From Bradyrhizobium sp. AZCC 1693 (lineage in GTDB: Bacteria > Pseudomonadota > Alphaproteobacteria > Rhizobiales > Xanthobacteraceae): a stretch of 64,000 nucleotides of DNA. The stretch is from NCBI RefSeq assembly GCF_036924745.1, contig NZ_JAZHSD010000001.1:4216001-4280000 (forward strand), in the 5' to 3' direction. Below, in pieces: positions 1 through 64,000 of this stretch (position 1 is the stretch's first letter; every line of letters starts with the position of its first letter). The translations under genes were made by a program, and so were the position numbers. The notes below the pieces were generated by a model. That model searched no databases and was not told the DNA's origin. It saw only the letters and a list, made by a program, of their open reading frames with translations.

Positions 1-621
1 GAGGTCGACTATGTCTTCCTCCCTCATAACGGCGCCATTTCTCTGATGATCGACATGGCGAACGGGCAGACGGTTGCCACCGCCACGATCGGGCGAGAGG
101 GAGCTATCAGCTTTCTCTCCGCGATAGGGCCCGCACCTTCGGCCATGACCGCCATCGTGCATGTGGCAGGGACAGCCTCGCGGATCCCCAGCTTCCGGTT
201 TCGCGACGCTTTCAACCGCAGCCGCGCGATCCGGCACGCGCTCCAGGCTCATGTCAGCGCGATGCTGACACAGTTCCAACTCGGCACGGCCTGCAATGCG
301 CTGCATCCAGTCGAAGCCCGAATGGCACGCTGGCTATTGCATCTTCGCGACCGCACCGGCCACGACGTCCTGCCGCTCACCCAGGAAGTACTTTCGCAAA
401 TACTCGGTGTGCGACGAACGACGGTGACGCTCCTGATGTGCAATTTGCGCGCGTCGGGCGCAATCAGATCTGATCGGCGAGGCGAGATTGAGATCGACCG
501 ATCGCGGCTCACCGCCGTGGCGTGCGAATGCCAGCACACCATGCGTCTCGAAGCTTGCCGCCCGATCTCGCTTTCTCGAGATGAGCACATCGCATTAGGT
601 GAATCGGCAGATGCTATGTGA
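1..621 (+). CDS. Crp/Fnr-family transcriptional regulator (5' end outside window)
   Basis: The reading frame is open from base 1, so the start lies upstream of the window. The visible part begins inside the cyclic-nucleotide-like sensor domain (PHNGAISLMIDMANGQ) and ends with a winged-helix DNA-binding domain whose recognition helix region reads LGVRRTTVTLL. No cysteine cluster for an FeS centre is visible, so a classical FNR oxygen sensor is unlikely, but the missing N-terminus prevents certainty. It lies 94 bases upstream of a second regulator of the same family with very similar sequence, which suggests tandem duplication. The effector and regulon cannot be read from the sequence. Confidence 0.85.
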   Translation, partial: EVDYVFLPHNGAISLMIDMANGQTVATATIGREGAISFLSAIGPAPSAMTAIVHVAGTASRIPSFRFRDAFNRSRAIRHALQAHVSAMLTQFQLGTACNALHPVEARMARWLLHLRDRTGHDVLPLTQEVLSQILGVRRTTVTLLMCNLRASGAIRSDRRGEIEIDRSRLTAVACECQHTMRLEACRPISLSRDEHIALGESADAM

Positions 622-715
622 GCCTTTGCCGCGCGTTGCGATTAAGTCAAATGAGATTCATGCACGCTGACACAAATAGCTTGGTGCGTTGGTTGCTCGT
701 TCCGGGAAGGACTCC

Positions 716-1519
716 GTGACCGCGCAGCCGACCGGCGTTGGGAATAGGCTCTTGGCGGCGTTGCCGCCAGGGGATCTCGGCCTGCTCACGCCCCACTTCC
801 AGAAAATCTCGTTCGAACCTGACGCTGTGTTGGTGCGGTCGGGCGATGAGCTTGACCAGGTTTGTTTTCCCCATAGCGGTGCCGTCGTTTTCATGGTCGA
901 TATGCCCGACGGCCAAACAGTCGCAACCACGCTGATGGGGTGGGAAGGCGCATTGGCCTCGCTCTCCGTGCTCGGCCCCTCGCGGTCGTCGGTGACCGCG
1001 ATTGCTCGCGTGGCCGGCACTGCATCGCGGATTTCCGCCGCGAAATTCCGGCTCGCCTATGCGCGAAGCCCAGCCATCAGGCACGTCGTGCAAGTCCACG
1101 CCCGCACGCTATTTTTGCAGCTCCAGCACGTGGCCGCCTGCAACGCGCTACATCGGGTGGAGGGCCGCATGGCGCGGTGGCTTTTGCAGCTGCACGACCG
1201 TGTTTCCGACGACGTGCTTTCATTGACGCAGGATGCACTTGCCCAGTTGCTCGGGGTGCGGCGGACGACGGTGACGCTGATGATGAGCAAGTTTCGCGCA
1301 GCGGGGGCCATCCGATCCGACCGACGCGGCATCGTCGAGGTCGACCGGACGCGGCTCGACAGCATGGCGTGTGAATGCTACGCGCTGATGCAGCACAGGA
1401 TCGATCGCATGCACTGCCAGGAATTATCGGCGCCGCGACTTGCCCTTGCGCTGTTCCAGGAAAGCTCTGTCATCGCCTCCGACGAAGCGACGAAGCCGGC
1501 GAAGACGGTGCTGAAATGA
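716..1519 (+). CDS. Crp/Fnr-family transcriptional regulator, tandem paralogue
   Basis: About 267 residues. The N-terminal half is a cupin-like sensor domain (LVRSGDELDQVCFPHSG) and the C-terminal half a Crp-type winged helix (QLLGVRRTTVTLMMSKF). I chose the GTG start at 716 because GGGAAGGA sits 4-5 bases before it; a TTG at 689 in the same frame adds nine residues. It is strongly similar to the preceding regulator through the sensor and helix-turn-helix. The last 30 residues, after the usual end of the domain, are a variable tail. It lacks the N-terminal cysteines of FNR, so it is more like the FixK/Crp-type orphan regulators common in this family. Ligand unknown. Confidence 0.85.
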   Translation: MTAQPTGVGNRLLAALPPGDLGLLTPHFQKISFEPDAVLVRSGDELDQVCFPHSGAVVFMVDMPDGQTVATTLMGWEGALASLSVLGPSRSSVTAIARVAGTASRISAAKFRLAYARSPAIRHVVQVHARTLFLQLQHVAACNALHRVEGRMARWLLQLHDRVSDDVLSLTQDALAQLLGVRRTTVTLMMSKFRAAGAIRSDRRGIVEVDRTRLDSMACECYALMQHRIDRMHCQELSAPRLALALFQESSVIASDEATKPAKTVLK

Positions 1520-1841
1520 AGAGTGCTTCGCCAGACGGCAATTAACGGGTCTTTTCGCTCTGATCACGCTCCGTCCGGCTGCCGTTGAAAGCTCTCGCGG
1601 TGATCTCGATGCCGGTGGTGATCACGCGCCCGCGTTGCGGGCATTTGAACATCACCATACTTATTTCAGCCTACTTGAATTTGGTTTTGTTATTTTTCCA
1701 GCAATAAGCCAGCCGGTTGGATTCGCCTCTTGTCGGTGCGGCGACTTGGGCCGTTGTTTGGTCGAGCATGGGGGGATGCTCGTGGCGAGCCAGTTCCAAC
1801 CGGCCGGGTCTCCCTCTTGAACCAATTCCAACCGCCGCGCT
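1520..1841. other. intergenic, no gene recognised
   Basis: Between the second Crp/Fnr gene and the end of the phasin gene. Only short frames without convincing ribosome sites are present; I see no RNA gene. Confidence 0.5.
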
Positions 1842-2309
1842 TTAGTTGGCTTGGTGGAGAACCTTGGCGGCGTGCTTCCTGATCGGCTCGCCCGTTTCTG
1901 CCGCGAGCTTCTGGGCAAGCTCCCACAATTCCTTGTTCTGGGCGGATGTGGTGTCGAAGGTCTTGCGCGCTTGCGCCGCGGACAACGTGAGGGCATCAGT
2001 CACTGACTTGCTGCCCAACAGATGGGCGAAGAAATCGATCGCGGAGACGGTATTGGCGTTCGCGATCTCGATGACTTTGAGTCCGTAGTCGTTCGCGCTC
2101 CTCGCATTGCTCGAATAGGTCTCACGCAGCGCTTCCGCCATGTTCTCCGACGCGGCCTTGATCTTCTCGCAGCCTTCCTGAGCGCGGGCGACGCCCTGCT
2201 CAGCAAGCTCGCTGAACACGCCGGCCAGCGCGATCTTCGGGAATCCGAACAACGGCATTGCGGGACCGTTGGATGCGTTCAGTGTGGTTTTCGTTTCGCT
2301 TTCACTCAC
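1842..2309 (-). CDS. phasin family protein (PHA granule-associated)
   Basis: About 155 residues, the usual size for alphaproteobacterial phasins. It is amphipathic and mostly helical with the typical phasin pattern: a central AQEGCEKIKAASENMAEAL segment, then ANTVSAIDFFAHLLGSKSV and a final helix with AAETGEPIRKHAAKVL. Phasins coat polyhydroxyalkanoate granules and control their number and size. The GTG at 2309 is preferred because GAGAAGGGA lies about six bases upstream; an ATG at 2336 would add nine residues but has no well-spaced ribosome site. It stands alone, with no pha genes in the window. Confidence 0.8.
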   Translation of the reverse strand: MSESETKTTLNASNGPAMPLFGFPKIALAGVFSELAEQGVARAQEGCEKIKAASENMAEALRETYSSNARSANDYGLKVIEIANANTVSAIDFFAHLLGSKSVTDALTLSAAQARKTFDTTSAQNKELWELAQKLAAETGEPIRKHAAKVLHQAN

Positions 2310-2595
2310 AGCATTTCCCTTCTCTAGTGAAATCATTTCCCAGGACGCTGGCTCGCGTCATGGAGTTCGTGGAGGCGGCAGTCGCCCCGCTTCCGTGTTC
2401 GATCGAATTTAGATCAGCTTCAATCCAGCGTGCTGTCCGTTCGGTTTCCGACGCTCACGCAAAATGTTTTTGAGGATGTCAATACAACTCGTCAAATAGT
2501 CATACGAATGGTGCTAGCGGGGATATCGCGAGGACGGCAAGGTGCGCTGCGCGCGCGATCTCGCTCCTTTCATAGAGAATGCTTTCGACCGGTTT

Positions 2596-2690
2596 GGGTT
2601 AATCGCGTCGGTTTGACCGGACCACCTCGACTTCCGGTCTACCCCGATGAACGGACATTCTCAGCATAGGCGGGCATGTCTCAAAGGTGC
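2596..2690. repeat. dispersed intergenic repeat, copy 1
   Basis: Begins GGGTTAATCGCGTCGGTTTG, contains ACTTCCGGTCTACCCC and GAACGGACAT, and ends CATGTCTCAAA. The same ordered blocks recur in the window near 4116, 13622, 15421, 33865, 60245 and 61693. It directly abuts the MITE-like element that follows. Confidence 0.7.
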
Positions 2691-2912
2691 CGATATTGTT
2701 GCAAAACTCCCAAAATGCCGGGCGACCAATTTTCCGCGGAAAGACGAAACAAGCGACAATCGCCGATCAATGCAGCCTCAAACCCAATACCGGAATCGCC
2801 TGTGAGTTTGGTGCACGGCGGCATGGTCCCCCACATAATTATTCGATCGTCGCGCCTACGGCTCGGAGAATTTGAGTCCCATGCCGCAAAAAGACTTTTG
2901 CAACAATATCTG
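2688..2912. repeat. MITE-like element with terminal inverted repeats
   Basis: The left end GCCGATATTGTTGCAAAAC (from 2688) is matched in inverted orientation by TTTTGCAACAATATCTGCC ending at 2912. The roughly 190-base interior has no credible gene. Together with the flanking TTCCGG/GGACAT blocks on both sides it behaves like a small non-autonomous inverted-repeat element. The in-frame extension upstream of the neighbouring SDR gene runs through this element and is therefore unlikely to be coding. Confidence 0.55.
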
Positions 2913-3066
2913 CCAGAAGCGGACATCAGGGAACTTCCCGGAAGCGGACGCAATGTCGATTGCGGGGGACGTGAATCTGGCTTTGCCAAAGGGACATAGC
3001 GCCCCGACAGTTGGCGTCACGGTTGCGCACAGACGCATTCAATCTTTGCCGGAAAAGGATAGCGAG

Positions 3067-3978
3067 ATGACGGAACGAATTTCGTTGGAGGGGAAGGTCG
3101 CGGTCGTGACTGGGGCAGGCCGCGGGCTGGGGCGGGCATACGTCGAACTCCTCGGCGAACGAGGGGCCCGGGTCGTGGTGAACGACCTGGGGACCGACGT
3201 ATCGGGGTTCGGGAAGGACTCCACGATAGCGGAACAGGTCGCCGACCTCATTCGGTCGCGTGGAGGCGAGGCCATCGCGAATGACAGCGATGTCTCCAGT
3301 CCTGAAGGTGGCAGCGACTTGATCGCGACGACCATCAAGCATTTCGGGAGAGTAGACCTTCTCGTGAACAACGCTGGTATCTGCGGAAGCCAGCTATTCG
3401 AGGACGCCACCCTTGATGATTTCGATCACTATTGGCGCGTGCACCTCGGCGGGCCGGTCAACACGGTGAAGGCTGCCTGGCCGTACATGGTCGCACAGCA
3501 CTATGGGAAGATCATCCTCACGACTTCGGTCGCCGGGCTGCTCGGAATACGGGGCCAGGCCACCTATGCGGCGGCGAAGTGCGCAGTCGTCGGATTGATG
3601 CGCATTCTTGCAATTGAAGGTGCCGAGCATGGGATTCTCGTGAACACCATTTCGCCAGCCGGGTATACGAGGATGCACCCGGCGGCGGTTGCGGATCCCG
3701 CCTGGCTGAAGCAGAGCGAAGCCACCATGCCGGTTGAGGCTGTTGCGCCAGCGATCGTTTGGCTGGCAAGCGATGGTTGTTCAGAGACGAACCGCATCTA
3801 CAACGTGGAAGCTGGAGCAATCCAACGTATCGCTATCGTCATGGGACCTGGCTTCAATGATCCACATCTGACACCCGAGAGCATCGCCGAGAACTACGCA
3901 AAGGTCGAATCGATCGAGGGCTTCTTCGAGCCGGGTCCGTTCGAGCCCGGTCAGATACCCGCAACGGCGAAGTCTTGA
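3067..3978 (+). CDS. SDR family NAD(P)-dependent oxidoreductase
   Basis: About 303 residues. The cofactor-binding motif TGAGRGLGRAY lies at residues 15-25, the NDLG segment follows beta-2, NNAGI is present, and the catalytic YAAAK pair is in place. The wording around NDLG resembles the hydroxyacyl-CoA dehydrogenase branch of SDRs (multifunctional-enzyme type 2), so a 3-hydroxyacyl-CoA or steroid-like substrate is possible, but this is inference. The ATG at 3067 follows AAGGA at good spacing; the longer frame upstream runs through the repeat element. The last 60 residues extend beyond the core Rossmann fold. No operon partner is visible. Confidence 0.88.
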   Translation: MTERISLEGKVAVVTGAGRGLGRAYVELLGERGARVVVNDLGTDVSGFGKDSTIAEQVADLIRSRGGEAIANDSDVSSPEGGSDLIATTIKHFGRVDLLVNNAGICGSQLFEDATLDDFDHYWRVHLGGPVNTVKAAWPYMVAQHYGKIILTTSVAGLLGIRGQATYAAAKCAVVGLMRILAIEGAEHGILVNTISPAGYTRMHPAAVADPAWLKQSEATMPVEAVAPAIVWLASDGCSETNRIYNVEAGAIQRIAIVMGPGFNDPHLTPESIAENYAKVESIEGFFEPGPFEPGQIPATAKS

Positions 3979-4115
3979 GGAACGAGGTTAGGTCATGGCG
4001 ACGTTCGACTCTGGCAGACAGCGTTACTCTATGAACTTCTACGCAATTCATCAGCGGCCGCTCCAGCGGCGGAGCTACACTGGCCGCCCAAGCAGACCTG
4101 CTGAAGGTCAGCTAA

Positions 4116-4205
4116 GGGTCAATCGCGTCGATTTGACTGCGTACCGCCGACTTCCGCTCTGCCCCCGTCAACTGACATCGTCAGGTCGGCCCGGCAGGTC
4201 CGTTT
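4116..4205. repeat. dispersed intergenic repeat, copy 2
   Basis: GGGTCAATCGCGTCGATTTG followed by GACTTCCGCTCTGCCCCCGT and ACTGACATCGTCAG, in the same order as the copy at 2596. Confidence 0.65.
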
Positions 4206-4797
4206 CGTCACATGAACGGACGATGCCTTAATTGCCGCACTAGCGCCGTGGCTGACCGCCACCACAGGGAACAACAATTACTTGCCTTGCACACTTGCCT
4301 GGAAGCGCCTGGAGCTGATGTTCGGGTCGTGGTGCTGCGCGAAGGCGCTATCGTGCTAGAGTGTAGCAATGCAGGCCAAGGCCTGAAGCTACATCGCGAG
4401 CAAGTCGAGGCGTTGTGGCCGGTGGATAATGCGTTCGGGCAATTGGACCCGAGCAGTAGCAGGCATTGAACTTGGTCTCCAAGCACCGGGATCGGCCTTA
4501 TCGGGCTGGCTGATCACCGCGTTGGATCAAGGTGAAGCCCGAAGTCGCCGGCCATGCACCGCGCCAAAGATGCGTTCTCATGATCGGTGCGGCCACGTAT
4601 GGGATCGTTGGTTCCAGGAATTCCTGACCAAGATGGCATATCATCCGCCGAAGTTTCCAACCGAGCACCAGACCGAGCAGCTGTTGGAGTGGGCCGAGCG
4701 TATCGGCAGCCCGACTCAAATTAGGAAAGGAGCCCTCGCAGAGGGTATCCGCTGATTTCAGCTGACATTCGCAGCATGGTGTCCGGTTTGTCGTGTA
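4206..4797. other. no confident gene; two weak open frames
   Basis: An 85-residue frame at 4212-4469 and a 108-residue frame at 4429-4755 (both +) are open but lack good ribosome sites and recognisable domains. The first has a plausible core (VVVLREGAIVLECSNAGQ). They could be decayed genes. Confidence 0.3.
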
Positions 4798-5016
4798 CTA
4801 GGTCCGCTTGCGCACGCCAGTGGAAGCGGTCTCGTGTGCACGCACCGGGGCGCAGGTCGTGACTACGAGCGCAAACCGGCTGCACTGCCAGTCCGCGCCG
4901 AGCGCGGCGCTGGTGGGTGATGTCAGGTTGACCGACAGTAACGCCGCTAGGCCGGCAAACATTACGTATGTCGCGATCAGCACCGCTCCCTTGTGGGTCC
5001 TTGGGTGGGAAATCAT
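4798..5016 (-). CDS. small secreted or single-pass membrane protein, unknown function
   Basis: About 72 residues. The ATG at 5016 is preceded by AGGAG seven bases upstream. A basic start (MISHPRTHKG) is followed by a hydrophobic stretch (ATYVMFAGLAALLSV) that could be a signal peptide or anchor, then a short hydrophilic domain with two cysteines. No family is recognised. A perfect Crp-type palindrome lies about 56 bases upstream of the start, which suggests control by a Crp/Fnr-type regulator. Confidence 0.55.
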   Translation of the reverse strand: MISHPRTHKGAVLIATYVMFAGLAALLSVNLTSPTSAALGADWQCSRFALVVTTCAPVRAHETASTGVRKRT

Positions 5017-5071
5017 GGCCTTGGCTCCTGTATGATGGCCGGAAGAGGAAAGGGCAGGCTCCACAGTCCCT

Positions 5072-5087
5072 TGTGATCTAATTCACA
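5072..5087. promoter_or_regulatory. Crp-type palindrome TGTGA-N6-TCACA
   Basis: TGTGATCTAATTCACA matches the canonical Crp half-sites exactly. It overlaps the stop codon of the opgC-like gene and lies upstream of the small secreted gene that starts at 5016. Confidence 0.5.
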
Positions 5088-6457
5088 TCCTGGCCCACAT
5101 TTTCCGCTAGTGGCCCGAAGGCGTGCCCGATGGCGGGCACTGGACCAGCGCGGCAGCCGGACTCGCGCACCGTAGCAAAAAGCATCTTTATTCGATCAAC
5201 CTCGTCGGCACGGGCGAGCAGCATGGACGGAATGTCAACGCCGAGCGCCTTGGCTGTCTTGAGATTGATGACCAGCTCAAACTTGGTTGGCTCCTCGACG
5301 GGCAGGTCGGCGGGCTTCGCGTGCTGCCTGGGTTTGATCTTGATCAAGTTGCGCAGCGTCGCCACCACGATCATGACCAGGACGCCACCAACACTGAGCG
5401 CGATCTGCATCATGAGCCCCTCCGAGATGTTGAGCAGCGCCAGGTGGCTGGCGAGCGTCAACAGAACGCCGAGGCAGTAGATTGGCAGCGAGTTCTGGCC
5501 GCAGAGTATGGCGCCGCGCATCACCGCCGTCGTCAGCCCCCGCCAATCGCGAGGCACGAACCATACGACCAAAACCACAAGTGCCAAAAAATGCAGCAGT
5601 CGCAGTGGATCGAGATTCGATTTGTCCATCGGGTAAAGCAGCGTCAGCAGCGCCTGCGGGACCAGCGCTTCCAGCGGTTTGATGCTCCAGCTCAATGCAA
5701 TGATGAGGCTGAACACCAGATAGAGAACGGCAGCCACAAGCGCCGTGCGTGAGGTCACCGACGGCCGGAATCTCCTGCCCTCGATGATCCACCACGCGCC
5801 AAGCACAAACGGCAGCTGCCAGGCCAGCGGATTGAAGAACCAGTGGTTGTTCGGCCATGCCGGGATGGTCCAGCCGAAAGCGTGCACCAGTGCGTAAAGC
5901 AACAGCGACGCACCGAGCGTTGCGTTCGGCACTCGCAGCAGCAGCCACAGCAGCGGCGCGAACAAAAGGTGATAAAGCACGAAGAGCGGCAAGACGTCGG
6001 TGTTGACGGGGCGGTATTGCAGGATCGCCGCATGCGCGAGCGTCACGCCCGGCTGTTCCAACAGAATGCGCGTATTGCTCTTGTCGGCAAGATGGCCGCC
6101 GCCTGCGAGGTGCACCATGACGGCGCAGGCGAGCGTGAGCAGCAGAAATGCGACATAAATATCCCAGCTTCGCCACAGCGTTCGGCCGATCACGCTGGTC
6201 CAGCCCCCGCACCGCCATGCCTTGCCGTAGGCCAGCGCGCAGGTCACACCCGAGACGAACATAAACACTTCCGCGGCATCGCTGAAGCCGTAGTTACGCA
6301 GCGTCAGCCAGCTCCCGATGTTGTTGGGGACATGGTCAAGAAAGATGCACCAGAGCGCGATGCCGCGGCAGGCATCAATGCGCAGATCGCGGCCGTAGCC
6401 GTTCAGCTCCGGCAGCGCGCCTGCCAATGGCTTCGGGGTGGCAGTTCGATCATGCAT
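5078..6457 (-). CDS. opgC: OpgC-type membrane acyltransferase with a fused ABC substrate-binding-protein tail
   Basis: About 459 residues from the ATG at 6457 (an upstream in-frame ATG at 6526 adds 23). Residues 1-375 match the OpgC family: a [17 protein letters not shown] start, [12 protein letters not shown], and about ten membrane helices. OpgC proteins succinylate periplasmic glucans. From about residue 380 (base 5320 downward) the sequence changes to [17 protein letters not shown] and [13 protein letters not shown], which is the C-terminus of an ABC transporter substrate-binding protein. That tail's normal stop is bypassed by one extra T near 5195, so the frame runs on for about 35 residues with no likely meaning. 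Acyltransferase activity may survive because the catalytic membrane part is complete. Confidence 0.8.
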
Positions 6458-7062
6458 GTGGTTGCCCGTCCGGCGTGCGAGCACGCTTCGAGGGACCGAA
6501 TTTGACAAAAAACATCGCCGCCGCACTGCCGGATCGTACCAACGCCGCAGTCTAGAGCTGCTTCACGCCGAACCCGGCGACGAAAGCTGCGATAACGATC
6601 ATATGGCGGCGCTTGGTAGAAGATCCTAGCGCGTGAGGCTATCCGTTGACGATCATCGTCAAACGGCACAGCCCGTCAATCAGCCGGAGGTCCACACAGA
6701 GAGGTTCTTAGGTCCTATGATCAAGGTACCGTACAGATCTCGGCATCAATTGACATCCGTTAGACGCATCATGGACGTTCACCATTGCGCATGGGCGAAG
6801 GAGACTCTGAGTCCGCGAGTCTCGTCGTCCGCACTCGCTTTTTCGGTGTCCTACCGTGAGGTGATTACAATTGTAGCACACAACGGCATTCGGCTCCTAC
6901 CTTGAGTGGCTGACGGCGAACCGCTGATCGGGCCACGGATGGAGGATGGACGGTTTCGGGAACCAGTCTTCCGCCAGCCTCTTGCTCGCCAAAGACCTGA
7001 AGGTGGGTGTATGATTTTCTTTTAATTGGATCTCCGTGCAATGGGATGACGGAGAGCTTTCA
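6458..7062. other. divergent intergenic region with a palindrome
   Basis: Lies between the opgC-like gene and the response regulator. It holds the palindrome at 6646-6662 and no convincing gene; a 90-residue frame at 6633-6905 has no ribosome site. Confidence 0.45.
6646..6662. promoter_or_regulatory. palindromic operator-like site
   Basis: TTGACGAT-C-ATCGTCAA is an 8-bp perfect inverted repeat around one central base, sitting in a divergent promoter region. The cognate regulator is unknown. Confidence 0.35.
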
Positions 7063-7725
7063 ATGAAAGTTCTTATTGTCGACGATCATGCATTGATTCG
7101 CGAGGCGTTGCGCGCGGTCCTGAAACAGCTGAAGCGAGAAGCCGTCATATTTGAAGCTTCGAACAGCGGTCAGGCAATGCACATAGTCGAAGAACATCCC
7201 GACATCAGCCTCATTTTGCTGGATATCAATTTGCCTGATCGAGATGGTTTCTCTGTCCTCCGCGAACTGCGAGACCGCTATCCGACCATTGCTATCATCA
7301 TTCTTTCGTCCTCGGATGATCAAGACACAGTCAAGCGCGCTTTCAAACTTGGCGCTCTGGGTTTCATCCCGAAAACTACCGAACGAGAGGTGATGCTCAA
7401 CGCCATTAAGTTAGTGTTCTCCGGCGGTATTTACATTCCCTCGGAAATTCTGGAGGAAACAACGCCTCCGCGGCTTACAAATAAGCTAGAGACGCGCGAC
7501 TCTCTTGAGGGTCTCGGGTTGACCGATCGGCAGATTGAAGTGCTTGCGCTCCTGATGAAGGGAAAAAGCAACAAGGTCATTGCCAAAACCCTCAATATGG
7601 CGGTGCCGACAGTGAAGAACCACATCACGGTCGTTCTCAAGGCGCTCAACGTAACGAGCCGCACCGAGGCAGTAATAAAAGTAGGAAAAATGGGCTGGGA
7701 ATTGTCGCCGAAATCTCAGTCATAA
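7063..7725 (+). CDS. NarL/FixJ-type response regulator
   Basis: About 220 residues. The start at 7063 (MKVLIVDDHALIREAL) follows GGAGAG; an upstream ATG at 7036 adds nine residues. The receiver domain has the acidic pair VDDH, the phospho-acceptor aspartate in LILLDINLPDRDG, and the conserved lysine in FIPKTT. The C-terminal LuxR-type helix-turn-helix reads LTDRQIEVLALLMKGKSNK. Its stop codon overlaps the stop of the convergent MASE1 hybrid kinase, which is a plausible partner, although that kinase carries its own receiver. Confidence 0.9.
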   Translation: MKVLIVDDHALIREALRAVLKQLKREAVIFEASNSGQAMHIVEEHPDISLILLDINLPDRDGFSVLRELRDRYPTIAIIILSSSDDQDTVKRAFKLGALGFIPKTTEREVMLNAIKLVFSGGIYIPSEILEETTPPRLTNKLETRDSLEGLGLTDRQIEVLALLMKGKSNKVIAKTLNMAVPTVKNHITVVLKALNVTSRTEAVIKVGKMGWELSPKSQS

Positions 7726-9834
7726 AGCCGTTCCGGTATCTCTCCTATCGTCACGATCCATAAATAGCTCGTGCATGACAGCGCGGAGCCGCATTGGGTC
7801 GACAGGCTTGTGCAGCAAAACGTATCCTCTATCCTTAGCGTCATGTAATGGTTCAGGTGCCGTATCGCCGCTGATGAGAATAGCTGGAATTGATGAACCA
7901 AACGCCGCATTAACTTGTTCAATTGCTCGGATCCCGGTCTTTCCGCTCGCAAGATGATAATCCGAGATTATAAGATCGGGGCGTTGTTGACGCTCAGCAA
8001 GTCGGATAAGTGCAGCTTCGTCGGATCCGGCGGTAAGGACGGAGTATCCCCATTTGCCAAGCAATCCGCCCATTCCCTCCTGCACAATTGGAGCATCGGC
8101 AATAACAAGAATTACCTTGCCTGCAAAAGCTGCGGGGTGAGGTGAGTCGACCGGCTCGGTGGACGTGACGCATTCATCGGCTATCGGAACCAGGATTGCG
8201 AATCGCGAACCTCGGCCCACAGTCGAAGCTAAGTCGATTTGATGGTTGAGAAGTAGGCGAAGCCTGTCGACAATAGCCAAGCCGAGCCCCAGGCCGCCGT
8301 ACCGGTTCCGTTCTGGGGTAGCAAGTTGAAAAAACTCGCCAAAGATATTCTGCTTCTGATCCTCAGGAATGCCGGGACCACTATCCCATACTTCGATGCG
8401 CAACATTTCACCGCGCCGACGACATCCGACAATGATCCCGCCCCGCAATGTATAGCGCACAGCATTGGATACCAAATTGAGCAGTATGCGTTCGAGCAGC
8501 ATGGCGTCGCTCCACACCCAGGCGTCACTTCGCCTAACGCGTAGACGCAAGCCCTTTTTTCGCGTTGCCTGATCAAACGTCGTCTCAATTTTTTGCAACA
8601 GGCGCGCGATCGGGAATTCGGTAACTTCGGGTGTAAGGATCCCAGCATCGAGCTTGGAAATATCCAGGAGCGAATTGATCATTTCATCCATTTCTTTGCG
8701 CGTTGCATCGATCAGCTCGATCGTCTTTGTCCTTTCCCCCGATTTGAGCGGTGTGCGCAGCTGTGCAACGAACAGGCCTAGTGCATGTAATGGCTGCCGC
8801 AAATCATGGCTTGCCATGGCAAGAAAGCGCGATTTTGCTGCATTGGCGAGCTCCAGCTCTTGCGTACGCTCTGCGACCTTCCGTTCGAGTTCGATCTGGG
8901 CGCGGCGCAGACTTTCCTCTCCTTTCTTGCGCACCTCGACGTCGGCGCTCAGTAACAAACTTGGAACGGTAATACTGATCAAGAACATCAACACCAACAG
9001 GAATGAAGCGTTGAGATCAGTGGTCGTGAAGGGGCCGCCGCCCGTGAGCGTCCCCCAAATGGTGATGCCTGCAAGCACCAGCGCGACCGTTGCGGTGTCA
9101 CGTGGACCGCGGCGCAGCGCCGCCCACAACAATGGCAGGATCACAAGAAAACCCAATGGATCTCGACTCGGCGTTTGCTCGATCAGGGGGCTGAAAGCAA
9201 TGAGTCCAACAGCCGTCGCTGTTGCAAGGACGCCCATCGTCTCCAAAAATTCATTGCGGTTGAAAGCATGGTAGTGGCTTGATGCCCAGAGCACAATAAC
9301 GGGGGCAATGACCAGCGCGCCGGTCACATCTCCCAGCCACCATGTGACCCAGGCGTTCGCGAAATTCGTCCGTTCGATATACCCGGCGGTTGCCAGGCTG
9401 GTCAGTCCAATGCTGGCGCTGATCGGTGTCGCGATCACGAAGCAAATCAGAGCAAACTTCGCGACAGAATTTGGCGTCGAAAAAGCATTACATCCGCTCG
9501 ACCATCGATTGATCAGGTAAGCGCCAACAACCGCTTCAAGAGAGTTACCGGTCGCAATCGCAATTGCGGTGGCAACCGAGCCGGCGGTCGTCGCATTGGC
9601 GATCACCGCTGCCGTGAAAATTGCGGGCCAAGCCCGATATCCCCACAACAGCACCGCCGCCAGCGCGACACCCGTCGGTGGCCAAATTGGCGTTGCACTG
9701 GGATGAATAGAGGCGAGAGCAAGGCCGCCTTTTGCCAGGGCGAAATAGATCACTCCAATTGCGACCAGACCGCCGGCATAGCTAATGCCTAGGCGGAAAT
9801 TTATCTCCGGCGTTAGTGATCGTGGATCGGACAT
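7720..9834 (-). CDS. MASE1-domain hybrid sensor histidine kinase
   Basis: 704 residues. Residues 15-310 form a multi-helix MASE1 sensor. A short coiled linker (RAQIELERKVAERTQELELA) leads to the HisKA domain with the phospho-accepting histidine in ASHDLRQPLHALG. The HATPase domain has NLVSNAVRY, DSGPGIP and GGLGLGLAI. A C-terminal receiver has its aspartate in LIISDYHLASG and the lysine in LLHKPVDP. A perfect FNR/FixK box lies about 57 bases upstream, suggesting induction under low oxygen. It is convergent with the response regulator, the two stop codons overlapping. The MASE1 ligand is unknown. Confidence 0.92.
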   Translation of the reverse strand: MSDPRSLTPEINFRLGISYAGGLVAIGVIYFALAKGGLALASIHPSATPIWPPTGVALAAVLLWGYRAWPAIFTAAVIANATTAGSVATAIAIATGNSLEAVVGAYLINRWSSGCNAFSTPNSVAKFALICFVIATPISASIGLTSLATAGYIERTNFANAWVTWWLGDVTGALVIAPVIVLWASSHYHAFNRNEFLETMGVLATATAVGLIAFSPLIEQTPSRDPLGFLVILPLLWAALRRGPRDTATVALVLAGITIWGTLTGGGPFTTTDLNASFLLVLMFLISITVPSLLLSADVEVRKKGEESLRRAQIELERKVAERTQELELANAAKSRFLAMASHDLRQPLHALGLFVAQLRTPLKSGERTKTIELIDATRKEMDEMINSLLDISKLDAGILTPEVTEFPIARLLQKIETTFDQATRKKGLRLRVRRSDAWVWSDAMLLERILLNLVSNAVRYTLRGGIIVGCRRRGEMLRIEVWDSGPGIPEDQKQNIFGEFFQLATPERNRYGGLGLGLAIVDRLRLLLNHQIDLASTVGRGSRFAILVPIADECVTSTEPVDSPHPAAFAGKVILVIADAPIVQEGMGGLLGKWGYSVLTAGSDEAALIRLAERQQRPDLIISDYHLASGKTGIRAIEQVNAAFGSSIPAILISGDTAPEPLHDAKDRGYVLLHKPVDPMRLRAVMHELFMDRDDRRDTGTAL

Positions 9835-9891
9835 CGTCGACGCCTAGACTAGGCAGTTGGATCGTCCACCATGACTGACTCTTTGATCTCC

Positions 9892-9905
9892 TTGATAAGG
9901 ATCAA
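9892..9905. promoter_or_regulatory. FNR/FixK box
   Basis: TTGATAAGGATCAA is a perfect TTGAT-N4-ATCAA palindrome, 57 bases upstream of the MASE1 kinase start on the minus strand. A weaker relative (TTGAC-CATT-ATCAA) occurs at 10295-10308. Confidence 0.65.
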
Positions 9906-9928
9906 AGATCGCTACTTTCCCGTTTACC

Positions 9929-10048
9929 AAGCGGTTGATCGACACTCCTACATCCGACCGGTGCGACAATGCAAAACTCGGCAAGATGCGCTTTGATCGA
10001 ATTGATCACCGCGGTCTGCTGACGGACGAAAGAGATGGCGCGTGCGAT
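9929..10048 (-). pseudogene. IS110-family transposase fragment
   Basis: About 40 residues resembling the middle of IS110 transposases (SFVRQQTAVINSIKAHLAEF, then CIVAPVG). No start, catalytic residues or ends remain, so this is a remnant. Assignment is by motif only. Confidence 0.5.
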
Positions 10049-10438
10049 GGAGCATCTCAACGCCGCCCCCACAACCCCGGCGGCCACCGCAATCGCCCTG
10101 CATAATCGCAATTCGGGTTCGTTGAGGAAACTACCCATTTCGAGTTAGCAGAACGCGCAGCTGGTAGTAAGCTTTTATCCCCGCGAAGTCTGAAAAGGGG
10201 TCATTCGCGATCGATCCCGGCGGCGTCCCAGCACGTCCCGCCGCCAACGGACATCAACCCATGAAACGGTCGGCAAACGGCCCAAAGCAATTGCTTGACC
10301 ATTATCAAGCGGCCGGCCAGGAACTCACCTCCCCGATCCAGTTACTTGAACGCGACCGCACCGCTCGACAGGGCCGTCAGTGAGAGGGATCTTGAAGTCT
10401 CGGAACTCGGCCTGCGGGACGCATAATGCGTTGCACGA
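10049..10438. other. intergenic, no gene recognised
   Basis: Contains the imperfect FNR-like site at 10295-10308 and no credible frame. Confidence 0.4.
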
Positions 10439-10645
10439 TCACCGATCATGGTTGGGGACCCATTCCTCCGCGGTTGAGTCCCAATGATGGGTGTCGTCGA
10501 AGCGTTTCCAGAGTGGCCGCCTTGGTTTGCTTTCACCCTTCTGTCGCTTTGCATTCAGTGCGCTGAGTTGGACGACGAGCGCCCCAGCCATCATCACCCA
10601 TTCGCGAGCGTTATATCGGGAGTTCCATTTGATTGTCGCGAGCAT
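10439..10645 (-). CDS. small protein of unknown function
   Basis: 68 residues starting MLATIKWNSRYNAREWVMM. A very strong ribosome site (AAGGAGG) lies six bases before the ATG at 10645, which is the main reason to call it. One weakly hydrophobic stretch (VMMAGALVVQLSAL) is followed by a basic middle and a tryptophan-containing end. No family is recognised. Confidence 0.6.
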   Translation of the reverse strand: MLATIKWNSRYNAREWVMMAGALVVQLSALNAKRQKGESKPRRPLWKRFDDTHHWDSTAEEWVPNHDR

Positions 10646-11216
10646 CGGATGCCTCCTTCAAAGTAAGAAGGCAGCCATCTTAGCCCGGACCAAGAACACA
10701 GGGATGTAAAGTACTTCACAGTCAGCCAACATCTTCGACATAGCCGCGGGCGATCCTATCAGGGCATGCGTCTGGCGGGGCTGCCGGAGGGCTGAGTGTC
10801 CCAGATCATGTCCTCTCTATCACAATGACCGGACATCATCGGGCGAGGTCGGGCAGGTCCGAAAACCTGCACAACAGCGGAAGTGGCCACCTCATTGCTA
10901 ACGCGGACGATGCGCTTTTCGAGCCGACCCAATGCCACGGGAATACCAAGTCGTCGATAGTGTACACGCGTGGTTCAGCGTCGGCGGACCGTCTCCAAAA
11001 AATTCGAGCAGGGAGGCGGGCGCCCGCCCGTTGCCCAGACCTGGCCGTCAAGGTTGGTATCATTGTCGAATTGAGCACCGTACCACTGGCATCACCGTTT
11101 CCGTTCGATGGCGACCGAAGCCCGACCGTTTCGCACAGGGATTACTACGCGCGATCTAGCGAGATTTTGGGATTATTGGTATTGGCTGGGCACCCGGCTG
11201 GCTGGGGGAGCCGCAC
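10646..11216. other. intergenic with a shared repeat block
   Basis: No convincing gene. The block TCCGAAAACCTGCACAACA near 10857-10886 recurs at about 18168-18197 and probably belongs to the dispersed repeat family. Confidence 0.4.
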
Positions 11217-11525
11217 TCAGCGTCGGCCGTTCAATGCTAGCAAATGTTGCACACATGCGGGGATATCTTTCCCCTCGACCCAGCGCTGCTTCAGCTCAGC
11301 GGCAATCTCGATTGTGATATCTCGCGACCATCCCTCGGCGGTATTGAACGCAACGATGCGCACCGGATAGCTGTACACGCCGTCCAAGAGGTCGCGGATT
11401 ACCGTCTCGCGGTAGATATCTTCGGTCTCGCCCCAGGCGCGGCCTACCCAAGCCCCAGAGGCGTCCAGTATGATGTACATGTCATGGTCCGCATCTTGCG
11501 GCACGATCGACGGCGAGCGGGGCAT
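11217..11525 (-). CDS. conserved-type protein of unknown function
   Basis: About 102 residues starting MPRSPSIVPQDADHDMYIIL. The central part (WGETEDIYRETVIRDLLDG, then YPVRIVAFNTAEGWSRDI) and the helical end (IEIAAELKQRWVEG) look like a folded alpha/beta protein with coherent codon use. No catalytic motif is visible and no domain name can be assigned. GGAGCG lies about eleven bases upstream of the ATG. It stands alone. Confidence 0.65.
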   Translation of the reverse strand: MPRSPSIVPQDADHDMYIILDASGAWVGRAWGETEDIYRETVIRDLLDGVYSYPVRIVAFNTAEGWSRDITIEIAAELKQRWVEGKDIPACVQHLLALNGRR

Positions 11526-11930
11526 AACGACAACGCTCCGAGGTGCGCTTAACCAAGGAGGCTCCAGCTACGGGAGCCATAAGGACCGCACAAAAGAGCT
11601 AGAGCGTCTGGTGACGGTGCTGGCTATGCTCGATGCGGCGAGTCGTTCCTAATGGAATTGTGGCAAGCGCTCGGGGCCCCGCGGCGAGCCGAACGAATAG
11701 CCCGGGCAATCTACGCCTAGTTCCCGGAAAGAACGACTGCTCAAAAGAGGCAATCCCTTTTTGTCGCCGGTTAGCAAATGCGCGGTCGCGGGAACGTGCC
11801 GATTACTTGCGGCAAAGTGGCATCTTCACAGTGCTTGCGGTACGTATGATCCTGCGGATCCCGGCAAAAAAGTGGCAACAAGCTTTGCCGGTGCGCTTTT
11901 GATACTTCGTTTAGTTCCTCGAGGTGACCG
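11526..11930. other. intergenic, no gene recognised
   Basis: Only short frames without ribosome sites; presumably contains the promoter of the cupin gene. Confidence 0.4.
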
Positions 11931-12365
11931 ATGCCGCTTGCGCTTATTGAAACCGGCCGTTCAAACGTGGATCTCATGCCGTCGCCGATTGAGCCATCCT
12001 GGATCATTGAAGGCAATCCGGAAGCCCGCTCTCGCGTACTATCGACCAGTGCGGACCGCGCTGCCACGACCCTGATCTGGTCCTGCACCGCGGGCAAGTT
12101 CAACTGGGACTACGATGTCGACGAGACGATCATGATCCTCGAAGGATCGATCGTACTCGAGAGCGACGGCTTGCCGCCGAAGCGCTATGGCGTCGGTGAC
12201 GTGATCTTTTTCCGCAGCGGTGCGCACGCCAAATGGCATGTCGAGGGCTATGTGAAGAAGGTCGCCTTCTTCCGCCAGACCAATCCCTTGGGGCTCGGTT
12301 TGGCCGTCCGCGCCGTTAACAAGCTCAAGCGGACATTCTCTGCCTCCCGTCCCTCGGCTTCCTGA
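11931..12365 (+). CDS. cupin-domain protein
   Basis: 144 residues with a clear ribosome site (GAGGTGACCG) before the ATG. The cupin core is visible in DYDVDETIMILEGSIVLES and the second motif in VGDVIFFRSGAHAKWHV. This looks like the DUF861/cupin_3 class of small single-domain cupins, which bind metal or small sugar acids. The second motif keeps histidines, so metal binding is possible. The C-terminal 25 residues are basic and probably disordered. Substrate unknown; no operon. Confidence 0.8.
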   Translation: MPLALIETGRSNVDLMPSPIEPSWIIEGNPEARSRVLSTSADRAATTLIWSCTAGKFNWDYDVDETIMILEGSIVLESDGLPPKRYGVGDVIFFRSGAHAKWHVEGYVKKVAFFRQTNPLGLGLAVRAVNKLKRTFSASRPSAS

Positions 12366-12845
12366 TTGCTCTTCGGTCATTCGGAGCATTCGAATGTTGC
12401 TCGGCCGCGACGTGCGAGCGCCTAGTGGCGGCGGCGCAGGCCGAGACTTCACGCCAACTCGCGATCGTCAATAAGGCCGCACATGACGATAACTAAGGGA
12501 CAGGCTATGGCAGATTAGACCTGGATCCACGAAGGTGCTCGATCGAGATACATGATAGGGCGATCGGTGAAGATGGCGGCGGCGGTCTGAGTAAGCAGGC
12601 TGCAGAACTCCAAGCAACGCGGCGCTGCCAAGTACGTTGGTGGCAGTTGCTCTACATGGGCTTGAATTGCTCTCCGCTCGAGCGCTGGGAATGGGCGCAC
12701 TATTGCTTACCCCATGCTCCCAACAATATTTGCCTTCACCGTTTGGACCATTTCGGGATTTGCATCCTAGGGAGCCATCGGGAATTGCCGCTATGGGTCA
12801 ATAGGCGACACAGGGCTTGGGATAAGCCGTCCCCTGAGGCGCGCC
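12366..12845. other. intergenic, no gene recognised
   Basis: Small frames on both strands have no ribosome sites or recognisable sequence. Confidence 0.4.
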
Positions 12846-13082
12846 TTACTCTTTGAGGGAGGTCGTTTCGACGACTGCCAAGACCCTGAGGACAGGTCCG
12901 TCGCCGTCGCGGACCTCAATCACAACGCGTCCATCTGCGTGGCGATAGGTTAAGTCCTTGACGGCTTGACCGACGGTTTTGAGCGCGTCGTTCCGCGCGA
13001 TGGTGGCGCTGGGCAGTTCCTCGCCCGCTTCGTCTCTAAGGATGCCACTGGCATCGTGGAAATCAAAATAGAACCTTGCCAT
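12846..13082 (-). CDS. DUF6894-type small protein
   Basis: 78 residues from the ATG at 13082 (MARFYFDFHDASGILRDEAG). The pattern of an aromatic N-terminal strand, a D-E-x-G turn, ELPSATIARNDA and a final valine-rich strand is that of the small DUF6894 proteins abundant in Bradyrhizobiaceae. Function is unknown. A related protein lies at 20477-20680. The frame remains open upstream to 13289, but that extension has no family resemblance. Confidence 0.7.
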   Translation of the reverse strand: MARFYFDFHDASGILRDEAGEELPSATIARNDALKTVGQAVKDLTYRHADGRVVIEVRDGDGPVLRVLAVVETTSLKE

Positions 13083-13128
13083 TAGCCGATCCGCAGTCGT
13101 TTCAATGCGCGGTCTTCTAGACAGAGAA

Positions 13129-13455
13129 TTATGAAGCCTCTTTGACGCTTCCGTCTGTCCGGTGGCCGACCGAGAATTGATGTCGCTTTGCGTGGACAAG
13201 GACATCTCCGACGTCCCCTTCGGTAGGGTTCTCTTTGGCTGAGCGACCGACTTTCGGCCCACTGGCGCTGCGAGATTTCGTTCGACCAATCGCCGCAGGA
13301 ACGGCTTTCATCGTGTAGCACCTGGCGCACTCGAAGACGCGGTTCTCGAATCCTCTCATGCCGGGGTCTACACGCTGCAAATCCATGCATTCCCGACACG
13401 TCGGGCAGCGAGGACGTTCGGTCGGCAACAGTTGAGGTAATCCATTTCCGCGCAT
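13129..13455 (-). CDS. small zinc-ribbon-like protein
   Basis: About 108 residues. The ATG at 13455 is preceded by GGGAGAG five bases upstream. A four-cysteine pattern, CPTC at the N-terminus and CARC about 30 residues later, with a conserved-looking middle (MRGFENRVFECARC), suggests a zinc ribbon. The C-terminal half is basic and low in hydrophobic residues. Function unknown. Confidence 0.6.
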   Translation of the reverse strand: MRGNGLPQLLPTERPRCPTCRECMDLQRVDPGMRGFENRVFECARCYTMKAVPAAIGRTKSRSASGPKVGRSAKENPTEGDVGDVLVHAKRHQFSVGHRTDGSVKEAS

Positions 13456-13463
13456 GGACACTC

Positions 13464-13504
13464 TCCCAGTGAGCTATCCCTGCCTCCCAGTGAGCTATCC
13501 CTGC
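13464..13504. repeat. 21-bp direct tandem repeat
   Basis: TCCCAGTGAGCTATCCCTGC occurs twice in succession just upstream of the zinc-ribbon gene start, probably a replication-slippage duplication within its leader. Confidence 0.7.
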
Positions 13505-13621
13505 GTTAAAAATATATCAAAAACATGTTGGCGTCTGTACGGTATCCGACAGGAGCTCCTCCAATTCAGGACATAGGACATTTGAGGATCGCAGGTTACC
13601 CATGCAGGCCGGATGTCCGTT

Positions 13622-13710
13622 GTGGGTCATTAGCGTTGTTTTGAAGGTCGGCTTGTCATTTCCGGTCTACCGTCAACTTCAGACATGTCGCTGCGCTGGC
13701 CGACGTTATG
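13622..13710. repeat. dispersed intergenic repeat, copy 3
   Basis: GTGGGTCATTAGCGTTGTTT, CATTTCCGGTCTACCGTCAA and CAGACATGTCGCTG follow in the same order as in the other copies. Confidence 0.6.
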
Positions 13711-13746
13711 TGCCAACAACTGACCTTCGTTTTGATTTGCGTTAGC

Positions 13747-14040
13747 TTACGCAAGTCCCGCGATGATCTTGTCAACGTCCGCTTCCGGGAACACCTTGAC
13801 CGAAGTCGTCCGTACGTTCCCGATGGCGGCCAGCGACAAGAGAAACTTGGCCATGGCCTCATCGTCGGTGGCCTCGGTGTGGATGATGAGGTCATATGTT
13901 CCCATGGCGAGATAGCCGGCCTTGATGTCAACGCCAAACTTTTTGCCCAACTCCCTGGCGGCCGCTCGACGCTGCGGTATTTCCTTGATGGTCCGAACAC
14001 CTTGCTCGGTGAAATTGCAGAGAAGCATGTACGTGGACAT
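13747..14040 (-). CDS. GYD domain-containing protein
   Basis: 97 residues from an ATG with AGGAGAA upstream. It matches the small GYD family: an N-terminal LLCNFTEQGVRTIKE strand-helix, the signature region around GYLAMGTYDLIIHTEA, and the ferredoxin-like fold pattern. Members are stand-alone cytoplasmic proteins of unknown function. No operon neighbour. Confidence 0.85.
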   Translation of the reverse strand: MSTYMLLCNFTEQGVRTIKEIPQRRAAARELGKKFGVDIKAGYLAMGTYDLIIHTEATDDEAMAKFLLSLAAIGNVRTTSVKVFPEADVDKIIAGLA

Positions 14041-14402
14041 GGCGATTCTCCTTTGACAAAGAAGCAATGGACTTAACGGGTCCACGTCGTGGATTATGCC
14101 ACACTGCCTGACCCCGCCCAACCACCGAGATCCCTCAGGACGGCTCGAAGCGGCTAGGGGTCACGAGCGTCGTCCGCTGCGATAGACGGCGGCCTGACGA
14201 TTTCCGCTGTGCCCCGTCAGCGACCAGGGTCGTATGGCGGTGCAATATGTCGCGAAGGGCACATAAGCGGAAGAACTGTTCAGTAGCACAGTGCGGCTTC
14301 CTGTCCGTGAGCAGACGCCTTAACGTCAAGGCACCTAGCCTTGCTTGCACCGTGAGGATAGAGCAGTGGTTCGTAGTGTCAGTCGCACCAGGCTTTGCAT
14401 CC
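14041..14402. other. intergenic, no gene recognised
   Basis: Frames here overlap the end of the binding-protein gene in other phases and show no independent support. Confidence 0.4.
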
Positions 14403-15242
14403 TTACTGGAGACCTGCGCCGGAAGCGGGTAGATGGGTAATGCCATACTTCGCGTAGATCTGCGCTGGTATCCGCTGCTCGACCACTCGTGATACCGCAG
14501 CATCCACGGCTGCAAGCAGCGCATCGTCCGCTCGGCGAAGCCCGACTGAAACACTCCAGCGCAGTGCCGGTTCTGGCTCGTATCCGTCGGGTATCCTTAC
14601 TGCCGTGCTGGGGTGTTCGTGCCGATACCAGCCGACAATCACGGGGTTTGTGGCGCCGACTTCGATTTCGCCTGCCTCGATCGCGGCAATTATGTCTTCT
14701 TGAGAGGCGAAGACCGAAACGCGGAAGCCGCGTTTGGCTAGCCACTCGTGCTCGACGGTGCCAACCATGACGCCAATCTTCTGACCGTGCAAATCCTCAA
14801 GCCGACGAACCGAAGATCGAGATGAAATGACGAGGACAACACCGCTGTCTGCGTAAGGTCTCGAATAGCGAAGAGGTAGATGGGTTGTCAGCGGCCCGGT
14901 AAGTCCCTCCCGATCGTAGCTTGCGGCGGAGGCGACGACGTCCATCAAGAAATCGCAATCCGAGTTCTTAATATCACGGGCGTTTCGAACCCAGGTCACA
15001 CCGAGCTCAAATCCCATCTCGTGCGCCAAAACTTCCGCGAGTTCGACTTCGAACCCGGCAAGACCGCCTCTATCGGTGAGGTTCGAATAAGGGAGTGCGG
15101 ATGGGTTGGCGCAGAGGCGTAGGATACCATTCTGCCGCACCTCTGCCAGTGATGCAGCGTCCGCACGGTGTGTTGTGCCTTGGGCGATGAGCGTCGCGAG
15201 TATGGCGATAGCAGCACTGCCAGGGATCAGACCATGGGGCAT
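14403..15242 (-). CDS. periplasmic solute-binding protein (SBP_bac_3 type)
   Basis: About 279 residues from the ATG at 15242 (GGAG eight bases upstream). The N-terminus is a signal peptide (GLIPGSAAIAILATLIAQG). The mature protein begins SLAEVRQNGILRLCANPSAL and has the two-lobe pattern of family 3 binding proteins, including SNLTDRGGLAGFEVELAEVL and a glycine-rich GQKIGVMVGTVEHEWL. The CANPSALPYSN start recalls the quinoprotein dehydrogenase-associated subgroup (XoxJ-like), but no such dehydrogenase is in the window. No ABC permease is adjacent, so its partner is unknown. Confidence 0.82.
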   Translation of the reverse strand: MPHGLIPGSAAIAILATLIAQGTTHRADAASLAEVRQNGILRLCANPSALPYSNLTDRGGLAGFEVELAEVLAHEMGFELGVTWVRNARDIKNSDCDFLMDVVASAASYDREGLTGPLTTHLPLRYSRPYADSGVVLVISSRSSVRRLEDLHGQKIGVMVGTVEHEWLAKRGFRVSVFASQEDIIAAIEAGEIEVGATNPVIVGWYRHEHPSTAVRIPDGYEPEPALRWSVSVGLRRADDALLAAVDAAVSRVVEQRIPAQIYAKYGITHLPASGAGLQ

Positions 15243-15420
15243 CAACGAGGCTCCAGATTCCAAAGTCGCGCGCCGAGGCAAGTATTCACCCACCTTAAAT
15301 GGTAGCGGTGTCGTCAGGCGACAACCCGAGTACCGCCGCCTGCCGTCAACACGATCAGTTGCCCCGCTCCTCACATCTGAGGTTCGCATCTAGGCGCGAT
15401 CGGAAGCGGGCTGCCTAGGT
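15243..15420. other. intergenic leader of the binding-protein gene
   Basis: The reading frame continues upstream to 15389 without resemblance to the family. No other feature seen. Confidence 0.3.
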
Positions 15421-15540
15421 CGCCTTAGGGTCAAAAGGCGAAATCCAGTCTGGCCTGCGTCACTTCCGCTTTGCCCACGAGAACCGACATCGCTCATCGT
15501 GCTCGGCACGTCTGAAGTGGGCCAACGCACTAAATCGCTG
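15421..15540. repeat. dispersed intergenic repeat, copy 4, at the left end of an IS91-like element
   Basis: TAGGGTCAAAAGGCGAAATC, then CACTTCCGCTTTGCCCACGA, ACCGACATCG, and CACGTCTGAAGTGGGCCA. The element's left end begins right after GGGCCA, as it does in the copy at 33865. Confidence 0.6.
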
Positions 15541-15670
15541 CGCGATAGCCCGCTGCGCGGGGAGCCCGACCGCGAGCACGGTAGCCGGGGTCAAGATCGT
15601 CGATAGCGCGCGGGTCGCCCTGTCTTGAAGATCGAGGTGTCGTCAACCTCATTCAAGACAGGAGTTTCCT

Positions 15671-16591
15671 ATGAGTACGGATGCTGTCAGCCCGCTGCGC
15701 CAGCGCATGATCGAGGACATGAATGCGCGCAAGCTCTGTGCGGGCACGCAGAGAGGCCATATCAGCAGTTGCAAGCGGTTCGCGGCGTTTGTGAAGCAGT
15801 CCCCCGACACGGCCACACTTGAGGACATCCGCCGCTTCCAGCTGCACCTGGCCGAGACGGGCGCGAGCATCTGCAACCGCAACCGCATCATGACCGGGTT
15901 GCGGTTCTTGTTCCGCGTGACGCTGCGCCGATTGGACCTTGCGGCCGAGATCTATCATCTCCGCGAGCCTCAGAAGATCCCGCTGGTGATGAGCCAGGAT
16001 GAGACGCGGCGCCTGCTGGCCGTCGCCGGCAGCCTCAAGGCCCGCCTCCTGCTCAGCCTCGGCTATGGCTGCGGGTTGCGCGCCGGCGAGGTGGTGCGGC
16101 TCAAGGTCAAGCATATCGACAGCGCGCAGAAGATCATTCGCATCGAGCAGTCCAAGGGGCGCAAGGACCGTAATGTCATGCTGTCGTCAAAGACGCTCGA
16201 TCTGTTGCGGCAATGGTGGAAGGCGCGCCCATCGCGTCACGATGCGCAAACGCCCGTGCCGGAACGCTGGCTGTTTCCCGGCACCAGGGCCGGCAAGCCC
16301 ATGACCACCCGCCAGCTCAACCGCCTGTTTCATGAGGCGGCCGATGCGGCCGGGATCAGGAAGGGCGTGACGCTGCACGCGCTGCGCCACAGCTTCGCGA
16401 CCCACCTGCTGGAGGACGGCACCGATATCAGATTCATCCAGGCGCTGCTGGGTCACGACAAACTGGACACGACGGCGCGCTATACCCGTGTCGCCACCGG
16501 CATGATCGCGGCGATCGAAAGCCCGCTCGACCGGCTGTCGCAGCCTCGCAAGAGACCCAGGAAGAGCAGGAAGAACCCGCCGCCGGCGTAA
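15671..16591 (+). CDS. tyrosine recombinase associated with IS91-like element
   Basis: 306 residues. The N-terminal SAM-like core-binding domain (LRQRMIEDMNARKLCAGTQR) is followed by the catalytic domain with the arginine in YGCGLRAGEVVRLKV, the lysine region SKGRKDR, the HxxR box LHALRHSFATHLL, and the nucleophile tyrosine in LLGHDKLDTTARYTRV. All catalytic residues are present. In IS91-family relatives such a recombinase is carried upstream of the transposase; its role is probably resolution or site selection, which is not settled. Confidence 0.88.
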   Translation: MSTDAVSPLRQRMIEDMNARKLCAGTQRGHISSCKRFAAFVKQSPDTATLEDIRRFQLHLAETGASICNRNRIMTGLRFLFRVTLRRLDLAAEIYHLREPQKIPLVMSQDETRRLLAVAGSLKARLLLSLGYGCGLRAGEVVRLKVKHIDSAQKIIRIEQSKGRKDRNVMLSSKTLDLLRQWWKARPSRHDAQTPVPERWLFPGTRAGKPMTTRQLNRLFHEAADAAGIRKGVTLHALRHSFATHLLEDGTDIRFIQALLGHDKLDTTARYTRVATGMIAAIESPLDRLSQPRKRPRKSRKNPPPA

Positions 16592-16603
16592 CGGCCGGGA
16601 GCT

Positions 16604-17824
16604 GTGTCGCGTCCAGCGCTGGAGGTCGCGGATATCTTGCGCGACCACGGGGCGGCGTGGCGGCGCGCCAATGCGGGCCACGTCAGTCTCGGCCAGCTGA
16701 AAGTCATGAGTGCGATCGAGCGCTGCCGCACGGCGGCGCTCGGCGGCCATGTGGCGCGCTGCGAGAACGAGACCTGCGCCCACACCGTCATCGCCTACAA
16801 CAGCTGCCGCAACCGGCACTGCCCCAAGTGCCAGGGCGCTGCGGCCCGCGAGTGGCTGGCCGAGCGCGAGGCCGATCTCCTGCCGGTGCCGTACTTTCAT
16901 GTGGTGTACACGCTGCCGGCGCAGATCGCCGACATCGCCTATCAGAACAAGGCGGTGATCTACGACCTGCTGTTCAAAGCCTCGGCGGAGACCACGCTCA
17001 CGATCGCGGCCGATCCCAAGCATCTCGGCGCTCGCATCGGCTTCATGTCGGTGCTGCACACATGGGGTTCCGCGCTGACGCATCACCCGCATGTCCACAT
17101 GGTCGTGCCGGGTGGTGGCCTGTCGCCGGACGGATCGAAGTGGATCGCGTGCCGACCACGCTATTTTTTGACCGTGCAGGTTCTCTCGGCGTTGTTCCGC
17201 AGGCTGTTTCTGGAGATGCTGGTCGCGGCTCACCACGCCGGCCGCCTGCAGTTCTTCGGCGAGCATGCGCGGCTCGCCGATAAGGCTGCATTCGCTGCCT
17301 ATCTGACGCCACTGCGCGAGATCAATTGGGTGGTCTACGCCAAAGAGCCGTTCGCCGGGCCCAGGCAGGTGTTGCGCTATCTGTCGCGCTACACCCACCG
17401 CATCGCGATCTCCAATCGCCGGCTGCTGTCCGCCGACGAGAACGGTGTCACCTTCAAGTACAAGGACTATCGGATCGAGGGGCCCGCCCGCTACAAGGCG
17501 ATGACGCTGGCGACCGACGAGTTCATCCGGCGCTTCCTGATCCACGTGCTGCCGAAGGGCTTCCATCGCATCCGACACTATGGCCTGCTCGCCAACGGCG
17601 CCCGAGCCGCAAACATTGCGCACGCGCGCCAGCTGCTCGCTCAGCCGGCGCGCCCTAAAGAACCCGAGACGCCCGAAGCCGCGATCAACGAACCCCGCGT
17701 GCTGCCGCGTCCATGCCCGTGCTGCGGCGCCCGCATGATCGTCATCGAGACTTTTGAGCGCGGCTGCGAGCCGAAGCACCGCCCCACACCGGCGCCGGCG
17801 CCGATCAGGATCGACACATCATGA
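16604..17824 (+). CDS. IS91-family transposase
   Basis: 406 residues from a GTG start with GGGAGC upstream. The N-terminal zinc-binding domain shows CENETCAH and CRNRHCPKCQ. The HUH endonuclease motif is HHPHVHMVVPGGG, and the catalytic tyrosine region is YLSRYTHRIAISN. The C-terminus has a second possible metal site (RPCPCCGARM). The protein appears complete, so the element may still be able to move by rolling-circle transposition. Confidence 0.9.
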   Translation: MSRPALEVADILRDHGAAWRRANAGHVSLGQLKVMSAIERCRTAALGGHVARCENETCAHTVIAYNSCRNRHCPKCQGAAAREWLAEREADLLPVPYFHVVYTLPAQIADIAYQNKAVIYDLLFKASAETTLTIAADPKHLGARIGFMSVLHTWGSALTHHPHVHMVVPGGGLSPDGSKWIACRPRYFLTVQVLSALFRRLFLEMLVAAHHAGRLQFFGEHARLADKAAFAAYLTPLREINWVVYAKEPFAGPRQVLRYLSRYTHRIAISNRRLLSADENGVTFKYKDYRIEGPARYKAMTLATDEFIRRFLIHVLPKGFHRIRHYGLLANGARAANIAHARQLLAQPARPKEPETPEAAINEPRVLPRPCPCCGARMIVIETFERGCEPKHRPTPAPAPIRIDTS

Positions 17825-18199
17825 GACCATCGCCGCCGATCAACGACCGCAGTGACAAGCGCCATTCTGGCCGGCTCTCAGCCGGCAGCGCCCACGCTCG
17901 CATCGCTGTGCTGGATTCACCAGCAGTCGCGCGACCAATCTTGTCGCGCGACGCGCAGATCGCTCGTTCATACCGACGCACACCCCTACGCGTGGCAGAA
18001 ACCCGATCATCGCAACCGCTCCGGTCCAGTCTTCTCAGGCCCGAGCCCGCCGCAAAATCCCCATAGCGCCCGCTGCACCGTCAGCGCCCCACCTCCCGCG
18101 ATTTCGTGCCTTGGCGCTTTTCGGACGCCGGCTGTCCGAGCGTGGAGATGGTCTCGGCATGCCGGCATCCGAAAACCTGCACAACAACGGAAGTCGCGC
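17825..18199. other. right end of IS91-like element and a repeat block
   Basis: Contains the hairpin near 17870, a GTCGCGCGAC pair around 17933-17950, and the repeat TCCGAAAACCTGCACAACA near 18168. No gene. Confidence 0.4.
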
Positions 18200-18243
18200 T
18201 TATTCGATCATCTCGTCCCAACGGGCGAGCATCTTTCTGCGAT
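18200..18243 (-). pseudogene. ABC substrate-binding-protein tail, short fragment
   Basis: The last residues of a substrate-binding protein (KMLARWDEMIE, stop) remain just downstream of the cyclase pseudogene. The same terminus occurs in longer form at 24166 and inside the opgC-like gene. Confidence 0.45.
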
Positions 18244-18245
18244 GG

Positions 18246-20044
18246 TCATTCGGGCAGCCCGGCTTGCCGCAATCCTTCTTCGTATCGCAAAAGGTCTTCG
18301 GCCCGCCTAAAAGGGCCCAGCACGGCTTTGAGATTGGAAACACGCAGCACGGGGTTCAGTCGCCGCAGCCGAGCCATGGCCTTATGTGCTTGCTCGGGCC
18401 GTCCGGCCATTGCGTTGCTCGCGGCATCGATCCGTAATCCAGGTTGATGGTCCGGATTGTCCTGAAATGCCATTGCCGCCCACGATGGCGCTTCGTCATA
18501 GCGGCCCAAGAGGAAATGGGCATACGCGGTACCGTTTCGGATAACCATCACTCGCGGATCAAGTGGGCTCAGGCGCATCGCACGTGCGAAGCGCTCGATC
18601 GCCAGTTTCGGTTCCCCGAGGTAGTTTTTCACCCAGCCGCCGCAAAACCACGCCTCGGCCAAATTGGAATTGAGCACAAGCGCGCGATCGATTAAAGTCG
18701 CGCCTCCCCCGAGATCGAGAACACCAAACGCCAACGCCCATCCGCTCGCGGCGAGCGCCATCGCATCATCTTTGCCCAGTTCAACCGCCCGCTGAGCGAG
18801 CCTCGTCATTTCGGCAATCTCGTTCCCTGTGACGAAATCCAGCCATTGCCCTTGGCATGGGCGTCGCAAGAGGCGGCGCGAGCGTAGGCCGACGCAAAAT
18901 CTGGGTCGAGCTCGATCGCGCTGTTGAACAGGCGCAATGCCTCGTCGTTCGCTTGCCGACCAGCATACTGATAAAACCTGGCCAAACCGCGCAAATAGAG
19001 GGCATAGGCGTCGAGGCTCTCGGTCGGCTTGCGCTTGGCACGCTCGATCTCGGCTTTTTCCACCGCTGGCGCGATCGCCCCGACAACGCTCTCAGTCACC
19101 TGGTCCTGCAGATCGAAGACGTCGCTGAGACCACCATCAAACCGTTCCGCCCAAAGATGTGCCCCAGTGGTGGTATCGACGAGCTGTCCCGTGATGCGCA
19201 CTCGATTTGCCGACTTACGAACGCTCCCTTCCAACACGTAACGCACCCCCAGCTCGCGCCCGATCTGCTTTACGTCGACGGCGCGCCCCTTGTAGGTGAA
19301 GCTCGAGTTGCGGGCGATGACGAACAGCGCCTTGAAATGAGATAGCGCCGTGATGATGTCATCGACCATTCCGTCGGCAAAATATTCCTGCTCCGGGTCG
19401 CCGCTCATGTTGATAAACGGCAGAACAGCGATGGAGGGCTTCTCGGGGAGCGGAAGGGCGTCATCAACACGCAGGCGGGTCGGCGCGGCTGGCACGGCGC
19501 GACCGTATGGGACGCGCCAGACCCGCATCGGTTCGGCGATATTCTTCAAGGATTGCGAACCCAAATCCTCAAACGTTACAACTACCTTGCCACGAATTTG
19601 CCGACGTGCGTCGTCCGAAATGCTGATACCGCCGGGCTCAGCGATCCCTTCGAGACGCACCGCAATATTGACCCCGTCACCAAAGATATCGTTCTCTTCG
19701 ATAATGATATCACCGACGTGAATGCCGATGCGGAGCTCGATCCGCTTGTCCTGCGGGCACGTCGATATTTTGTTCGGCCATGCCGCGTTGAATTTCGTCG
19801 GCACATCGTACCGCGTCGACCACGCTGGCGAACTCAGCAATAGCGCCGTCCCCGGTATTCTTAACAACACGTCCGTGATGCTCAGCGATTTTGGGATCGA
19901 AAATCGTTCTTCTAAGCGCTTTCAGTCGCGCCAGCGTGCCTTCTTCGTCGATCCCTATCAAGCGGCAAGAGCCCGCGACATCCGCCGCCAGAATAGCCGC
20001 CAGTCGCCGCTCATGTGTTTCGGCCGCTCCTCGTAGCCTACCAT
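18246..20044 (-). pseudogene. class III adenylate/guanylate cyclase with TolB-like and TPR regions, frameshifted
   Basis: Read across frames, the protein is the common alphaproteobacterial cyclase: ERRLAAILAADVAGSCRLIG and VVKNTGDGAIAEFASVVDAV (catalytic domain), then ELRIGIHVGDIIIEENDIFG, a TolB-like part (KPSIAVLPFINMSGDPEQEY), and a TPR end. A good ribosome site (AAGGAGG) precedes ATG 20044, but that ATG is out of frame with ERRLAAIL. A second shift near 19757 is an extra C in GTGCCCGCAGG, and a third occurs near 18860. At least three lesions make it non-functional. Confidence 0.82.
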
Positions 20045-20232
20045 TTCGCCCTCCTTGGCCGGCGCAAATGGGTGAACTGGCAAAAAAACTGAAGCCTGAG
20101 ACGTCAATTCCGCGCGGCGATTGGCAGGGCCTCCAGCGGGCTTGCCTGTCTCGTCCAGCGGTGCCGGCTCAACCGGCTTGCTTGTGTCTGCACTGTGTCT
20201 GCAAAGCAGTTGCGCGGCCAAATGGGGTCATC

Positions 20233-20469
20233 ATGGATTGGCTGAATTGGTGGATTATCGCCGTGGTGAGCCTTGTCACCCTCTACGTCGCGGCGCGGCT
20301 GGTGCTGCGGCACTACTCTCCCCCCGATACCGTGATCTCGCTAAACAGCCCCGCCATGACTCTGGGAAGCCCGCTGATGAGTCCAGCCGCGGCACGCTGT
20401 CATGGCCAGGCGATCGGCGCCAGCGCATGGGCGAGTCTGTGCCGCTGCCAGCTCGAGGCCGCCAACTGA
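20233..20469 (+). CDS. small single-pass membrane protein
   Basis: 78 residues starting MDWLNWWIIAVVSLVTLYVA, a single membrane helix, followed by ARLVLRHYSPPDT and a soluble tail with three cysteines. A purine-rich GGGG lies upstream of the ATG. No family is recognised. It ends eight bases before the stop of the convergent DUF6894 gene. Confidence 0.55.
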   Translation: MDWLNWWIIAVVSLVTLYVAARLVLRHYSPPDTVISLNSPAMTLGSPLMSPAAARCHGQAIGASAWASLCRCQLEAAN

Positions 20470-20476
20470 GGCGGCC

Positions 20477-20680
20477 TTAGACGCCTACCCAATACGTATC
20501 TTCCGCGCCCTTTCGGGTGATCACCACGCAGGTATTGCCCCTCAAGTTTGGGCGCGCGGCAGCCAGCTCTCTGGCTAGTCGGTTAGCGGCTTGAAAGGCC
20601 TCTAGGTCATTTTCAAATGCTAGGCCGCCAGAGTCTTTAGCGTTCTGTGCACCCTGGAGGTCGAAATAATACCGCCCCAT
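20477..20680 (-). CDS. DUF6894-type small protein
   Basis: 67 residues from ATG 20680 (MGRYYFDLQGAQNAKDSGGL). It has the aromatic N-terminal strand and the helix EAFQAANRLARELAAARPN typical of DUF6894 and is a distant paralogue of the protein at 12846. An upstream ATG at 20710 is also in frame. Function unknown. Confidence 0.65.
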   Translation of the reverse strand: MGRYYFDLQGAQNAKDSGGLAFENDLEAFQAANRLARELAAARPNLRGNTCVVITRKGAEDTYWVGV

Positions 20681-21131
20681 CGCGTGCGTCCTAGGTTGAG
20701 CTTCAACCATCGGGATATCATGCCTCGAGTATGAAATCCGTTCCGGCACAAAAGTGGAACAATGAATCTTGGTTTATGAGTAGTATTACGGGGAGCGCCC
20801 CCGAGGTGGCCTTTCTCTATCTGTTCACGGCGGAATAATTTCCTTGCGTAACTCAAAGGTTTGGTCGCCCCTCGCCACCGAACGAGAACAAACAAAGAAG
20901 AGAACGGCCCCGGCGCGGGGCTTAGGGCTAAGGGCGCCAGAGCCGTCCCTACCCCAATACGTACTCTTCCGAGCGCCGAATCACCCTACCGGGATAAAGC
21001 GGCAAAACCGTGCGCCGCTCCAGCGCTCACGATAAGCGCCTCCCGCTGAACAGGAATGTATATATATATATATATATTCACAATCTGTTCTCAAAATGCA
21101 CTCGTCGCAATTCACGATCGCCGGCCCCGCG
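20681..21131. other. intergenic with a (TA)n tract
   Basis: No gene recognised. A 19-base TA run lies at 21059-21077. Confidence 0.5.
21059..21077. repeat. (TA)n microsatellite
   Basis: An uninterrupted alternating TA tract, unusual in such a GC-rich setting and prone to slippage or DNA melting. Confidence 0.85.
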
Positions 21132-21347
21132 TTAGCGAGCGGCATCTTTTACCTTCGGTCGGGCAGCTTCCTTCGCTCGCTCGGCTTGCCACGCATCGTA
21201 GGCCGCTGTCCCGGGTCTCGGAGGCGCGTCGGCTGGCAGGCCACCCATCCAGCTCGGCATGTCCGCAACCGGATTGCTGCCCGTGCTTGCGCAGCCTGCG
21301 ATCAGGTTGGTAATGGCGAGCAGAAGTATGAGGCTGGGCTTCATCAT
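21132..21347 (-). CDS. small lipoprotein
   Basis: 71 residues. The N-terminus MMKPSLILLLAITNLIAGCA is a lipoprotein signal peptide with lipobox LIAGC, so the mature protein begins at the cysteine. The mature part is short, with PSWMGGLPADAPPRPGT and a helical AYDAWQAERAKEAAR segment seen in many small rhizobial lipoproteins. GGAG lies five bases before the start codons. Function unknown. Confidence 0.75.
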   Translation of the reverse strand: MMKPSLILLLAITNLIAGCASTGSNPVADMPSWMGGLPADAPPRPGTAAYDAWQAERAKEAARPKVKDAAR

Positions 21348-21486
21348 TTCAGCTCCAATCCAAGCGCCCTCATTCGGTCGTAATCGGCGCCAGCGGCTGG
21401 AGCAGTGGCGTGCGGATCTCCGACCTAGAGCCGATGTTCACCTGCCAAGCTTGCGGCCCGCCATAGCCTCTCCATCCGAACATGAC

Positions 21487-21570
21487 TTAGAACCAACCCT
21501 TATACAGACAGAATCCGACCCAGCCGACGAGGGCCGCGATGGCTGCGATGTTCAAGTCTCGTTGTGACAT
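21487..21570 (-). CDS. 27-residue membrane peptide (candidate)
   Basis: MSQRDLNIAAIAALVGWVGF followed by CLYKGWF: a short hydrophilic start, one membrane span and a basic end. The amino-acid pattern is convincing for a membrane microprotein, but the ribosome site is weak. Confidence 0.35.
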   Translation of the reverse strand: MSQRDLNIAAIAALVGWVGFCLYKGWF

Positions 21571-21748
21571 TCACTATCGCGCCGCACGTATCTAAGCACC
21601 CATGATGCGATCGCCCCAAATGACCTGACGGCTCCTCGTTCTCATGTCGACCTTTTGCATGCGCCCCGCAGTCCGCTACCGTTAGGCGCCGCAGGCTCTT
21701 CCGGTCACCAATTATTCGTCAAGCGGCCCAGCGCCTGATAAACGCTCG

Positions 21749-21856
21749 CTATCGTTTTCGACCTTGCGTGAGCCCGATCACGCCCGACACCACGAGAGCA
21801 AAAGCAACGACAATGGCAAGCGCTTCAAGCGACCATGTGCTCAAAACCTCTAACAT
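21749..21856 (-). CDS. 35-residue membrane peptide
   Basis: Begins MLEVLSTWSLEALAIVVAFA, with one hydrophobic span ending in a basic GLTQGRKR. GGAG lies nine bases before ATG 21856; another ATG at 21871 adds five residues. It resembles the 40-residue peptide at 33637 in layout (MLE-x-W start, one span, basic end). Confidence 0.5.
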   Translation of the reverse strand: MLEVLSTWSLEALAIVVAFALVVSGVIGLTQGRKR

Positions 21857-21871
21857 CGGCTGAGTCTCCAT

Positions 21872-22341
21872 CAGGCCAGCCGCCTCGTTCATATTAGCTC
21901 ATCGAAAAGGCGGTCCTCTGCGACAAATCGCATCGCGAAGGCGTTCGCGAATGTAGATGCTCCAGAAAAATGGTTTGAGGAGATCCCGAAGGCGTGTCGT
22001 TCGAGTATGAGGTACTGGAATGACCGCGTTGGAGGTACCCTTGAAGGGCTTACGCTTGGCTGGATTTAAATTGTTGTGTGTTCGGCGTCCAGCATTGGGA
22101 CGCCTTGCCACTTTTTCCCAATGATTTAGTAACCAAAAAAGCTGTCAATTGCTGAACGAGCATGAAGTACGCGAAGAATCTTGCTCATATGTCCATCAGT
22201 TCACAGACGACAATTCCGATAGTGACCATGATGCTGGTGGTCCTGGCGCAGCAGCAAGCTGGGGCCGTTTTCTCCTTCCAAAACGAGAATAGGAAAGAAG
22301 TTCATTTCCCCGTTGGGGTCCGCACATTAAAGGCGTGTACC
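21872..22341. other. intergenic, weak frames only
   Basis: A GTG-started 70-residue basic frame on the minus strand (21899-22111) has no supporting motif. No other feature seen. Confidence 0.35.
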
Positions 22342-22536
22342 ATGAACACTCCGGATGAGGACACCGTATTGAAGGCAATTGAGGATGCCAGGCGCATCCT
22401 TGGCGAATACATCGCACCAGGGCCGCGCGACGCTACTCAAACAGTGCACCGGCTATTGGCCGTTCTCGATAGAGAGGTAGTTGTCCGCGCCCTTGATCGC
22501 ATGAAACGGCGCCGGACTATGCGGCTCGTGGAATAG
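22342..22536 (+). CDS. small helical protein of unknown function
   Basis: 64 residues from ATG 22342 (MNTPDEDTVLKAIEDARRIL). It is acidic at the start and basic at the end (LDRMKRRRTMRLVE), entirely helical by pattern, and of a type common as orphan genes in Bradyrhizobiaceae. AAGGCG lies upstream. The frame is open further upstream to 22162, but that part has no coherent pattern. Confidence 0.6.
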   Translation: MNTPDEDTVLKAIEDARRILGEYIAPGPRDATQTVHRLLAVLDREVVVRALDRMKRRRTMRLVE

Positions 22537-22694
22537 ACCCGCCAGCGTGAACAGGCGGGCAAGCAACCCGGCTTTAACTAAATATTTAGACATATCAGTT
22601 GGCATTGCTTTGAACTGAACGACTGAGCGATTCTGGAAAGCAGCCTCACGGATCAAGCACTATTGCCTGATCCCATGCAGTCTGGATTGGCACC

Positions 22695-22904
22695 ATGACG
22701 TCAGATTTTTCGATTGGCGATCGTGTTCAACTAAGCGCACTCGGCGCATCGCGCTGTCCGCGACTTGCTGACAAGACGGGCACTATCGTCGGGCAGAGCA
22801 GCGTCTACGTAAATTGCGCCCGCGTCCTGCTCGACGGAAACAAGTCACCAACCACCGTTCATCGCGACTATCTCGAAGCAATTCTTTCGGTCATTGCAGA
22901 GTGA
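22695..22904 (+). CDS. small SH3/KOW-like protein of unknown function
   Basis: 69 residues: FSIGDRVQLSALGASRCPRL then KTGTIVGQSSVYVNCARVLL. The alternation of short strands with GDRV and TGTIVG turns resembles a small SH3-type barrel. It is followed closely by a membrane microprotein in the same direction. Function unknown. Confidence 0.65.
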   Translation: MTSDFSIGDRVQLSALGASRCPRLADKTGTIVGQSSVYVNCARVLLDGNKSPTTVHRDYLEAILSVIAE

Positions 22905-22955
22905 GTGCCTGTAACAATCTATGGCATCGCCGGACATGAATGCGGGGGGACCGCA

Positions 22956-23165
22956 ATGCCATTGTTGGAATTGCTCGCCTGGCTAATGATTGCAGGAGGC
23001 CTGTTGGTGCTGATGGCATCCATTGCGCTCGCATTCAGCATAAAGAACGAGGTCGAAACCGACCCAGTTCTGCTTCCTGGAGAGCTGACCTCATGGAGAT
23101 CACAGCAGCTCCCCACGTCATCGGAGCCGATTTCCAAGACGAAAAAGCCGGACCTCGATTTGTGA
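22956..23165 (+). CDS. small single-pass membrane protein
   Basis: 69 residues from ATG 22956, preceded by GGGGGA. One hydrophobic helix (MPLLELLAWLMIAGGLLVLM) spans the membrane, followed by a soluble serine-, lysine- and proline-rich tail. An upstream frame to 22905 is less likely to be translated. No family recognised. Confidence 0.55.
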   Translation: MPLLELLAWLMIAGGLLVLMASIALAFSIKNEVETDPVLLPGELTSWRSQQLPTSSEPISKTKKPDLDL

Positions 23166-23224
23166 AAGGGGGCCCGCCGGCGTGAACCGGTGAGCGCGGG
23201 ACCGATACCCGCGACCCGGAAACT

Positions 23225-23455
23225 TTAAAGCGGCAGGGATCCTCCCTCAGCCCAATCGATGACCTCGAACAGCATGCCCCGTCTAAGCATTTCGAATTCC
23301 AAGGCCGCTGCGTGTTTCTTCCATTCTGGCGTATCGCGGACCTTGAACGTAGGCTCGCTACCCTGGCGTTCGGCCGCGTCATCGGCAGCCAAAGTACCAC
23401 GTACGGCGGCGTACATCATCGTGAGGCTGTCATTCGTGAAAGCCTGATAATCCAT
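23225..23455 (-). CDS. small protein of unknown function
   Basis: 76 residues starting MDYQAFTNDSLTMMYAAVRG, with a helical middle (WKKHAAALEFEMLRRGMLFE) and an acidic end. The ribosome site AGGAGAG is excellent. A terminator-like hairpin with a T-tract sits directly before that ribosome site, so translation or transcription may be attenuated. Confidence 0.65.
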   Translation of the reverse strand: MDYQAFTNDSLTMMYAAVRGTLAADDAAERQGSEPTFKVRDTPEWKKHAAALEFEMLRRGMLFEVIDWAEGGSLPL

Positions 23456-23466
23456 CTACTCTCCTG

Positions 23467-23501
23467 CGAAAAAGCCGTCGCTGGTATTCCCGGCGACGGC
23501 T
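23467..23501 (-). terminator. terminator-like hairpin abutting a ribosome site
   Basis: Read on the minus strand, AGCCGTCGC and GCGACGGCT form a 9-bp stem with an 11-base loop, followed by TTTTT. The T-run ends just before the AGGAGAG of the gene starting at 23455, so this is a candidate leader attenuator rather than an ordinary 3' terminator. Confidence 0.5.
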
Positions 23502-23801
23502 CTACTCGATACGCGTGACCACCAGAAGGTCGCGATCACAGTGCGCCTGAAGGGTTAACGCGGCATTTCAAAAGTGCCATAACCGGAAATCCCGTCGACG
23601 TCCGGCCAACAATGAAGTACGTCACAGACCGGGTTGTTGAACTGGGCGTGGGCGTGATCCCTTTGGGGAATTACCTTTGTGTTGCGCGCGACGGTCACAG
23701 CCGGTCGCCTAGTCTTATCCTCGGTGTAAAGTTTGCCGATGGATCAGCCCGCTGCTGTCTGGTTCTTTCCGTCACCAAGATTCGGCGAGCTTTTCCATAA
23801 T

Positions 23802-23960
23802 ATGAAAATTACATCTGACCTGTTTCGCGCCTACTTAAAGTGCTCTACCAAGTGCTGGTTGAGAGCCACGAGAGAACTCGCCACTGAAAACAAAGATCCA
23901 GAATCGGTAGAGGCGCAAAATCACTCATACCGCGCGACCGAAGTAGCGCGGCTAGGCGGT
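23802..23960 (+). pseudogene. N-terminal fragment of a RecB/Cas4-like nuclease family gene
   Basis: The frame starts MKITSDLFRAYLKCSTKCWL and continues RATRELATENKDPES, which resembles the cysteine-containing N-terminus of RecB-like (TM0106-type) nucleases. After about 50 residues the resemblance ends at a repeat-rich region. There is no CRISPR array and no nuclease core, so it is a truncated remnant. Confidence 0.4.
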
Positions 23961-24165
23961 CTGCCGACCTCACCTTTTCGAACCATCATTGTAGGCAAGC
24001 GCCATAGTGACAGGCGCAGTCGGCACGTCCGAAGTGGGTCACGGGCTGCCTTCCCGAATGGGTTGGCGCCACGGCCGGTGTACCCCAGATAGCTGCCGAC
24101 TTACTGCAGCACCACATTTCTCAGTCGGGCCATTTCCGGACTCATGCATCGCAGCAAAGCAAACC

Positions 24166-24366
24166 CTATTCGATCACTTCGTCCGCGCGGGCGAGCACCG
24201 ATGCCGGCAGATCGCGGCCGAGCGCCTTGGCGGTTTTCAGATTGACCACCAGCTCGTACTTGGTCGGCGTCTGCACCGGCAGATCAGCCGGCTTCGCTCC
24301 GGCCCTTATCAGCGCAATCATGGGCCATGCGGGAGCGGCCCCAACGTCACCGCCCTCTTCGTCCAA
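24166..24366 (-). pseudogene. C-terminal fragment of an ABC transporter substrate-binding protein
   Basis: The last roughly 45 residues of a substrate-binding protein: [40 protein letters not shown] and DEVIE before the stop. The rest of the gene is absent. It is closely related to the tail fused to the opgC-like gene (5197-5320) and to the fragment at 18200. Confidence 0.75.
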
Positions 24367-24449
24367 AGCTCCGACGAAGTTGCCGGGCGGTCCTCGCCGG
24401 GGCCTCGGGCTCAGTCAAATCGGACGCCAAATGCCCGCGCTGCTTAGCT

Positions 24450-25481
24450 TTACATTTCTGGATCTGAAATGCGGGTCAGCATCTTCACGTGCGGTCCCGC
24501 CCGTTTGAAGATCGGCTCCCAAAAGGCATAGGCCTTCTCGGCGAAACTCGCGCTTACGGTGAACTTCGTGAGCGCCCCCCGATAGGCGGCCTGTCGCCGG
24601 CAGCCCTGCCCCTCGACAAGGTGCCAGATGAATTGAGCGACCTGGCGCGCGTACGTGCTCGGACGACCTCGGTGGTTGGGTACGATCTCAAGCCGCATGG
24701 TCCCGGTGTCGCGCGTCTCCGGTTCGGTGATATTGGCAAGCCAGATGAAGATTGATGGATCAATGCTCGCGGCATAGCCGTCGCGCTTGAGCTGCTGATT
24801 GATCATAGAGAACGCGCTGGCGGCTTCTCTGAAGCATTCGCTCAGGATGAAGTTCGCCTGATTCTCCAGCTTGCCGCTCCGAAGATCGTCCAGCAATCTG
24901 ACCGCCTCGTCAGTGAGCCGCCGCATGTATCGCAGTTGCGGCTGCCCTGCGCTGTCGGCTGGTTCCTTCTGCACAATCAATTCGACAGCATCCGCGCGGA
25001 ACTCCGTTGCGGCTTCTTTGAGAACGGCCAAAAAATTGCTTTCAAGACTGGAACCGCCGATGTCTTTCGATGCCGCTTCGCCTCCCACCCGTGTCTCTAC
25101 GAGGTCCTTTGCATGGTCCAACGCAGCATTCAGGCTGGCTTTGATGTTTTCAAAAGCTCTGTTTTGATAGTCCTTGGCAATCTTCACCATCATCTCGGTG
25201 GTAGTGTCGGAATCTAGGAGTTCGTCCTTGCGCGGCGCCGCCGCATTCCGAGGTTCAAGCACCGCAACGGGACTCGGAGCCGTCGCTTGCCTTGCAAGGA
25301 TTGTTTGATCAGACGTCTTCTCGCCTGTGTGCTCCGATCGCGGATTGGAAGCAGCAATCCCGCTGGACAACACAAACAGGCCATCGTCAACGGCTCGGCT
25401 CGCCGCCGCGGTAAGCTCCACCAGCGAGCGTCGCGCACAGCGCGTATGGCTAGCACGCCGCCTTTTTTGCGTGTGGCTCAT
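24450..25481 (-). CDS. phasin-like protein paired with ParA, C-terminal domain of unknown function
   Basis: 343 residues. The N-terminal 20 residues are very basic (SHTQKRRRASHTRCARRSL), followed by a disordered linker. Residues 98-130 (MVKIAKDYQNRAFENIKASL, NAALDHAKDLVET) resemble the helical phasin repeat. The middle is helical; the end has a distinct folded part (PSIFIWLANITEPETRDTGT, then NHRGRPSTYARQVAQFIWHL). The gene overlaps the end of the upstream parA by 32 bases, so they are translationally coupled. By analogy with other ParA-cargo systems it could be the adaptor linking ParA to a cargo, but this is inference. Confidence 0.7.
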   Translation of the reverse strand: MSHTQKRRRASHTRCARRSLVELTAAASRAVDDGLFVLSSGIAASNPRSEHTGEKTSDQTILARQATAPSPVAVLEPRNAAAPRKDELLDSDTTTEMMVKIAKDYQNRAFENIKASLNAALDHAKDLVETRVGGEAASKDIGGSSLESNFLAVLKEAATEFRADAVELIVQKEPADSAGQPQLRYMRRLTDEAVRLLDDLRSGKLENQANFILSECFREAASAFSMINQQLKRDGYAASIDPSIFIWLANITEPETRDTGTMRLEIVPNHRGRPSTYARQVAQFIWHLVEGQGCRRQAAYRGALTKFTVSASFAEKAYAFWEPIFKRAGPHVKMLTRISDPEM

Positions 25482-26112
25482 GATCTAACGACCCCTCGAC
25501 AAGCTTTTTCAAGACCCAGCGCCACAGCTCACGAACTTCCTCCGAGGCTCTTCCCTCTTGTGCAAACTCGGTCACGCCCAATCCCGTCCCCAGCGCGTCC
25601 TGGTGGTCGTTGCGCTGTCCGACGTAGGGAAGCGCTAGCACGCCGAGCGAATTGAGCGAAGTTGCAGCTTCGCTCAAACGGCAGCCCCGCGGTGGCGTCT
25701 GATTGAGGACGAACGCAAATCGGCGCTTGAACCTACGAATAGCAATCAGCGTCGGTATTGCAGCTTCGATGTCGGCGGGACTCGGACGCGTCGGGATCAG
25801 GCAAAGATCGGCCTTCGTGATGGCGTGCGTGGCCAGCGCATTGTTCGTGGCGGCGGTATCGATGATCGCAAGCCAGATCCCCTCAGCTTCGAGGCGGACC
25901 AGCGCCCTTTCTATCTCGGCAGGATCGGCGACCCGAACGACCCGCGGAAAGGGATTGCTGCGCCGCTCCTTCCATTTTGAAATCGTGCCTTGTGGATCAG
26001 CCTCGACAAATGCGACGCGCTCCCCGTTCTCCATTGCCGCGACTGCAAGTCCGACGGCCAGCGTGCTCTTGCCGCTTCCGCCTTTTTGGGTGACCAGAGC
26101 AAGGACGTACAT
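25450..26112 (-). CDS. ParA-family ATPase
   Basis: About 220 residues. The deviant Walker A motif TQKGGSGKST is at residues 8-17, a Walker A' region reads VAFVEADPQGT, and the Walker B-like segment is WLAIIDTAATNN. This is the short orphan ParA type without an N-terminal helix-turn-helix, typical of cargo-positioning or plasmid type Ib systems. The ATG at 26112 was chosen because an upstream TTG (26136) is less likely. No parB or parS is visible; the downstream partner is the phasin-like gene. Confidence 0.88.
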   Translation of the reverse strand: MYVLALVTQKGGSGKSTLAVGLAVAAMENGERVAFVEADPQGTISKWKERRSNPFPRVVRVADPAEIERALVRLEAEGIWLAIIDTAATNNALATHAITKADLCLIPTRPSPADIEAAIPTLIAIRRFKRRFAFVLNQTPPRGCRLSEAATSLNSLGVLALPYVGQRNDHQDALGTGLGVTEFAQEGRASEEVRELWRWVLKKLVEGSLDHEPHAKKAAC

Positions 26113-26488
26113 CTCCTGCGCATCCCCGATAAACAACTACATGAAACGCACGTGTCGTCGAAAAAATTGGGCCTACCAATCGGTAGGCCTACCACTCCCC
26201 ATCGTGAATCGCATCAAGAGCGAGCGTGGAACTCACAACCAAATCAAGGCCGAGCCACACTAACCATATACTGCGCTATACGTCGCCCAACGCCGGCCGG
26301 TCCATACATTTGGGCCACTCGCGGACATCCCACGGCCAAGCCCGAGCGTTTAAAGATGGCGCAAGGTCCGCTCGAGGTTGAGGGACCACCGGATGGAGAT
26401 CGGAGAACTCTTCGCGGAAAAGGGCGAGCCTCCTCGATAAAATCGATCGGCGTCGGATAACAAGGGATCGCGGATCTCCCCGCGGCTC
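26113..26488. other. intergenic, no gene recognised
   Basis: The frame of the downstream integrase may originally have begun here; AAGGAG at about 26569 lacks a matching start codon in frame. Confidence 0.35.
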
Positions 26489-27211
26489 GTGCCTCGTCCG
26501 TGTTCCCTAAGAGCCGCCTTGCGATCAACGGCTGAGGCAACTGCGAGGCATTCTGATCGGTCCCTCCAACAAGGAGATCACGGCAGCGAAGCCATCCCAT
26601 CCAGCAGTCCACCGCACCGTCAGCCCTGGAACAAGGGCAAGCTGATCGGTGCCAAGCCGCCTTTGCGAGTAAGCCACGTCTGGTCGATCCGGATAAAGCT
26701 GCAGCTTGAGGGGCGCACCCGGGACCTCGCGTTGTTCAACCTCGCCATCGACAGCAAGCTGCGCGGCTGCGACGTCGTGGCTGTGCGAGTCGCTGACGTT
26801 GCCCCCAACGGCTACTCGCTCGATCGAGCAACGGTCCGCCAGAAAAAGACCGGTCGCCCGGTCCGGTTCGAGCTCACTGAACAGACACGGCAAGCCATCG
26901 ACGAGTATCTGAGAATGACTCGAAGGAAGCCCGGCGAGTTCCTGTTCGCCGGCCGCGGCACCGGTGCTGGCCTGACGACACGTCAATACGCCTGTCTCGT
27001 CGGCCAGTGGATCGCCAGCGTCGGCCTCGACCCGCTCAAGTTCGGCACACACTCGCTGCGCCGAACCAAGGCGACGTTGATCTACCGGCGAACTGGCAAC
27101 CTGCGCGCGGTACAACTGTTGTTGGGCCACACGAAGATCGAGAGCACGGTTCGATATCTTGGTATCGAAATCGATGATGCCATTGAGATCGCCGAGAAAA
27201 TCGAGGTCTGA
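26489..27211 (+). CDS. tyrosine-type site-specific integrase, short form
   Basis: The core from about residue 45 reads QPWNKGKLIGAKPPLRVSHV and continues into the catalytic domain: arginine in DSKLRGCDVVAVRV, HSLRR at GTHSLRRTKATLIY, and the tyrosine in LLGHTKIESTVRYLG. This is the short integrase class (about 200 residues without an arm domain) common in Bradyrhizobiaceae. The annotated GTG start at 26489 lies in sequence that does not resemble the family, so the true start is uncertain and the 5' end may be damaged. Confidence 0.75.
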   Translation: MPRPCSLRAALRSTAEATARHSDRSLQQGDHGSEAIPSSSPPHRQPWNKGKLIGAKPPLRVSHVWSIRIKLQLEGRTRDLALFNLAIDSKLRGCDVVAVRVADVAPNGYSLDRATVRQKKTGRPVRFELTEQTRQAIDEYLRMTRRKPGEFLFAGRGTGAGLTTRQYACLVGQWIASVGLDPLKFGTHSLRRTKATLIYRRTGNLRAVQLLLGHTKIESTVRYLGIEIDDAIEIAEKIEV

Positions 27212-27332
27212 AGTACCTGGGCAGAGCTGCCGTGCTCTGCCCGGCCCCGAAACGGTGAAGATCTGGTCAACAGCGATCATGAGCCAGTCGCCGCCGCTGC
27301 GCGCCGCGCTGCCATGCCCAACACTTTCGTTT

Positions 27333-27800
27333 CTAACGTTGGTCGAGAAGCAGAACTCCTACAACAGAATGACCTTGAAGTTTGTCGAGTATCTGTACTT
27401 CAGCGCGCTCGAATGCGGCTTCGCGTAACCCTGCAGAAAGATTGCCGGTCTTTTGTCCCTGAATGCGACGTTCTGCGATCAACGAACTGATACCAACCGC
27501 TCCTGCTGCGGCCGCGCTTGCGTCGAAGTACCGTGCATCCAATGCCAGAGCCGCAGGCATGAGATCGAGCGGAGCTAGAGTGCCATCCGATCCGATTTCT
27601 CTAACCATGAATCCGGAGCTTTCCGTCCATCCAACGACTGCATCTCCCTCAACGACCGCGCAGAGAACTGCGCTGATGACCGCCCCGCCCGGGGCACAAC
27701 GGACGTTGGGGCCGAGCTGTCTGTTTACGCTTACGGGCATCCACCGGGTTCCCCGCAGCAAGAGGTGACAAATGGCAATTCGTTGGGTCTGATCGGTCAT
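27333..27800 (-). CDS. hypothetical protein (uncertain)
   Basis: About 156 residues starting MTDQTQRIAICHLLLRGTRW. The C-terminal half (ALDARYFDASAAAAGAVGIS, then AERRIQGQKTGNLSAGLREA) looks protein-like, but no domain or good ribosome site is visible. A longer frame reaches 27980. It may be a decayed gene. Confidence 0.4.
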   Translation of the reverse strand: MTDQTQRIAICHLLLRGTRWMPVSVNRQLGPNVRCAPGGAVISAVLCAVVEGDAVVGWTESSGFMVREIGSDGTLAPLDLMPAALALDARYFDASAAAAGAVGISSLIAERRIQGQKTGNLSAGLREAAFERAEVQILDKLQGHSVVGVLLLDQR

Positions 27801-28192
27801 TGACACGGCACCGCCTGATGTCCGCCCGAGGTCTTCCAGGCAATCCCGGGAGCCTACTGACCCAACTCCAATTTCTCTAGGGGCCTTCATCCGACGGCGG
27901 GCTGCAAGATTCGAGGCCGGGATGGCTCCCGCGCGGTGCGCACTAGCGATCAAGTGGCATGACCAATCTGGGCCAATCACGTTATTTTCGGTGCCATCGC
28001 CCTCGTCCGCTCATCCCCGGAATAGCGGCGGTCGCAGCAGACGTTCCTCCGGTTCTCTTTCGGGCCAAAACCTAACGTGCCGAATAGGAATGCTCTCAGC
28101 GCAAAGCAGACTTGATGTTCCTTATAAGCGCAGCCTCACTGCCGCAGAGGCAAGCCGATCGCAATAAACAGAAGAGCATTCATCTTCGGTCC
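27801..28192. other. intergenic, no gene recognised
   Basis: No supported frame. It lies downstream of the copper operon. Confidence 0.35.
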
Positions 28193-28732
28193 TTACATCT
28201 TCATGCGGGAATGATCGGGCATCTTTTTCATGTCCATCTTGCCGCCCATGCCGGCCCCACCCGGTCCTTGCGCGCCGGCGCTCCCGACATCGAGCGAGAC
28301 CGTGACCTTGCCGGCCTTCTCGAATTCGAGGGTGACCGGCACCCTGTCGCCCTGTTTCAAGGGCTTCTTCAAATCCGTCATCATCAGATGATAGCCGCCG
28401 GGCGCGAGCTTGACCGTCTTGCCGGGTTCGATGGTGAGGCCCTGGTCAAGCGGGCGCATCTTCATCACGCCTTTGTCCATCGACATCTCGTGGACCTGGA
28501 CGCTTCCCGCCACATCGGCCGATCCGCCCACCAGCCGGTCCGGCGCGCTCCCCTTGTTCTCGATGGTCAGATAGCCGCCGCCGGTTTTCGCACCGCTCGG
28601 AGTCGCTCTGCTCCAGGCCTGGCCGATGACGAGATCACCGGCCTTGACGTCTTCCGCGCGCGCGGGCGCGGATGAGAGATACGCCGCCAGGACGCAGGCG
28701 AGCGACATCTGGATCAGCTTTCGGATTTGCAT
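28193..28732 (-). CDS. periplasmic copper chaperone PCu(A)C
   Basis: About 179 residues from ATG 28732 (GGGAGA upstream); an ATG at 28771 overlapping the copD stop adds 13. A signal peptide (LIQMSLACVLAAYLSSAPAR) is followed by the PCuAC domain with copper ligands in VHEMSMDKGVMKM (H81, M83, M92) and GGYHLMM (H115, M117). The C-terminus carries an extra Met/His-rich tail (MGGKMDMKKMPDHSRMKM), which probably binds additional copper. PCuAC delivers Cu(I) to cytochrome oxidase. It is the last gene of the copper operon. Confidence 0.9.
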   Translation of the reverse strand: MQIRKLIQMSLACVLAAYLSSAPARAEDVKAGDLVIGQAWSRATPSGAKTGGGYLTIENKGSAPDRLVGGSADVAGSVQVHEMSMDKGVMKMRPLDQGLTIEPGKTVKLAPGGYHLMMTDLKKPLKQGDRVPVTLEFEKAGKVTVSLDVGSAGAQGPGGAGMGGKMDMKKMPDHSRMKM

Positions 28733-28767
28733 CTGGGTTCTCCCTTTATTTGCTTTTTTGAGTTGGT

Positions 28768-29730
28768 TCATTTCACGAGGTGGATGGCGGGATGCATTGT
28801 GCCGAGCACCCCGACGATGGCAAAGATCACAAGCCCCAGCGCAATCTCGATCAGCGTGTTGCGCGTCAGCGCAGCGAGCGCGCGGCGATCCATTTCACCC
28901 TTTGCGGCGAGCGCGAGCCGCGGCGTCAGGAGGAGCCGATTGACGGTAGCAAAGGCGACCATGATCGCGAAGACCGCGATCTTGAGCAGCAACATCTGCC
29001 CATAGTCGGTCACAAGCAGGCCGCGGAACGAACCGACGAGGATCCACGCGTTCACGATTCCCGACGCGATCAACGTGGCCACGCTGATGATGCCAAGGGT
29101 TGAAAACCTGCGCACGGCGTGAAGTTGCAGCGGCTCCCATTCCAAGGCCGGCCGGCGTCGGCCAATCGCGAATAAAATCGAAAGCCCGACCAGACCTCCG
29201 ATCCAGGCAGACGCTGCGCAAAGATGCAGAACGTCGGCGGCAAGGTGCAGATTTCCCAACTCGCCCAGCGTCGATCCGGCATGCCCGGTCCAGGCGATCG
29301 CCGCAATCAGGCCCAAGGCGATCACCACCGCGAGCCAGCGCAACTGGACAAAACGGTTGAAAAGCAGACAAGCGGCCAGTACGGCGGTCAGCGTGGCGCG
29401 AACTTCCGAGACCATGCCAAACTGTGTCTCATTGGCGACGGTCAGCATCGCGCCTGATCGCATCGCCTCACCGCCGCCAAGGCCCGTCATGGACATGGTC
29501 TCGAGCACAAACCAGACCGCGCCCGTTGCTGCAGCAACCACAAGTCCCGCCCAGGTGAGTTCGGCGATGCGCGGCTGGATGACGGCATAGGCCTCAGGCG
29601 AAGGCTGCAAGGCGGGCTCGGCGACGAAGCCGCGGAAAATCAGGCCGCCGGCAAGCGTGGCCGACGCCGCGACATGGATCGCGCGCGTCAGCACGAGCGG
29701 GCCGTCGATGTCCGCGGCGAACCAGCTCAT
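28768..29730 (-). CDS. copD: copper resistance D family protein
   Basis: 320 residues, polytopic, with about eight helices. The start MSWFAADIDGPLVLTRAIHV, histidines within helices (FNRFVQLRWLAVVIALG, GHAGSTLGELGNLHLAADVL) and ending MHPAIHLVK are those of the CopD family, which imports copper across the inner membrane with periplasmic CopC. It lies 19 bases downstream of copC, and its stop overlaps the first possible start of the PCuAC gene. Confidence 0.9.
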   Translation of the reverse strand: MSWFAADIDGPLVLTRAIHVAASATLAGGLIFRGFVAEPALQPSPEAYAVIQPRIAELTWAGLVVAAATGAVWFVLETMSMTGLGGGEAMRSGAMLTVANETQFGMVSEVRATLTAVLAACLLFNRFVQLRWLAVVIALGLIAAIAWTGHAGSTLGELGNLHLAADVLHLCAASAWIGGLVGLSILFAIGRRRPALEWEPLQLHAVRRFSTLGIISVATLIASGIVNAWILVGSFRGLLVTDYGQMLLLKIAVFAIMVAFATVNRLLLTPRLALAAKGEMDRRALAALTRNTLIEIALGLVIFAIVGVLGTMHPAIHLVK

Positions 29731-29749
29731 CCGGCCCTTCCCTTAGGGC

Positions 29750-30097
29750 TCACTGCCCGACCTGGAAGGTGAAATTGCCCTCGGTGGTGTGAGTGTCCAC
29801 CGAAAGCACGTGCCAGTTCACGTGATAAGTGCCCATGCCGCCAGCGCGCAGCGGCACCGACATCTGATTGCCGCTGACGCGCGCCCTGCCGCTGTCGACC
29901 CGCTGGCCGGCCGCGTTGGTCACGGTGACCGAACTGAAAGCGGGCTCCAGCTTCTGGGTGAACCACAGCGTTACCTCGCGCGGTGGGCTTGCGACCTTGT
30001 TGCCGACGCGGGGCTCAGCGTGGTCGAGGAAGGCGTGAGCGGCCGTTTCGCCCGTCGCAAGCAACAGCAAAAGCAGACTCAGAGTTGGGCGTCGCAT
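29750..30097 (-). CDS. copC: periplasmic copper-binding protein CopC
   Basis: 115 residues with a signal peptide (MRRPTLSLLLLLLATGETAA) leaving an N-terminal histidine-containing AHAFLDHAEP, the usual Cu(II) site. The beta-barrel pattern is intact, with GTYHVNWHVLSVDTHTTEGN supplying further histidines. There is no Met-rich Cu(I) loop, so it is the Cu(II)-only CopC type. It is directly upstream of copD. Confidence 0.9.
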   Translation of the reverse strand: MRRPTLSLLLLLLATGETAAHAFLDHAEPRVGNKVASPPREVTLWFTQKLEPAFSSVTVTNAAGQRVDSGRARVSGNQMSVPLRAGGMGTYHVNWHVLSVDTHTTEGNFTFQVGQ

Positions 30098-30196
30098 GGA
30101 TCAATTCCTTGGAAAGGGACTGGCGGGTTGGACCGCCGGACCGAAGATTGGTCTTCCAATTCCACGAGGATCGATGTCGTCGAGATAGAGATGCAG

Positions 30197-31105
30197 TTAG
30201 GCGATCACGCCGACATTGGTGCCGCTTTGCCGGTTGATCGGGATCAGGGCTTCGATACCGACCTGAAATTTGTTCCCGACCCAAAGGACGCCGGGGTTGA
30301 TGGTCCCGGTCGTCTTCGTGCCCGAGGTCAACGTGTTCGATACCGGCGTCTGCAACGTCGCTTCGACCAGCGGGATCAGGTGATTGACGAATTCCGGCAG
30401 TCCAAGGTCGATCACCGCGGACTTCAGATAGGGCATGCTGTATTGGATGGTTGCGCCCCAGTTCAGCACCCGCGGATTAAACTCCGTGTCGGCCGTTATC
30501 TCGCCGGTGTCTGGGTCGATCCCGAATGTCGTCGTGGAGCGGCTGCCCGGTATGGCGTAGCCGACCTGTCCGGTAACCGCGACCGGTCGCAGCCATGACA
30601 GGGTGTCGGGCAGATCGCCAAAGCCTTTGCCGAACCAGATGGTCGGCGTGTAGGTGTTGAACGGTTCGGCGCCGATACTGTCGGCGCCGGTGCCGCCCCA
30701 TTCAATGCTCAATCCCACCGACATGACGAATTCATGCGCGGGGTCCTTGAAGACGCGGTACTTGAACGTGGTTTCGAGATTTTGAAATCCGTGCGCGCCG
30801 ATTCCGGTAGGCCCGCCGGGTGGGCTAAAGACGCTGTAGGTTGAACCAATCGAGATCGCAAAGGCCTCGGTGATCCGCTTGGAATATTCACCAGAAAAAT
30901 CGCGCTGCCGGAACGGGGGATCATCGCCGGTCTTGAAGCTCGACACCGTGGGTAACGAAAGCTCGTCGTTCACGCCGGGATCGTCGATGGTGAGCGTTGC
31001 GGGAAAGAAGCGATTACCGACGATTTCGTGGGCAAGGCTCCCGGAATAAGGGATGAGCGCGATGGCGAGCCCCGACAGGCCCGCGCGCGCATGAGAGATG
31101 GACAT
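30197..31105 (-). CDS. outer-membrane beta-barrel (transporter-like) protein of the copper operon
   Basis: About 302 residues from ATG 31105, with GGAGA upstream. A signal peptide ends near SLAHEIVGNRFFPATLTIDD. The rest alternates hydrophobic and polar residues in short strands, with many glycine/aromatic pairs (FGKGFGDLPDTLSWLRPVAV), typical of an outer-membrane barrel in the transporter family often found beside cop genes. Its cargo is presumed copper-related from context only. Spacing to copC is about 100 bases. Confidence 0.75.
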   Translation of the reverse strand: MSISHARAGLSGLAIALIPYSGSLAHEIVGNRFFPATLTIDDPGVNDELSLPTVSSFKTGDDPPFRQRDFSGEYSKRITEAFAISIGSTYSVFSPPGGPTGIGAHGFQNLETTFKYRVFKDPAHEFVMSVGLSIEWGGTGADSIGAEPFNTYTPTIWFGKGFGDLPDTLSWLRPVAVTGQVGYAIPGSRSTTTFGIDPDTGEITADTEFNPRVLNWGATIQYSMPYLKSAVIDLGLPEFVNHLIPLVEATLQTPVSNTLTSGTKTTGTINPGVLWVGNKFQVGIEALIPINRQSGTNVGVIA

Positions 31106-31157
31106 GGAAGGTCTCCGCAAGTTGACGTGCAAATGCAACGGCCGCTAGCCGCTTTGT

Positions 31158-31523
31158 TTACGCCGATGGCGGAGGTGCACGCGCTTGGGAATTTGAGCCG
31201 ATGCGGGATGATGAGAGCGTTTGCGCGGCGTCGGGCCAAGGAACGGGGCGGAACCGACGGGCCAAATGGATGAGGCCGACAGGCTTTGGAGCATCAGCGG
31301 CCGCCGCCGCATGGGTCGCGCAGATCGCGCAAAGGCCATCATGGGCGTATTGCTCGCGACCTTGATCGCCTGAGCCGGTGCTCGCGTCACTATGGCAAAT
31401 GCCGGCTGATTGTAGCGGATCGGCAGCCGCGATGCCGGCGGCCCAGCACGCGGCAACCGGCGCCAGGATCTGCATCACCAGCGCGAGCAGGACGATCGGA
31501 AGAAATTTCTGTTGCCGATGCAT
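31158..31523 (-). CDS. DUF2946-type periplasmic protein
   Basis: About 121 residues from ATG 31523. A signal peptide or anchor (FLPIVLLALVMQILAPVAAC) is followed by a cysteine/histidine-containing segment (GICHSDA, then LCAICATHAAAA), the hallmark of DUF2946, small proteins found with copper genes. It is the first gene of the copper operon; metal binding is probable but not proven. Confidence 0.7.
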   Translation of the reverse strand: MHRQQKFLPIVLLALVMQILAPVAACWAAGIAAADPLQSAGICHSDASTGSGDQGREQYAHDGLCAICATHAAAAADAPKPVGLIHLARRFRPVPWPDAAQTLSSSRIGSNSQARAPPPSA

Positions 31524-31865
31524 TTCTTGGCCCACCCGCAACAAAGGCTACCACCACGCGACCTCGAGGTCGAGCCATCCGGATGTGGGTACGGGCACAA
31601 TGCAACTTAGTGATTGGTACGAACAGGACGATCTTCATAGGCTCAAGGGCCGCTTGAGAATTGCCGCTCGTGGCGCACGGCGGACCTACTACGGGACGCC
31701 GAGGTCGCCTTTGGGTCTTGGTTGTGTGCAAACGGATAGGTCGGCAGGCGGCCGTGGTGGCCAATCATTGCAGGCGGCCGATGTTATCGCGTCGGATCGT
31801 CGAATGACCGGCCAAAAGTGGGTATCGCGACGCGGTATTTCGCTTTTGGACGCACTTTCCGGCCT
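31524..31865. other. copper operon promoter region and IS flank
   Basis: No gene seen. The promoter for the leftward copper operon must lie here; I do not recognise an operator. Confidence 0.4.
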
Positions 31866-33310
31866 TCAGGCGGCGCGGATGGCTGCAATCAGGCGTGGTT
31901 TGCCGACGATGTTCATCACCCGTGTGAGGTTATAGGCGAGAACATGCAGCGCCATCTCGGCGGCGACATTCGGTAGGCGCTTCATCAGGAAGTGGGTCGC
32001 ACCCATACGGGCTTTGATCGTGCCGAAGGGATGCTCAACTGTCTCGCGTCGCGTCCGCATGGCCTCGGGATTGGAATCGAGCCGTCTCTGGACCTCCTCG
32101 ACCACATGCTCATGCTCCCAGCGCGTGATGCGGCGCTCTTTGGACGGCGTACATTGGCTCTTGATCCCGCAGCCTTGGCAAGCTGCCGTCGACCAGTAAC
32201 GGCGCAGCGTCATCCCATGTCGACGTTGGTGTAATGATAGGGCAGCAGCTGGCCCGACGGGCAGCGGTAGACGTCCTCTTCAGGCAGATAGGCGAAGTCC
32301 TGTTTGCCGAACCGGCCCTCCGCCTTCGCGCCCGACGTCATCGGCTTGGGCAAGGTGACTGACACGCCAGCCTCTTCGCAGGCCAGTATCTCCTGTCCGT
32401 CGAAGTAGCCACGGTCGGCGACTGCATCGAGCTTGTCCACGTCGAGCGTCTCTTTGGCCTGCTTCGACATCCGAGCAAGCTGTCCACGGTCGTTGCCGAC
32501 GTTGATGACCTCGTGCGTAACGATCAGATGGTGTTCGGTGTCCACGGCGACCTGGACATTGTAGCCGACGACGCCCGATCCGCGTCCGCTGGTGGCCATC
32601 GAACGGGCATCCGGATCGGTGAGCGATATCTGTTGATCCGGCGTGTTGCGCATCTGCGCGTCGAGCGCTTCCAGGCGGCTCATCTCCTGCTTCAGCCGAG
32701 CGATCTTTTCTTTGATCCTCGTCGTCTTGATGCTGATCGCTTCCGATGGCTCCTGCCGATCGGCGCTATCGAGTTGACGAAGATATCGACCGACGCTTTC
32801 CTCGATCTGCGCCATCCGCCTCGCCATCTTGGCGTGTGTGAAGTTGCGGTCGCGGTTGTTCACCGCCTTAAACTTGCTGCCGTCGATTGCGACGCTTGGG
32901 GTCTGCAACAGGCCCATTTGCCGGCATAGCGCAACGAACTTCGCGCAAACCTTCCGGATCGCCGCGCCATTGTCCTTCCGGAAATCGGCGATCGTCTTGT
33001 GATCGGGAGCCAGGCGCCCGATCAGCCACATTACCTCGACATTGCGGCACGACTCACGTTCCAGGCGGCGACTGGATTGCACCCGATTGAGATAACCGTA
33101 GATGTAAAGCTTCAGAAGGACTGCCGGATGATAGCAGGGCCGGCCCGTCTCCTTGGCGATCACACGCTCAAACCCCATTCCATGCAGGTCGAGCGCCTCG
33201 ACGAACACATCGATCACATGGACCGCGTTGTCCTCGCCTACCCAATCCTCCAAACATTCCGGCAAGAGCGTCAGCTGGGATCTGTCCGCGCCTTCAACGA
33301 AGCGTCCCAT
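31866..33310 (-). pseudogene. IS1182-family transposase, one frameshift
   Basis: Starts MGRFVEGADRSQLTLLPECL at 33310 and matches IS1182 transposases through GYNVQVAVDTEHHLIVTHEV and AVADRGYFDG. Near 32210-32213 the frame breaks (NVDMG, stop) and continues in the next frame as MTLRRYWSTAACQGCGIKSQ to RRETVEHPFGTIKARMG at the C-terminus. A one-base loss explains the split. A programmed frameshift is possible in principle, but this family normally uses one frame. Terminal inverted repeats were not resolved. Confidence 0.82.
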
Positions 33311-33636
33311 CCGTATCCCCCAATCAGGAAACGGAGGAATCGTAGCCGACTCGCGGCTTTTCACACAGCCAGGGTCAATACCAGTCTCGGCCAGCATGCA
33401 GGATTTAGGGCAAGATCCGGCCGACTTACTGCGCGGCAACCGTAATCTACCCTCGCTCGATATGCGGGCCTTCGAAAGGTAGCGCGGCCCCGTGATACCG
33501 CTACGCCATAGGTCATGTTGCCGCGCGATCAAAACGCACGCGACGAAACGTAGCATTGTATTCTTGTGCGTGAAGGCACGTTCTTTCGACAGAGTGTATT
33601 TTATCGCTGGTGGGCGCGTTCGATAGAGGCCAGCGC

Positions 33637-33759
33637 ATGCTTGAGCTTTGGAACAACTGGTACGACACCCTAGCGTCGGCGGAGGCGCTTGCCACTGTCA
33701 TCGTCATTGTCCTGGTGGCTGCCGGCGCTATTACGCTGGCGGAGAGTCGGCGGCGATAA
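33637..33759 (+). CDS. 40-residue membrane peptide
   Basis: MLELWNNWYDTLASAEALAT, then one membrane span (VIVIVLVAAGAITLA) and a basic ESRRR end. GAGG lies about eight bases before the ATG. It resembles the minus-strand peptide at 21749. Confidence 0.5.
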   Translation: MLELWNNWYDTLASAEALATVIVIVLVAAGAITLAESRRR

Positions 33760-33864
33760 ACGCGTCCGACAAAAAGGTTGATTTGGGGGAGACGTCGGCA
33801 AACCGGTCATTTAGACCAGCCTAGCTAGGGAGAAGTTTGCTCAGCAAATCAACGAGGCGCTACT

Positions 33865-33966
33865 TCCGTTTTGGTCAAACGCGTCATTTTGACCGTAGGC
33901 CAGCCACTTCCGGTCTACCTCGATAAACGGACATCTTCAGAGCCGGTTGGCATGTCTCAAACGGGC
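33865..33966. repeat. dispersed intergenic repeat, copy 5, next to the truncated recombinase
   Basis: CTTCCGTTTTGGTCAAACGC, CACTTCCGGTCTACCTCGAT, AACGGACATCTTCAG and CATGTCTCAAACGGGCCA. As in copy 4, an IS91-like left end begins right after GGGCCA. Confidence 0.65.
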
Positions 33967-34095
33967 CAGAGGACTAAACCGCTCGCGCGGTAGGGCGCTT
34001 GCGGCAGCGGCGCAGCCAAACCGATAGCGCGACGGGGCGTCCTGTCTTGAGATCGAGGGGTTTCGACAACCTCCATCAAGACAGGAGCATCCCTC

Positions 34096-34500
34096 ATGAC
34101 CGATAAGGCCATAAGCCCGCTGCGGCAGCGCATGATCGAAGACATGACGATCCGCAAGTTGGCGCCGAAGACCCAACATGACTACGTGCAAAGGGTCAAG
34201 AACTTCGCTGCGTTCCTCGGGCGCTCACCGGATACGGCGAGCTTCGAGGACGTGCGTCGCTACCAGCTGCATCTGGCGGCGAGCGGCGTTGGCGTGCCGA
34301 CCATCAACCAGACCGTATCGACGCTGCGGTTCTTTTTCAGGGTCACGCTCAGGCGCTACGATATCGTCGAGCACACCCATTTCATTCATGAGGCGCGCAA
34401 GCTGCCGGTGGTTCTCAGCCCCGAGGAGGTGGCGCGGCTGCTCGATGCCGCACTGCCGCACCCGGGCTCAAATACAAGGCGGCGCTGAGCGTGGCTTCCA
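34096..34500 (+). pseudogene. truncated tyrosine recombinase, remnant of a second IS91-like element
   Basis: MTDKAISPLRQRMIEDMTIR is closely related to the recombinase at 15671, with the same upstream hairpin (TCTTGA/TCAAGA). It covers only the N-terminal binding domain. One base is lost near 34463 (PGSNTRRR instead of PGLKYKAALSV), and the homology stops at about 34500, before any catalytic residue. Confidence 0.8.
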
Positions 34501-34594
34501 TTTTTCAAAGGCATCCGCGAGGATGACCTGTGAACTAGGTGTTTTTCGAAGCGTTCGTATACCTACCGCCCACAGTCCGTGCAAACGGCGAACT

Positions 34595-34880
34595 CTACTG
34601 CGGACCTTTAGGGACGGCATCATCCCGTCGCGACTCGGGGTCCGCCCCTTCGCGGTTAGTTGTCGTTTTCAGTTCGGATAAGGTGCAATCGCCTGCCCAT
34701 AGCTTTGTACCCTTGACGGTCCCAACGAGTTTGCAGCCCATTGGCGGGCTCGGCTTCGCTTGAACAATCGGCTTTCCTCCGACCGTTGGCTTCTTTGCCG
34801 GGGGGCACTTGAGCGACGGCAGCACCACCAACCGAGATTAGCAAAGCAGCTCTTGCGGCAGCACTTCTGCTAATCGTCAT
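34595..34880 (-). pseudogene. small secreted protein, probably frameshifted
   Basis: The start MTISRSAAARAALLISVGGA at 34880 is a signal peptide, and its ATG overlaps the stop of the upstream gene (ATGA). The mature part reads well only in the neighbouring frame (KCPPAKKPTVGGKPIVQAKP, then MGCKLVGTVKGTKLWAGDC), which implies a shift near 34820. If translated without a shift it would give an unrelated end. Confidence 0.45.
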
Positions 34881-35077
34881 TGATCTTCTCCATCTAAATC
34901 CTGCTTGAAGCGTTGCTTCTGGATAGCGCGTTCGATGGCTTTTTTCGCGTTACCAATCGCCTCGTCCCGCGTGCTGCCATACCCGGACATCTTGGTCCCG
35001 GAGACGGTCGCGGCCCACTTCCAAAGGTGGCGTTCAATGCCCTGCACAACGGAGTATTCGATCCCGCGATATAGCAT
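34877..35077 (-). CDS. small protein of unknown function
   Basis: 66 residues starting MLYRGIEYSVVQGIERHLWK. The pattern of two strands then a helix (TRDEAIGNAKKAIERAIQKQ) is typical of small conserved proteins in this family. AAGG lies about eleven bases upstream. Its stop overlaps the start of the secreted protein by four bases, indicating an operon. Confidence 0.65.
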   Translation of the reverse strand: MLYRGIEYSVVQGIERHLWKWAATVSGTKMSGYGSTRDEAIGNAKKAIERAIQKQRFKQDLDGEDQ

Positions 35078-35294
35078 CGCGATTGCCTTTGTGTGTCGTC
35101 GCCGTTGTAGACATGTTGGCGAGCGGGATTGAACACGGCCCCACGCCCTCTCGGGGGCATTGGGGTTGAGGCGGGGGCCGCGGGGCCACGTGTACTGAGT
35201 GGCCCGCTAACGAAACGACCCTATGGATACAGTTGTTCCTAAACACTGGCAGCATTGCCGACGACTAGCAAATGGCGTCCCTGCTGGGCTGAGG

Positions 35295-35474
35295 TTAGCC
35301 GTCGTCTTTGCGAACTAGCGACGGCTCTCCATCAAGCCAATCCTGTTCGTCGGCCAATGCTCTCCAAGCCGCTTCCATTCGCTTGTACCGCTGCCGGGTT
35401 GGCTCATTGGGAGCAGCTTCCGCGAGGTAGGCGCAGTTCTCCGCATTTTGCCGGTATGTTTCAGACTGCTTCAT
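35295..35474 (-). CDS. small helical protein of unknown function
   Basis: 59 residues from ATG 35474 with GAGG upstream: MKQSETYRQNAENCAYLAEA then RQRYKRMEAAWRALADEQDW. The pattern is entirely helical and of a kind repeated many times in Bradyrhizobiaceae genomes. Function unknown. Confidence 0.65.
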   Translation of the reverse strand: MKQSETYRQNAENCAYLAEAAPNEPTRQRYKRMEAAWRALADEQDWLDGEPSLVRKDDG

Positions 35475-35542
35475 GGTTGCCTCAACCGAAGGTCTGACCT
35501 GCGACCCCGAAACCATGACCCTACGCGCCAAGGCCAATGATC

Positions 35543-35716
35543 TTAGCTGGTTTCCTTCGGTTTGGGGCGGGTGGCGATCACGGTCTCAATGTCGCGGGCC
35601 ATGCCCCGCAAATCAACGGCCAGCTTTAAGAACAGTGCGCGCTTGTGCGCGTCGGTCGCCAGCATGCCGATGATTTCGCAATCCTCGGCCTCGGCCAGTA
35701 GCTTTTTAACTTGGCT
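35543..35716 (-). pseudogene. small helical protein lacking a start codon
   Basis: The frame reads SQVKKLLAEAEDCEIIGMLA, then TDAHKRALFLKLAVDLRGMA, a coherent conserved-looking small protein. It begins directly after a stop codon with no ATG, GTG or TTG in a suitable place, so the 5' end seems lost, or an internal ATG is used. Confidence 0.45.
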
Positions 35717-35881
35717 TTAAGGTCCTGCACGAGTCCGCTCAAATCCCCGTCTTGCTTCCCGGCACCGTGAGCCGCCGAAACTTAAATCAGGCCTCTGCAT
35801 TTTACCACTCTGAGACCAGAGCAGCACAAATAAGGCGGCGACTACGACAGCTAACCAGACCAGCGATGAGAACGGTGTCAC
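35717..35881 (-). CDS. small membrane protein (candidate)
   Basis: 54 residues from a GTG: MTPFSSLVWLAVVVAALFVL then LWSQSG and a basic tail. One membrane span is clear; the ribosome site is weak. It ends in frame with the fragment downstream. Confidence 0.35.
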   Translation of the reverse strand: MTPFSSLVWLAVVVAALFVLLWSQSGKMQRPDLSFGGSRCREARRGFERTRAGP

Positions 35882-36083
35882 GGCTCATCGCTATAGTTTA
35901 GGCCGATGGCTGTGGGAATGTTATTGCCCTCAGGGGACGGGTCGTAACGGCCTCTGCGCGTGGGAGTGATATCCGCAATCTTACGGGGCCAAATTCCGGC
36001 TCCTTGTTACGAAGCGAACAGACGCTTGTGTCTTTCTAATCTAAGATATTCGCGTTTTATCACGTTCCGAATATTTTCGAATC

Positions 36084-36111
36084 GCCCGGCCAAAAGCCGG
36101 GCTTTCGTTTT
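36084..36111 (+). terminator. rho-independent terminator
   Basis: GCCCGGC and GCCGGGC form a 7-bp stem with a CAAAA loop, followed by TTTCGTTTT on the plus strand. No plus-strand gene is recognised upstream, so it may end a transcript from an unannotated RNA or a decayed gene. Confidence 0.55.
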
Positions 36112-36443
36112 CGGAGTAAAACCGCCCCAGCTGGGGGATGGGCTGGGCCGTCATTCCAACGCGCCAGACACGGCGGTGCCCGGCGCATGCCGTGCTCCAC
36201 TGTAGCCCGTTCCCATTCTTTTACTGGTTCGGTGGGCCTGCCGCGTTCGACATCGACAAGCGGGTTAAAGCCCTGCGGGACGGGCTGTGATTGCGCCTGA
36301 TCCGGCTCTATGCGGCACGGGCTTGCTTCCGAGTGAGCACTTGGCTTGCGAGCCTAGGAAAACGGCTCGTCGGTTTTTGAAACGGAAACGGCCGCAGCCT
36401 CTCCCCAAGGCTGGGGCCACACCCCAAGCCTTACTGCCCAGGC
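36112..36443. other. intergenic, no gene recognised
   Basis: Only short frames without support. Confidence 0.4.
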
Positions 36444-36644
36444 CTAAATTTCGCGATCTTGCGGGGGCGGCTCAATGTCCGGTACGAGGGGCTTCGAGTT
36501 GGGCGGCGCGCCTGGTTCGTCCACTTGCAATTTAAGATCGGCCGCTTTGTCCAAAAGAGCTGCGGAAATCTTTGGGTCCGTTGTTGCTTTAGCCAACCCA
36601 AAAAGGATCGCCGCTTGACGCACGAAATACTCTTTTCCGATCAC
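36444..36644 (-). CDS. small protein of unknown function
   Basis: 66 residues from a GTG with GGGGG upstream: MIGKEYFVRQAAILFGLAKA then a helical AALLDKAADLKLQVDE and a proline-rich tail. A compact helical hairpin plus disordered end is expected. No family recognised. Confidence 0.6.
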   Translation of the reverse strand: MIGKEYFVRQAAILFGLAKATTDPKISAALLDKAADLKLQVDEPGAPPNSKPLVPDIEPPPQDREI

Positions 36645-36851
36645 GTTTGCTGCCCCCGTGGTATCCCAGCGCCGGACGCCATTGCGCGCCAGCCGGGGAT
36701 TCGTTCCGGGGAACTGTGTTACAAAGTGAACTTTATTTTTAGTTCCATCAAAGTAGAAATAGTCCTTGAAGGTGACGAGCCAACTGCTCGTGTGTCCACT
36801 CCGTGATCGGCCCTTAACCCGGCAACTCGCGCCTTCAGGATGTCATCCTGT

Positions 36852-38083
36852 CTACGCGCTCATCTGCGCGAGCGCCCGGTCCTCGCGCGGCAGGTCGAGC
36901 CGCTTCCAGACATCGATCAGCGCCTTGGCGAGCGCGTCGATCATGCCGTCGTCGTGATAGGGCGACGGTGTGATGCGCAGCCGCTCCATACCGCGGGGCA
37001 CGGTCGGGTAGTTGATCGGCTGGATGTAGATTCCACGTTCAGTGAGAAGGAGGTCGCTTGCCGCCTTGCAGCTCTCCGGATCGCCAACGAGGACCGGTAT
37101 GCGTCTCGCTCGGCATTACCGGGAGCCGTGCCGCCCTAAGCACTGCCTTGGTGCGCGCCACGCGGTGCTGATGCTGCTCGCGCTCCCAGTTGGAGCTTTT
37201 GAGGTGGCGGATCGCCGCGGTTGCGGCAGCACAAATCGGCGGCGGAAGAGCTGTGGTGAAAATGAAGCCAGGCGCGCATGATCGCACCGCATCGATCAGC
37301 GCGGCATCGCCCGCAATGTATCCGCCAAGACAGCCGAACGCCTTGGCGAGCGTCCCTTCGATGACGTCGACGCGGTGTGCTGCGCCCTCGCGTTCTGTGA
37401 TGCCGCCGCCGCGCGGGCCATACAGGCCGACCGCATGCACCTCGTCACAATAGGTCATCGCCTCGTAACACTGGGCAAGATCGCAAATGCCATTAATGGG
37501 AGCGACATCACCATCCATGGAATAGAGGCTCTCGAACACAATCAGCTTCGGCCGTTGCGGCTCGGCCCTTTTAAGCAGCTCTTCGAGGTGGCCGAGATCG
37601 TTATGGCGCCAGATTTGCTTCTCCGTCCCGGACAGGCGCACGCCCTCGATCATCGAGTTGTGGTTGAGTGCGTCGGACAGAATCACGCACCCGGACATTA
37701 GCCGGGCAATCGTTGCAATGCCGGTCTGGTTCGAGACGTAGCCGGAAGTGAACACGAGCGCCGCCTCCTTGCCGTGAAGGTCGGCCAGTTCGTGCTCAAG
37801 CTCGACCAGCGGATGACTGGTGCCGGCGATGTTGCGCGTGCCGCCCGCGCCGGTGCCCCATGCGGATCGCGGTTTTTACCATGGCGCCGATCACCTTCGG
37901 GTGCTGCCCCATGGCGAGGTAGTCGTTGGAACACCAAATCACGACGCTGCGCGGGCCGGTAGGCGAGTGCCAGATGGCGCAGGGATAGCGCCCGGCGATG
38001 CGCTCAAGATCGGCAAAGACGCGGTAGCGCCGCTCGTCCCGTAACTGCGCGAGGGCGTGAAGGAAATAGCCATCGTAATTCAT
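36852..38083 (-). pseudogene. hemA: 5-aminolevulinate synthase, decayed
   Basis: Starts MNYDGYFLHALAQLRDERRY and ends [20 protein letters not shown] to [14 protein letters not shown], matching HemA (ALAS) over its full length of about 405 residues. The PLP lysine region [18 protein letters not shown] is intact. There are two lesions: an extra G in ATGGGGCACC near 37858 shifts the frame after KTAIRMG, and a short deletion near 37100 (THTGP instead of the expected TH-I-x-P-VLVGDP) shifts it again. Neighbouring SCO1 in the same direction suggests it once supplied heme for the adjacent oxidase. Confidence 0.88.
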
Positions 38084-38174
38084 TGGACAGCCTCTCCAGC
38101 TGCCACCGTCTCAAACGCCTGTGGAATCCCTTAGGTCAGCCTCTCATGGCAGATCGTCCCCGACCACTTGCATT

Positions 38175-38780
38175 CTAGCGAGCCTTTGCCATGGCGCCGC
38201 GCACCACCTCGGCGATGCGCTCGCCTGGCGTGTCCGCGTCAAGACCGCGCACGAATTTGCCCTCAGCGTCCATCAGGTAGAGATAGGTGCTGTGGTCCAT
38301 GACGTAATCCCCGGCGCCCGGTCCGCTCTTACGAGGTTCGTAATAGACTCCGTATTCCTGAGCAGCGGCAGCGATCTGCTGTGGCGTGCCGGTGAGTCCG
38401 ACGATCCTCGAATCAATTGACTGGGTGTAGTTCGCCATAACTGCTGGCGTGTCGCGCTGCGGATCGATTGTGATGAACAACGGTTGGAGCTTGTCGGTGT
38501 CGGGACCGAGCTTCTCGAGCGCAGTGGAAATCTCAAGGAGCGCCGTCGGGCAGCTATCGGGACACGAAGTGAAGCCGAAATAAACCAGAAGCCATTTCCC
38601 ACGGTAGGTCTGATCCGTGACCGTCGCGCCGTCAGGTGAGGTGAGTGTGAACGGGCCGCCGATCGTCGCCGGCGCGTTGGCCGCGCGTACGAGCGGTTGG
38701 CTCAGCGCCAAGGCGGTCGCGACAGCAATGCCGAAAGGCATTACCCGCCCAAGATCCGAGAATATGGGACGGCGACGCAT
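38175..38780 (-). CDS. SCO1/SenC copper metallochaperone
   Basis: 201 residues from ATG 38780, with GGGAGG eight bases upstream. A signal anchor (VMPFGIAVATALALSQPLVR) is followed by the thioredoxin-fold SCO domain with the copper cysteines in TSCPDSCPT (C73, C77) and the third ligand histidine in VMDHSTYLYLMD (H163). SCO proteins deliver copper to oxidase assembly. It is divergent from the oxidase cluster across a 200-base promoter region and upstream of the hemA pseudogene. Confidence 0.92.
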   Translation of the reverse strand: MRRRPIFSDLGRVMPFGIAVATALALSQPLVRAANAPATIGGPFTLTSPDGATVTDQTYRGKWLLVYFGFTSCPDSCPTALLEISTALEKLGPDTDKLQPLFITIDPQRDTPAVMANYTQSIDSRIVGLTGTPQQIAAAAQEYGVYYEPRKSGPGAGDYVMDHSTYLYLMDAEGKFVRGLDADTPGERIAEVVRGAMAKAR

Positions 38781-38984
38781 CAAATGCCTCCCGCGGCTGC
38801 GGTCCTTATCCGCCACAAACCTCCCTCTCGCTTCAGCAGGTGTTTCTTAGACGATTTTTGCCCTCAGGCTTCATAAGCTTTGCTTAAGGTTTCGAAAAGG
38901 AGTTCTGATTTTCCTAACCCCTGTAAATGGCGGTTAGCTCTCGACGAAATTTCCTGCGAACGTCAAAGATCAAGAGAGTGTGCG

Positions 38985-39743
38985 ATGACTGGCTTAGCCA
39001 TTAAGTGGCTGATCGGGGTGTCGTCGATGGTCGCGGCAGTGACAACGCCGCTCCCAGCGTCAGCCTACGAAGCGAGCACGGTCGCGGGCGGCGGATCGAT
39101 CACCGGCAAAGTCGTGTTCAACGGACCCCCCGGTACCCGCAAGGTCATTCCGACCAAGGACATCGAGGTGTGCGGCGGTCCCTACGAGGAGACGCTCATT
39201 CAGGTCGGGCCGGACAAGAGCGTACAGAACGCCGTCGTGTATCTGGCCGATATCGCGAAAGGAAAAGCTTGGCCGGCGGAAGCCAAGAAGCCGGAGATCA
39301 ACAACAACAAGTGCAAATTCGAACCCAACATTCAGGTGATACGCGTGGGTGGGCTGGACGTCGTCAACAGCGATCCGATGCTCCACAACACGCACGGCTA
39401 TTACGGCAAGCGCACCGTGTTCAACCTCGCTCTCCCCAACCAAGGTCAGCGAATTCCCGTCGAGTTGCCGCGGCCAGGCGAGGTGCGCATCGATTGTGAC
39501 GCACATGGCTGGATGGAAGCGTTTATCTATGTCGCCGACAATCCCTACTACGCCGTCACTGGCGCCGACGGCAAATTCACCATCCCTGACGTTCCGGCCG
39601 GAACCTACAAGCTGGTGGCGTACCAACCCTTCACCGGCCCGAATGAGCAGACGGTGACCGTAGCGGCGGGGAAGCCGAGCGATCTGAATATCGAACTGAA
39701 GAAGGGCGCCTCTTCGGCGCAAGGCGGCTCCGGCGCGAAGTAA
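38985..39743 (+). CDS. periplasmic cupredoxin-like/carboxypeptidase-regulatory-like protein
   Basis: 252 residues with a signal peptide ending near PLPASAYEA. The N-terminal half is a beta-rich domain (GGSITGKVVFNGPPGTRKVI). Residues 134-177 carry a type 1 copper pattern: H134 and H137 in MLHNTHGYYG, then C171, H174 and M177 in IDCDAHGWMEAF. The C-terminal 60 residues look like a carboxypeptidase regulatory-like beta sandwich (GKFTIPDVPAGTYKLVAYQP). Similar proteins occur near methylamine utilisation genes. As the first gene of the oxidase cluster, it is a candidate electron carrier or copper donor. Confidence 0.75.
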   Translation: MTGLAIKWLIGVSSMVAAVTTPLPASAYEASTVAGGGSITGKVVFNGPPGTRKVIPTKDIEVCGGPYEETLIQVGPDKSVQNAVVYLADIAKGKAWPAEAKKPEINNNKCKFEPNIQVIRVGGLDVVNSDPMLHNTHGYYGKRTVFNLALPNQGQRIPVELPRPGEVRIDCDAHGWMEAFIYVADNPYYAVTGADGKFTIPDVPAGTYKLVAYQPFTGPNEQTVTVAAGKPSDLNIELKKGASSAQGGSGAK

Positions 39744-39857
39744 AGGGCTTCTGCGGCTCGACCCGAGCCGAAGGAACACGAAAATCTGGCGACGTGGTGA
39801 ACAGCCGGAGTCGTCTCGCGGAGAGGAGCGACGCCTTGTAACCAAGGGAGGAAACGC

Positions 39858-40988
39858 ATGTCCGAGCTTGAGCGCGACCGGCGTGAAATAGCTGCGGTGC
39901 TCGAACAGCCCGGGGTGCGTCCTGACCCCTCGCTGCGGATTACCCGACGCACCTTCCTGCACAGATCATGTCTGGTCGGGGCGGCGACCGTAGCCGAGAC
40001 CTTCGCTTGGTGGCCGCTGCTCAACACACTCGACGTAGCTTATGCGGCCGAGGCGCCATTCAAGTTCGCCTGGATTTCCGACACCCATCTCTATCCGAAG
40101 TCCCTTAATACGCGCTTCGTCGAGAAAACGGTGCGTGCTGCCAAGGAGGTGCAGGCGATGAGTCCGCCGGCCGACTTCCTGATTTTCGGTGGCGACCTGG
40201 CCCAGCTTGGCAAGGTCGAAGAACTTGAGCTCGGTGTGGAGATCTTGAAAGAAATCAACATCCGCAAGGTCTACATTCCGGGCGAGCACGATTGGTACCT
40301 CGACATGGGTAAGAAGTGGGGCGAACTGTTCGGTCAGCCCAACTGGACATTCGACCACAAGGGCGTGCGCTTTGTCGGGCTCGACACCGTCAGTCGCGGT
40401 CCGGACTATTGGACGGCGAAGAAGATGAGTCCCGAGGAGCGCATGGGTCACATGGCCACGCTCGACGGCACCGTCGCTGGCCCGTGGGCGGGCGTCGGCC
40501 GCGATCAGCTCGACTGGCTGCAGAAGACGCTTGCCAATTGGGATCGGGACCGGCCGGTCGTGATCTTCAGCCACAATCCGCTCTACGAATACTATCCGCC
40601 GTGGAACTTCTGGGTGCGCGACTGGCGCGAGGTGAACGAGGTGCTCAAGCCCTACACCAAAGTCACCAACATCCACGGTCACACGCATCAGGTGCTCTAC
40701 AACGAAATCGGCACCATGCGCTCGATCGGCATGCTGGCAACCTCATGGCCTTGGCCTTACGCGCCGGAAGGGGTGCCGAAGCTTACAAAGCCTATGATCC
40801 GGGTCGACCCTGGTGATCACTTTGACGGGGTCGGTTGGGCCAAGATCGACGTCAGCGCGCAGGACAAAGTCGACGCCGAATACGTAATGTGGCGCAAGCA
40901 GGTGTATGCGCAGTCTCCAGATGACTATGCGAAGAGCATTCCCGAGGTTTTGCGGCCCCGGGTCGCTGACAGTATGTGGCCATATTAG
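39858..40988 (+). CDS. Tat-exported metallophosphoesterase
   Basis: 376 residues. The twin-arginine signal ITRRTFLHRS is at residues 28-37. The calcineurin-type motifs follow in order: AWISDTHLYP (D75, H77), FGGDLAQ (D113), GEHDWY (GEHD instead of the usual GNHD), SHNPL and HGHTHQ. The metal ligands are thus present, except that the asparagine of GNH(D/E) is replaced by glutamate. Periplasmic location is expected. The substrate is unknown; its place between a cupredoxin-like gene and the cytochromes suggests a role in oxidase maturation or heme/copper handling. Confidence 0.88.
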   Translation: MSELERDRREIAAVLEQPGVRPDPSLRITRRTFLHRSCLVGAATVAETFAWWPLLNTLDVAYAAEAPFKFAWISDTHLYPKSLNTRFVEKTVRAAKEVQAMSPPADFLIFGGDLAQLGKVEELELGVEILKEINIRKVYIPGEHDWYLDMGKKWGELFGQPNWTFDHKGVRFVGLDTVSRGPDYWTAKKMSPEERMGHMATLDGTVAGPWAGVGRDQLDWLQKTLANWDRDRPVVIFSHNPLYEYYPPWNFWVRDWREVNEVLKPYTKVTNIHGHTHQVLYNEIGTMRSIGMLATSWPWPYAPEGVPKLTKPMIRVDPGDHFDGVGWAKIDVSAQDKVDAEYVMWRKQVYAQSPDDYAKSIPEVLRPRVADSMWPY

Positions 40989-40999
40989 GAGGAATGGGC

Positions 41000-41455
41000 A
41001 TGACCGCGCCGATAACAAGCCGTTTCATTCTGTTCCGCGCTGCCCCGGCGGTAGCGCTGGCCGTCTTGGTCGGCCCTGCCGGTGCGCACAAGGATCCGGT
41101 GACGCCGCAGCTGCTGAACTCCTACCAGCAAGTGTTCATGGAGCAGGTCCGCAAAGGCGACCTGCTGTTCCATGGCGATGCCGCAACCGAGGAGGCGATG
41201 GGGGTCGTGTTGTCTAAGACGGGAATGGCCTGTGCCATGTGCCATCCCATGACGGCCGATACCCACCCCGCCACGTTCCCGAAGTTCCAGGCGCAGATGG
41301 CCAAGTTCGCGACGCTGCGCGACATGATCAATTGGTGCATCGAGAAACCCAACCAGGGAGAAAAGATCGCCGATGACTCGGAAGCGATGAAGGCTTTGGA
41401 AGCGTACATCTACTGGTCGCAGAGCGGCTCGGTGTTGAACCCGGGCAAGTTCTGA
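41000..41455 (+). CDS. monoheme cytochrome c
   Basis: 151 residues from ATG 41000, with AGGAGG seven bases before it. A signal peptide (FILFRAAPAVALAVLVGPAG) leads to a soluble domain with one heme site CAMCH and a downstream HPMTADTHPATFPKFQAQM. It is 11 bases after the phosphoesterase gene and before the oxidase subunits, so it is probably the direct electron donor to the oxidase or a link from the sulfur module. It is not a canonical CcoP. Confidence 0.82.
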   Translation: MTAPITSRFILFRAAPAVALAVLVGPAGAHKDPVTPQLLNSYQQVFMEQVRKGDLLFHGDAATEEAMGVVLSKTGMACAMCHPMTADTHPATFPKFQAQMAKFATLRDMINWCIEKPNQGEKIADDSEAMKALEAYIYWSQSGSVLNPGKF

Positions 41456-41564
41456 TTTCGATGCTGCGAAGCGGAGGCTTCTAGCGCGGGTCATTGCTGT
41501 CGAAGCTGCGTCTACCCGAGAACAGGAGAGAACGTACTAACAGAAAAGCAAGGGGGAATGCTCC

Positions 41565-43022
41565 ATGGCGGAAGTGTTTCCGGCAGAGAGACTGCGCGGC
41601 AGGTTCAGCGGGATCAATTTGGATGATCTGGTCGATTGGCGCGTAGTCCGAACCTGGCTTTATTGGGGCATGTTCTGGCTCCTCGTCATGCCATCGGTCG
41701 GCGTGGCGATCTCGGGTCTCTTCAATTATCCGGATTACCTTGGGACCAATAATCTCGGGCTGACCTTCGGCCGGCTTCGGCCCGTCCATGTCAACGGCGT
41801 CATCTTCGGCGCCTTTTCCGCCCTCTTCATCGGCGAATGTCATTATCTGGTCCCGCGCCTCTGCGGGGTGCGGGTGCCATGGGCGCAATGGGGCGTACCG
41901 CTGGCATGGCTGTATAACATCAGCCTGGCGGCGGGGCTGATCTCGCTGCCTTTTGCGCAGAACCATGGTCTGGAGGCGGGCGAGCTCCCGCTCTTCGCCG
42001 AGATTCCCATCTTCATCGTCATCGCGGCGACAACGGCACAGTTCCTCCTCACCATCGCACAACGCCTCGAGGCGCCGCTTTATGTGGCCCTCTGGTATCT
42101 CATCGGGGCCTTCGTGTGGACGACGATGAATCTCATGCTGGGCAGCTTTATTCTCCCCTACACGATTCCAGGCATTAACAGCGCCGCGTTCCACGGCCTC
42201 TACATCCACTACATCGTCGGACTATGGCTCACGCCCGCAGGCTACGTGCTCATCTACTATTTCCTACCGGTCACTGTGCGCAATCCGCTCTACGCACACC
42301 AGCTGTCGCTGGTGGGCTTCTGGTCGCTCGCGCTGTTCTATCCCTTCGTTGGCATCCACCATTATCTGTATAGCCCGATCGCCGATTGGACCGAGACTCT
42401 CGCGATCGTTACCTCCATGTTGCTGATCATTCCCGTGTGGACGGTGCTGGTGAACTTCTTCGGTACCGTGAAGGGGCGTTGGGATGGTTTCGGGAAGAAT
42501 CTCCCGGCGAAGTTCCTGATCATGGGCTCGCTGATGTACTTGGCCGGTTGCTTCCAGGGTTCGACCGAGGCGTTGCGCTCGATCCAGCAGCCCACCCATT
42601 TCACCGACTTTGTCATCTCACACTCGCACCTCACCGTCTTCGGCACATTCGTGGTCTGGGCGATGGGCGGTCTGATTTACGTGTGGCCGCGCGCGTTCAA
42701 ACGCGAGCTTTGGTCATGGACGCTTGGCAACTGGTCGTTCTGGCTGATCACCGTCGGTATTTCCACCATGGGTCTGGTGCTTACCGCTGGCGGCCTGCAG
42801 CAAGGCTTCGAATGGATGAATGGCACCGAGTGGCTCGACACGGTGGTCCGAATGAAAGCCTATTGGCTGGTACGTACCCTCAGCGGCATCACGATGGACA
42901 TCGGGATGTCCCTGCTCGTCTTCAATCTTATGATGACCGCGCTTAGTCGCCCGGCCGAGGGAAGAGAGCCCGTTCCAGTCCCAGGCGCTGCCCCAGTTCC
43001 CGCCGGAGGGCCAGCTGAATGA
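41565..43022 (+). CDS. ccoN: cbb3-type cytochrome c oxidase catalytic subunit, CcoN-like
   Basis: 485 residues, 12 membrane helices. Heme b and CuB ligands can be placed: H75 in LRPVHVNGVIFGAF, H215 in GLYIHYIVGLWLTPAG, the tyrosine Y259 and the histidine pair H265/H266 in FYPFVGIHHYLYS, and H353/H355 in FVISHSHLTVFG. The presence of the tyrosine-histidine active-site pair argues for an oxygen reductase rather than a NO reductase. The sequence is divergent from standard CcoN, and no separate CcoP or CcoQ gene of normal kind follows. The last four bases overlap the next gene's start. Confidence 0.9.
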   Translation: MAEVFPAERLRGRFSGINLDDLVDWRVVRTWLYWGMFWLLVMPSVGVAISGLFNYPDYLGTNNLGLTFGRLRPVHVNGVIFGAFSALFIGECHYLVPRLCGVRVPWAQWGVPLAWLYNISLAAGLISLPFAQNHGLEAGELPLFAEIPIFIVIAATTAQFLLTIAQRLEAPLYVALWYLIGAFVWTTMNLMLGSFILPYTIPGINSAAFHGLYIHYIVGLWLTPAGYVLIYYFLPVTVRNPLYAHQLSLVGFWSLALFYPFVGIHHYLYSPIADWTETLAIVTSMLLIIPVWTVLVNFFGTVKGRWDGFGKNLPAKFLIMGSLMYLAGCFQGSTEALRSIQQPTHFTDFVISHSHLTVFGTFVVWAMGGLIYVWPRAFKRELWSWTLGNWSFWLITVGISTMGLVLTAGGLQQGFEWMNGTEWLDTVVRMKAYWLVRTLSGITMDIGMSLLVFNLMMTALSRPAEGREPVPVPGAAPVPAGGPAE

Positions 43023-44707
43023 GTGCGCGCTTTGTCGCTCTGGTGGCCGGGGTCTTCTTCTTCTTCCTTGCCGTGGTCACGCAGGGAATCCTACCCTTTA
43101 TTGAGCCGTCGGCGCGGACGACCAACGTGACCGCCGTGGTCCGGACCGATTTTGCTCAGCTCAAATGGGTAGTGACCGAGGCCACTGACTATACGCCCCT
43201 GCAGAAGCTCGGCCGCCAAGTGTATCTGCGCGAGGGGTGTTGGTACTGCCATTCGCAATACGTGCGTCCGGTGACCGGCGAGACGCGCCGTTGGGGCCCG
43301 GTCTCCGAGGCAGGCGAATACGCCTTCGATGTGCCGCACCTGTGGGGCACCCGGCGTATCGGGCCGGATCTGACGCGGGTCGGGCTCAAGTACAGCGACG
43401 AATGGCATCTCGCGCATTTCTGGAATCCCCGGATGCTCTCGCCGGATTCGAATATGGCGCCTTTTCGGGGACTGTTCGAGATGCCCGCGGAATCCGTCAA
43501 GATTGTCGATGACGGAGCCGGTAATCGTAGCCTGGAACGAACGCCCGTTACTGAGAAGCTCTTCGCATTCGCGAGCAAGGAGCAGATTAAGCTCACGCCG
43601 AACGCCGATGGACTTCTCTTTGTGCCCATGCAGGCGCGCGGCAAGGCTCCGATCATCTGGACACCGAACAAGGAATATACCGGCGACACCGTCAACATCG
43701 CCGCCGAGACAGAAGCGCTTCAGGGTCTCATCGCGTATCTCCAAAAACTTGGCATGAATCGCGGAAAGTGGCGGGATCTGTTTGAGCCGCAAAAGCTCGA
43801 AGTTACCGATGCGACGATGCCGCGATCGGGCGAATGGATCGCCTACGGCAAGGAGGTCTACCAGCGGCGATGCGTCGGCTGTCACGGGGCGAACGGCGAC
43901 GGCAATGGACCGGCTGCGACCTTTCTGAACAAGCAGCGCCCGAGGAGCTTTGCGGCGGCCGTTTTCAAGTTCAGGCTAACCAAGGAGCCGTTGCCAACTG
44001 ACGGCGACCTCCTGCGCACAATTACGCGAGGTGTTCGGGGCACGGCGATGCCGGCCTGGCACGAGCTGCCTTTGACAGACCGCCTCGCTGTCATTCAGTA
44101 CATCAAGTACGAGCTGGCGGTCGACCGCTCCGATCCGGCAAAGCCCTATGCCTATTTCAAGGAAGAACCGCCGGGTCCGCCCCTGTACATCGGGCGGCCG
44201 CCTGTTCCGTCTGAGCAGATGCTCACTCGCGCCAAGGATGTATGGCAGAATGCAAAGTGTTGGGAGTGCCATGGCCGAACCGGGAAGGGTGATGGCGAAA
44301 AGGCTCCCGGGCTGAAGGACGATCTAGGCTTTCCAAGCCCGCCCGCGGACCTTACCGCCGGCCAATTCAAGTCAGGTCCTACAGTTGAGGACATCTTCCG
44401 CACTATGACGACCGGGTTGAGCGGCACGCCCATGCCATCCTACCGGGATCCGTTGTCGGAAGAGGACCGCTGGGCGCTCTCCTACTACGTGCTTGCGCTA
44501 TCGGCCTACAAGGATCCGCTGACGGGCGAACCGCTGCCAATCGCCCCCAGTGATCGCAGGGCACTCAACGATCCTGCGCTCGAGGCCGATACGCCGGACA
44601 AAGCCTACGTCCCAAGCGGCCGCGCCGCAGCGAGCCGCGGCGGCGCTCACGTCTTGGCCGGCCGCAACGGGAATAGCGTGGCCGTGCAACGGGCCGCCGA
44701 GGAGTAA
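43019..44707 (+). CDS. ccoO: CcoO-type subunit fused to two extra cytochrome c domains (three hemes)
   Basis: 562 residues. An N-terminal membrane helix (RFVALVAGVFFFFLAVVTQG) and residues 1-250 match CcoO: heme site CWYCH (C74, C77, H78), RWGPVSEAGEY, GPDLTRVG and the methionine ligand in SPDSNMAPF. Two further class I cytochrome c domains follow: CVGCH (C285, C288, H289) with GTAMPAWH, and CWECH (C414, C417, H418) with GTPMPSYRDP. In usual oxidases these two hemes are on a separate CcoP. Here they are joined to CcoO, and the CcoP membrane anchor may be the separate small gene at 44865. Confidence 0.92.
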   Translation: MSARFVALVAGVFFFFLAVVTQGILPFIEPSARTTNVTAVVRTDFAQLKWVVTEATDYTPLQKLGRQVYLREGCWYCHSQYVRPVTGETRRWGPVSEAGEYAFDVPHLWGTRRIGPDLTRVGLKYSDEWHLAHFWNPRMLSPDSNMAPFRGLFEMPAESVKIVDDGAGNRSLERTPVTEKLFAFASKEQIKLTPNADGLLFVPMQARGKAPIIWTPNKEYTGDTVNIAAETEALQGLIAYLQKLGMNRGKWRDLFEPQKLEVTDATMPRSGEWIAYGKEVYQRRCVGCHGANGDGNGPAATFLNKQRPRSFAAAVFKFRLTKEPLPTDGDLLRTITRGVRGTAMPAWHELPLTDRLAVIQYIKYELAVDRSDPAKPYAYFKEEPPGPPLYIGRPPVPSEQMLTRAKDVWQNAKCWECHGRTGKGDGEKAPGLKDDLGFPSPPADLTAGQFKSGPTVEDIFRTMTTGLSGTPMPSYRDPLSEEDRWALSYYVLALSAYKDPLTGEPLPIAPSDRRALNDPALEADTPDKAYVPSGRAAASRGGAHVLAGRNGNSVAVQRAAEE

Positions 44708-44713
44708 TGAGCG

Positions 44714-44905
44714 ATGACCATCTATTTCGAGATCGTCGGCCCCTACATTGCAGCCTTGATGATGAGTCTCGGTGCACTCTGCGTCTTCATTTGGGGCGTG
44801 CTCTCGGGCGCCTTCCGCGGCGCCGACGATGCATCCATACAGTTCCTGCAGAGGGAGATCGGCGATGACGGATCCGACGCGCACGCCAAGCACGACGGCG
44901 AATAA
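44714..44905 (+). CDS. CcoS-like small membrane protein
   Basis: 63 residues with GAGGAG upstream. One N-terminal span (VGPYIAALMMSLGALCVFIW) then GVLSGAFRGADDASIQFLQ, which matches the CcoS pattern of a Trp/Ser-Gly loop followed by acidic residues and a helix. CcoS is needed for cofactor insertion into cbb3 oxidases. It overlaps the next gene by 41 bases. Confidence 0.7.
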   Translation: MTIYFEIVGPYIAALMMSLGALCVFIWGVLSGAFRGADDASIQFLQREIGDDGSDAHAKHDGE

Positions 44906-45074
44906 CAGCTCACCCGCCGAGACGGAGGAGATGGAGGAGTATGCCGGTGGCACTATTCAATCTCGCCACGGCTACATTCCGGTGTGGCTGTTGGCTGTCT
45001 ATGTCGTCCTCTTCATCTGGGCGCTGTACTATCTCGTCGTCTATTGGGGTGGGCTGGGACCGGGACGTGTCTAG
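44865..45074 (+). CDS. small membrane protein resembling a CcoP N-terminal anchor without heme domains
   Basis: 69 residues from ATG 44865, with GGGAGA upstream. A hydrophilic, Thr/Ser-rich N-terminus (EMEEYAGGTIQSRHGYIPVW) precedes one aromatic membrane helix (LLAVYVVLFIWALYYLVVYW). This layout recalls the membrane anchor of CcoP, but no heme site follows. Since the diheme part appears fused to CcoO, this may be the left-over anchor acting as a structural subunit (inference). Confidence 0.65.
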   Translation: MTDPTRTPSTTANNSSPAETEEMEEYAGGTIQSRHGYIPVWLLAVYVVLFIWALYYLVVYWGGLGPGRV

Positions 45075-45133
45075 CGATCCCGACCCACCTGCAAGCTGGT
45101 GACTGATTCCGATTCGAAATAAAGGAGCAGGAA

Positions 45134-45256
45134 TTGCCGGTTCAGAAGGAGCAGAAGGTGCTGGTAGCCAGGATCATTCTCGCCCTCGTGGCCTTCAATC
45201 TGCTGTTCCTGTTTATCGAGTTAGCCATAAACGTAGTCCGTGTCTATTTCGGCTGA
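45134..45256 (+). CDS. 40-residue membrane peptide of the oxidase cluster
   Basis: TTG start with AAAGGAGCAG immediately upstream. MPVQKEQKVLVARIILALVA then FNLLFLFIELAINVVRVYFG: one long span with a basic N-terminus. Position and size suggest a CcoQ-like or CcoM-like accessory subunit (inference). Confidence 0.6.
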   Translation: MPVQKEQKVLVARIILALVAFNLLFLFIELAINVVRVYFG

Positions 45257-45270
45257 CCAGGAGGGCGCGC

Positions 45271-45393
45271 ATGATCGAGAATCCGGTTTTTTCGCTCGCC
45301 GATGCGAGTGCGATCCAGATCATCGCGCTTGCCGGCTTCGCGATAGCCACCGTCGCATTCTTCATTTGGGTCGCCTATCTCGTGCGTGGGTAG
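45271..45393 (+). CDS. second 40-residue membrane peptide of the oxidase cluster
   Basis: ATG with AGGAGGGCGCGC directly upstream. MIENPVFSLADASAIQIIAL then AGFAIATVAFFIWVAYLVRG: one span ending in FIWVAYLVRG, as in small oxidase subunits of the CcoQ kind. It follows the previous peptide after 14 bases. Confidence 0.6.
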   Translation: MIENPVFSLADASAIQIIALAGFAIATVAFFIWVAYLVRG

Positions 45394-45450
45394 CGGCGGC
45401 GAATCGGTGCCGTCACTGCACAAGCGTTGGATGGGCAGGGCAATCTGCCG

Positions 45451-46170
45451 ATGACCGCCTATCTCGTGATCTTCGTCGCAGGGTTCGCCGGCAGTTTTCA
45501 CTGCATCGGTATGTGCGGCGGGTTCGCTTGCGCGCTGGGCCGCGATCCGCAGGGACGCGGCGCGACAGTTCTGCGCCATCTTCTGTACAATACCGGTCGA
45601 TTGACGACCTACTGCTTTCTCGGCGGACTCGCCGGCGCCATCGGCCAGGTCATATGCACGCCGCAGGGAACGACAGTCCCGCTGCTGGGCGGTCCGCTTG
45701 ACACCGGTCAGCGGATTCTCGCGATCCTCGCCGGACTGCTGATGATCGCCATGGCGCTGCAGTTCTTTGGCCTGCTGCCGCGCCTGCATCGCATCACGAC
45801 AGGCTCCGGCGCCAGCACCCTCGCGGCATCCCTGGGCAGCCTGTTGACGGCGCCGGGACATGCCGCCCCGCTCGCGTTTGGCGTATTCAATGGCTTCCTG
45901 CCTTGTCCGCTGGTCTACGCCTTTGCCGCCCAGGCGGCCAGCACGGCCGGAGCGTTGCCGGGCTTTCTCACCATGGCAGCGTTCGGGCTTGGGACCTTCC
46001 CCGCAATGCTTCTGATGGGCGGCGTCGGCCGAGCGCTGGCGCCGGCGTGGCGGCAGCGCGGCGTGTGGCTGGCCGGCAGTTGCATTCTGCTGCTCGGTCT
46101 CGTCACCGTTGGCCGCGGCATCCTGCCCTTCGCCGTGCACTTCGCGCATGGTTGGACAGAACCAGCATGA
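45451..46170 (+). CDS. SafE/TauE-like membrane protein of the oxidase biogenesis group (COG2836 type)
   Basis: About 239 residues from ATG 45451 (a TTG at 45427 adds eight). Six to seven helices. The signature FAGSFHCIGMCGGFACALG places cysteines and a histidine in the first helix, and NGFLPCPLVYAFAA supplies another Cys-Pro pair. Proteins of this kind accompany ccoI in many genomes and are thought to take part in copper delivery or export. Its stop overlaps the start of the P-type ATPase gene. Confidence 0.85.
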   Translation: MTAYLVIFVAGFAGSFHCIGMCGGFACALGRDPQGRGATVLRHLLYNTGRLTTYCFLGGLAGAIGQVICTPQGTTVPLLGGPLDTGQRILAILAGLLMIAMALQFFGLLPRLHRITTGSGASTLAASLGSLLTAPGHAAPLAFGVFNGFLPCPLVYAFAAQAASTAGALPGFLTMAAFGLGTFPAMLLMGGVGRALAPAWRQRGVWLAGSCILLLGLVTVGRGILPFAVHFAHGWTEPA

Positions 46171-48365
46171 CGGCCCAGGACCATGCGCTGTGCAGCCACT
46201 GCCTGTTACCCATCGGGCGGCGGGCGATGCGACGCACGGTGAACGGTGAGACTTGCGCATTCTGCTGCTACGGCTGCTGTATCGCCTACCAGGTCAAGCA
46301 CGGCAAAACCGAGGAATGGGAGGCTGCTTGGCTGCTGATTCGGCTCGGTGTCGGCGGCTTTCTCTCCATGAATATCATGCTGTTCAGCCTGCTCCTGTAC
46401 AGCGACGCCTTCAGCGGCGCGGATGCCGAGATGCTTCCCTGGATTCATCTTCTGCTCTGGCTGTTCGCAACACCCGCGGTGATCATTCTCGGCGGACCGT
46501 TTCTGCGCGAGGCGTGGCTCCACGGCATGGAGGGGCGCCTGACCTCCTCGGCACTCATCGTGCTCGGCGTCGGCGCCGCCTACCTTTATTCCGCTTTTGC
46601 CACCATCGAGGGCAGCCCGCACGTTTACTTCGATACGGCCACCATGGTGCTGATGCTGTTCACGGCGGGCTACTATCTCGACGCCGCCGGGCGTGCACGG
46701 GCGGCGCGTGACCTGCAGCCGCTCTTGGCCGCGGAAAGTGAGTGGGCCACCGTCGTCATTGGCGACGGTGAGTACCGCCGGCCGGTGCGCGAGGTTGACG
46801 CAGGTGTGCTGGTTCGAGTTCGGCCGGGCGAACGCATTCCCGTCGACGGCGTGATCATGGAGGGCGAATCGCACACCGACGAGGCCCTGATCACAGGCGA
46901 AAGCCGGCAGATCGCCAAGGGCGTCGGCTCGCATGTGATCGCCGGCAGCATCAATCTTGACGGGCCGCTCCTGATCCAAAGCAGCGGCGTGGCAAACGCG
47001 ACCCGCTGGGCGCAGATTTGTCGATCGGTACGGGATGCATTGATCCGCCGCAGCCCGAGCCAGCGTCTCGCCGACAACATTGTAGGCGTCTTCGTGCCGA
47101 TTATTCTCGTGCTGGGCATTGGAGCGTCGGTGTACTGGGCGCGGCACTTGCCGTTCGACCGTGCGCTACTGATCGGCCTTGCCGTACTGGTGGTGGCCTG
47201 TCCCTGCGCAGTCGGGCTGGCGGCACCGATGGCCACCTCGCTGGGCATCGGACGGCTGGCCCGACACGGCTGCCTGGTGCGCGACCCGGCCGCGCTTGAG
47301 GCGCTGGCGCGCATCCGGCTGATCGCCTTTGACAAGACCGGCACGCTTACCTCGGGTCAGGCGCGCGTTGTCGCTATCGACAGCGATGGAACCCGCGCCG
47401 ATGTGGTGCTCGCGCATGCCGCCGGACTGGAACGCCATTCCGAGCACGGCTTGGCCCGCGCTATAGCTGCAGCGGCAGCTGCGCGCGGGCTCGAGCCAGT
47501 CGCCATCCACGACGTTCGAGTCCTGCCGGGACGTGGCATCCGTGGCAAGTCGGACGGTCGGATCGTGGCGGCAGGCAGCGCCGCATTGATGCGGGAGTTG
47601 GATTGGTCGCTGACGCCAAATCTGGCTGAGTGCGGGAGACGGCGTGAAGCGAGCAGCCATTCCGTGATCTATGTCGGCTGGGGCGAGCGGGCATATGCTG
47701 TGCTTTCACTTGACGATACGCCGCTGCCGGAGGCGCGCTCGACCGTCGAAGCGCTGCGCTGCCGTGGGGTGCGCGTGACGCTGTTGACCGGCGATCTTCC
47801 GGCAGCCGCAGTGCGGATTGCCGCTGCGGTCGGAATTGAGAGCGGCGATATCGAGGCGGGCCTCACACCCGAGGCCAAACGCGCGGCGCTGGAACGCCGC
47901 CGGCATGACCATGGCATGGTAGCGATGGTTGGCGACGGCCTCAATGACGCGCCGGTGTTGGCCGGAGCCGATGTCGGCATCGCCGTCGGTTCGGCGACGG
48001 ACCTCGCTCGCGAGGCCGCAGCGGTCGTGCTCCCACCCGGGGGGCTACGGACGCTGCCGTGGGTGATCGACGTCGCTCGCGCCGTTCGCGCGACCATTCT
48101 CACCAACCTGGCGTGGGCGTTCGGTTATAATCTCATCGCCATTGGGCTGGCGATGGCCGGAGTCCTCCAGCCAGTGCTGGCGGCGGCAGTGATGGCCGGC
48201 TCAAGCATCATCGTCGTCCTGAATTCGCTGCGGCTGGAGCGGCTGCCCGAGCCAGCTCCATCCGCCGCCGCGGAGGGCGCCCCTCCACCTCGCAGCACCG
48301 CCGTTCCGGTCAATAGCGAAGCTCTCCAAGCGGGTCGACCCGCCTGTCCAGTGCCGCCGATTTGA
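46167..48365 (+). CDS. ccoI: copper-transporting P1B-type ATPase, CcoI/FixI-like
   Basis: About 732 residues from ATG 46167, overlapping the preceding stop. The N-terminus has a cysteine-rich metal domain (CSHCLLPIG, then CAFCCYGCCIAYQV), typical of CcoI. Then follow the actuator TGES motif (ALITGESRQ), the metal site CPC in VVACPCAVGLAAP, the phosphorylation site DKTGTLTSG and the hinge MVGDGLNDAPV. CcoI exports copper for cbb3 assembly. It closes the rightward cluster. The HP-locus reads ERHSEHGLARA, as in copper ATPases. Confidence 0.93.
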   Translation: MTAQDHALCSHCLLPIGRRAMRRTVNGETCAFCCYGCCIAYQVKHGKTEEWEAAWLLIRLGVGGFLSMNIMLFSLLLYSDAFSGADAEMLPWIHLLLWLFATPAVIILGGPFLREAWLHGMEGRLTSSALIVLGVGAAYLYSAFATIEGSPHVYFDTATMVLMLFTAGYYLDAAGRARAARDLQPLLAAESEWATVVIGDGEYRRPVREVDAGVLVRVRPGERIPVDGVIMEGESHTDEALITGESRQIAKGVGSHVIAGSINLDGPLLIQSSGVANATRWAQICRSVRDALIRRSPSQRLADNIVGVFVPIILVLGIGASVYWARHLPFDRALLIGLAVLVVACPCAVGLAAPMATSLGIGRLARHGCLVRDPAALEALARIRLIAFDKTGTLTSGQARVVAIDSDGTRADVVLAHAAGLERHSEHGLARAIAAAAAARGLEPVAIHDVRVLPGRGIRGKSDGRIVAAGSAALMRELDWSLTPNLAECGRRREASSHSVIYVGWGERAYAVLSLDDTPLPEARSTVEALRCRGVRVTLLTGDLPAAAVRIAAAVGIESGDIEAGLTPEAKRAALERRRHDHGMVAMVGDGLNDAPVLAGADVGIAVGSATDLAREAAAVVLPPGGLRTLPWVIDVARAVRATILTNLAWAFGYNLIAIGLAMAGVLQPVLAAAVMAGSSIIVVLNSLRLERLPEPAPSAAAEGAPPPRSTAVPVNSEALQAGRPACPVPPI

Positions 48366-48496
48366 AATTCCTGCCACGGTTGCGGCAAGCTCCATCTTGG
48401 GAACGTCAAACTGAAAAGCGGCACGAGAATCATGATCTTGATAGGGCGCCCTTTTCTTCCGAAGTTCGTCGCGATGTATCACGAGCTTCGGAAGCA

Positions 48497-49765
48497 CTAG
48501 CCGAATGTGTCACGCGTAAAGGCAGAGTACCAGCTTTGCGCCTCGCGTGCGGCCCGGTGGCGGTTTTCGGCGCTTTCCTGCACCTGGCTGACGAAGTTGT
48601 CGACGATCTTGATCGTTCCGGCCGCGGGCTTGAAGCTGATAGCATTGCTCACTGCATCGTCGGGGCTAAGAAAAGTATAGCAAGTGTTGAACAAATGAGA
48701 CGATTGACGCTCGGACCCGGTCAGCGCCGCGGATATGGCAAACGCGCAGGCCTTGGCTTGGCTATTCGCAACGAACGCCGATTTCGGCATGTCGCCGGCA
48801 CTGCTCGCATCGCCTACCACATGAATTCCCGGCTGTAGCGTCGATTCGAACGTTATGGGATCGATCGGGCACCAGCCAGAATGATCCACGAGGCCGTTTT
48901 GCTGCGCGAACTGGCCAGCCATTTGCGGGGGTATGACATTTGCGACCGCGGCCTTGAATGTCTCGCTCGCAGTCTTGACGGATCGCTCCTTCACGTCGAT
49001 GGCCTTTATTCCACCGGTGAATTGGGCAGGTAGCCACTCGATCATACCCCGATAGTGTCGCCCCCACGCATCCAGAAATAGATCCTGCGCGTTGAAGCTA
49101 TCTTTCGCATCGAGAATCAGGATCCTCGAGCGCGGCTTATGCTGTTTGAAATAATAAGCAACCAGAGAGGCACGTTCGTATGGGGCGGGCGGACAGCGGA
49201 ACGGGTTAGGGGGCGCGACGAGCACGAAGACGCCGCCATCCTCCATGCTTTCGAGCTGCCGTCGCAGCAGCTGCGTCTGCAGGCCTGCGTTCCAGGCATG
49301 CGGGATGACCTGCGTTGCCGCCTCGTCATACCCTGCGAGGGCCTCGTAATTGAAAGCGATGCCGGGGGCAACGACGACGCGGTCGTAAGGTAATTTTGGA
49401 CCACTCTTGAGCCCGACGGTTTTTGCGACCGGATCAACCGCTGCCACGGAGTCATGAATAACATTTATGCCGTATCGTTGTGCAAGTGTCTCGTACCCAT
49501 GCGTAAGCGACTCGAGCGAGCATAGCCCAGCGAGATAGAGGTTGCTGAAAAAGCAGGTCGTATAGTTCGGCTTTGGCTCAACCAGCGTGACCTCGATCGT
49601 TGGCGCGCTGACGGCCAAGTACTTGGCGGCCGTGGCACCGCCGATGCCGCCGCCGACGACGACAACCCTCGCCTTGGATTCGCTTGCAGCCAATCGAGGA
49701 CCGAGCCCTGCAAGGACCATTGCTCCCGTCGAGCGGCCGAACTCTCGACGCGTCCAAGACTTCAT
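48497..49765 (-). CDS. fccB: sulfide dehydrogenase (flavocytochrome c) flavoprotein subunit
   Basis: 422 residues. A Tat signal (WTRREFGRSTGAMVLAGLG) precedes the FAD-binding motif VVVGGGIGGATAAKYL. Further family motifs are NYTTCFFSNLYLAGL with one redox cysteine, the FAD segment GIHVVGDASSAGDMPKSAFV, and the C-terminal FNTCYTFLSPDDA with a second cysteine. Flavocytochrome c oxidises sulfide and passes electrons to its heme subunit. Its start overlaps the end of the cytochrome gene by four bases, so the two are coupled. Confidence 0.92.
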   Translation of the reverse strand: MKSWTRREFGRSTGAMVLAGLGPRLAASESKARVVVVGGGIGGATAAKYLAVSAPTIEVTLVEPKPNYTTCFFSNLYLAGLCSLESLTHGYETLAQRYGINVIHDSVAAVDPVAKTVGLKSGPKLPYDRVVVAPGIAFNYEALAGYDEAATQVIPHAWNAGLQTQLLRRQLESMEDGGVFVLVAPPNPFRCPPAPYERASLVAYYFKQHKPRSRILILDAKDSFNAQDLFLDAWGRHYRGMIEWLPAQFTGGIKAIDVKERSVKTASETFKAAVANVIPPQMAGQFAQQNGLVDHSGWCPIDPITFESTLQPGIHVVGDASSAGDMPKSAFVANSQAKACAFAISAALTGSERQSSHLFNTCYTFLSPDDAVSNAISFKPAAGTIKIVDNFVSQVQESAENRHRAAREAQSWYSAFTRDTFG

Positions 49766-50079
49766 GGCCTAACCCGCCTGTTCAGCGCTGCGAGATAGCG
49801 CGCCACCGTCGCGATTTCTTCATCACTGAGCGAGAGGGCGATGGCACGCATGATATGGCTCGGGCGCTCACGCGATCTGTACGCAAGCATTGCGCGCGTG
49901 AGCATCTCCGGACCAATGCCGAGGATCGTCGGAATACCACCATCGCCGCCGTCCAGACGATGGCAGGACGCGCACATCGCGGCGAGTTGGGCTCCACCAT
50001 CGCGATCCGCTGCCTGGCTGGGATCGGCGAAAGTAATGAACGAACCTGCAGCAATGGAAGCGGCGATGATTTTGCGCAT
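49762..50079 (-). CDS. fccA: cytochrome c subunit of flavocytochrome c, monoheme
   Basis: 105 residues with a signal peptide (IIAASIAAGSFITFADPSQA). There is one heme site, CASCH, and a methionine region (IGPEMLTRAMLAYRSRERPS). It is shorter than the diheme FccA and close to the monoheme subunits of the SoxEF/FccAB group. It is translated just ahead of fccB and would carry electrons to the soluble cytochrome pool. Confidence 0.85.
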   Translation of the reverse strand: MRKIIAASIAAGSFITFADPSQAADRDGGAQLAAMCASCHRLDGGDGGIPTILGIGPEMLTRAMLAYRSRERPSHIMRAIALSLSDEEIATVARYLAALNRRVRP

Positions 50080-50168
50080 GCTGAGTCTGGCTCCATCCCC
50101 GTGTCTTCGATCGCCGATCCCTTTGCTCTTGGCGTGAAAAGGAGCATGGCAGCATTACTACAACATTA

Positions 50169-50495
50169 TTAGGCGACAGTGAGCTGGTGCTCCAATACAT
50201 AGATGCCACCGCCATCCTCCTCCCAAACGAATTCGAGCCGGCCGCTCTCTGTCGCGCGCAAGTAGAACTCGATAAAAGGATTCGTCGCCATTGCTTCGTG
50301 GAGATCGACGCTGAACACCACGACGCCATTGTGGCGGCAAGTAAACTTGTTGACGATCTTGCGCGGGATGACGTTGCCTTGGTCATCGTGCCGCAGCCCG
50401 GTCTCCATCGGATGGCTGATCAGTGTCTTCACAGGAAACACTTCACCGTTCGTGACGGCACTTGGCACTTGCACACGGGGCGCCGGAGTGAACAT
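50169..50495 (-). CDS. soxZ: thiosulfate oxidation carrier protein SoxZ
   Basis: 108 residues from ATG 50495, with GGAGG upstream. The beta-sandwich sequence includes RVQVPSAVTNGEVFPVKTLI, SHPMETGLR, and the end VWEEDGGGIYVLEHQLTVA. SoxZ pairs with SoxY to carry sulfur substrates. It follows soxY after 16 bases. There is no signal peptide, as expected: SoxYZ is exported by the SoxY Tat signal. Confidence 0.92.
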   Translation of the reverse strand: MFTPAPRVQVPSAVTNGEVFPVKTLISHPMETGLRHDDQGNVIPRKIVNKFTCRHNGVVVFSVDLHEAMATNPFIEFYLRATESGRLEFVWEEDGGGIYVLEHQLTVA

Positions 50496-50511
50496 TCCGC
50501 ACCTCCTTCCG

Positions 50512-50976
50512 TCACTTGCATCCGTTGGTGGCAACCTCGACCCAGGTTTCGGTCATCAGCAATGCACCGTCGTTCATCTCCGCCACCGCCAGAACGTATT
50601 GTGGTTCGGCGAGGCGAATACGCGTCGATACGCGGGGCTCGCTGCGTTGTGGGACGAAGTGGAACGTGGCGACCTCTACAAGCGGGTTTCGTGGCGCCAG
50701 TATAGAAACGTGCCTGACGTGATCGGCCTCGGTCATGGGACTATCGATCGCGAGCGTAAGCGGCACAGTGTATCCATTCGGAAAGGTCCGCGGCATCACC
50801 AGATGCAGACGATCGGATGCGGTCGGGGTTTTTCCGGTCGGTTGCTTGACGAGATCCACCGCGTAATCGTTCGGGGGCGGTGATAAGGCGAGAGCGGCGC
50901 TTGCAAAGCCAGAGCTCCCCGCAACGGCGGCGGTCAAGACGGTTCGGCGCGTAACGCCAAGTGGTTTTGTCTTCAA
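50512..50976 (-). CDS. soxY: thiosulfate oxidation carrier protein SoxY, with an unusual C-terminus
   Basis: 154 residues with a Tat signal (GVTRRTVLTAAVAGSSGFAS). The core HVRHVSILAPRNPLVEVATF and SEPRVSTRIRLAEPQYVLAV match SoxY. The substrate-carrying cysteine sits at the very end (VEVATNGCK) rather than in the usual GGCGG arm: one glycine is replaced, and a lysine follows the cysteine in place of two glycines. No soxA, soxX or soxB is present in the window, so this looks like a SoxYZ-FccAB module. Confidence 0.88.
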   Translation of the reverse strand: MKTKPLGVTRRTVLTAAVAGSSGFASAALALSPPPNDYAVDLVKQPTGKTPTASDRLHLVMPRTFPNGYTVPLTLAIDSPMTEADHVRHVSILAPRNPLVEVATFHFVPQRSEPRVSTRIRLAEPQYVLAVAEMNDGALLMTETWVEVATNGCK

Positions 50977-51139
50977 CGCGAGATCCTCGCTATCGACAGG
51001 CGGAACTCTCCAAGCGGGCGCTCGATATTTCTGACGTCAAAAATCTTACCATGGGTGCTCTCACAAGACGACTCCTCCTCGCGGGGGGCCTGCGACCGTC
51101 AGCGCGGCCGAGGGGGCGGTGTGCGCGATCGCGATCGGC

Positions 51140-52783
<1,644 letters not shown>

Positions 52784-53014
52784 GGATGGTTCCGATTTGA
52801 TCAGGCGACCTCGCGGGCGCCGCGGGCGTCTAAGTCCGAATTTGTGGTCCTCCCTTTGCTTGTCCGCACATCAGCGCCCCTCGGAGCGTGCACGTGCGGC
52901 ACGCTTGCGCTGGTGATTTCAACCCACACGATTTCAAGCCGTCCAATGTTTTGAGCGAGCGGCCAAAAAGCCAATCAAATTGCTTTGCCGCGGCATTAAG
53001 AATATCTTATCGGG

Positions 53015-53959
53015 GTGATCACGACCCGGCAGCTATGTTATCTTGATGCGCTTGCCCGTCATCAGCATTTCGGACGAGCCGCGGCGGAGTGTTGTGTCAG
53101 CCAGCCTGCTCTTTCAATGCAGATTCACGAGCTGGAAGGGCTGCTCGGCATAGAGTTGATCGAGCGGCGCCCCGGCGCGCCGATGTTTACTGAACTTGGC
53201 ATCGAGATCGCGCAACGCGCCGGAGCGATCCTCGGTGCAGTGCGCGACCTGACAGACCTGGCTCAACATGGAGCCAAGGTGTTGAGCGGAACGTTGCGCC
53301 TTGGCATCATCCCGACGCTGGCGCCGTATATCTTGCCGCGGTTGCTACCGCAACTGGAGCACGAGTATCCCGATCTGCGCCTTGATTTGGTGGAAGCACA
53401 GACCAAGGTGCTCCTCGCAGATCTCGAGCGTGGCGGTCTGGAAGTATTGTTGTTGGCGCTGCCGCTCAAGACGGCCGCGGTTGAAGTTTTCCAACTAGTG
53501 AGAGACCGCTTCCTCCTTGCTGTACCCGTCGACGACCCTCTTCCGGAAACGGCGCGCGTGACGCCCGGCGAGGTGAGGAAGCGTAAGCTCATTCTGCTGG
53601 AAGAAGGCCATTGTCTGCGGGATCAGGCGCTTGAGTACTGTGCCAAGGGGCGTTGGAATGTGGCCTCGAGCCTCAGTGCAACGAGCCTTGCAACGGTCAT
53701 GCAGATGGTGGCGAGCGGATATGGCGCCACGCTAGTTCCAGAAGTCGCGGCTGATGTCGAGTTGCGCGACGACCGAGTGAAGCTCCTTCGTTTTGTCGAA
53801 CCGCAACCGGGCCGCAGTATCGGGCTGGCGTGGCGCCGGACGTCTCCACGCAAGGGCGACTTCGTGGCGCTTGGTCAGATGGTGAAGAACGCGCTAAACG
53901 CACCCGCCCGGCCGCAATGTATCCGCCACGAGCGCGCCGGTCTGCGGAGGGAAATCTAG
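53015..53959 (+). CDS. OxyR-like LysR-family regulator
   Basis: 314 residues from a GTG start. The helix-turn-helix reads RHQHFGRAAAECCVSQPALS, and the effector domain contains the redox cysteines in LEEGHCLRDQALEYCAKG, the CxxxxxxxC spacing of OxyR. It is therefore probably a peroxide sensor. The shared intergenic region with groEL (52784-53014) may hold its operator, though I cannot point to a defined site. Confidence 0.88.
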   Translation: MITTRQLCYLDALARHQHFGRAAAECCVSQPALSMQIHELEGLLGIELIERRPGAPMFTELGIEIAQRAGAILGAVRDLTDLAQHGAKVLSGTLRLGIIPTLAPYILPRLLPQLEHEYPDLRLDLVEAQTKVLLADLERGGLEVLLLALPLKTAAVEVFQLVRDRFLLAVPVDDPLPETARVTPGEVRKRKLILLEEGHCLRDQALEYCAKGRWNVASSLSATSLATVMQMVASGYGATLVPEVAADVELRDDRVKLLRFVEPQPGRSIGLAWRRTSPRKGDFVALGQMVKNALNAPARPQCIRHERAGLRREI

Positions 53960-53978
53960 TGGTGCTAGTCACGTGAAT

Positions 53979-54208
53979 CTAAATTTCGTCGCATAAGGTA
54001 TGCTGAGCTTTGCGGCAGAAGCGCTTAACTGAAGCCAAGATTTGGTCTGCAGATTTGTCCATTTGAAGGGCTTTGGAGTTTCGTTATGCCGGTCGATGAA
54101 AGCGCGAATATCGGCCTCGAGCTGCCTGACGGAGGTATGAACACCTCTCCGGAGCCGTTTTCTGGTGGGTTCGGCGAACCAGCGTTCGACCTGATTGATC
54201 CATGACGC
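53979..54208 (-). pseudogene. IS630-family transposase C-terminal fragment
   Basis: ASWINQVERWFAEPTRKRLR then GVHTSVRQLEADIRAFIDRH, the end of an IS630 transposase. A frame change near 54060 is needed to continue into SADQILASVKRFCRKAQHTL and the stop at 53979. The N-terminal two thirds are missing. Confidence 0.75.
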
Positions 54209-54756
54209 CGAAGCAACGCGAACCGACGCAATCGTGCCGCCCTTTCGGAAGACCAGTTCGTGCTCACACTGACCGGCCCCAAGATGATCGCGTGGCCCGA
54301 CAGGTCCGCAGGCGCGCGCGGCGAACTGGCCCAACGTGCCGCACTGCAGCATTTTGTTGCTCTCGCAAACCGACCGTCCCGGCCTCCCGCCTTTTGACGG
54401 TGAGGGCTATCCTTTCTCTCTGATCGTGCTTTCGGCGAACCGCATTGGTTGGCTCCGGTGGCGGCTCCCGGGTGCAAGAAATGAGCCGCACAGCTTTCGT
54501 TGGTGATCAAATGACGCATGGCGGCCAAAAGGGTTTCGGCATGACCAAGCACGGCCGATCGGGGCACGCGACCCGATCGCCGCGTTTCCGTTTCCTGCAG
54601 AAGCTCGAAGCAGAGAAGAATGATCGCAAGGACCGCTCTCGGATCAAGGATCCGAAACGGTCCGTCGAAGAGCTATTCCATCCCCGGAAGCCGACATGAA
54701 CCTGGCTATCCTTGGATGAGCTCCGGGGTGGGCATTCGGAAATTCGGCGCTTGTGC
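54209..54756. other. no confident gene
   Basis: A basic plus-strand frame ends at 54699 (RFRFLQKLEAEKNDRKDRSR) without a ribosome site or family. Probably decayed sequence between IS630 and PP2C remnants. Confidence 0.3.
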
Positions 54757-55120
54757 TCAGTACGCGTCCGTACGTCGCGCGACAATTAGAGACACGTTGT
54801 CTTTAGCGCCCGCCCGGAACGCCTTTGCTGCGAGTTCACGCGCAGATCGAAGAGGGTCTTTGGCCGTCCTCAACGTGTAGCTGATGATCTGATTGGCGAT
54901 ATCGGTGAGGCCGTCGCTGCAAAGGAGCAGGGTGTCTCCGGGTGCAAGCGGCGAGTCGACGGAGATGTGGGGTTTGATCGCTACGGGAAACGAAGAGCCG
55001 CCTAGCGCCTGAGTGAGGGCATGGGACCTGCGGCGATCGGCGCCGTCATGACCACCGGCGCGTCCATGTCGCCAGTGAGGATACGGTCACCGATCGCGAT
55101 GGCGTCCTCATTGTCCTGCT
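54757..55120 (-). pseudogene. PP2C-type protein phosphatase, decayed
   Basis: The C-terminal part is clear: DTLLLCSDGLTDIANQIISY then AFRAGAKDNVSLIVARRTDA and a stop at 54757. Further upstream, in shifted frames, QQDNEDAIAIGDRILTGDMD gives the metal-binding NEDA of the N-terminus. The middle is missing and the frames disagree, so it is a remnant of a PP2C phosphatase. Confidence 0.65.
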
Positions 55121-55175
55121 GCGATCTTCGCCGCGATCCTGGCACGTGCTTCGTCGCGTTCGATGCATAGCAGCG

Positions 55176-55553
55176 TCAGCTGCAGGTGGTGGTGCACCCT
55201 GTCGGCTTCGGCTTCATCCAGCCACTACAGCTTGTAGCCGATCTTTCGCAGCAGGTCTTTCCGCCACGCAATGTCGGTGTCGGTTTCGACACCCAGCGGC
55301 GAGGCGCCATCCACCACGCCGAGCCGATGGCCAACGCGTTGTTGCGTGCGAGGGTGAGTGAGGTTTCGTCGTTACCCGACCAGCGCACCAGCCGCTTACC
55401 GGAGGCCTCGCAGAAGGCCAGCCCGAAGCGGATCCGTGGAACCGTGCCCACCAGCGCCTCGTGGAGGTCTTCCACGGTCGTGATGAAATGCGACTGCCCG
55501 AAGATGAAGTTGGCGTCGGCCGGCTTGACGATGGGCACCACGGTGAGTTCCAT
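55176..55553 (-). pseudogene. adenosine-specific kinase family gene, truncated
   Basis: From ATG 55553 (AGGAG upstream) the frame reads MELTVVPIVKPADANFIFGQ, VGTVPRIRFGLAFCEASGKR and [10 protein letters not shown], matching the adenosine-specific kinase (DUF355) family for about 80 residues. After about 55310 the sequence no longer fits the family, and the frame closes at 55176 with unrelated residues. The second half is lost. Confidence 0.7.
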
Positions 55554-55609
55554 GGCAGCGCTCCTGCAGGGTGAGCTACGCGTTCCATGGTAGGCTGCCG
55601 GAAGGTGAT

Positions 55610-55694
55610 TGCAAGCCGCCACTATCACTGGCCATAGCAGCCCAAGCGCAACGAGCGACAAGCCGAAGATGATGAGCAGACGCGAGATCGACAT
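55610..55694 (-). pseudogene. DUF2905 membrane protein, N-terminal fragment
   Basis: MSISRLLIIFGLSLVALGLL then WPVIVAACNHLP matches the first helix of DUF2905 proteins. The second helix is missing, and the frame runs directly into the kinase fragment. Confidence 0.55.
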
Positions 55695-55848
55695 TGCGCC
55701 GAGCCTCCGATCACGATGGGCGAGCCGATCGAGGGAGAGCAAGCGGGATTTGGCGTGCAGCTGTGACCGCGTCCGTCGTACGGCTCGGATGGACCAGTAT
55801 AGCGTTTTCGAGCGAAGTGGACACACGCACTTGGGCGAGCTGACACCA

Positions 55849-56575
55849 TGATTGCGCTGTTCACGGATTTTGGGTTGCACGGCCCCTATACGGGCAGATG
55901 AAGGCGGTGCTGCACCAGATGGCGCCGGGCATACCCATTATCGACCTCTTCGCCGATGCGCCAGTCGGCAACCCTAAGGCATCGGCGTATCTGTTGGCGG
56001 CCTATGCCGCATGGTTTCCGGTGCGAACCGTCTTTCTCTGCGTTGTCGATCCCGGCGTCGGCGGGACGCGGCCATCCATTTTTCTCGAGGCCGACGGCCG
56101 CTGGTATATCGGTCCCGGCAACGGCTTGTTCGAGCTGATCCAGCGCAGAGCCCGAGAGACGCACAGCTGGGACATCGACTGGAAGCCGAAGCATCTCTCG
56201 GCCAGCTTTCACGGGCGCGACCTCTTCGCCCCGGTGGCAGCCATGCTGGCGCGCGGTGATCCGCCCCCCGGCCAGCCACGTCACGATGGCGCAGATCGCC
56301 GGGCAGACTGGCCGGATGACCTCTGCGAGATCGTCTACGTCGATCACTACGGCAATGCCATGACCGGGCTGAGGGCGGCTATGCTGCCGCCCGGCGCAAG
56401 GCTGACCGCGGCAGGTCGGGTTCTGGATCGCGCGAGGACCTTCAGTGATCTGCCGCCAGGCGCGGCTTTCTGGTATGAGAACTCCAACGGGTTGGCCGAA
56501 CTTGCCGTCAATCAGGGGCGGGCGGACCGCGATCTCGGTCTTGCCATCGGCAGTCCGGTCGAGATCGTCGCATGA
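55849..56575 (+). pseudogene. SAM hydroxide adenosyltransferase family gene, one frameshift
   Basis: ATG 55849 gives MIALFTDFGLHGPYTG, then the frame stops at 55894; one missing base near 55893 restores QMKAVLHQMAPGIPIIDLFA and the rest to 56575. The remaining frame (226 residues) keeps VDPGVGGTRPSIFLEADGRW, the FHGRDLFAP motif and VYVDHYGNAMTG, all family signatures. If translation began at ATG 55898 the protein would lack the N-terminal SAM-binding aspartate segment (TDFG). Probably inactive. Confidence 0.75.
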
Positions 56576-56591
56576 ACGAAGGTCTGCCACT

Positions 56592-56753
56592 TTGACCCAA
56601 AGGCAACAACCGACCAAACAACGCCCTCATCCGCATCGGCCGAAGCCGCCGGAGCGCCGCGACGAGCCGCAGGTGAGTGCTAACAGGCGCCTTGCGGAGC
56701 AGACCCGCAAGATCCTGCGCAAACACTACATGAGCAAATACCGGGTGCAGTGA
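56592..56753 (+). CDS. small basic protein (candidate)
   Basis: About 53 residues from a TTG: QRQQPTKQRPHPHRPKPPER then NRRLAEQTRKILRKHYMSKY. It is proline/arginine-rich with a helical end. No ribosome site is clear and no family recognised. Confidence 0.3.
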   Translation: MTQRQQPTKQRPHPHRPKPPERRDEPQVSANRRLAEQTRKILRKHYMSKYRVQ

Positions 56754-56847
56754 AATCGCGAAGACTGAACTCTAAAGCAAGCCTCCGACGGTCGCCGGCG
56801 CGCGATCGCGCTTCACCGGCCACCGCCAGGGCGCGGGAGCAGGTCTC

Positions 56848-57054
56848 ATGAGCAATTTGACCAGACTGACAGTTTGGGACGACCCATCCATCTGCGGCGC
56901 CTTGTCTTGGTACCTGGCCGTTGCGGAGAACCGGCGACCGGCCAAGTTTCGCATTGCCGCGACGGTCGCCACGAAGCTCGATCCGGCGGCCAGCGCCGAG
57001 GATGCGCTCTGGGCGGAACTCGACCGCCTCACGCCGATATTTCTCGCGCGCTAG
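56848..57054 (+). CDS. short ORF, possibly the detached N-terminus of the radical SAM gene
   Basis: 68 residues: MSNLTRLTVWDDPSICGALS then AEDALWAELDRLTPIFLAR, ending in TAG. Past the TAG the same frame continues EAIQAGQRLAAGGGW before closing, and the radical SAM frame then takes over. It may be an independent small protein or the 5' part of the radical SAM gene separated by a nonsense codon and a shift. Confidence 0.35.
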   Translation: MSNLTRLTVWDDPSICGALSWYLAVAENRRPAKFRIAATVATKLDPAASAEDALWAELDRLTPIFLAR

Positions 57055-57079
57055 GAGGCGATCCAGGCGGGTCAACGGC

Positions 57080-58120
57080 TTGCCGCCGGTGGCGGATGGA
57101 CCGAGCCTCCTGGAGCTGTGCCGTGAGCTCGCCTACCGCATGCTCGGCCACTGCAATTTCTGTCCATGGGATTGCCGCGTCGACCGCGTGGCGGGGACCA
57201 GGTTCGGCGCCTGCAAGCTCGCCGCTGGCTCACGGGTCAGCTCGTATTTCCATCACACCGGCGAGGAACTGTTCTATCGCGGCAGCGAAGGCTCGGGCAC
57301 GATCTTCTTCACCTCATGCAACATGCGGTGCGCCTTCTGCCAGAACGGCGACATCAGCACCGACAAAGACAATGGCGAAGAGACGGACCCGCGTACGCTC
57401 GCGGCGATGGCCTGGACGCTGCGCCGCGAGGGTTGCCACAACATCAATTGGGTCGGCGGCGAGGTCGTCATTCACCTGCATTCCATCGTCGACGCCATCG
57501 CGTTGTTGGGCCGCGACTACACACCCACGCAGGCGGAGCAGGCGCGAGCCCGCAAAACGAAGGCTGACCGTTTTTTCTGGTTCGACGAGGTGCCCGACGC
57601 CGCTCTCTATGAGGGGGCGTTCAATGCACCGATGCTCTGGAACAGCAACTTTTTCATGACTCTCGAAAGCATGAAGATCCTGCGCGTCCTGACCGATGTG
57701 TGGCTCCCCGATTTCAAATTCGGTCCCGGCCGCTGCGCGACGACGCTGGCGAAAACGCCATGGTACTGGGAGACGGTGACGCGCAACATTGAGCTGCTCG
57801 ACGAGTGGGGGGAGGATTTCTCGATCCGCCACCTGGTGATGCCCAATCACATCGCGTGCTGCACGTATCCGGTGCTGGAGTGGATTGCCGAACGCGTGCC
57901 GGCCGCGCCGGTGAACGTGATGGCGCAGTTCCATCCCGACAATTTCTGCGATCCGGCGAGCGCCAAGTACCGGGACAAATATGCGGAGATCGCCCGCCGA
58001 CCGACGCACGCAGAGCTTGAGGATTCCTGGCGCCGCGCTCGCGAATTAGGCCTCAAATTCGAGACCGCTACATTCGAGCGTCGCAATGCTTTCGGCATAT
58101 CGGCAATGCTCGAGATCTGA
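57080..58120 (+). CDS. radical SAM protein (PflA/AmmeMemoRadiSam-like)
   Basis: About 346 residues from the first in-frame TTG; a GTG at 57089 is an alternative, and the frame is open further back to 56921. A cysteine cluster near the start reads CNFCPWDCRVDRVAG. The radical SAM motif is TSCNMRCAFCQNGDIS (CxxxCxxC), preceded by GSGTIFF. Downstream are NINWVGGEVVIHLHSI and LPDFKFGPGRC, as in the PflA-like group with extra cysteines. Its substrate is unknown. It follows the damaged SAM hydroxide adenosyltransferase gene; no partner gene of the AmmeMemo type is present. Confidence 0.82.
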   Translation: MPPVADGPSLLELCRELAYRMLGHCNFCPWDCRVDRVAGTRFGACKLAAGSRVSSYFHHTGEELFYRGSEGSGTIFFTSCNMRCAFCQNGDISTDKDNGEETDPRTLAAMAWTLRREGCHNINWVGGEVVIHLHSIVDAIALLGRDYTPTQAEQARARKTKADRFFWFDEVPDAALYEGAFNAPMLWNSNFFMTLESMKILRVLTDVWLPDFKFGPGRCATTLAKTPWYWETVTRNIELLDEWGEDFSIRHLVMPNHIACCTYPVLEWIAERVPAAPVNVMAQFHPDNFCDPASAKYRDKYAEIARRPTHAELEDSWRRARELGLKFETATFERRNAFGISAMLEI

Positions 58121-58137
58121 TAACTCGCTGACATGCG

Positions 58138-58181
58138 CTTCAAATCAGCGGGTCCCAGGTTCGAGCCCTGGTGCGTTCACC
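58138..58181 (+). other. tRNA-like 3' half (possible att remnant)
   Basis: CTTCAAATCAGCGGGTCCCA then a perfect T-arm (CCAGG-TTCGAGC-CCTGG, 58155-58171), acceptor strand TGCGTTC, A and CC. The 5' half of a tRNA is absent, and the upstream bases belong to the end of the radical SAM gene. The piece runs from the anticodon loop to the 3' end, which is the usual extent of a tRNA att site. Confidence 0.55.
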
Positions 58182-58904
58182 GATGATTTTGCCGACTCAG
58201 CTGTCCGCCTTCGGACGGGGCTCGGTGTCCAGCCGTATAAGTACAGTGTTCCAGAGCAGGGGAGGCTTTCCTGCCTTTAGCTGGAGAGAGATCGGGGCAG
58301 TTTTGACAGTTCGGAATTGCACCATTGCTGTTGCTGATCGAGAGTGCATCGGGGTCAAAAAACGTTCGGAGTTCTTCGAAGGAGACGTCGAGAATCGAAA
58401 ACCCTGGCGTTAACGGCTGGGTTTTCGATTCTCGAGTGTGGACCATCGGGACCGCAATCACGGCCGACGCTGCGATGTCGGCGGCTGCGGCGGGATCCCG
58501 ATCTCTCGCTCCTGCCACACGGATCTGACGATCATAGGGCACGCACGGAATGGACGCGCAGCCGATGATGATACCCGTCGACGCGGCACCTTGCGGTCAG
58601 GTGCGGCCGTCCATCGATTTTCTGGTCGAACGCTTCGCGAGTCAGCCCGAAGGCGATCTAAAACTATCAGCCCAGGCACGTTCGGCAATCCGCGACAGTC
58701 GGCCAGGTCATGCCTGGTCCCGACTAGGAACGATCCCCCGGTCGCGGGTTTTTTTACCCATGCTATCCGCCCGGCGACTTTCTGCTTTTGACGGTCAAAG
58801 GGCGACTTTTGAGCGAACGGCCTTTCTGGCGCAAAGCGGCCATTCGGCGGGATCAGCACGTCGCGGAAGGGCCAACACCGGACATGCAGGCCGCATCGTC
58901 GACC
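58182..58904. other. no confident gene; long inverted repeat inside
   Basis: Frames on both strands are open (58177-58542 minus, 58550-58996 plus), but none has a recognisable domain. It contains the 17-bp inverted repeat at 58388-58435. Confidence 0.35.
58388..58435. repeat. perfect 17-bp inverted repeat
   Basis: TCGAGAATCGAAAACCC and GGGTTTTCGATTCTCGA are exact reverse complements separated by 14 bases. Confidence 0.85.
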
Positions 58905-59046
58905 GTGTCGAGCCGAAGACCTTAATTCCCCTTCGGAGCGCCGGGCGAAGGTCCCGGTGCATGCGGCACCATCCGTTGGGCATCGCCAGTGATTGACACC
59001 GGCTCCCGCTTCTGGTTATCGCCCCATAGCGTGGGCTGAAGTACAT
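58905..59046 (-). pseudogene. HGG-motif small protein, frameshifted
   Basis: MYFSPRYGAITRSGSRCQSL then AMPNGWCRMH resembles the small rhizobial proteins with the pattern RCxxPAMPNGRCRMHGG. After CRMH the frame shifts: PGPSPGAPKGN, the expected continuation, is read in the next frame. Probably a damaged copy. Confidence 0.45.
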
Positions 59047-59153
59047 GGGCAATCGCGTGGGGTTGATCCTTGGGGCGGTCCAATCGCGTATCGCCCCTAT
59101 TTTCATGTGTGCTACCTAGTTGGGTAGCAAAATGGTAGCAGGAAAAGCAGATC

Positions 59154-59372
59154 ATGACTGACGATCAGGTCAATCTCGTGGTTCAGCACCTTTGCGAGCA
59201 ATTGCACTTGGCGCTCCGATTGAAGGGCAGCGAGGCACATCCACCAAACGCCAAGGATATTGGATTCGATCCTGCCTCTGTAAGAACTGTGTTGCTGACC
59301 GGCTTGCGTTCGGCGGGTGTCACGATCCACCACGAGGCATCCGGGGCGAGCGAAGAGCCGCCGGGGTCCTAA
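59154..59372 (+). CDS. small protein of unknown function
   Basis: 72 residues starting MTDDQVNLVVQHLCEQLHLA, with a helical first half and FDPASVRTVLLTGLRSAGVT in the second. AGGAAAAG lies upstream. Conserved-looking composition, but no family recognised. Confidence 0.55.
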   Translation: MTDDQVNLVVQHLCEQLHLALRLKGSEAHPPNAKDIGFDPASVRTVLLTGLRSAGVTIHHEASGASEEPPGS

Positions 59373-59618
59373 ACGCAAAACGCGGGACAGAAGCCCCGCC
59401 GCCAATGTCTCAGTCGGGTCATTTTCGACCGACTTAGCTGGTTATCTCACCGGTTGATGTCCGTGTTGCCCGGAAGCAGACCTGAAGCAGAAGGGGCGAA
59501 TGCGCCTCCGGCAGCCGCCGCTGGGCCCTCGTGATGCCGCTAGTCAAATCGCACATGTGCAGCAAATGCTGCCGCACGCGGCGGTCTTAGGTACGAAACA
59601 TGTTGACAGGGCTCGGCT

Positions 59619-60173
59619 TTATTCGTCCTTCCATTTGATCGAGCAGCCAATAGACGCCTTTTGGTCAGCCGGCGCCAGACCGGCGGTCGCAATCGCGCGC
59701 ATGGCCTCGACAAGCTCTCGGGGCGCCCCCGCGCGAGGCGGAGTTGTGCGGCCTTCGTCGAGCCGGCCCCGATACTTGAGCTTGCGGTCGGCATTGTAAC
59801 CGAAGAAGTCCGGCGTACAGACCGCCCCGTACGCCCGAGCGACTGTCTGGGTCTCGTCGTGGAGGTATGGAAACGGGAAATCATGAGCCTTCGCGAAACG
59901 CTTCATATTTTCAAATGAGTCTTCGGGATAGCTCGCCGCATCGTTCGAGCAAATCGCCGCAAAGCCTATGCTCTCCGACATCAGCACGCGGGCGTCCGAA
60001 ACCATGCGGTCGATCACCGCTTTAACATAGGGACAATGGTTGCAGATGAAGACGACGACCGTGCCTTTTTCGCCCGCAACGTCGTCCAGTGCGTAATTCT
60101 TGCCGTCGGTGGCCGGAAGCCGAAACTCCGCCGCAGGCGTATCAAGAACGACTTGGGTAGCTGTTGTCGCCAT
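59619..60173 (-). CDS. thioredoxin-like/AhpC-TSA family protein
   Basis: 184 residues from ATG 60173, with GGAGGTGCGAT upstream. The fold starts with DTPAAEFRLPATDGKNYALD, followed by the redox motif in FICNHCPYVKAVIDRMV (CxxC as CNHC) and the DETQTVARAYGAVCTPDFFG segment containing the cis-proline. This is the group of CNHCPYV peroxiredoxin-like thioredoxin proteins, probably cytoplasmic as no signal is seen. It stands alone. Confidence 0.87.
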   Translation of the reverse strand: MATTATQVVLDTPAAEFRLPATDGKNYALDDVAGEKGTVVVFICNHCPYVKAVIDRMVSDARVLMSESIGFAAICSNDAASYPEDSFENMKRFAKAHDFPFPYLHDETQTVARAYGAVCTPDFFGYNADRKLKYRGRLDEGRTTPPRAGAPRELVEAMRAIATAGLAPADQKASIGCSIKWKDE

Positions 60174-60244
60174 ATCGCACCTCCTTGTGCCCAAATATAT
60201 GCTGACGACGGCCTGCCGGGGGCACAGTTTCCAAAGCCTGCTCG

Positions 60245-60345
60245 CCAGTCGCGTCGTTTTGGCCATACGTCAGCCATTTCCGGTCGACCCTTAACAGCCG
60301 ACACTTGGACGAGCGCGGGATTTCGTCGGTGTGGGCCAGAACCGG
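60245..60345. repeat. dispersed intergenic repeat, copy 6
   Basis: GTCGCGTCGTTTTGGCCATA, CAGCCATTTCCGGTCGACCC, ACAGCCGACACTTGGACGAG and GTGGGCCA appear in the order of the other copies. Confidence 0.6.
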
Positions 60346-60516
60346 ACCTCATATGCCCTTCTATGAAGAGAGCGATGCGACACGAGCCGCCAGACTATTC
60401 AGGCTCGCCTACGGCCGGCGCCTCCCATGCCTACTCAAAGCACATTCAGGAGTTGGGGCCGACGCTCCTGAGCATGACCTTGTCCCGGTGATGGCGTGGC
60501 GCGGTTTCGTGCCCGC

Positions 60517-61485
60517 TCACGGATCGCGAGATGCGAGGTAAGCTACAATCGCGAGAAGGTCCTGCTCGCCGAGATTGGCTACAACTTGGGCCATTAACGG
60601 GCTCCATTCTCCCGTTCGGGCGCCGTGCTGGAAGTCATAGAGCTGCCGGAACATGTAGCTCGGTGAACGACCAGCAATGCTTGGCAGCGGTCCAAGCCCT
60701 TTCAGCTCCGCGCCATGGCACAACGCGCATTGGATCGTTTTGCCCGACCCACCTTTCAAGACTAGCGCCTCGCCTTTGGCGAGGCTCCCGATTGGCGCAT
60801 ACGCTGTGAAGGTCGATCGAGGGTCGCGGCTTTCGAAGCGGAGCAAATCGTCGGGGACCTCCACGATCCGCGCTCCGATCGGCTCGCGCTCGCTGGTTTC
60901 CACCGCAGCCCAAAGCACACCCGCCACATAGGCCTTTGGCGCGGTGTCGCTCTCGACGACCTTGATGCGTTTGCGCGGCTGCAAGGCCGAAAAGTAGGCT
61001 GCCGCGGCTTCGATTTCGGCGTCAGTGATCGGCTTAGAAAGCTCGATCATTAGCTTTGGCGGAATTCGCTCGGGGAGGGCTGTACCTCGCGCCCCGCTCT
61101 TGTAGTCGACCATCTGCTGGATAATGTAGCTCTTCGGCAGCCCTGCAAGGTCCGCGTTTTCCGGACCACCAGGCCCGGTGGCGCGGTGACAATATCCGCA
61201 TGCGAACACACCGGGTTTGCGGCCGTTCGCGACGATGTCCGGCAGCGCGCCGTGGTCGCTGGGGTGCCAAACGGGCGCAACAAAACGATCACGCAACTGG
61301 CTCCAGGTATAGCCGGCCGTGCTGTCTGGCACGCGAACTGGCTTTCCGTCATCGATGGGAGGCTTGTAGTCGGGATTGTTCGGCGTATAGGCCCAAGCGG
61401 GAGGACCGTCTGCGGCGGTTGCCATCCGTATCGCGAGCAAGCCACAAACGATCACAGACGAGAGCAGCGCGGGAACAATCCTCAT
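60517..61485 (-). CDS. diheme cytochrome c
   Basis: 322 residues with a signal peptide (VPALLSSVIVCGLLAIRMAT). Two heme sites: CGYCH in the first domain and CALCH in the second, each followed by a cytochrome c-type fold with methionines (YIIQQMVDYKSGARG, PSYMFRQLYDFQHGARTGEW). This is the class of tandem cytochrome c proteins related to c4/c553-type carriers. It is monocistronic. It could exchange electrons with the oxidase module 15 kb away, but nothing in the sequence proves this. Confidence 0.87.
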   Translation of the reverse strand: MRIVPALLSSVIVCGLLAIRMATAADGPPAWAYTPNNPDYKPPIDDGKPVRVPDSTAGYTWSQLRDRFVAPVWHPSDHGALPDIVANGRKPGVFACGYCHRATGPGGPENADLAGLPKSYIIQQMVDYKSGARGTALPERIPPKLMIELSKPITDAEIEAAAAYFSALQPRKRIKVVESDTAPKAYVAGVLWAAVETSEREPIGARIVEVPDDLLRFESRDPRSTFTAYAPIGSLAKGEALVLKGGSGKTIQCALCHGAELKGLGPLPSIAGRSPSYMFRQLYDFQHGARTGEWSPLMAQVVANLGEQDLLAIVAYLASRDP

Positions 61486-61962
61486 CTTCAGTTCCCCGAG
61501 TGTCCGGGCCGGCAGCTATGGGGAGCTTGCCTCACCCATGAACTCCGGGCAAGAAATTCAGCTGGACGTTTGATCTCGGCGTTGCTGTGAAGCCCCGCCG
61601 GGTTCGACGCGACCAAGGTCATTCATGACGCGAAAGTCGGTGCCGTTTACTATCCCTATTCGATCAAGCACGATACCAAGTATGTCTGGGTTGGGTCAAT
61701 CGCGTCGTTCTTGCGATGTCCGGTCCTTCGTCCGCTTCGCGCGACACCGGACATCGGCGTGAACGACTGCCAGTGGCCGCGCGTCGCCGCCTCCGCGTTC
61801 AATCAGCCGGCGCGCAGGCGCCGACGCCGTGATAAATGCTCGCCTAGAGTCTTCCAGCTCGCTGATCGCAGCGGCGAAATCAGTGGCGTCCGGCGATGGA
61901 GAAGGCGATTGCCAGTCGCTTTTCATCGAGAAATCTGTATTGCCAAGCTTGGGTCTCCAGCT
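61486..61962. other. intergenic with a repeat copy
   Basis: Holds the dispersed repeat (from 61693) and an unassigned peptide-like stretch near 61610-61685 (IHDAKVGAVYYPYSIKHDTK). No complete gene. Confidence 0.4.
61693..61770. repeat. dispersed intergenic repeat, copy 7
   Basis: GGGTCAATCGCGTCGTTCTT, then GATGTCCGGTCCTTCGTCCG and GACACCGGACATCG. Confidence 0.6.
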
Positions 61963-63258
61963 TCACGACTGCGCCCGGAACGCCACGATTGTGTCAACGC
62001 TGCTGGAAGGTCGGGCGCAATAGTCAGCCCAGTCCTCCATCATCCGCTTGCGCAAGTCGAAGAAAGTCGTGCGCCGATAGGCCGCGACCACTTCGTCGCT
62101 GACCTTGTGCGCGAGCGCAGCTTCGGCGATGGGATCGTCATAGCCGTGCTCTGCGGCCCAATCGCGGAACGATGACCGGAAGCCGTGCGGCACGATTTCG
62201 CGGTCGAGCTTCGGATCGATCCAGGGCCGCTCCAGCTCATTCATCCTGTCGATCACCGCAGCCATCGAGGCGTCACTCAGAGGCTTGCCCTTGCTGTTGG
62301 GGAAGATGTACCCGTTGCCATCCTTCATGGCTTCCATGCGACCGAGCACGGCGAGCGTCGCCTTGCTCAATGGCACTCTGTGTTCGGCATCGCTCTTCAT
62401 GAGTGCGGCCGGAATGGTCCAGACTGATGTCTGCTGATCGATCTGGTCCCATTTTGCCGCAACTGCGTTGCCGGGCCTGACGGCCGTCAGGATTTGAAAC
62501 TCAAGCGCTGCCGCAGCTACACCGTCTCGCTCGCGGAGCTTGCGCATGAAGTCGGGCAACTGCCGATAAGGCAGCGCCGGATGATTGCGGACCTTGCGAA
62601 CCTTCGACGTGGCCGGGAGCAGGTTATCCAGATGTCCCTTCCAGCGTGCCGGGTTTTCCCCTTTAAACTCGCCCTTCGCCTTGGCCGCATCGATCACCTG
62701 CTCGATGCGACTGCGAATGCGGCTGGCCGTTTCGGTCTTGCTCGCCCAGATCGGCTCGATGATCCGCAGGACAAGCGTGGTATCAATCGCTCCGATGGGA
62801 AGATCACGGATCGTCTTGCAGTAGTCGTTCTTGGTCGGTTTCCCTTTCTGGTCGATGCCGAGCAACGTCATCAGCCATTGGTCGGCGTGCTTGGCATTTT
62901 TCCAGCCCGCCCGATTGGCTTTGATGAAGCGCTTGGCCGCCGCGCCGAACGTGATCGCCTTGGCCGATTCGATGCGGGCGGCGGCTTCCGCCTCGCGCTT
63001 GGCCTGGATCGGGTCAGCGCCCTTGCGGCGGACCTTGCGCGCATCAGTTGCTTTTTCGCGCGCTTCCCCGAGACTCACGTCGCGCAGTGACCCGAGGCCA
63101 TGCCAGCGCGTGCGTCCATGAAGTTTGTAGCGAAACAGCCAGCTCTTGGAGCCGCCCTTCGCCACCTGGAGATACAGGCCGCCGCCATCAGCGTGCATCC
63201 CCCGCCGAGATAGTTGCTCGACCTTCTTGGCCGTGAGTTTTCCGAATCCCCGCGCCAT
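61963..63258 (-). CDS. P4-type tyrosine integrase with DUF4102 arm domain
   Basis: 431 residues from ATG 63258 (MARGFGKLTAKKVEQLSRRG). The N-terminal DUF4102 domain contains HADGGGLYLQVAKGGSKSWL and RYKLHGRTRWHGLGS. The core-binding domain follows, and the catalytic part has the arginine in LEFQILTAVRPGNAVAAKWD, the HxxR box VPHGFRSSFRDWAAEHG, and the tyrosine in VVAAYRRTTFFDLRKRMMED. An upstream in-frame extension (63306) passes through 12-bp tandem repeats and is probably untranslated. With the tRNA-Ser 3' end just beyond, it marks the end of an integrated element. Confidence 0.92.
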   Translation of the reverse strand: MARGFGKLTAKKVEQLSRRGMHADGGGLYLQVAKGGSKSWLFRYKLHGRTRWHGLGSLRDVSLGEAREKATDARKVRRKGADPIQAKREAEAAARIESAKAITFGAAAKRFIKANRAGWKNAKHADQWLMTLLGIDQKGKPTKNDYCKTIRDLPIGAIDTTLVLRIIEPIWASKTETASRIRSRIEQVIDAAKAKGEFKGENPARWKGHLDNLLPATSKVRKVRNHPALPYRQLPDFMRKLRERDGVAAAALEFQILTAVRPGNAVAAKWDQIDQQTSVWTIPAALMKSDAEHRVPLSKATLAVLGRMEAMKDGNGYIFPNSKGKPLSDASMAAVIDRMNELERPWIDPKLDREIVPHGFRSSFRDWAAEHGYDDPIAEAALAHKVSDEVVAAYRRTTFFDLRKRMMEDWADYCARPSSSVDTIVAFRAQS

Positions 63259-63272
63259 AAACCGGCACCCGG

Positions 63273-63308
63273 CTACATACACTTCTACATACACTTCTAC
63301 ATACACTT
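63273..63308. repeat. three 12-bp tandem repeats upstream of the integrase
   Basis: CTACATACACTT is repeated three times without interruption, between the integrase start and the tRNA-Ser fragment. These may be arm-type or accessory binding sites for the recombination complex. Confidence 0.75.
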
Positions 63309-63431
63309 AGGCGTGAGATTTGGCGAGACAGGATGGAATTGAATGGAACGCCAAATACAGCGCAAGCAACTGTTATTGCAAGCGTTTGCGTCAGAAATTG
63401 GGACTGGATGAAATTATCTGAAAGGAGTTTC

Positions 63432-63475
63432 TGGCGGAGAGAGTGGGATTCGAACCCAGGGTACGGACTACACTC
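63432..63475 (-). other. tRNA-Ser 3' end fragment, candidate att site
   Basis: On the minus strand, GTACCCTGGGTTCGAATCCC then ACTCTCTCCGCCA gives the T-arm, acceptor strand and CCA of a tRNA-Ser. The rest of the tRNA is absent. Its place beside a P4-type integrase is what is expected for an attachment site. Confidence 0.7.
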
Positions 63476-63756
63476 CAAGATGGGCTTTTCTGCTTGCATC
63501 CGACTTCCCAATCTGGGACGGGCTGGATGGGACAGCGGGATCGAACATCCAATAGGCGATCCTTCTTACCGGCGCTGCGAAAGATGGTCTGAGCTCTCAG
63601 GCGACAAGCTGTGCGGGTTCATTCGCGACTTAAATTGCGACATCGGCCGCTCGCGCAATCTTCCCGCTAAGCCGGTCAAGGAAAATTCCGCCGTTTGAAA
63701 AACCGTTTTAATCTTTCGCACTCAAACGGCGATCTTTTCTAAGTATTTGATTTGAA
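63476..63756. other. intergenic, no gene recognised
   Basis: Between the att-like fragment and tRNA-Arg; no supported frame. Confidence 0.45.
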
Positions 63757-63833
63757 TGGCGCGCCCGAAGAGATTCGAACTCCTGACCCCCAGATTCGTA
63801 GTCTGGTGCTCTATCCAGCTGAGCTACGGGCGC
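63757..63833 (-). tRNA. tRNA-Arg (anticodon ACG)
   Basis: A complete 77-base cloverleaf: acceptor GCGCCCG pairing with CGGGCGC, D-arm AGCTCAGCTGGATAGAGC, anticodon loop CTACGAA with anticodon ACG, T-arm with GTTCGAATC, and an encoded CCA end. Confidence 0.95.
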
Positions 63834-64000
63834 GTTTTCGCTTGTGCATTGGGCTTAAGGGGCCCGGATGCGTCCGAATAAGGTCCGGACGGTCGCGAAA
63901 GAGCGCTTTAGCTACCCGCTCCGGCCCCGCTTTGCAAGGTCCGCTTCGTGCGATTTGCCGGCCGAATCGGAGGCCGTCAATTTGACGTCAGTTCCGGAGG
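63834..64000. other. end of window, no gene recognised
   Basis: Short upstream region of tRNA-Arg; GTCAATTTGACGTCAGTTCC near the very end hints at another dispersed repeat copy. Confidence 0.35.

Follow-up and report, generated by a model that had tools for sequence, protein, structure and literature searches.

A distinct C-family (cbb3-type) oxidase cluster with a three-heme CcoO fusion, and its possible supply by a periplasmic sulfur module

The window, a 64,000-nucleotide stretch of the Bradyrhizobium sp. AZCC 1693 genome, carries a variant cbb3-type oxidase gene cluster. Translation of the open reading frames between 38985 and 48365 placed all the genes named in an initial annotation at their reported positions, but the cluster is bigger than described there, since a CcoS-like gene and the adjoining sox/fcc genes had been overlooked. 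Details of the genes are presented in Table 1. A transposase is present at 32210-33556 of the window.

Table 1. Genes of the oxidase cluster and its neighbours, with positions in the window.
Feature	Position	Strand	Evidence
SCO-family copper chaperone, divergent neighbour	38175..38816	-	translation; homologue annotation
Cupredoxin-like protein with carboxypeptidase-regulatory-like C-terminal domain	38985..39743	+	PF13620 2.7e-10
Tat-type metallophosphoesterase	39858..40988	+	PF00149 2.8e-12
Monoheme cytochrome c, SoxA/TsdA type	40994..41455 (best start ATG 40994)	+	PF21342 1.6e-10
CcoN-like catalytic subunit, C-family oxygen reductase	41565..43022	+	PF00115 3.8e-65
Three-heme subunit, CcoO + Kustc0458-like diheme domain	43019..44707	+	FixO 1.1e-44
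63-aa CcoS/FixS-like membrane protein (s63)	44714..44905	+	FixS/PF03597 in relatives
69-aa FixP_N-like anchor, no heme motif (s69)	44865..45074	+	FixP_N 7.8e-5
40-aa membrane peptide a (s40a), TTG start, strong ribosome site	45134..45256	+	HMM
40-aa membrane peptide b (s40b)	45271..45393	+	HMM
DsbD_2 / 'TauE-SafE' membrane protein (SafE-like)	45451..46170	+	PF13386 2e-43
CcoI-like copper P-type ATPase	46167..48365	+	PF00122 2e-44
FccB/SoxF-like flavocytochrome c sulfide dehydrogenase flavoprotein	48497..49765	-	PF21706 6e-47, PF09242 2.4e-15
Monoheme cytochrome adjoining FccB, CASCH	49762..50079	-	PF13442 1.8e-6
SoxZ	50169..50495	-	PF08770 2.6e-27
SoxY-like, C-terminal ...NGCK	50512..50976	-	PF13501 3.6e-28

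Related clusters were identified at 79 loci across Pseudomonadota, Rokubacteria, SAR324, Tectomicrobia and others; where the flanking sequence was too short, a locus was dropped from the count concerned, as shown by the stated denominators. In rhizobia the cluster is carried on accessory DNA, for example symbiotic plasmids. Among the matches listed from the openly licensed PMC literature, no description of this variant was found, which does not prove that there is none; the passages on cbb3 genes of Scalindua and other anammox bacteria, on S. meliloti AK21 and on Bradyrhizobium S23321 do not mention the cluster.

The window CcoN scores 215 bits on the CcoN equivalog TIGR00780 (cut-off 583) and is thus far from canonical CcoN, whose hits above the cut-off range from 592 to 887 bits. 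As initially annotated, its heme and CuB ligands and its Tyr-His-His site are intact: H215, Y259, H265, H266, H353 and H355 are kept in 81 of 81 aligned sequences and H75 in 80. Residue roles (low- and high-spin heme, CuB, Tyr) were set by alignment to P. stutzeri CcoN and its ligand numbering. Column 331 is Gln in all 30 clade rows and Glu in all 25 canonical rows. The CcoN phylogeny, suggested earlier, groups the window type in one supported clade, with its 30 rows on one side of a single branch (support 100/99, and SH-aLRT 100 in a tree built without NorB and L055), while branches are long and give no firm sister order between this clade and the other non-canonical CcoN groups. For a natural CcoN-CcoO fusion protein of 1,034 aa, a joint alignment with separate CcoN and CcoO rows mixed both halves and was set aside.

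Divergence within the C family, together with the statement in excerpts of PMC3084760 that nitric oxide reductases are closest to the C type, might suggest that this CcoN reduces nitric oxide instead of oxygen. The same excerpts give the helix-VII tyrosine as a mark of C-type oxygen reductases and its absence as the mark of nitric oxide reductases. The presence of this residue in all 81 sequences speaks against such an identity, which was rejected and which we hold to be extremely improbable; in a rough alignment the tyrosine is absent from the NorB-like protein of the same genome, where a norCB-like pair, recognised by eye, is encoded separately. Nor does the window CcoN appear to be served by a normal ccoP located elsewhere, as the genome's set of CcoN, CcoO and diheme CcoP, near 1.008-1.011 Mb, has its own canonical CcoN (713 bits).

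The CcoO domain is joined to two further cytochrome c domains, as had been noted, and the fusion carries the heme motifs CWYCH, CVGCH and CWECH. It was found in all 75 loci that extend 1,700 nt or more downstream, with three heme motifs in 74 (L122, with two CxxCH, and L117, where the fusion is split in two ORFs, are kept in the counts), and this recurrence rules out an assembly error joining ccoO and ccoP. The proposal that the heme domains of CcoP had moved onto CcoO is not supported. When the fused heme pair was made into an HMM, four stand-alone diheme cytochromes from sister clusters scored 201-230 bits and six CcoP proteins 15-42 bits, so that CcoP is not the nearest kin, although a CcoP profile still scores the fusion at 47 bits. 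The fused domain matches PDB 6h5l_B in sequence search (E 5.4e-45), and the structure model of the fusion superposes on the same chain with TMt 0.90; around the CcoO heme (residues 75-102 and 104-123) the pLDDT of the model drops below 50. Judged by sequence and predicted fold, the extra heme pair belongs to the diheme family of Kuenenia Kustc0458, not to CcoP. Its greater closeness to this family and to the stand-alone cytochromes suggests that the CcoP hemes were replaced and the helix kept.

A candidate for this helix is the 69-residue protein, which was rightly described as a heme-less CcoP-like anchor. Its FixP_N match (22.7 bits) lies below the curated 24.9 and FixP_N is matched by 8 of 20 family members; hhalign against CcoP gives 80.8%, and what resembles a leftover of CcoP is the membrane helix alone. 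The window's own 63-aa protein matches FixS and ccoS weakly (E 0.012 and 0.043), but its relatives made the kinship clearer, with PF03597 (FixS) matched by 16 of 20 members. Both s63 and s69 are present in all 74 loci that extend 2,300 nt or more downstream, and their BLAST hits (76 and 75, respectively) all fall at the expected place. The two 40-residue membrane peptides likewise recur beyond chance, s40a being found in 66 and s40b in 63 of the 79 loci and neither elsewhere among 15,654 ORFs, using HMMs trained on BLAST hits (E 0.05). No Pfam family is common to 13 members of s40a or to 16 of s40b. The anchor and s40b form one ORF in L121, L130 and L140, and by eye in L142. For all four small genes dN is lower than dS in four of six comparisons (L067, L132, L088 and L090); in the L065 comparison dS is 0 for both 40-aa genes, and in L066 s40a aligns over 13 residues only. 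The initial proposal of a distinct oxidase is upheld in that the three-heme fusion, heme-less anchor and micro-subunit genes are kept together across phyla, and is not supported as regards a redistribution of the CcoP hemes.

Further downstream, the SafE-like gene and CcoI are each present in 44 of the 64 loci whose sequence on this side reaches 5,500 nt or more. On S. meliloti pSymA and a Phyllobacterium plasmid the cluster is adjoined by soxYZ, fccAB-like genes and an SCO homologue annotated as 'SCO family protein'.

Upstream of CcoN, among the 65 loci that extend 4,000 nt or more on this side, the cupredoxin is present in 51, the SoxA/TsdA-type cytochrome in 48 and both together with the phosphoesterase in 47. 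The cupredoxin motif CDAHGWM is presumably of type-1 copper. Candidate metal ligands of the phosphoesterase (D75, H77, D113, E143/H144, H239, H275 and H277) are kept in 56 of 56 sequences. Its nearest folds are GpdQ and Rv0805, with SoxB first appearing at rank 47 (model mean pLDDT 58), and a close relationship to SoxB was therefore discarded. Relatives with 42-47% identity also occur without this oxidase, and one genome (G457) has the oxidase without the phosphoesterase. The monoheme cytochrome has the motifs CAMCHP and MINWC, and its C121, kept in 56 of 56, aligns to the position that a cysteine occupies in TsdA and SoxA chains. It contains one SoxA-like domain only and scores 30.7 bits in the SoxAX test (cut-off 110); LolC matches in the PDB lie in the N-terminal signal-like part and were set aside. 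By the TsdA mechanism (PMC4423706) the cysteine is of the heme-ligand type, and the thiosulfate contacts Arg109, Arg119 and Ser127 correspond to Q107, M117 and P125 here. Thiosulfate itself may therefore not be the substrate.

This trio could instead form a module that handles copper for the oxidase or helps to assemble it. Its linkage to the oxidase, its neighbours of the copper or cofactor type (SCO, CcoI and CcoS-like) and a 42% identical phosphoesterase in G282 near genes that look by eye like pmoCAB, of a copper enzyme, agree with such a function. However, the cysteine of the cytochrome is expected for sulfur chemistry and the type-1 motif for electron transfer, and we consider the copper module quite unlikely.

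The case for a sulfur module rests further on the fccAB-soxZY genes that flank the cluster. SoxZ scores 86.9 bits on TIGR04490, above the cut-off of 76, while SoxY falls short of the NCBIfam cut-offs for TIGR04487 (98.5 of 172) and TIGR04488 (84.9 of 125). By HMM, soxYZ is present in 43 of 79 loci (soxY/soxZ in 40 by BLAST). Among control loci surrounding CcoN genes of other clades it is present in 1 of 16; these controls average 14.5 kb, slightly less than the 17.7 kb of the cluster loci. In 10 Rokubacteria/Tectomicrobia loci a fused SoxYZ lies between the SoxA-like cytochrome and CcoN, and fused soxYZ is also inside the operon in Methylomirabilota (L139) and Binatota (L146), making 12 non-proteobacterial loci. 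The C-terminal cysteine, in NGCK in the window, is in a GGC arm in 10 of 10 aligned fused forms. The four fused forms scanned match TIGR04557, 'quinoprotein dehydrogenase-associated SoxYZ-like carrier', best among NCBIfam models (82-107 bits, cut-off 140). Because the best models are this one and, for the window SoxY, a SoxY-paralogue, the carriers may differ from those of genuine thiosulfate Sox. Homologues of the FccB-adjoining cytochrome occur in 27 of 79 loci. Genome-wide, 22 of 24 genomes with the cluster encode SoxZ, compared with 60 of 150 in the background. In this comparison the background already reaches 40%, genomes are not independent, many case genomes are outside the background phylum, and 23 of the 24 were picked for a locus lacking a soxYZ BLAST hit; the 24 include the window's own genome and that of L139, whose soxYZ proved to be local. 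The true SoxB of the window's genome is encoded elsewhere than in the cluster, and 15 of 30 genomes that bear the cluster have a SoxB above cut-off.

The oxidase might also serve general low-oxygen respiration, the sox/fcc genes being incidental neighbours in an accessory island. Soxless loci (36 of 79 by HMM, some on short contigs), the accessory location in rhizobia and the transposase speak for this possibility. It is countered by the fused soxYZ within operons of phyla far from rhizobia, by the upstream SoxA/TsdA-type cytochrome and by the genome-wide enrichment of SoxZ. Moreover, no FNR/FixK-like match with up to two mismatches is present from 38,478 to the cluster start. Perfect FixK/FNR boxes occur at 5334 and 9892 of the window; as totals are near chance (19 versus 13.7 and 21 versus 16.9 expected), FixK/FNR control of the cluster was rejected. 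We regard low-oxygen respiration as a somewhat unlikely explanation that still deserves weight.

On balance, we favour a distinct cross-phylum subfamily of C-family oxidases fed by a periplasmic sulfur module; the evidence for the oxidase is strong, whereas the sulfur part is inferred and has some evidence against it. The sequences themselves show the gene content, its conservation, the active-site residues, the kinship of the heme pair and the proximity to soxYZ. From these we infer an arrangement, including membership of the small proteins in the complex, stoichiometry, electron path, substrate and a role for the phosphoesterase, in which CcoN would reduce O2 at its heme-copper site and receive electrons through the three c hemes of a single membrane-anchored subunit. 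The 69-residue protein would preserve the CcoP helix, the two 40-residue helices would complete the membrane part, and the CcoS-like, CcoI, SafE-like and SCO proteins would supply copper and heme. Electrons may come from SoxYZ, the monoheme cytochrome and the metallophosphoesterase, joined in rhizobia and SAR324 by the FccB-like flavoprotein, and may reach the oxidase by way of the type-1 cupredoxin, the diheme arm or both. A self-contained sulfur-to-O2 unit, in which the SoxA-like cytochrome loads SoxYZ, the phosphoesterase replaces SoxB and the cupredoxin passes electrons to a dedicated oxidase with a Kustc0458-type diheme arm and helix-only subunits in place of CcoP, is a more speculative proposal and unlikely to hold in full.

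Members of this widespread clade are named plain cbb3 subunit I in the sources. The cluster suggests that CcoP is separable into a helix with a structural role and a heme arm that can be exchanged. If the sulfur link is true, a dedicated sulfur respiration missed by annotation would be encoded on some symbiotic plasmids of rhizobia and in some uncultured phyla of soil.

In comparison to the canonical cbb3 oxidase (CcoNOQP/FixNOQP), the CcoN fold and active site, CcoO domain, CcoI, CcoS-like protein and FixP_N-like helix are shared. The differences are the low CcoN score, Gln for Glu at column 331, the absence of a diheme CcoP in one protein, a heme pair of another family carried on CcoO, and two small proteins without shared Pfam relatives. 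The CcoO-cytochrome c fusions PRK14486 / NF011054 also extend CcoO by cytochrome c, but the score is 183 bits (cut-off 447) and the model has 294 positions as against 562 residues and three hemes here. A second group of CcoO fusions with three heme motifs (L011, L012, L055, L056 and L068) shares Gln331 in the four rows aligned, whereas its CcoN is only 32-35% identical; its heme pair is more CcoP-like in L056 and L068 (98 bits) and ambiguous in L055 (70 bits for CcoP, 82 for the fused pair), and these three have no anchor or CcoI hit beside the fusion. Kustc0458 (PDB 6H5L chain B), which has the same diheme domain, is part of a HAO-like protein complex according to the entry title, while the window domain is fused to CcoO. 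The Sox/TsdA systems share a SoxYZ-like carrier, the cysteine of the SoxA/TsdA-type cytochrome, the FccB/SoxF-like flavoprotein and the common fold of SoxB and the phosphoesterase; in contrast, the window cluster has a monoheme cytochrome instead of a diheme SoxA, no SoxX or SoxB, and an oxidase in the same operon.

The oxidase cluster lies on the segment 4,216,001-4,280,000 of a single-contig genome of 7.6 Mb. Translations and ribosome sites bore out each gene named in the initial annotation, namely a CcoN-like subunit, a CcoO fusion carrying two further cytochrome c domains, a heme-less CcoP-like anchor of 69 aa, two 40-aa membrane peptides (s40a and s40b), SafE- and CcoI-like genes and an upstream trio of cupredoxin, metallophosphoesterase and monoheme cytochrome. 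Additional to that list are a CcoS-like gene of 63 aa, which follows the fusion and precedes the anchor, and a divergent set of sulfur genes ending in groEL. Judged from sequence, the three-heme CcoO, the heme-less anchor, the CcoS-like protein and the two peptides very probably make up a distinct C-family oxidase gene set. The same genome contains further heme-copper oxidase genes, including a canonical CcoN at 1.008 Mb (713 bits with TIGR00780) with CcoO and diheme CcoP behind it, and, by eye, a norCB-like pair. The presence of a transposase suggests mobile DNA near the cluster. Coordinates, including those of two FNR/FixK-like boxes, are collected in the table.

Coordinates of the cluster, of its surroundings in the window and of features at other loci
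Feature	Sequence	Position	Remark
Perfect FNR/FixK-like box	window	5334-5347	distant from cluster
Perfect FNR/FixK-like box	window	9892-9905	distant from cluster
Transposase (DUF772/DDE)	window	32210-33556	near cluster
Oxidase cluster	window	38985-48365	
CcoN	window	41565-43022	
CcoO fusion	window	43019-44707	
fccB-fccA-soxZ-soxY-groEL	window	48,497-52,783	divergent set
groEL	window	51140-52783	adjoins soxY
CcoN + CcoO + two cytochrome c domains	G457 (L054)	5580-8684	natural 1,034-aa ORF
SoxYZ-like ORF, then pentaheme cytochrome	L146 (Binatota)	4893-6595	between SoxA-like cytochrome and CcoN
soxYZ-soxA-soxX-soxB-like row	L058	225-4367	A, X, B named by eye; upstream of CcoN
CcoN	L058	6973-8619	another non-canonical clade

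A search with a single protein matched 1,599 proteins, the best 120 of which reach down to 75% identity. Near home the cluster is sparse, being found in its own genome and 3 of 100 relatives (97, 83 and 68%), and a draw of 398 genomes of the phylum yielded two further members (97 and 55%). Among plasmids, 39 records from Sinorhizobium, Rhizobium and Phyllobacterium contain the fusion. Scanning species genomes gave 143 relatives, and the best 80 of these correspond to 79 distinct loci, many from metagenome bins, on which the locus counts are based. They belong to Pseudomonadota (48), Rokuibacteriota (19), SAR324 (3), Gemmatimonadota, Tectimicrobiota and Myxococcota (2 each), and Methylomirabilota, Binatota and an unplaced bacterium (1 each).

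Among these loci, all 75 that extend 1,700 nt or more downstream have the fusion, with three CxxCH motifs in 74, and all 74 that extend 2,300 nt or more have the CcoS-like gene and the anchor; BLAST found no match to either small gene beyond its expected place. SafE and CcoI are seen at 44 of the 64 loci with at least 5,500 nt downstream. Among 65 loci with at least 4,000 nt upstream, the cupredoxin is present in 51, the phosphoesterase and the cytochrome in 48 each and the full trio in 47, and 4 carry an upstream stand-alone diheme cytochrome, the phosphoesterase being absent. BLAST detected s40a at 30 and s40b at 38 of 72 loci, and HMMs built from these matches raised the counts to 66 and 63 of 79, with no match at other places among 15,654 ORFs. 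The two peptides share no Pfam family. For all four small genes dN was lower than dS in 4 of 6 comparisons, the exceptions being L065, where both 40-aa genes have a dS of 0, and L066, which aligns only 13 residues of s40a. The s40b peptide and the anchor form one ORF in the Tectomicrobia loci L121 and L130, in L140 and, by eye, in L142, and in genome G457 CcoN itself is joined to the CcoO and cytochrome c domains, with the anchor behind. Micro-subunits as such are not new, since a passage of PMC10433244 describes a 36-aa subunit, CcoM, in P. stutzeri; according to part of PMC8267372, CcoN cofactors require CcoS.

The heme, CuB and tyrosine positions are retained in CcoN. Gln occupies column 331 in 81 of 81 sequences and in 14 of 14 from other non-canonical groups, and Glu does so in 25 of 25 canonical CcoN. 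In the tree, one branch (100/99) sets the 30 family rows apart and another (100/100) the canonical rows; we are unsure of the branching order between the non-canonical groups.

The C-terminal heme pair of the fusion matches Kuenenia Kustc0458 both in sequence and in modelled fold (mean pLDDT 78.8). Its HMM gives four stand-alone dihemes from sister clusters 201-230 bits, as compared to 15-42 bits for six CcoP. The CcoP profile gives 47 bits on the fusion and 43-61 on the stand-alone dihemes, and therefore a distant CcoP kinship of the heme pair remains. The anchor resembles a CcoP helix (FixP_N match in 8 of 20 members; hhalign 80.8%), and a title cited in PMC9109917 states that the two helices of CcoP are enough for assembly in Vibrio cholerae. 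A second three-heme CcoO fusion adjoins a 32-35% identical CcoN at L011, L012, L055, L056 and L068, and is present within the same genus too. Among the three loci whose heme domains were compared, those of L056 and L068 lie nearer to CcoP (98 bits) and those of L055 are ambiguous, so that, by our reading, CcoO acquired extra hemes at least twice.

Sulfur genes recur around the cluster. Either soxY or soxZ was detected at 40 of 79 loci by BLAST and 43 by HMM, along with fccA (27), groEL (25) and hemA (23). Of 16 control loci, taken around CcoN genes of other clades, 1 had soxYZ, and neither the trio nor the small genes had a match at E 1e-6. On S. meliloti pSymA and a Phyllobacterium plasmid, soxYZ, fccAB-like genes, SCO, hemA and groEL adjoin the trio and the oxidase. 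A fused SoxYZ with a GGC arm lies between the cytochrome and CcoN at ten Rokubacteria/Tectomicrobia loci; a fused SoxYZ occupies this interval in Methylomirabilota L139 too, and a fused SoxYZ-like ORF in the Binatota locus L146. SoxZ was found in 22 of 24 cluster-bearing genomes, compared with 60 in a draw of 150 genomes from the phylum (Fisher 1.3e-6), a comparison in which genomes are not independent, the case set takes in other phyla, 23 of the 24 were picked because their locus had no soxYZ BLAST match, and the copy of L139 and one copy in the window's own genome are local. Of 30 genomes that bear the cluster, 15 have a SoxB above the cut-off. We infer that the cluster is likely to serve sulfur oxidation. 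At L058, a sox row precedes a CcoN accompanied by a monoheme CcoO and a separate monoheme cytochrome; the sox association may thus extend wider among non-canonical C-family oxidases.

The invariant C121 of the upstream cytochrome falls, in the alignment, on the cysteine that TsdA and SoxA chains carry, and in TsdA, as described in part of PMC4423706, the heme-ligand cysteine forms an S-thiosulfonate intermediate. However, Arg109, Arg119 and Ser127 of TsdA are replaced by Q, M and P at those offsets, as read from the alignment. The top model for the four fused SoxYZ scanned is a 'quinoprotein dehydrogenase-associated SoxYZ-like carrier', below cut-off, that for the window SoxY is a SoxY-paralogue, and the phosphoesterase is GpdQ-like. 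Together these features disfavour a classic Sox function. That the phosphoesterase takes the place of SoxB is speculation and seems improbable. Two phosphoesterase relatives occur without the oxidase, one near pmoCAB-like genes (by eye) and the other, on a Methylocystis plasmid, adjoining a cytochrome c peroxidase (L186, L191). The nearest functional parallel that we have met is the pathway of TsdA and SoxB in Erythrobacter, as outlined in a portion of PMC7608252.
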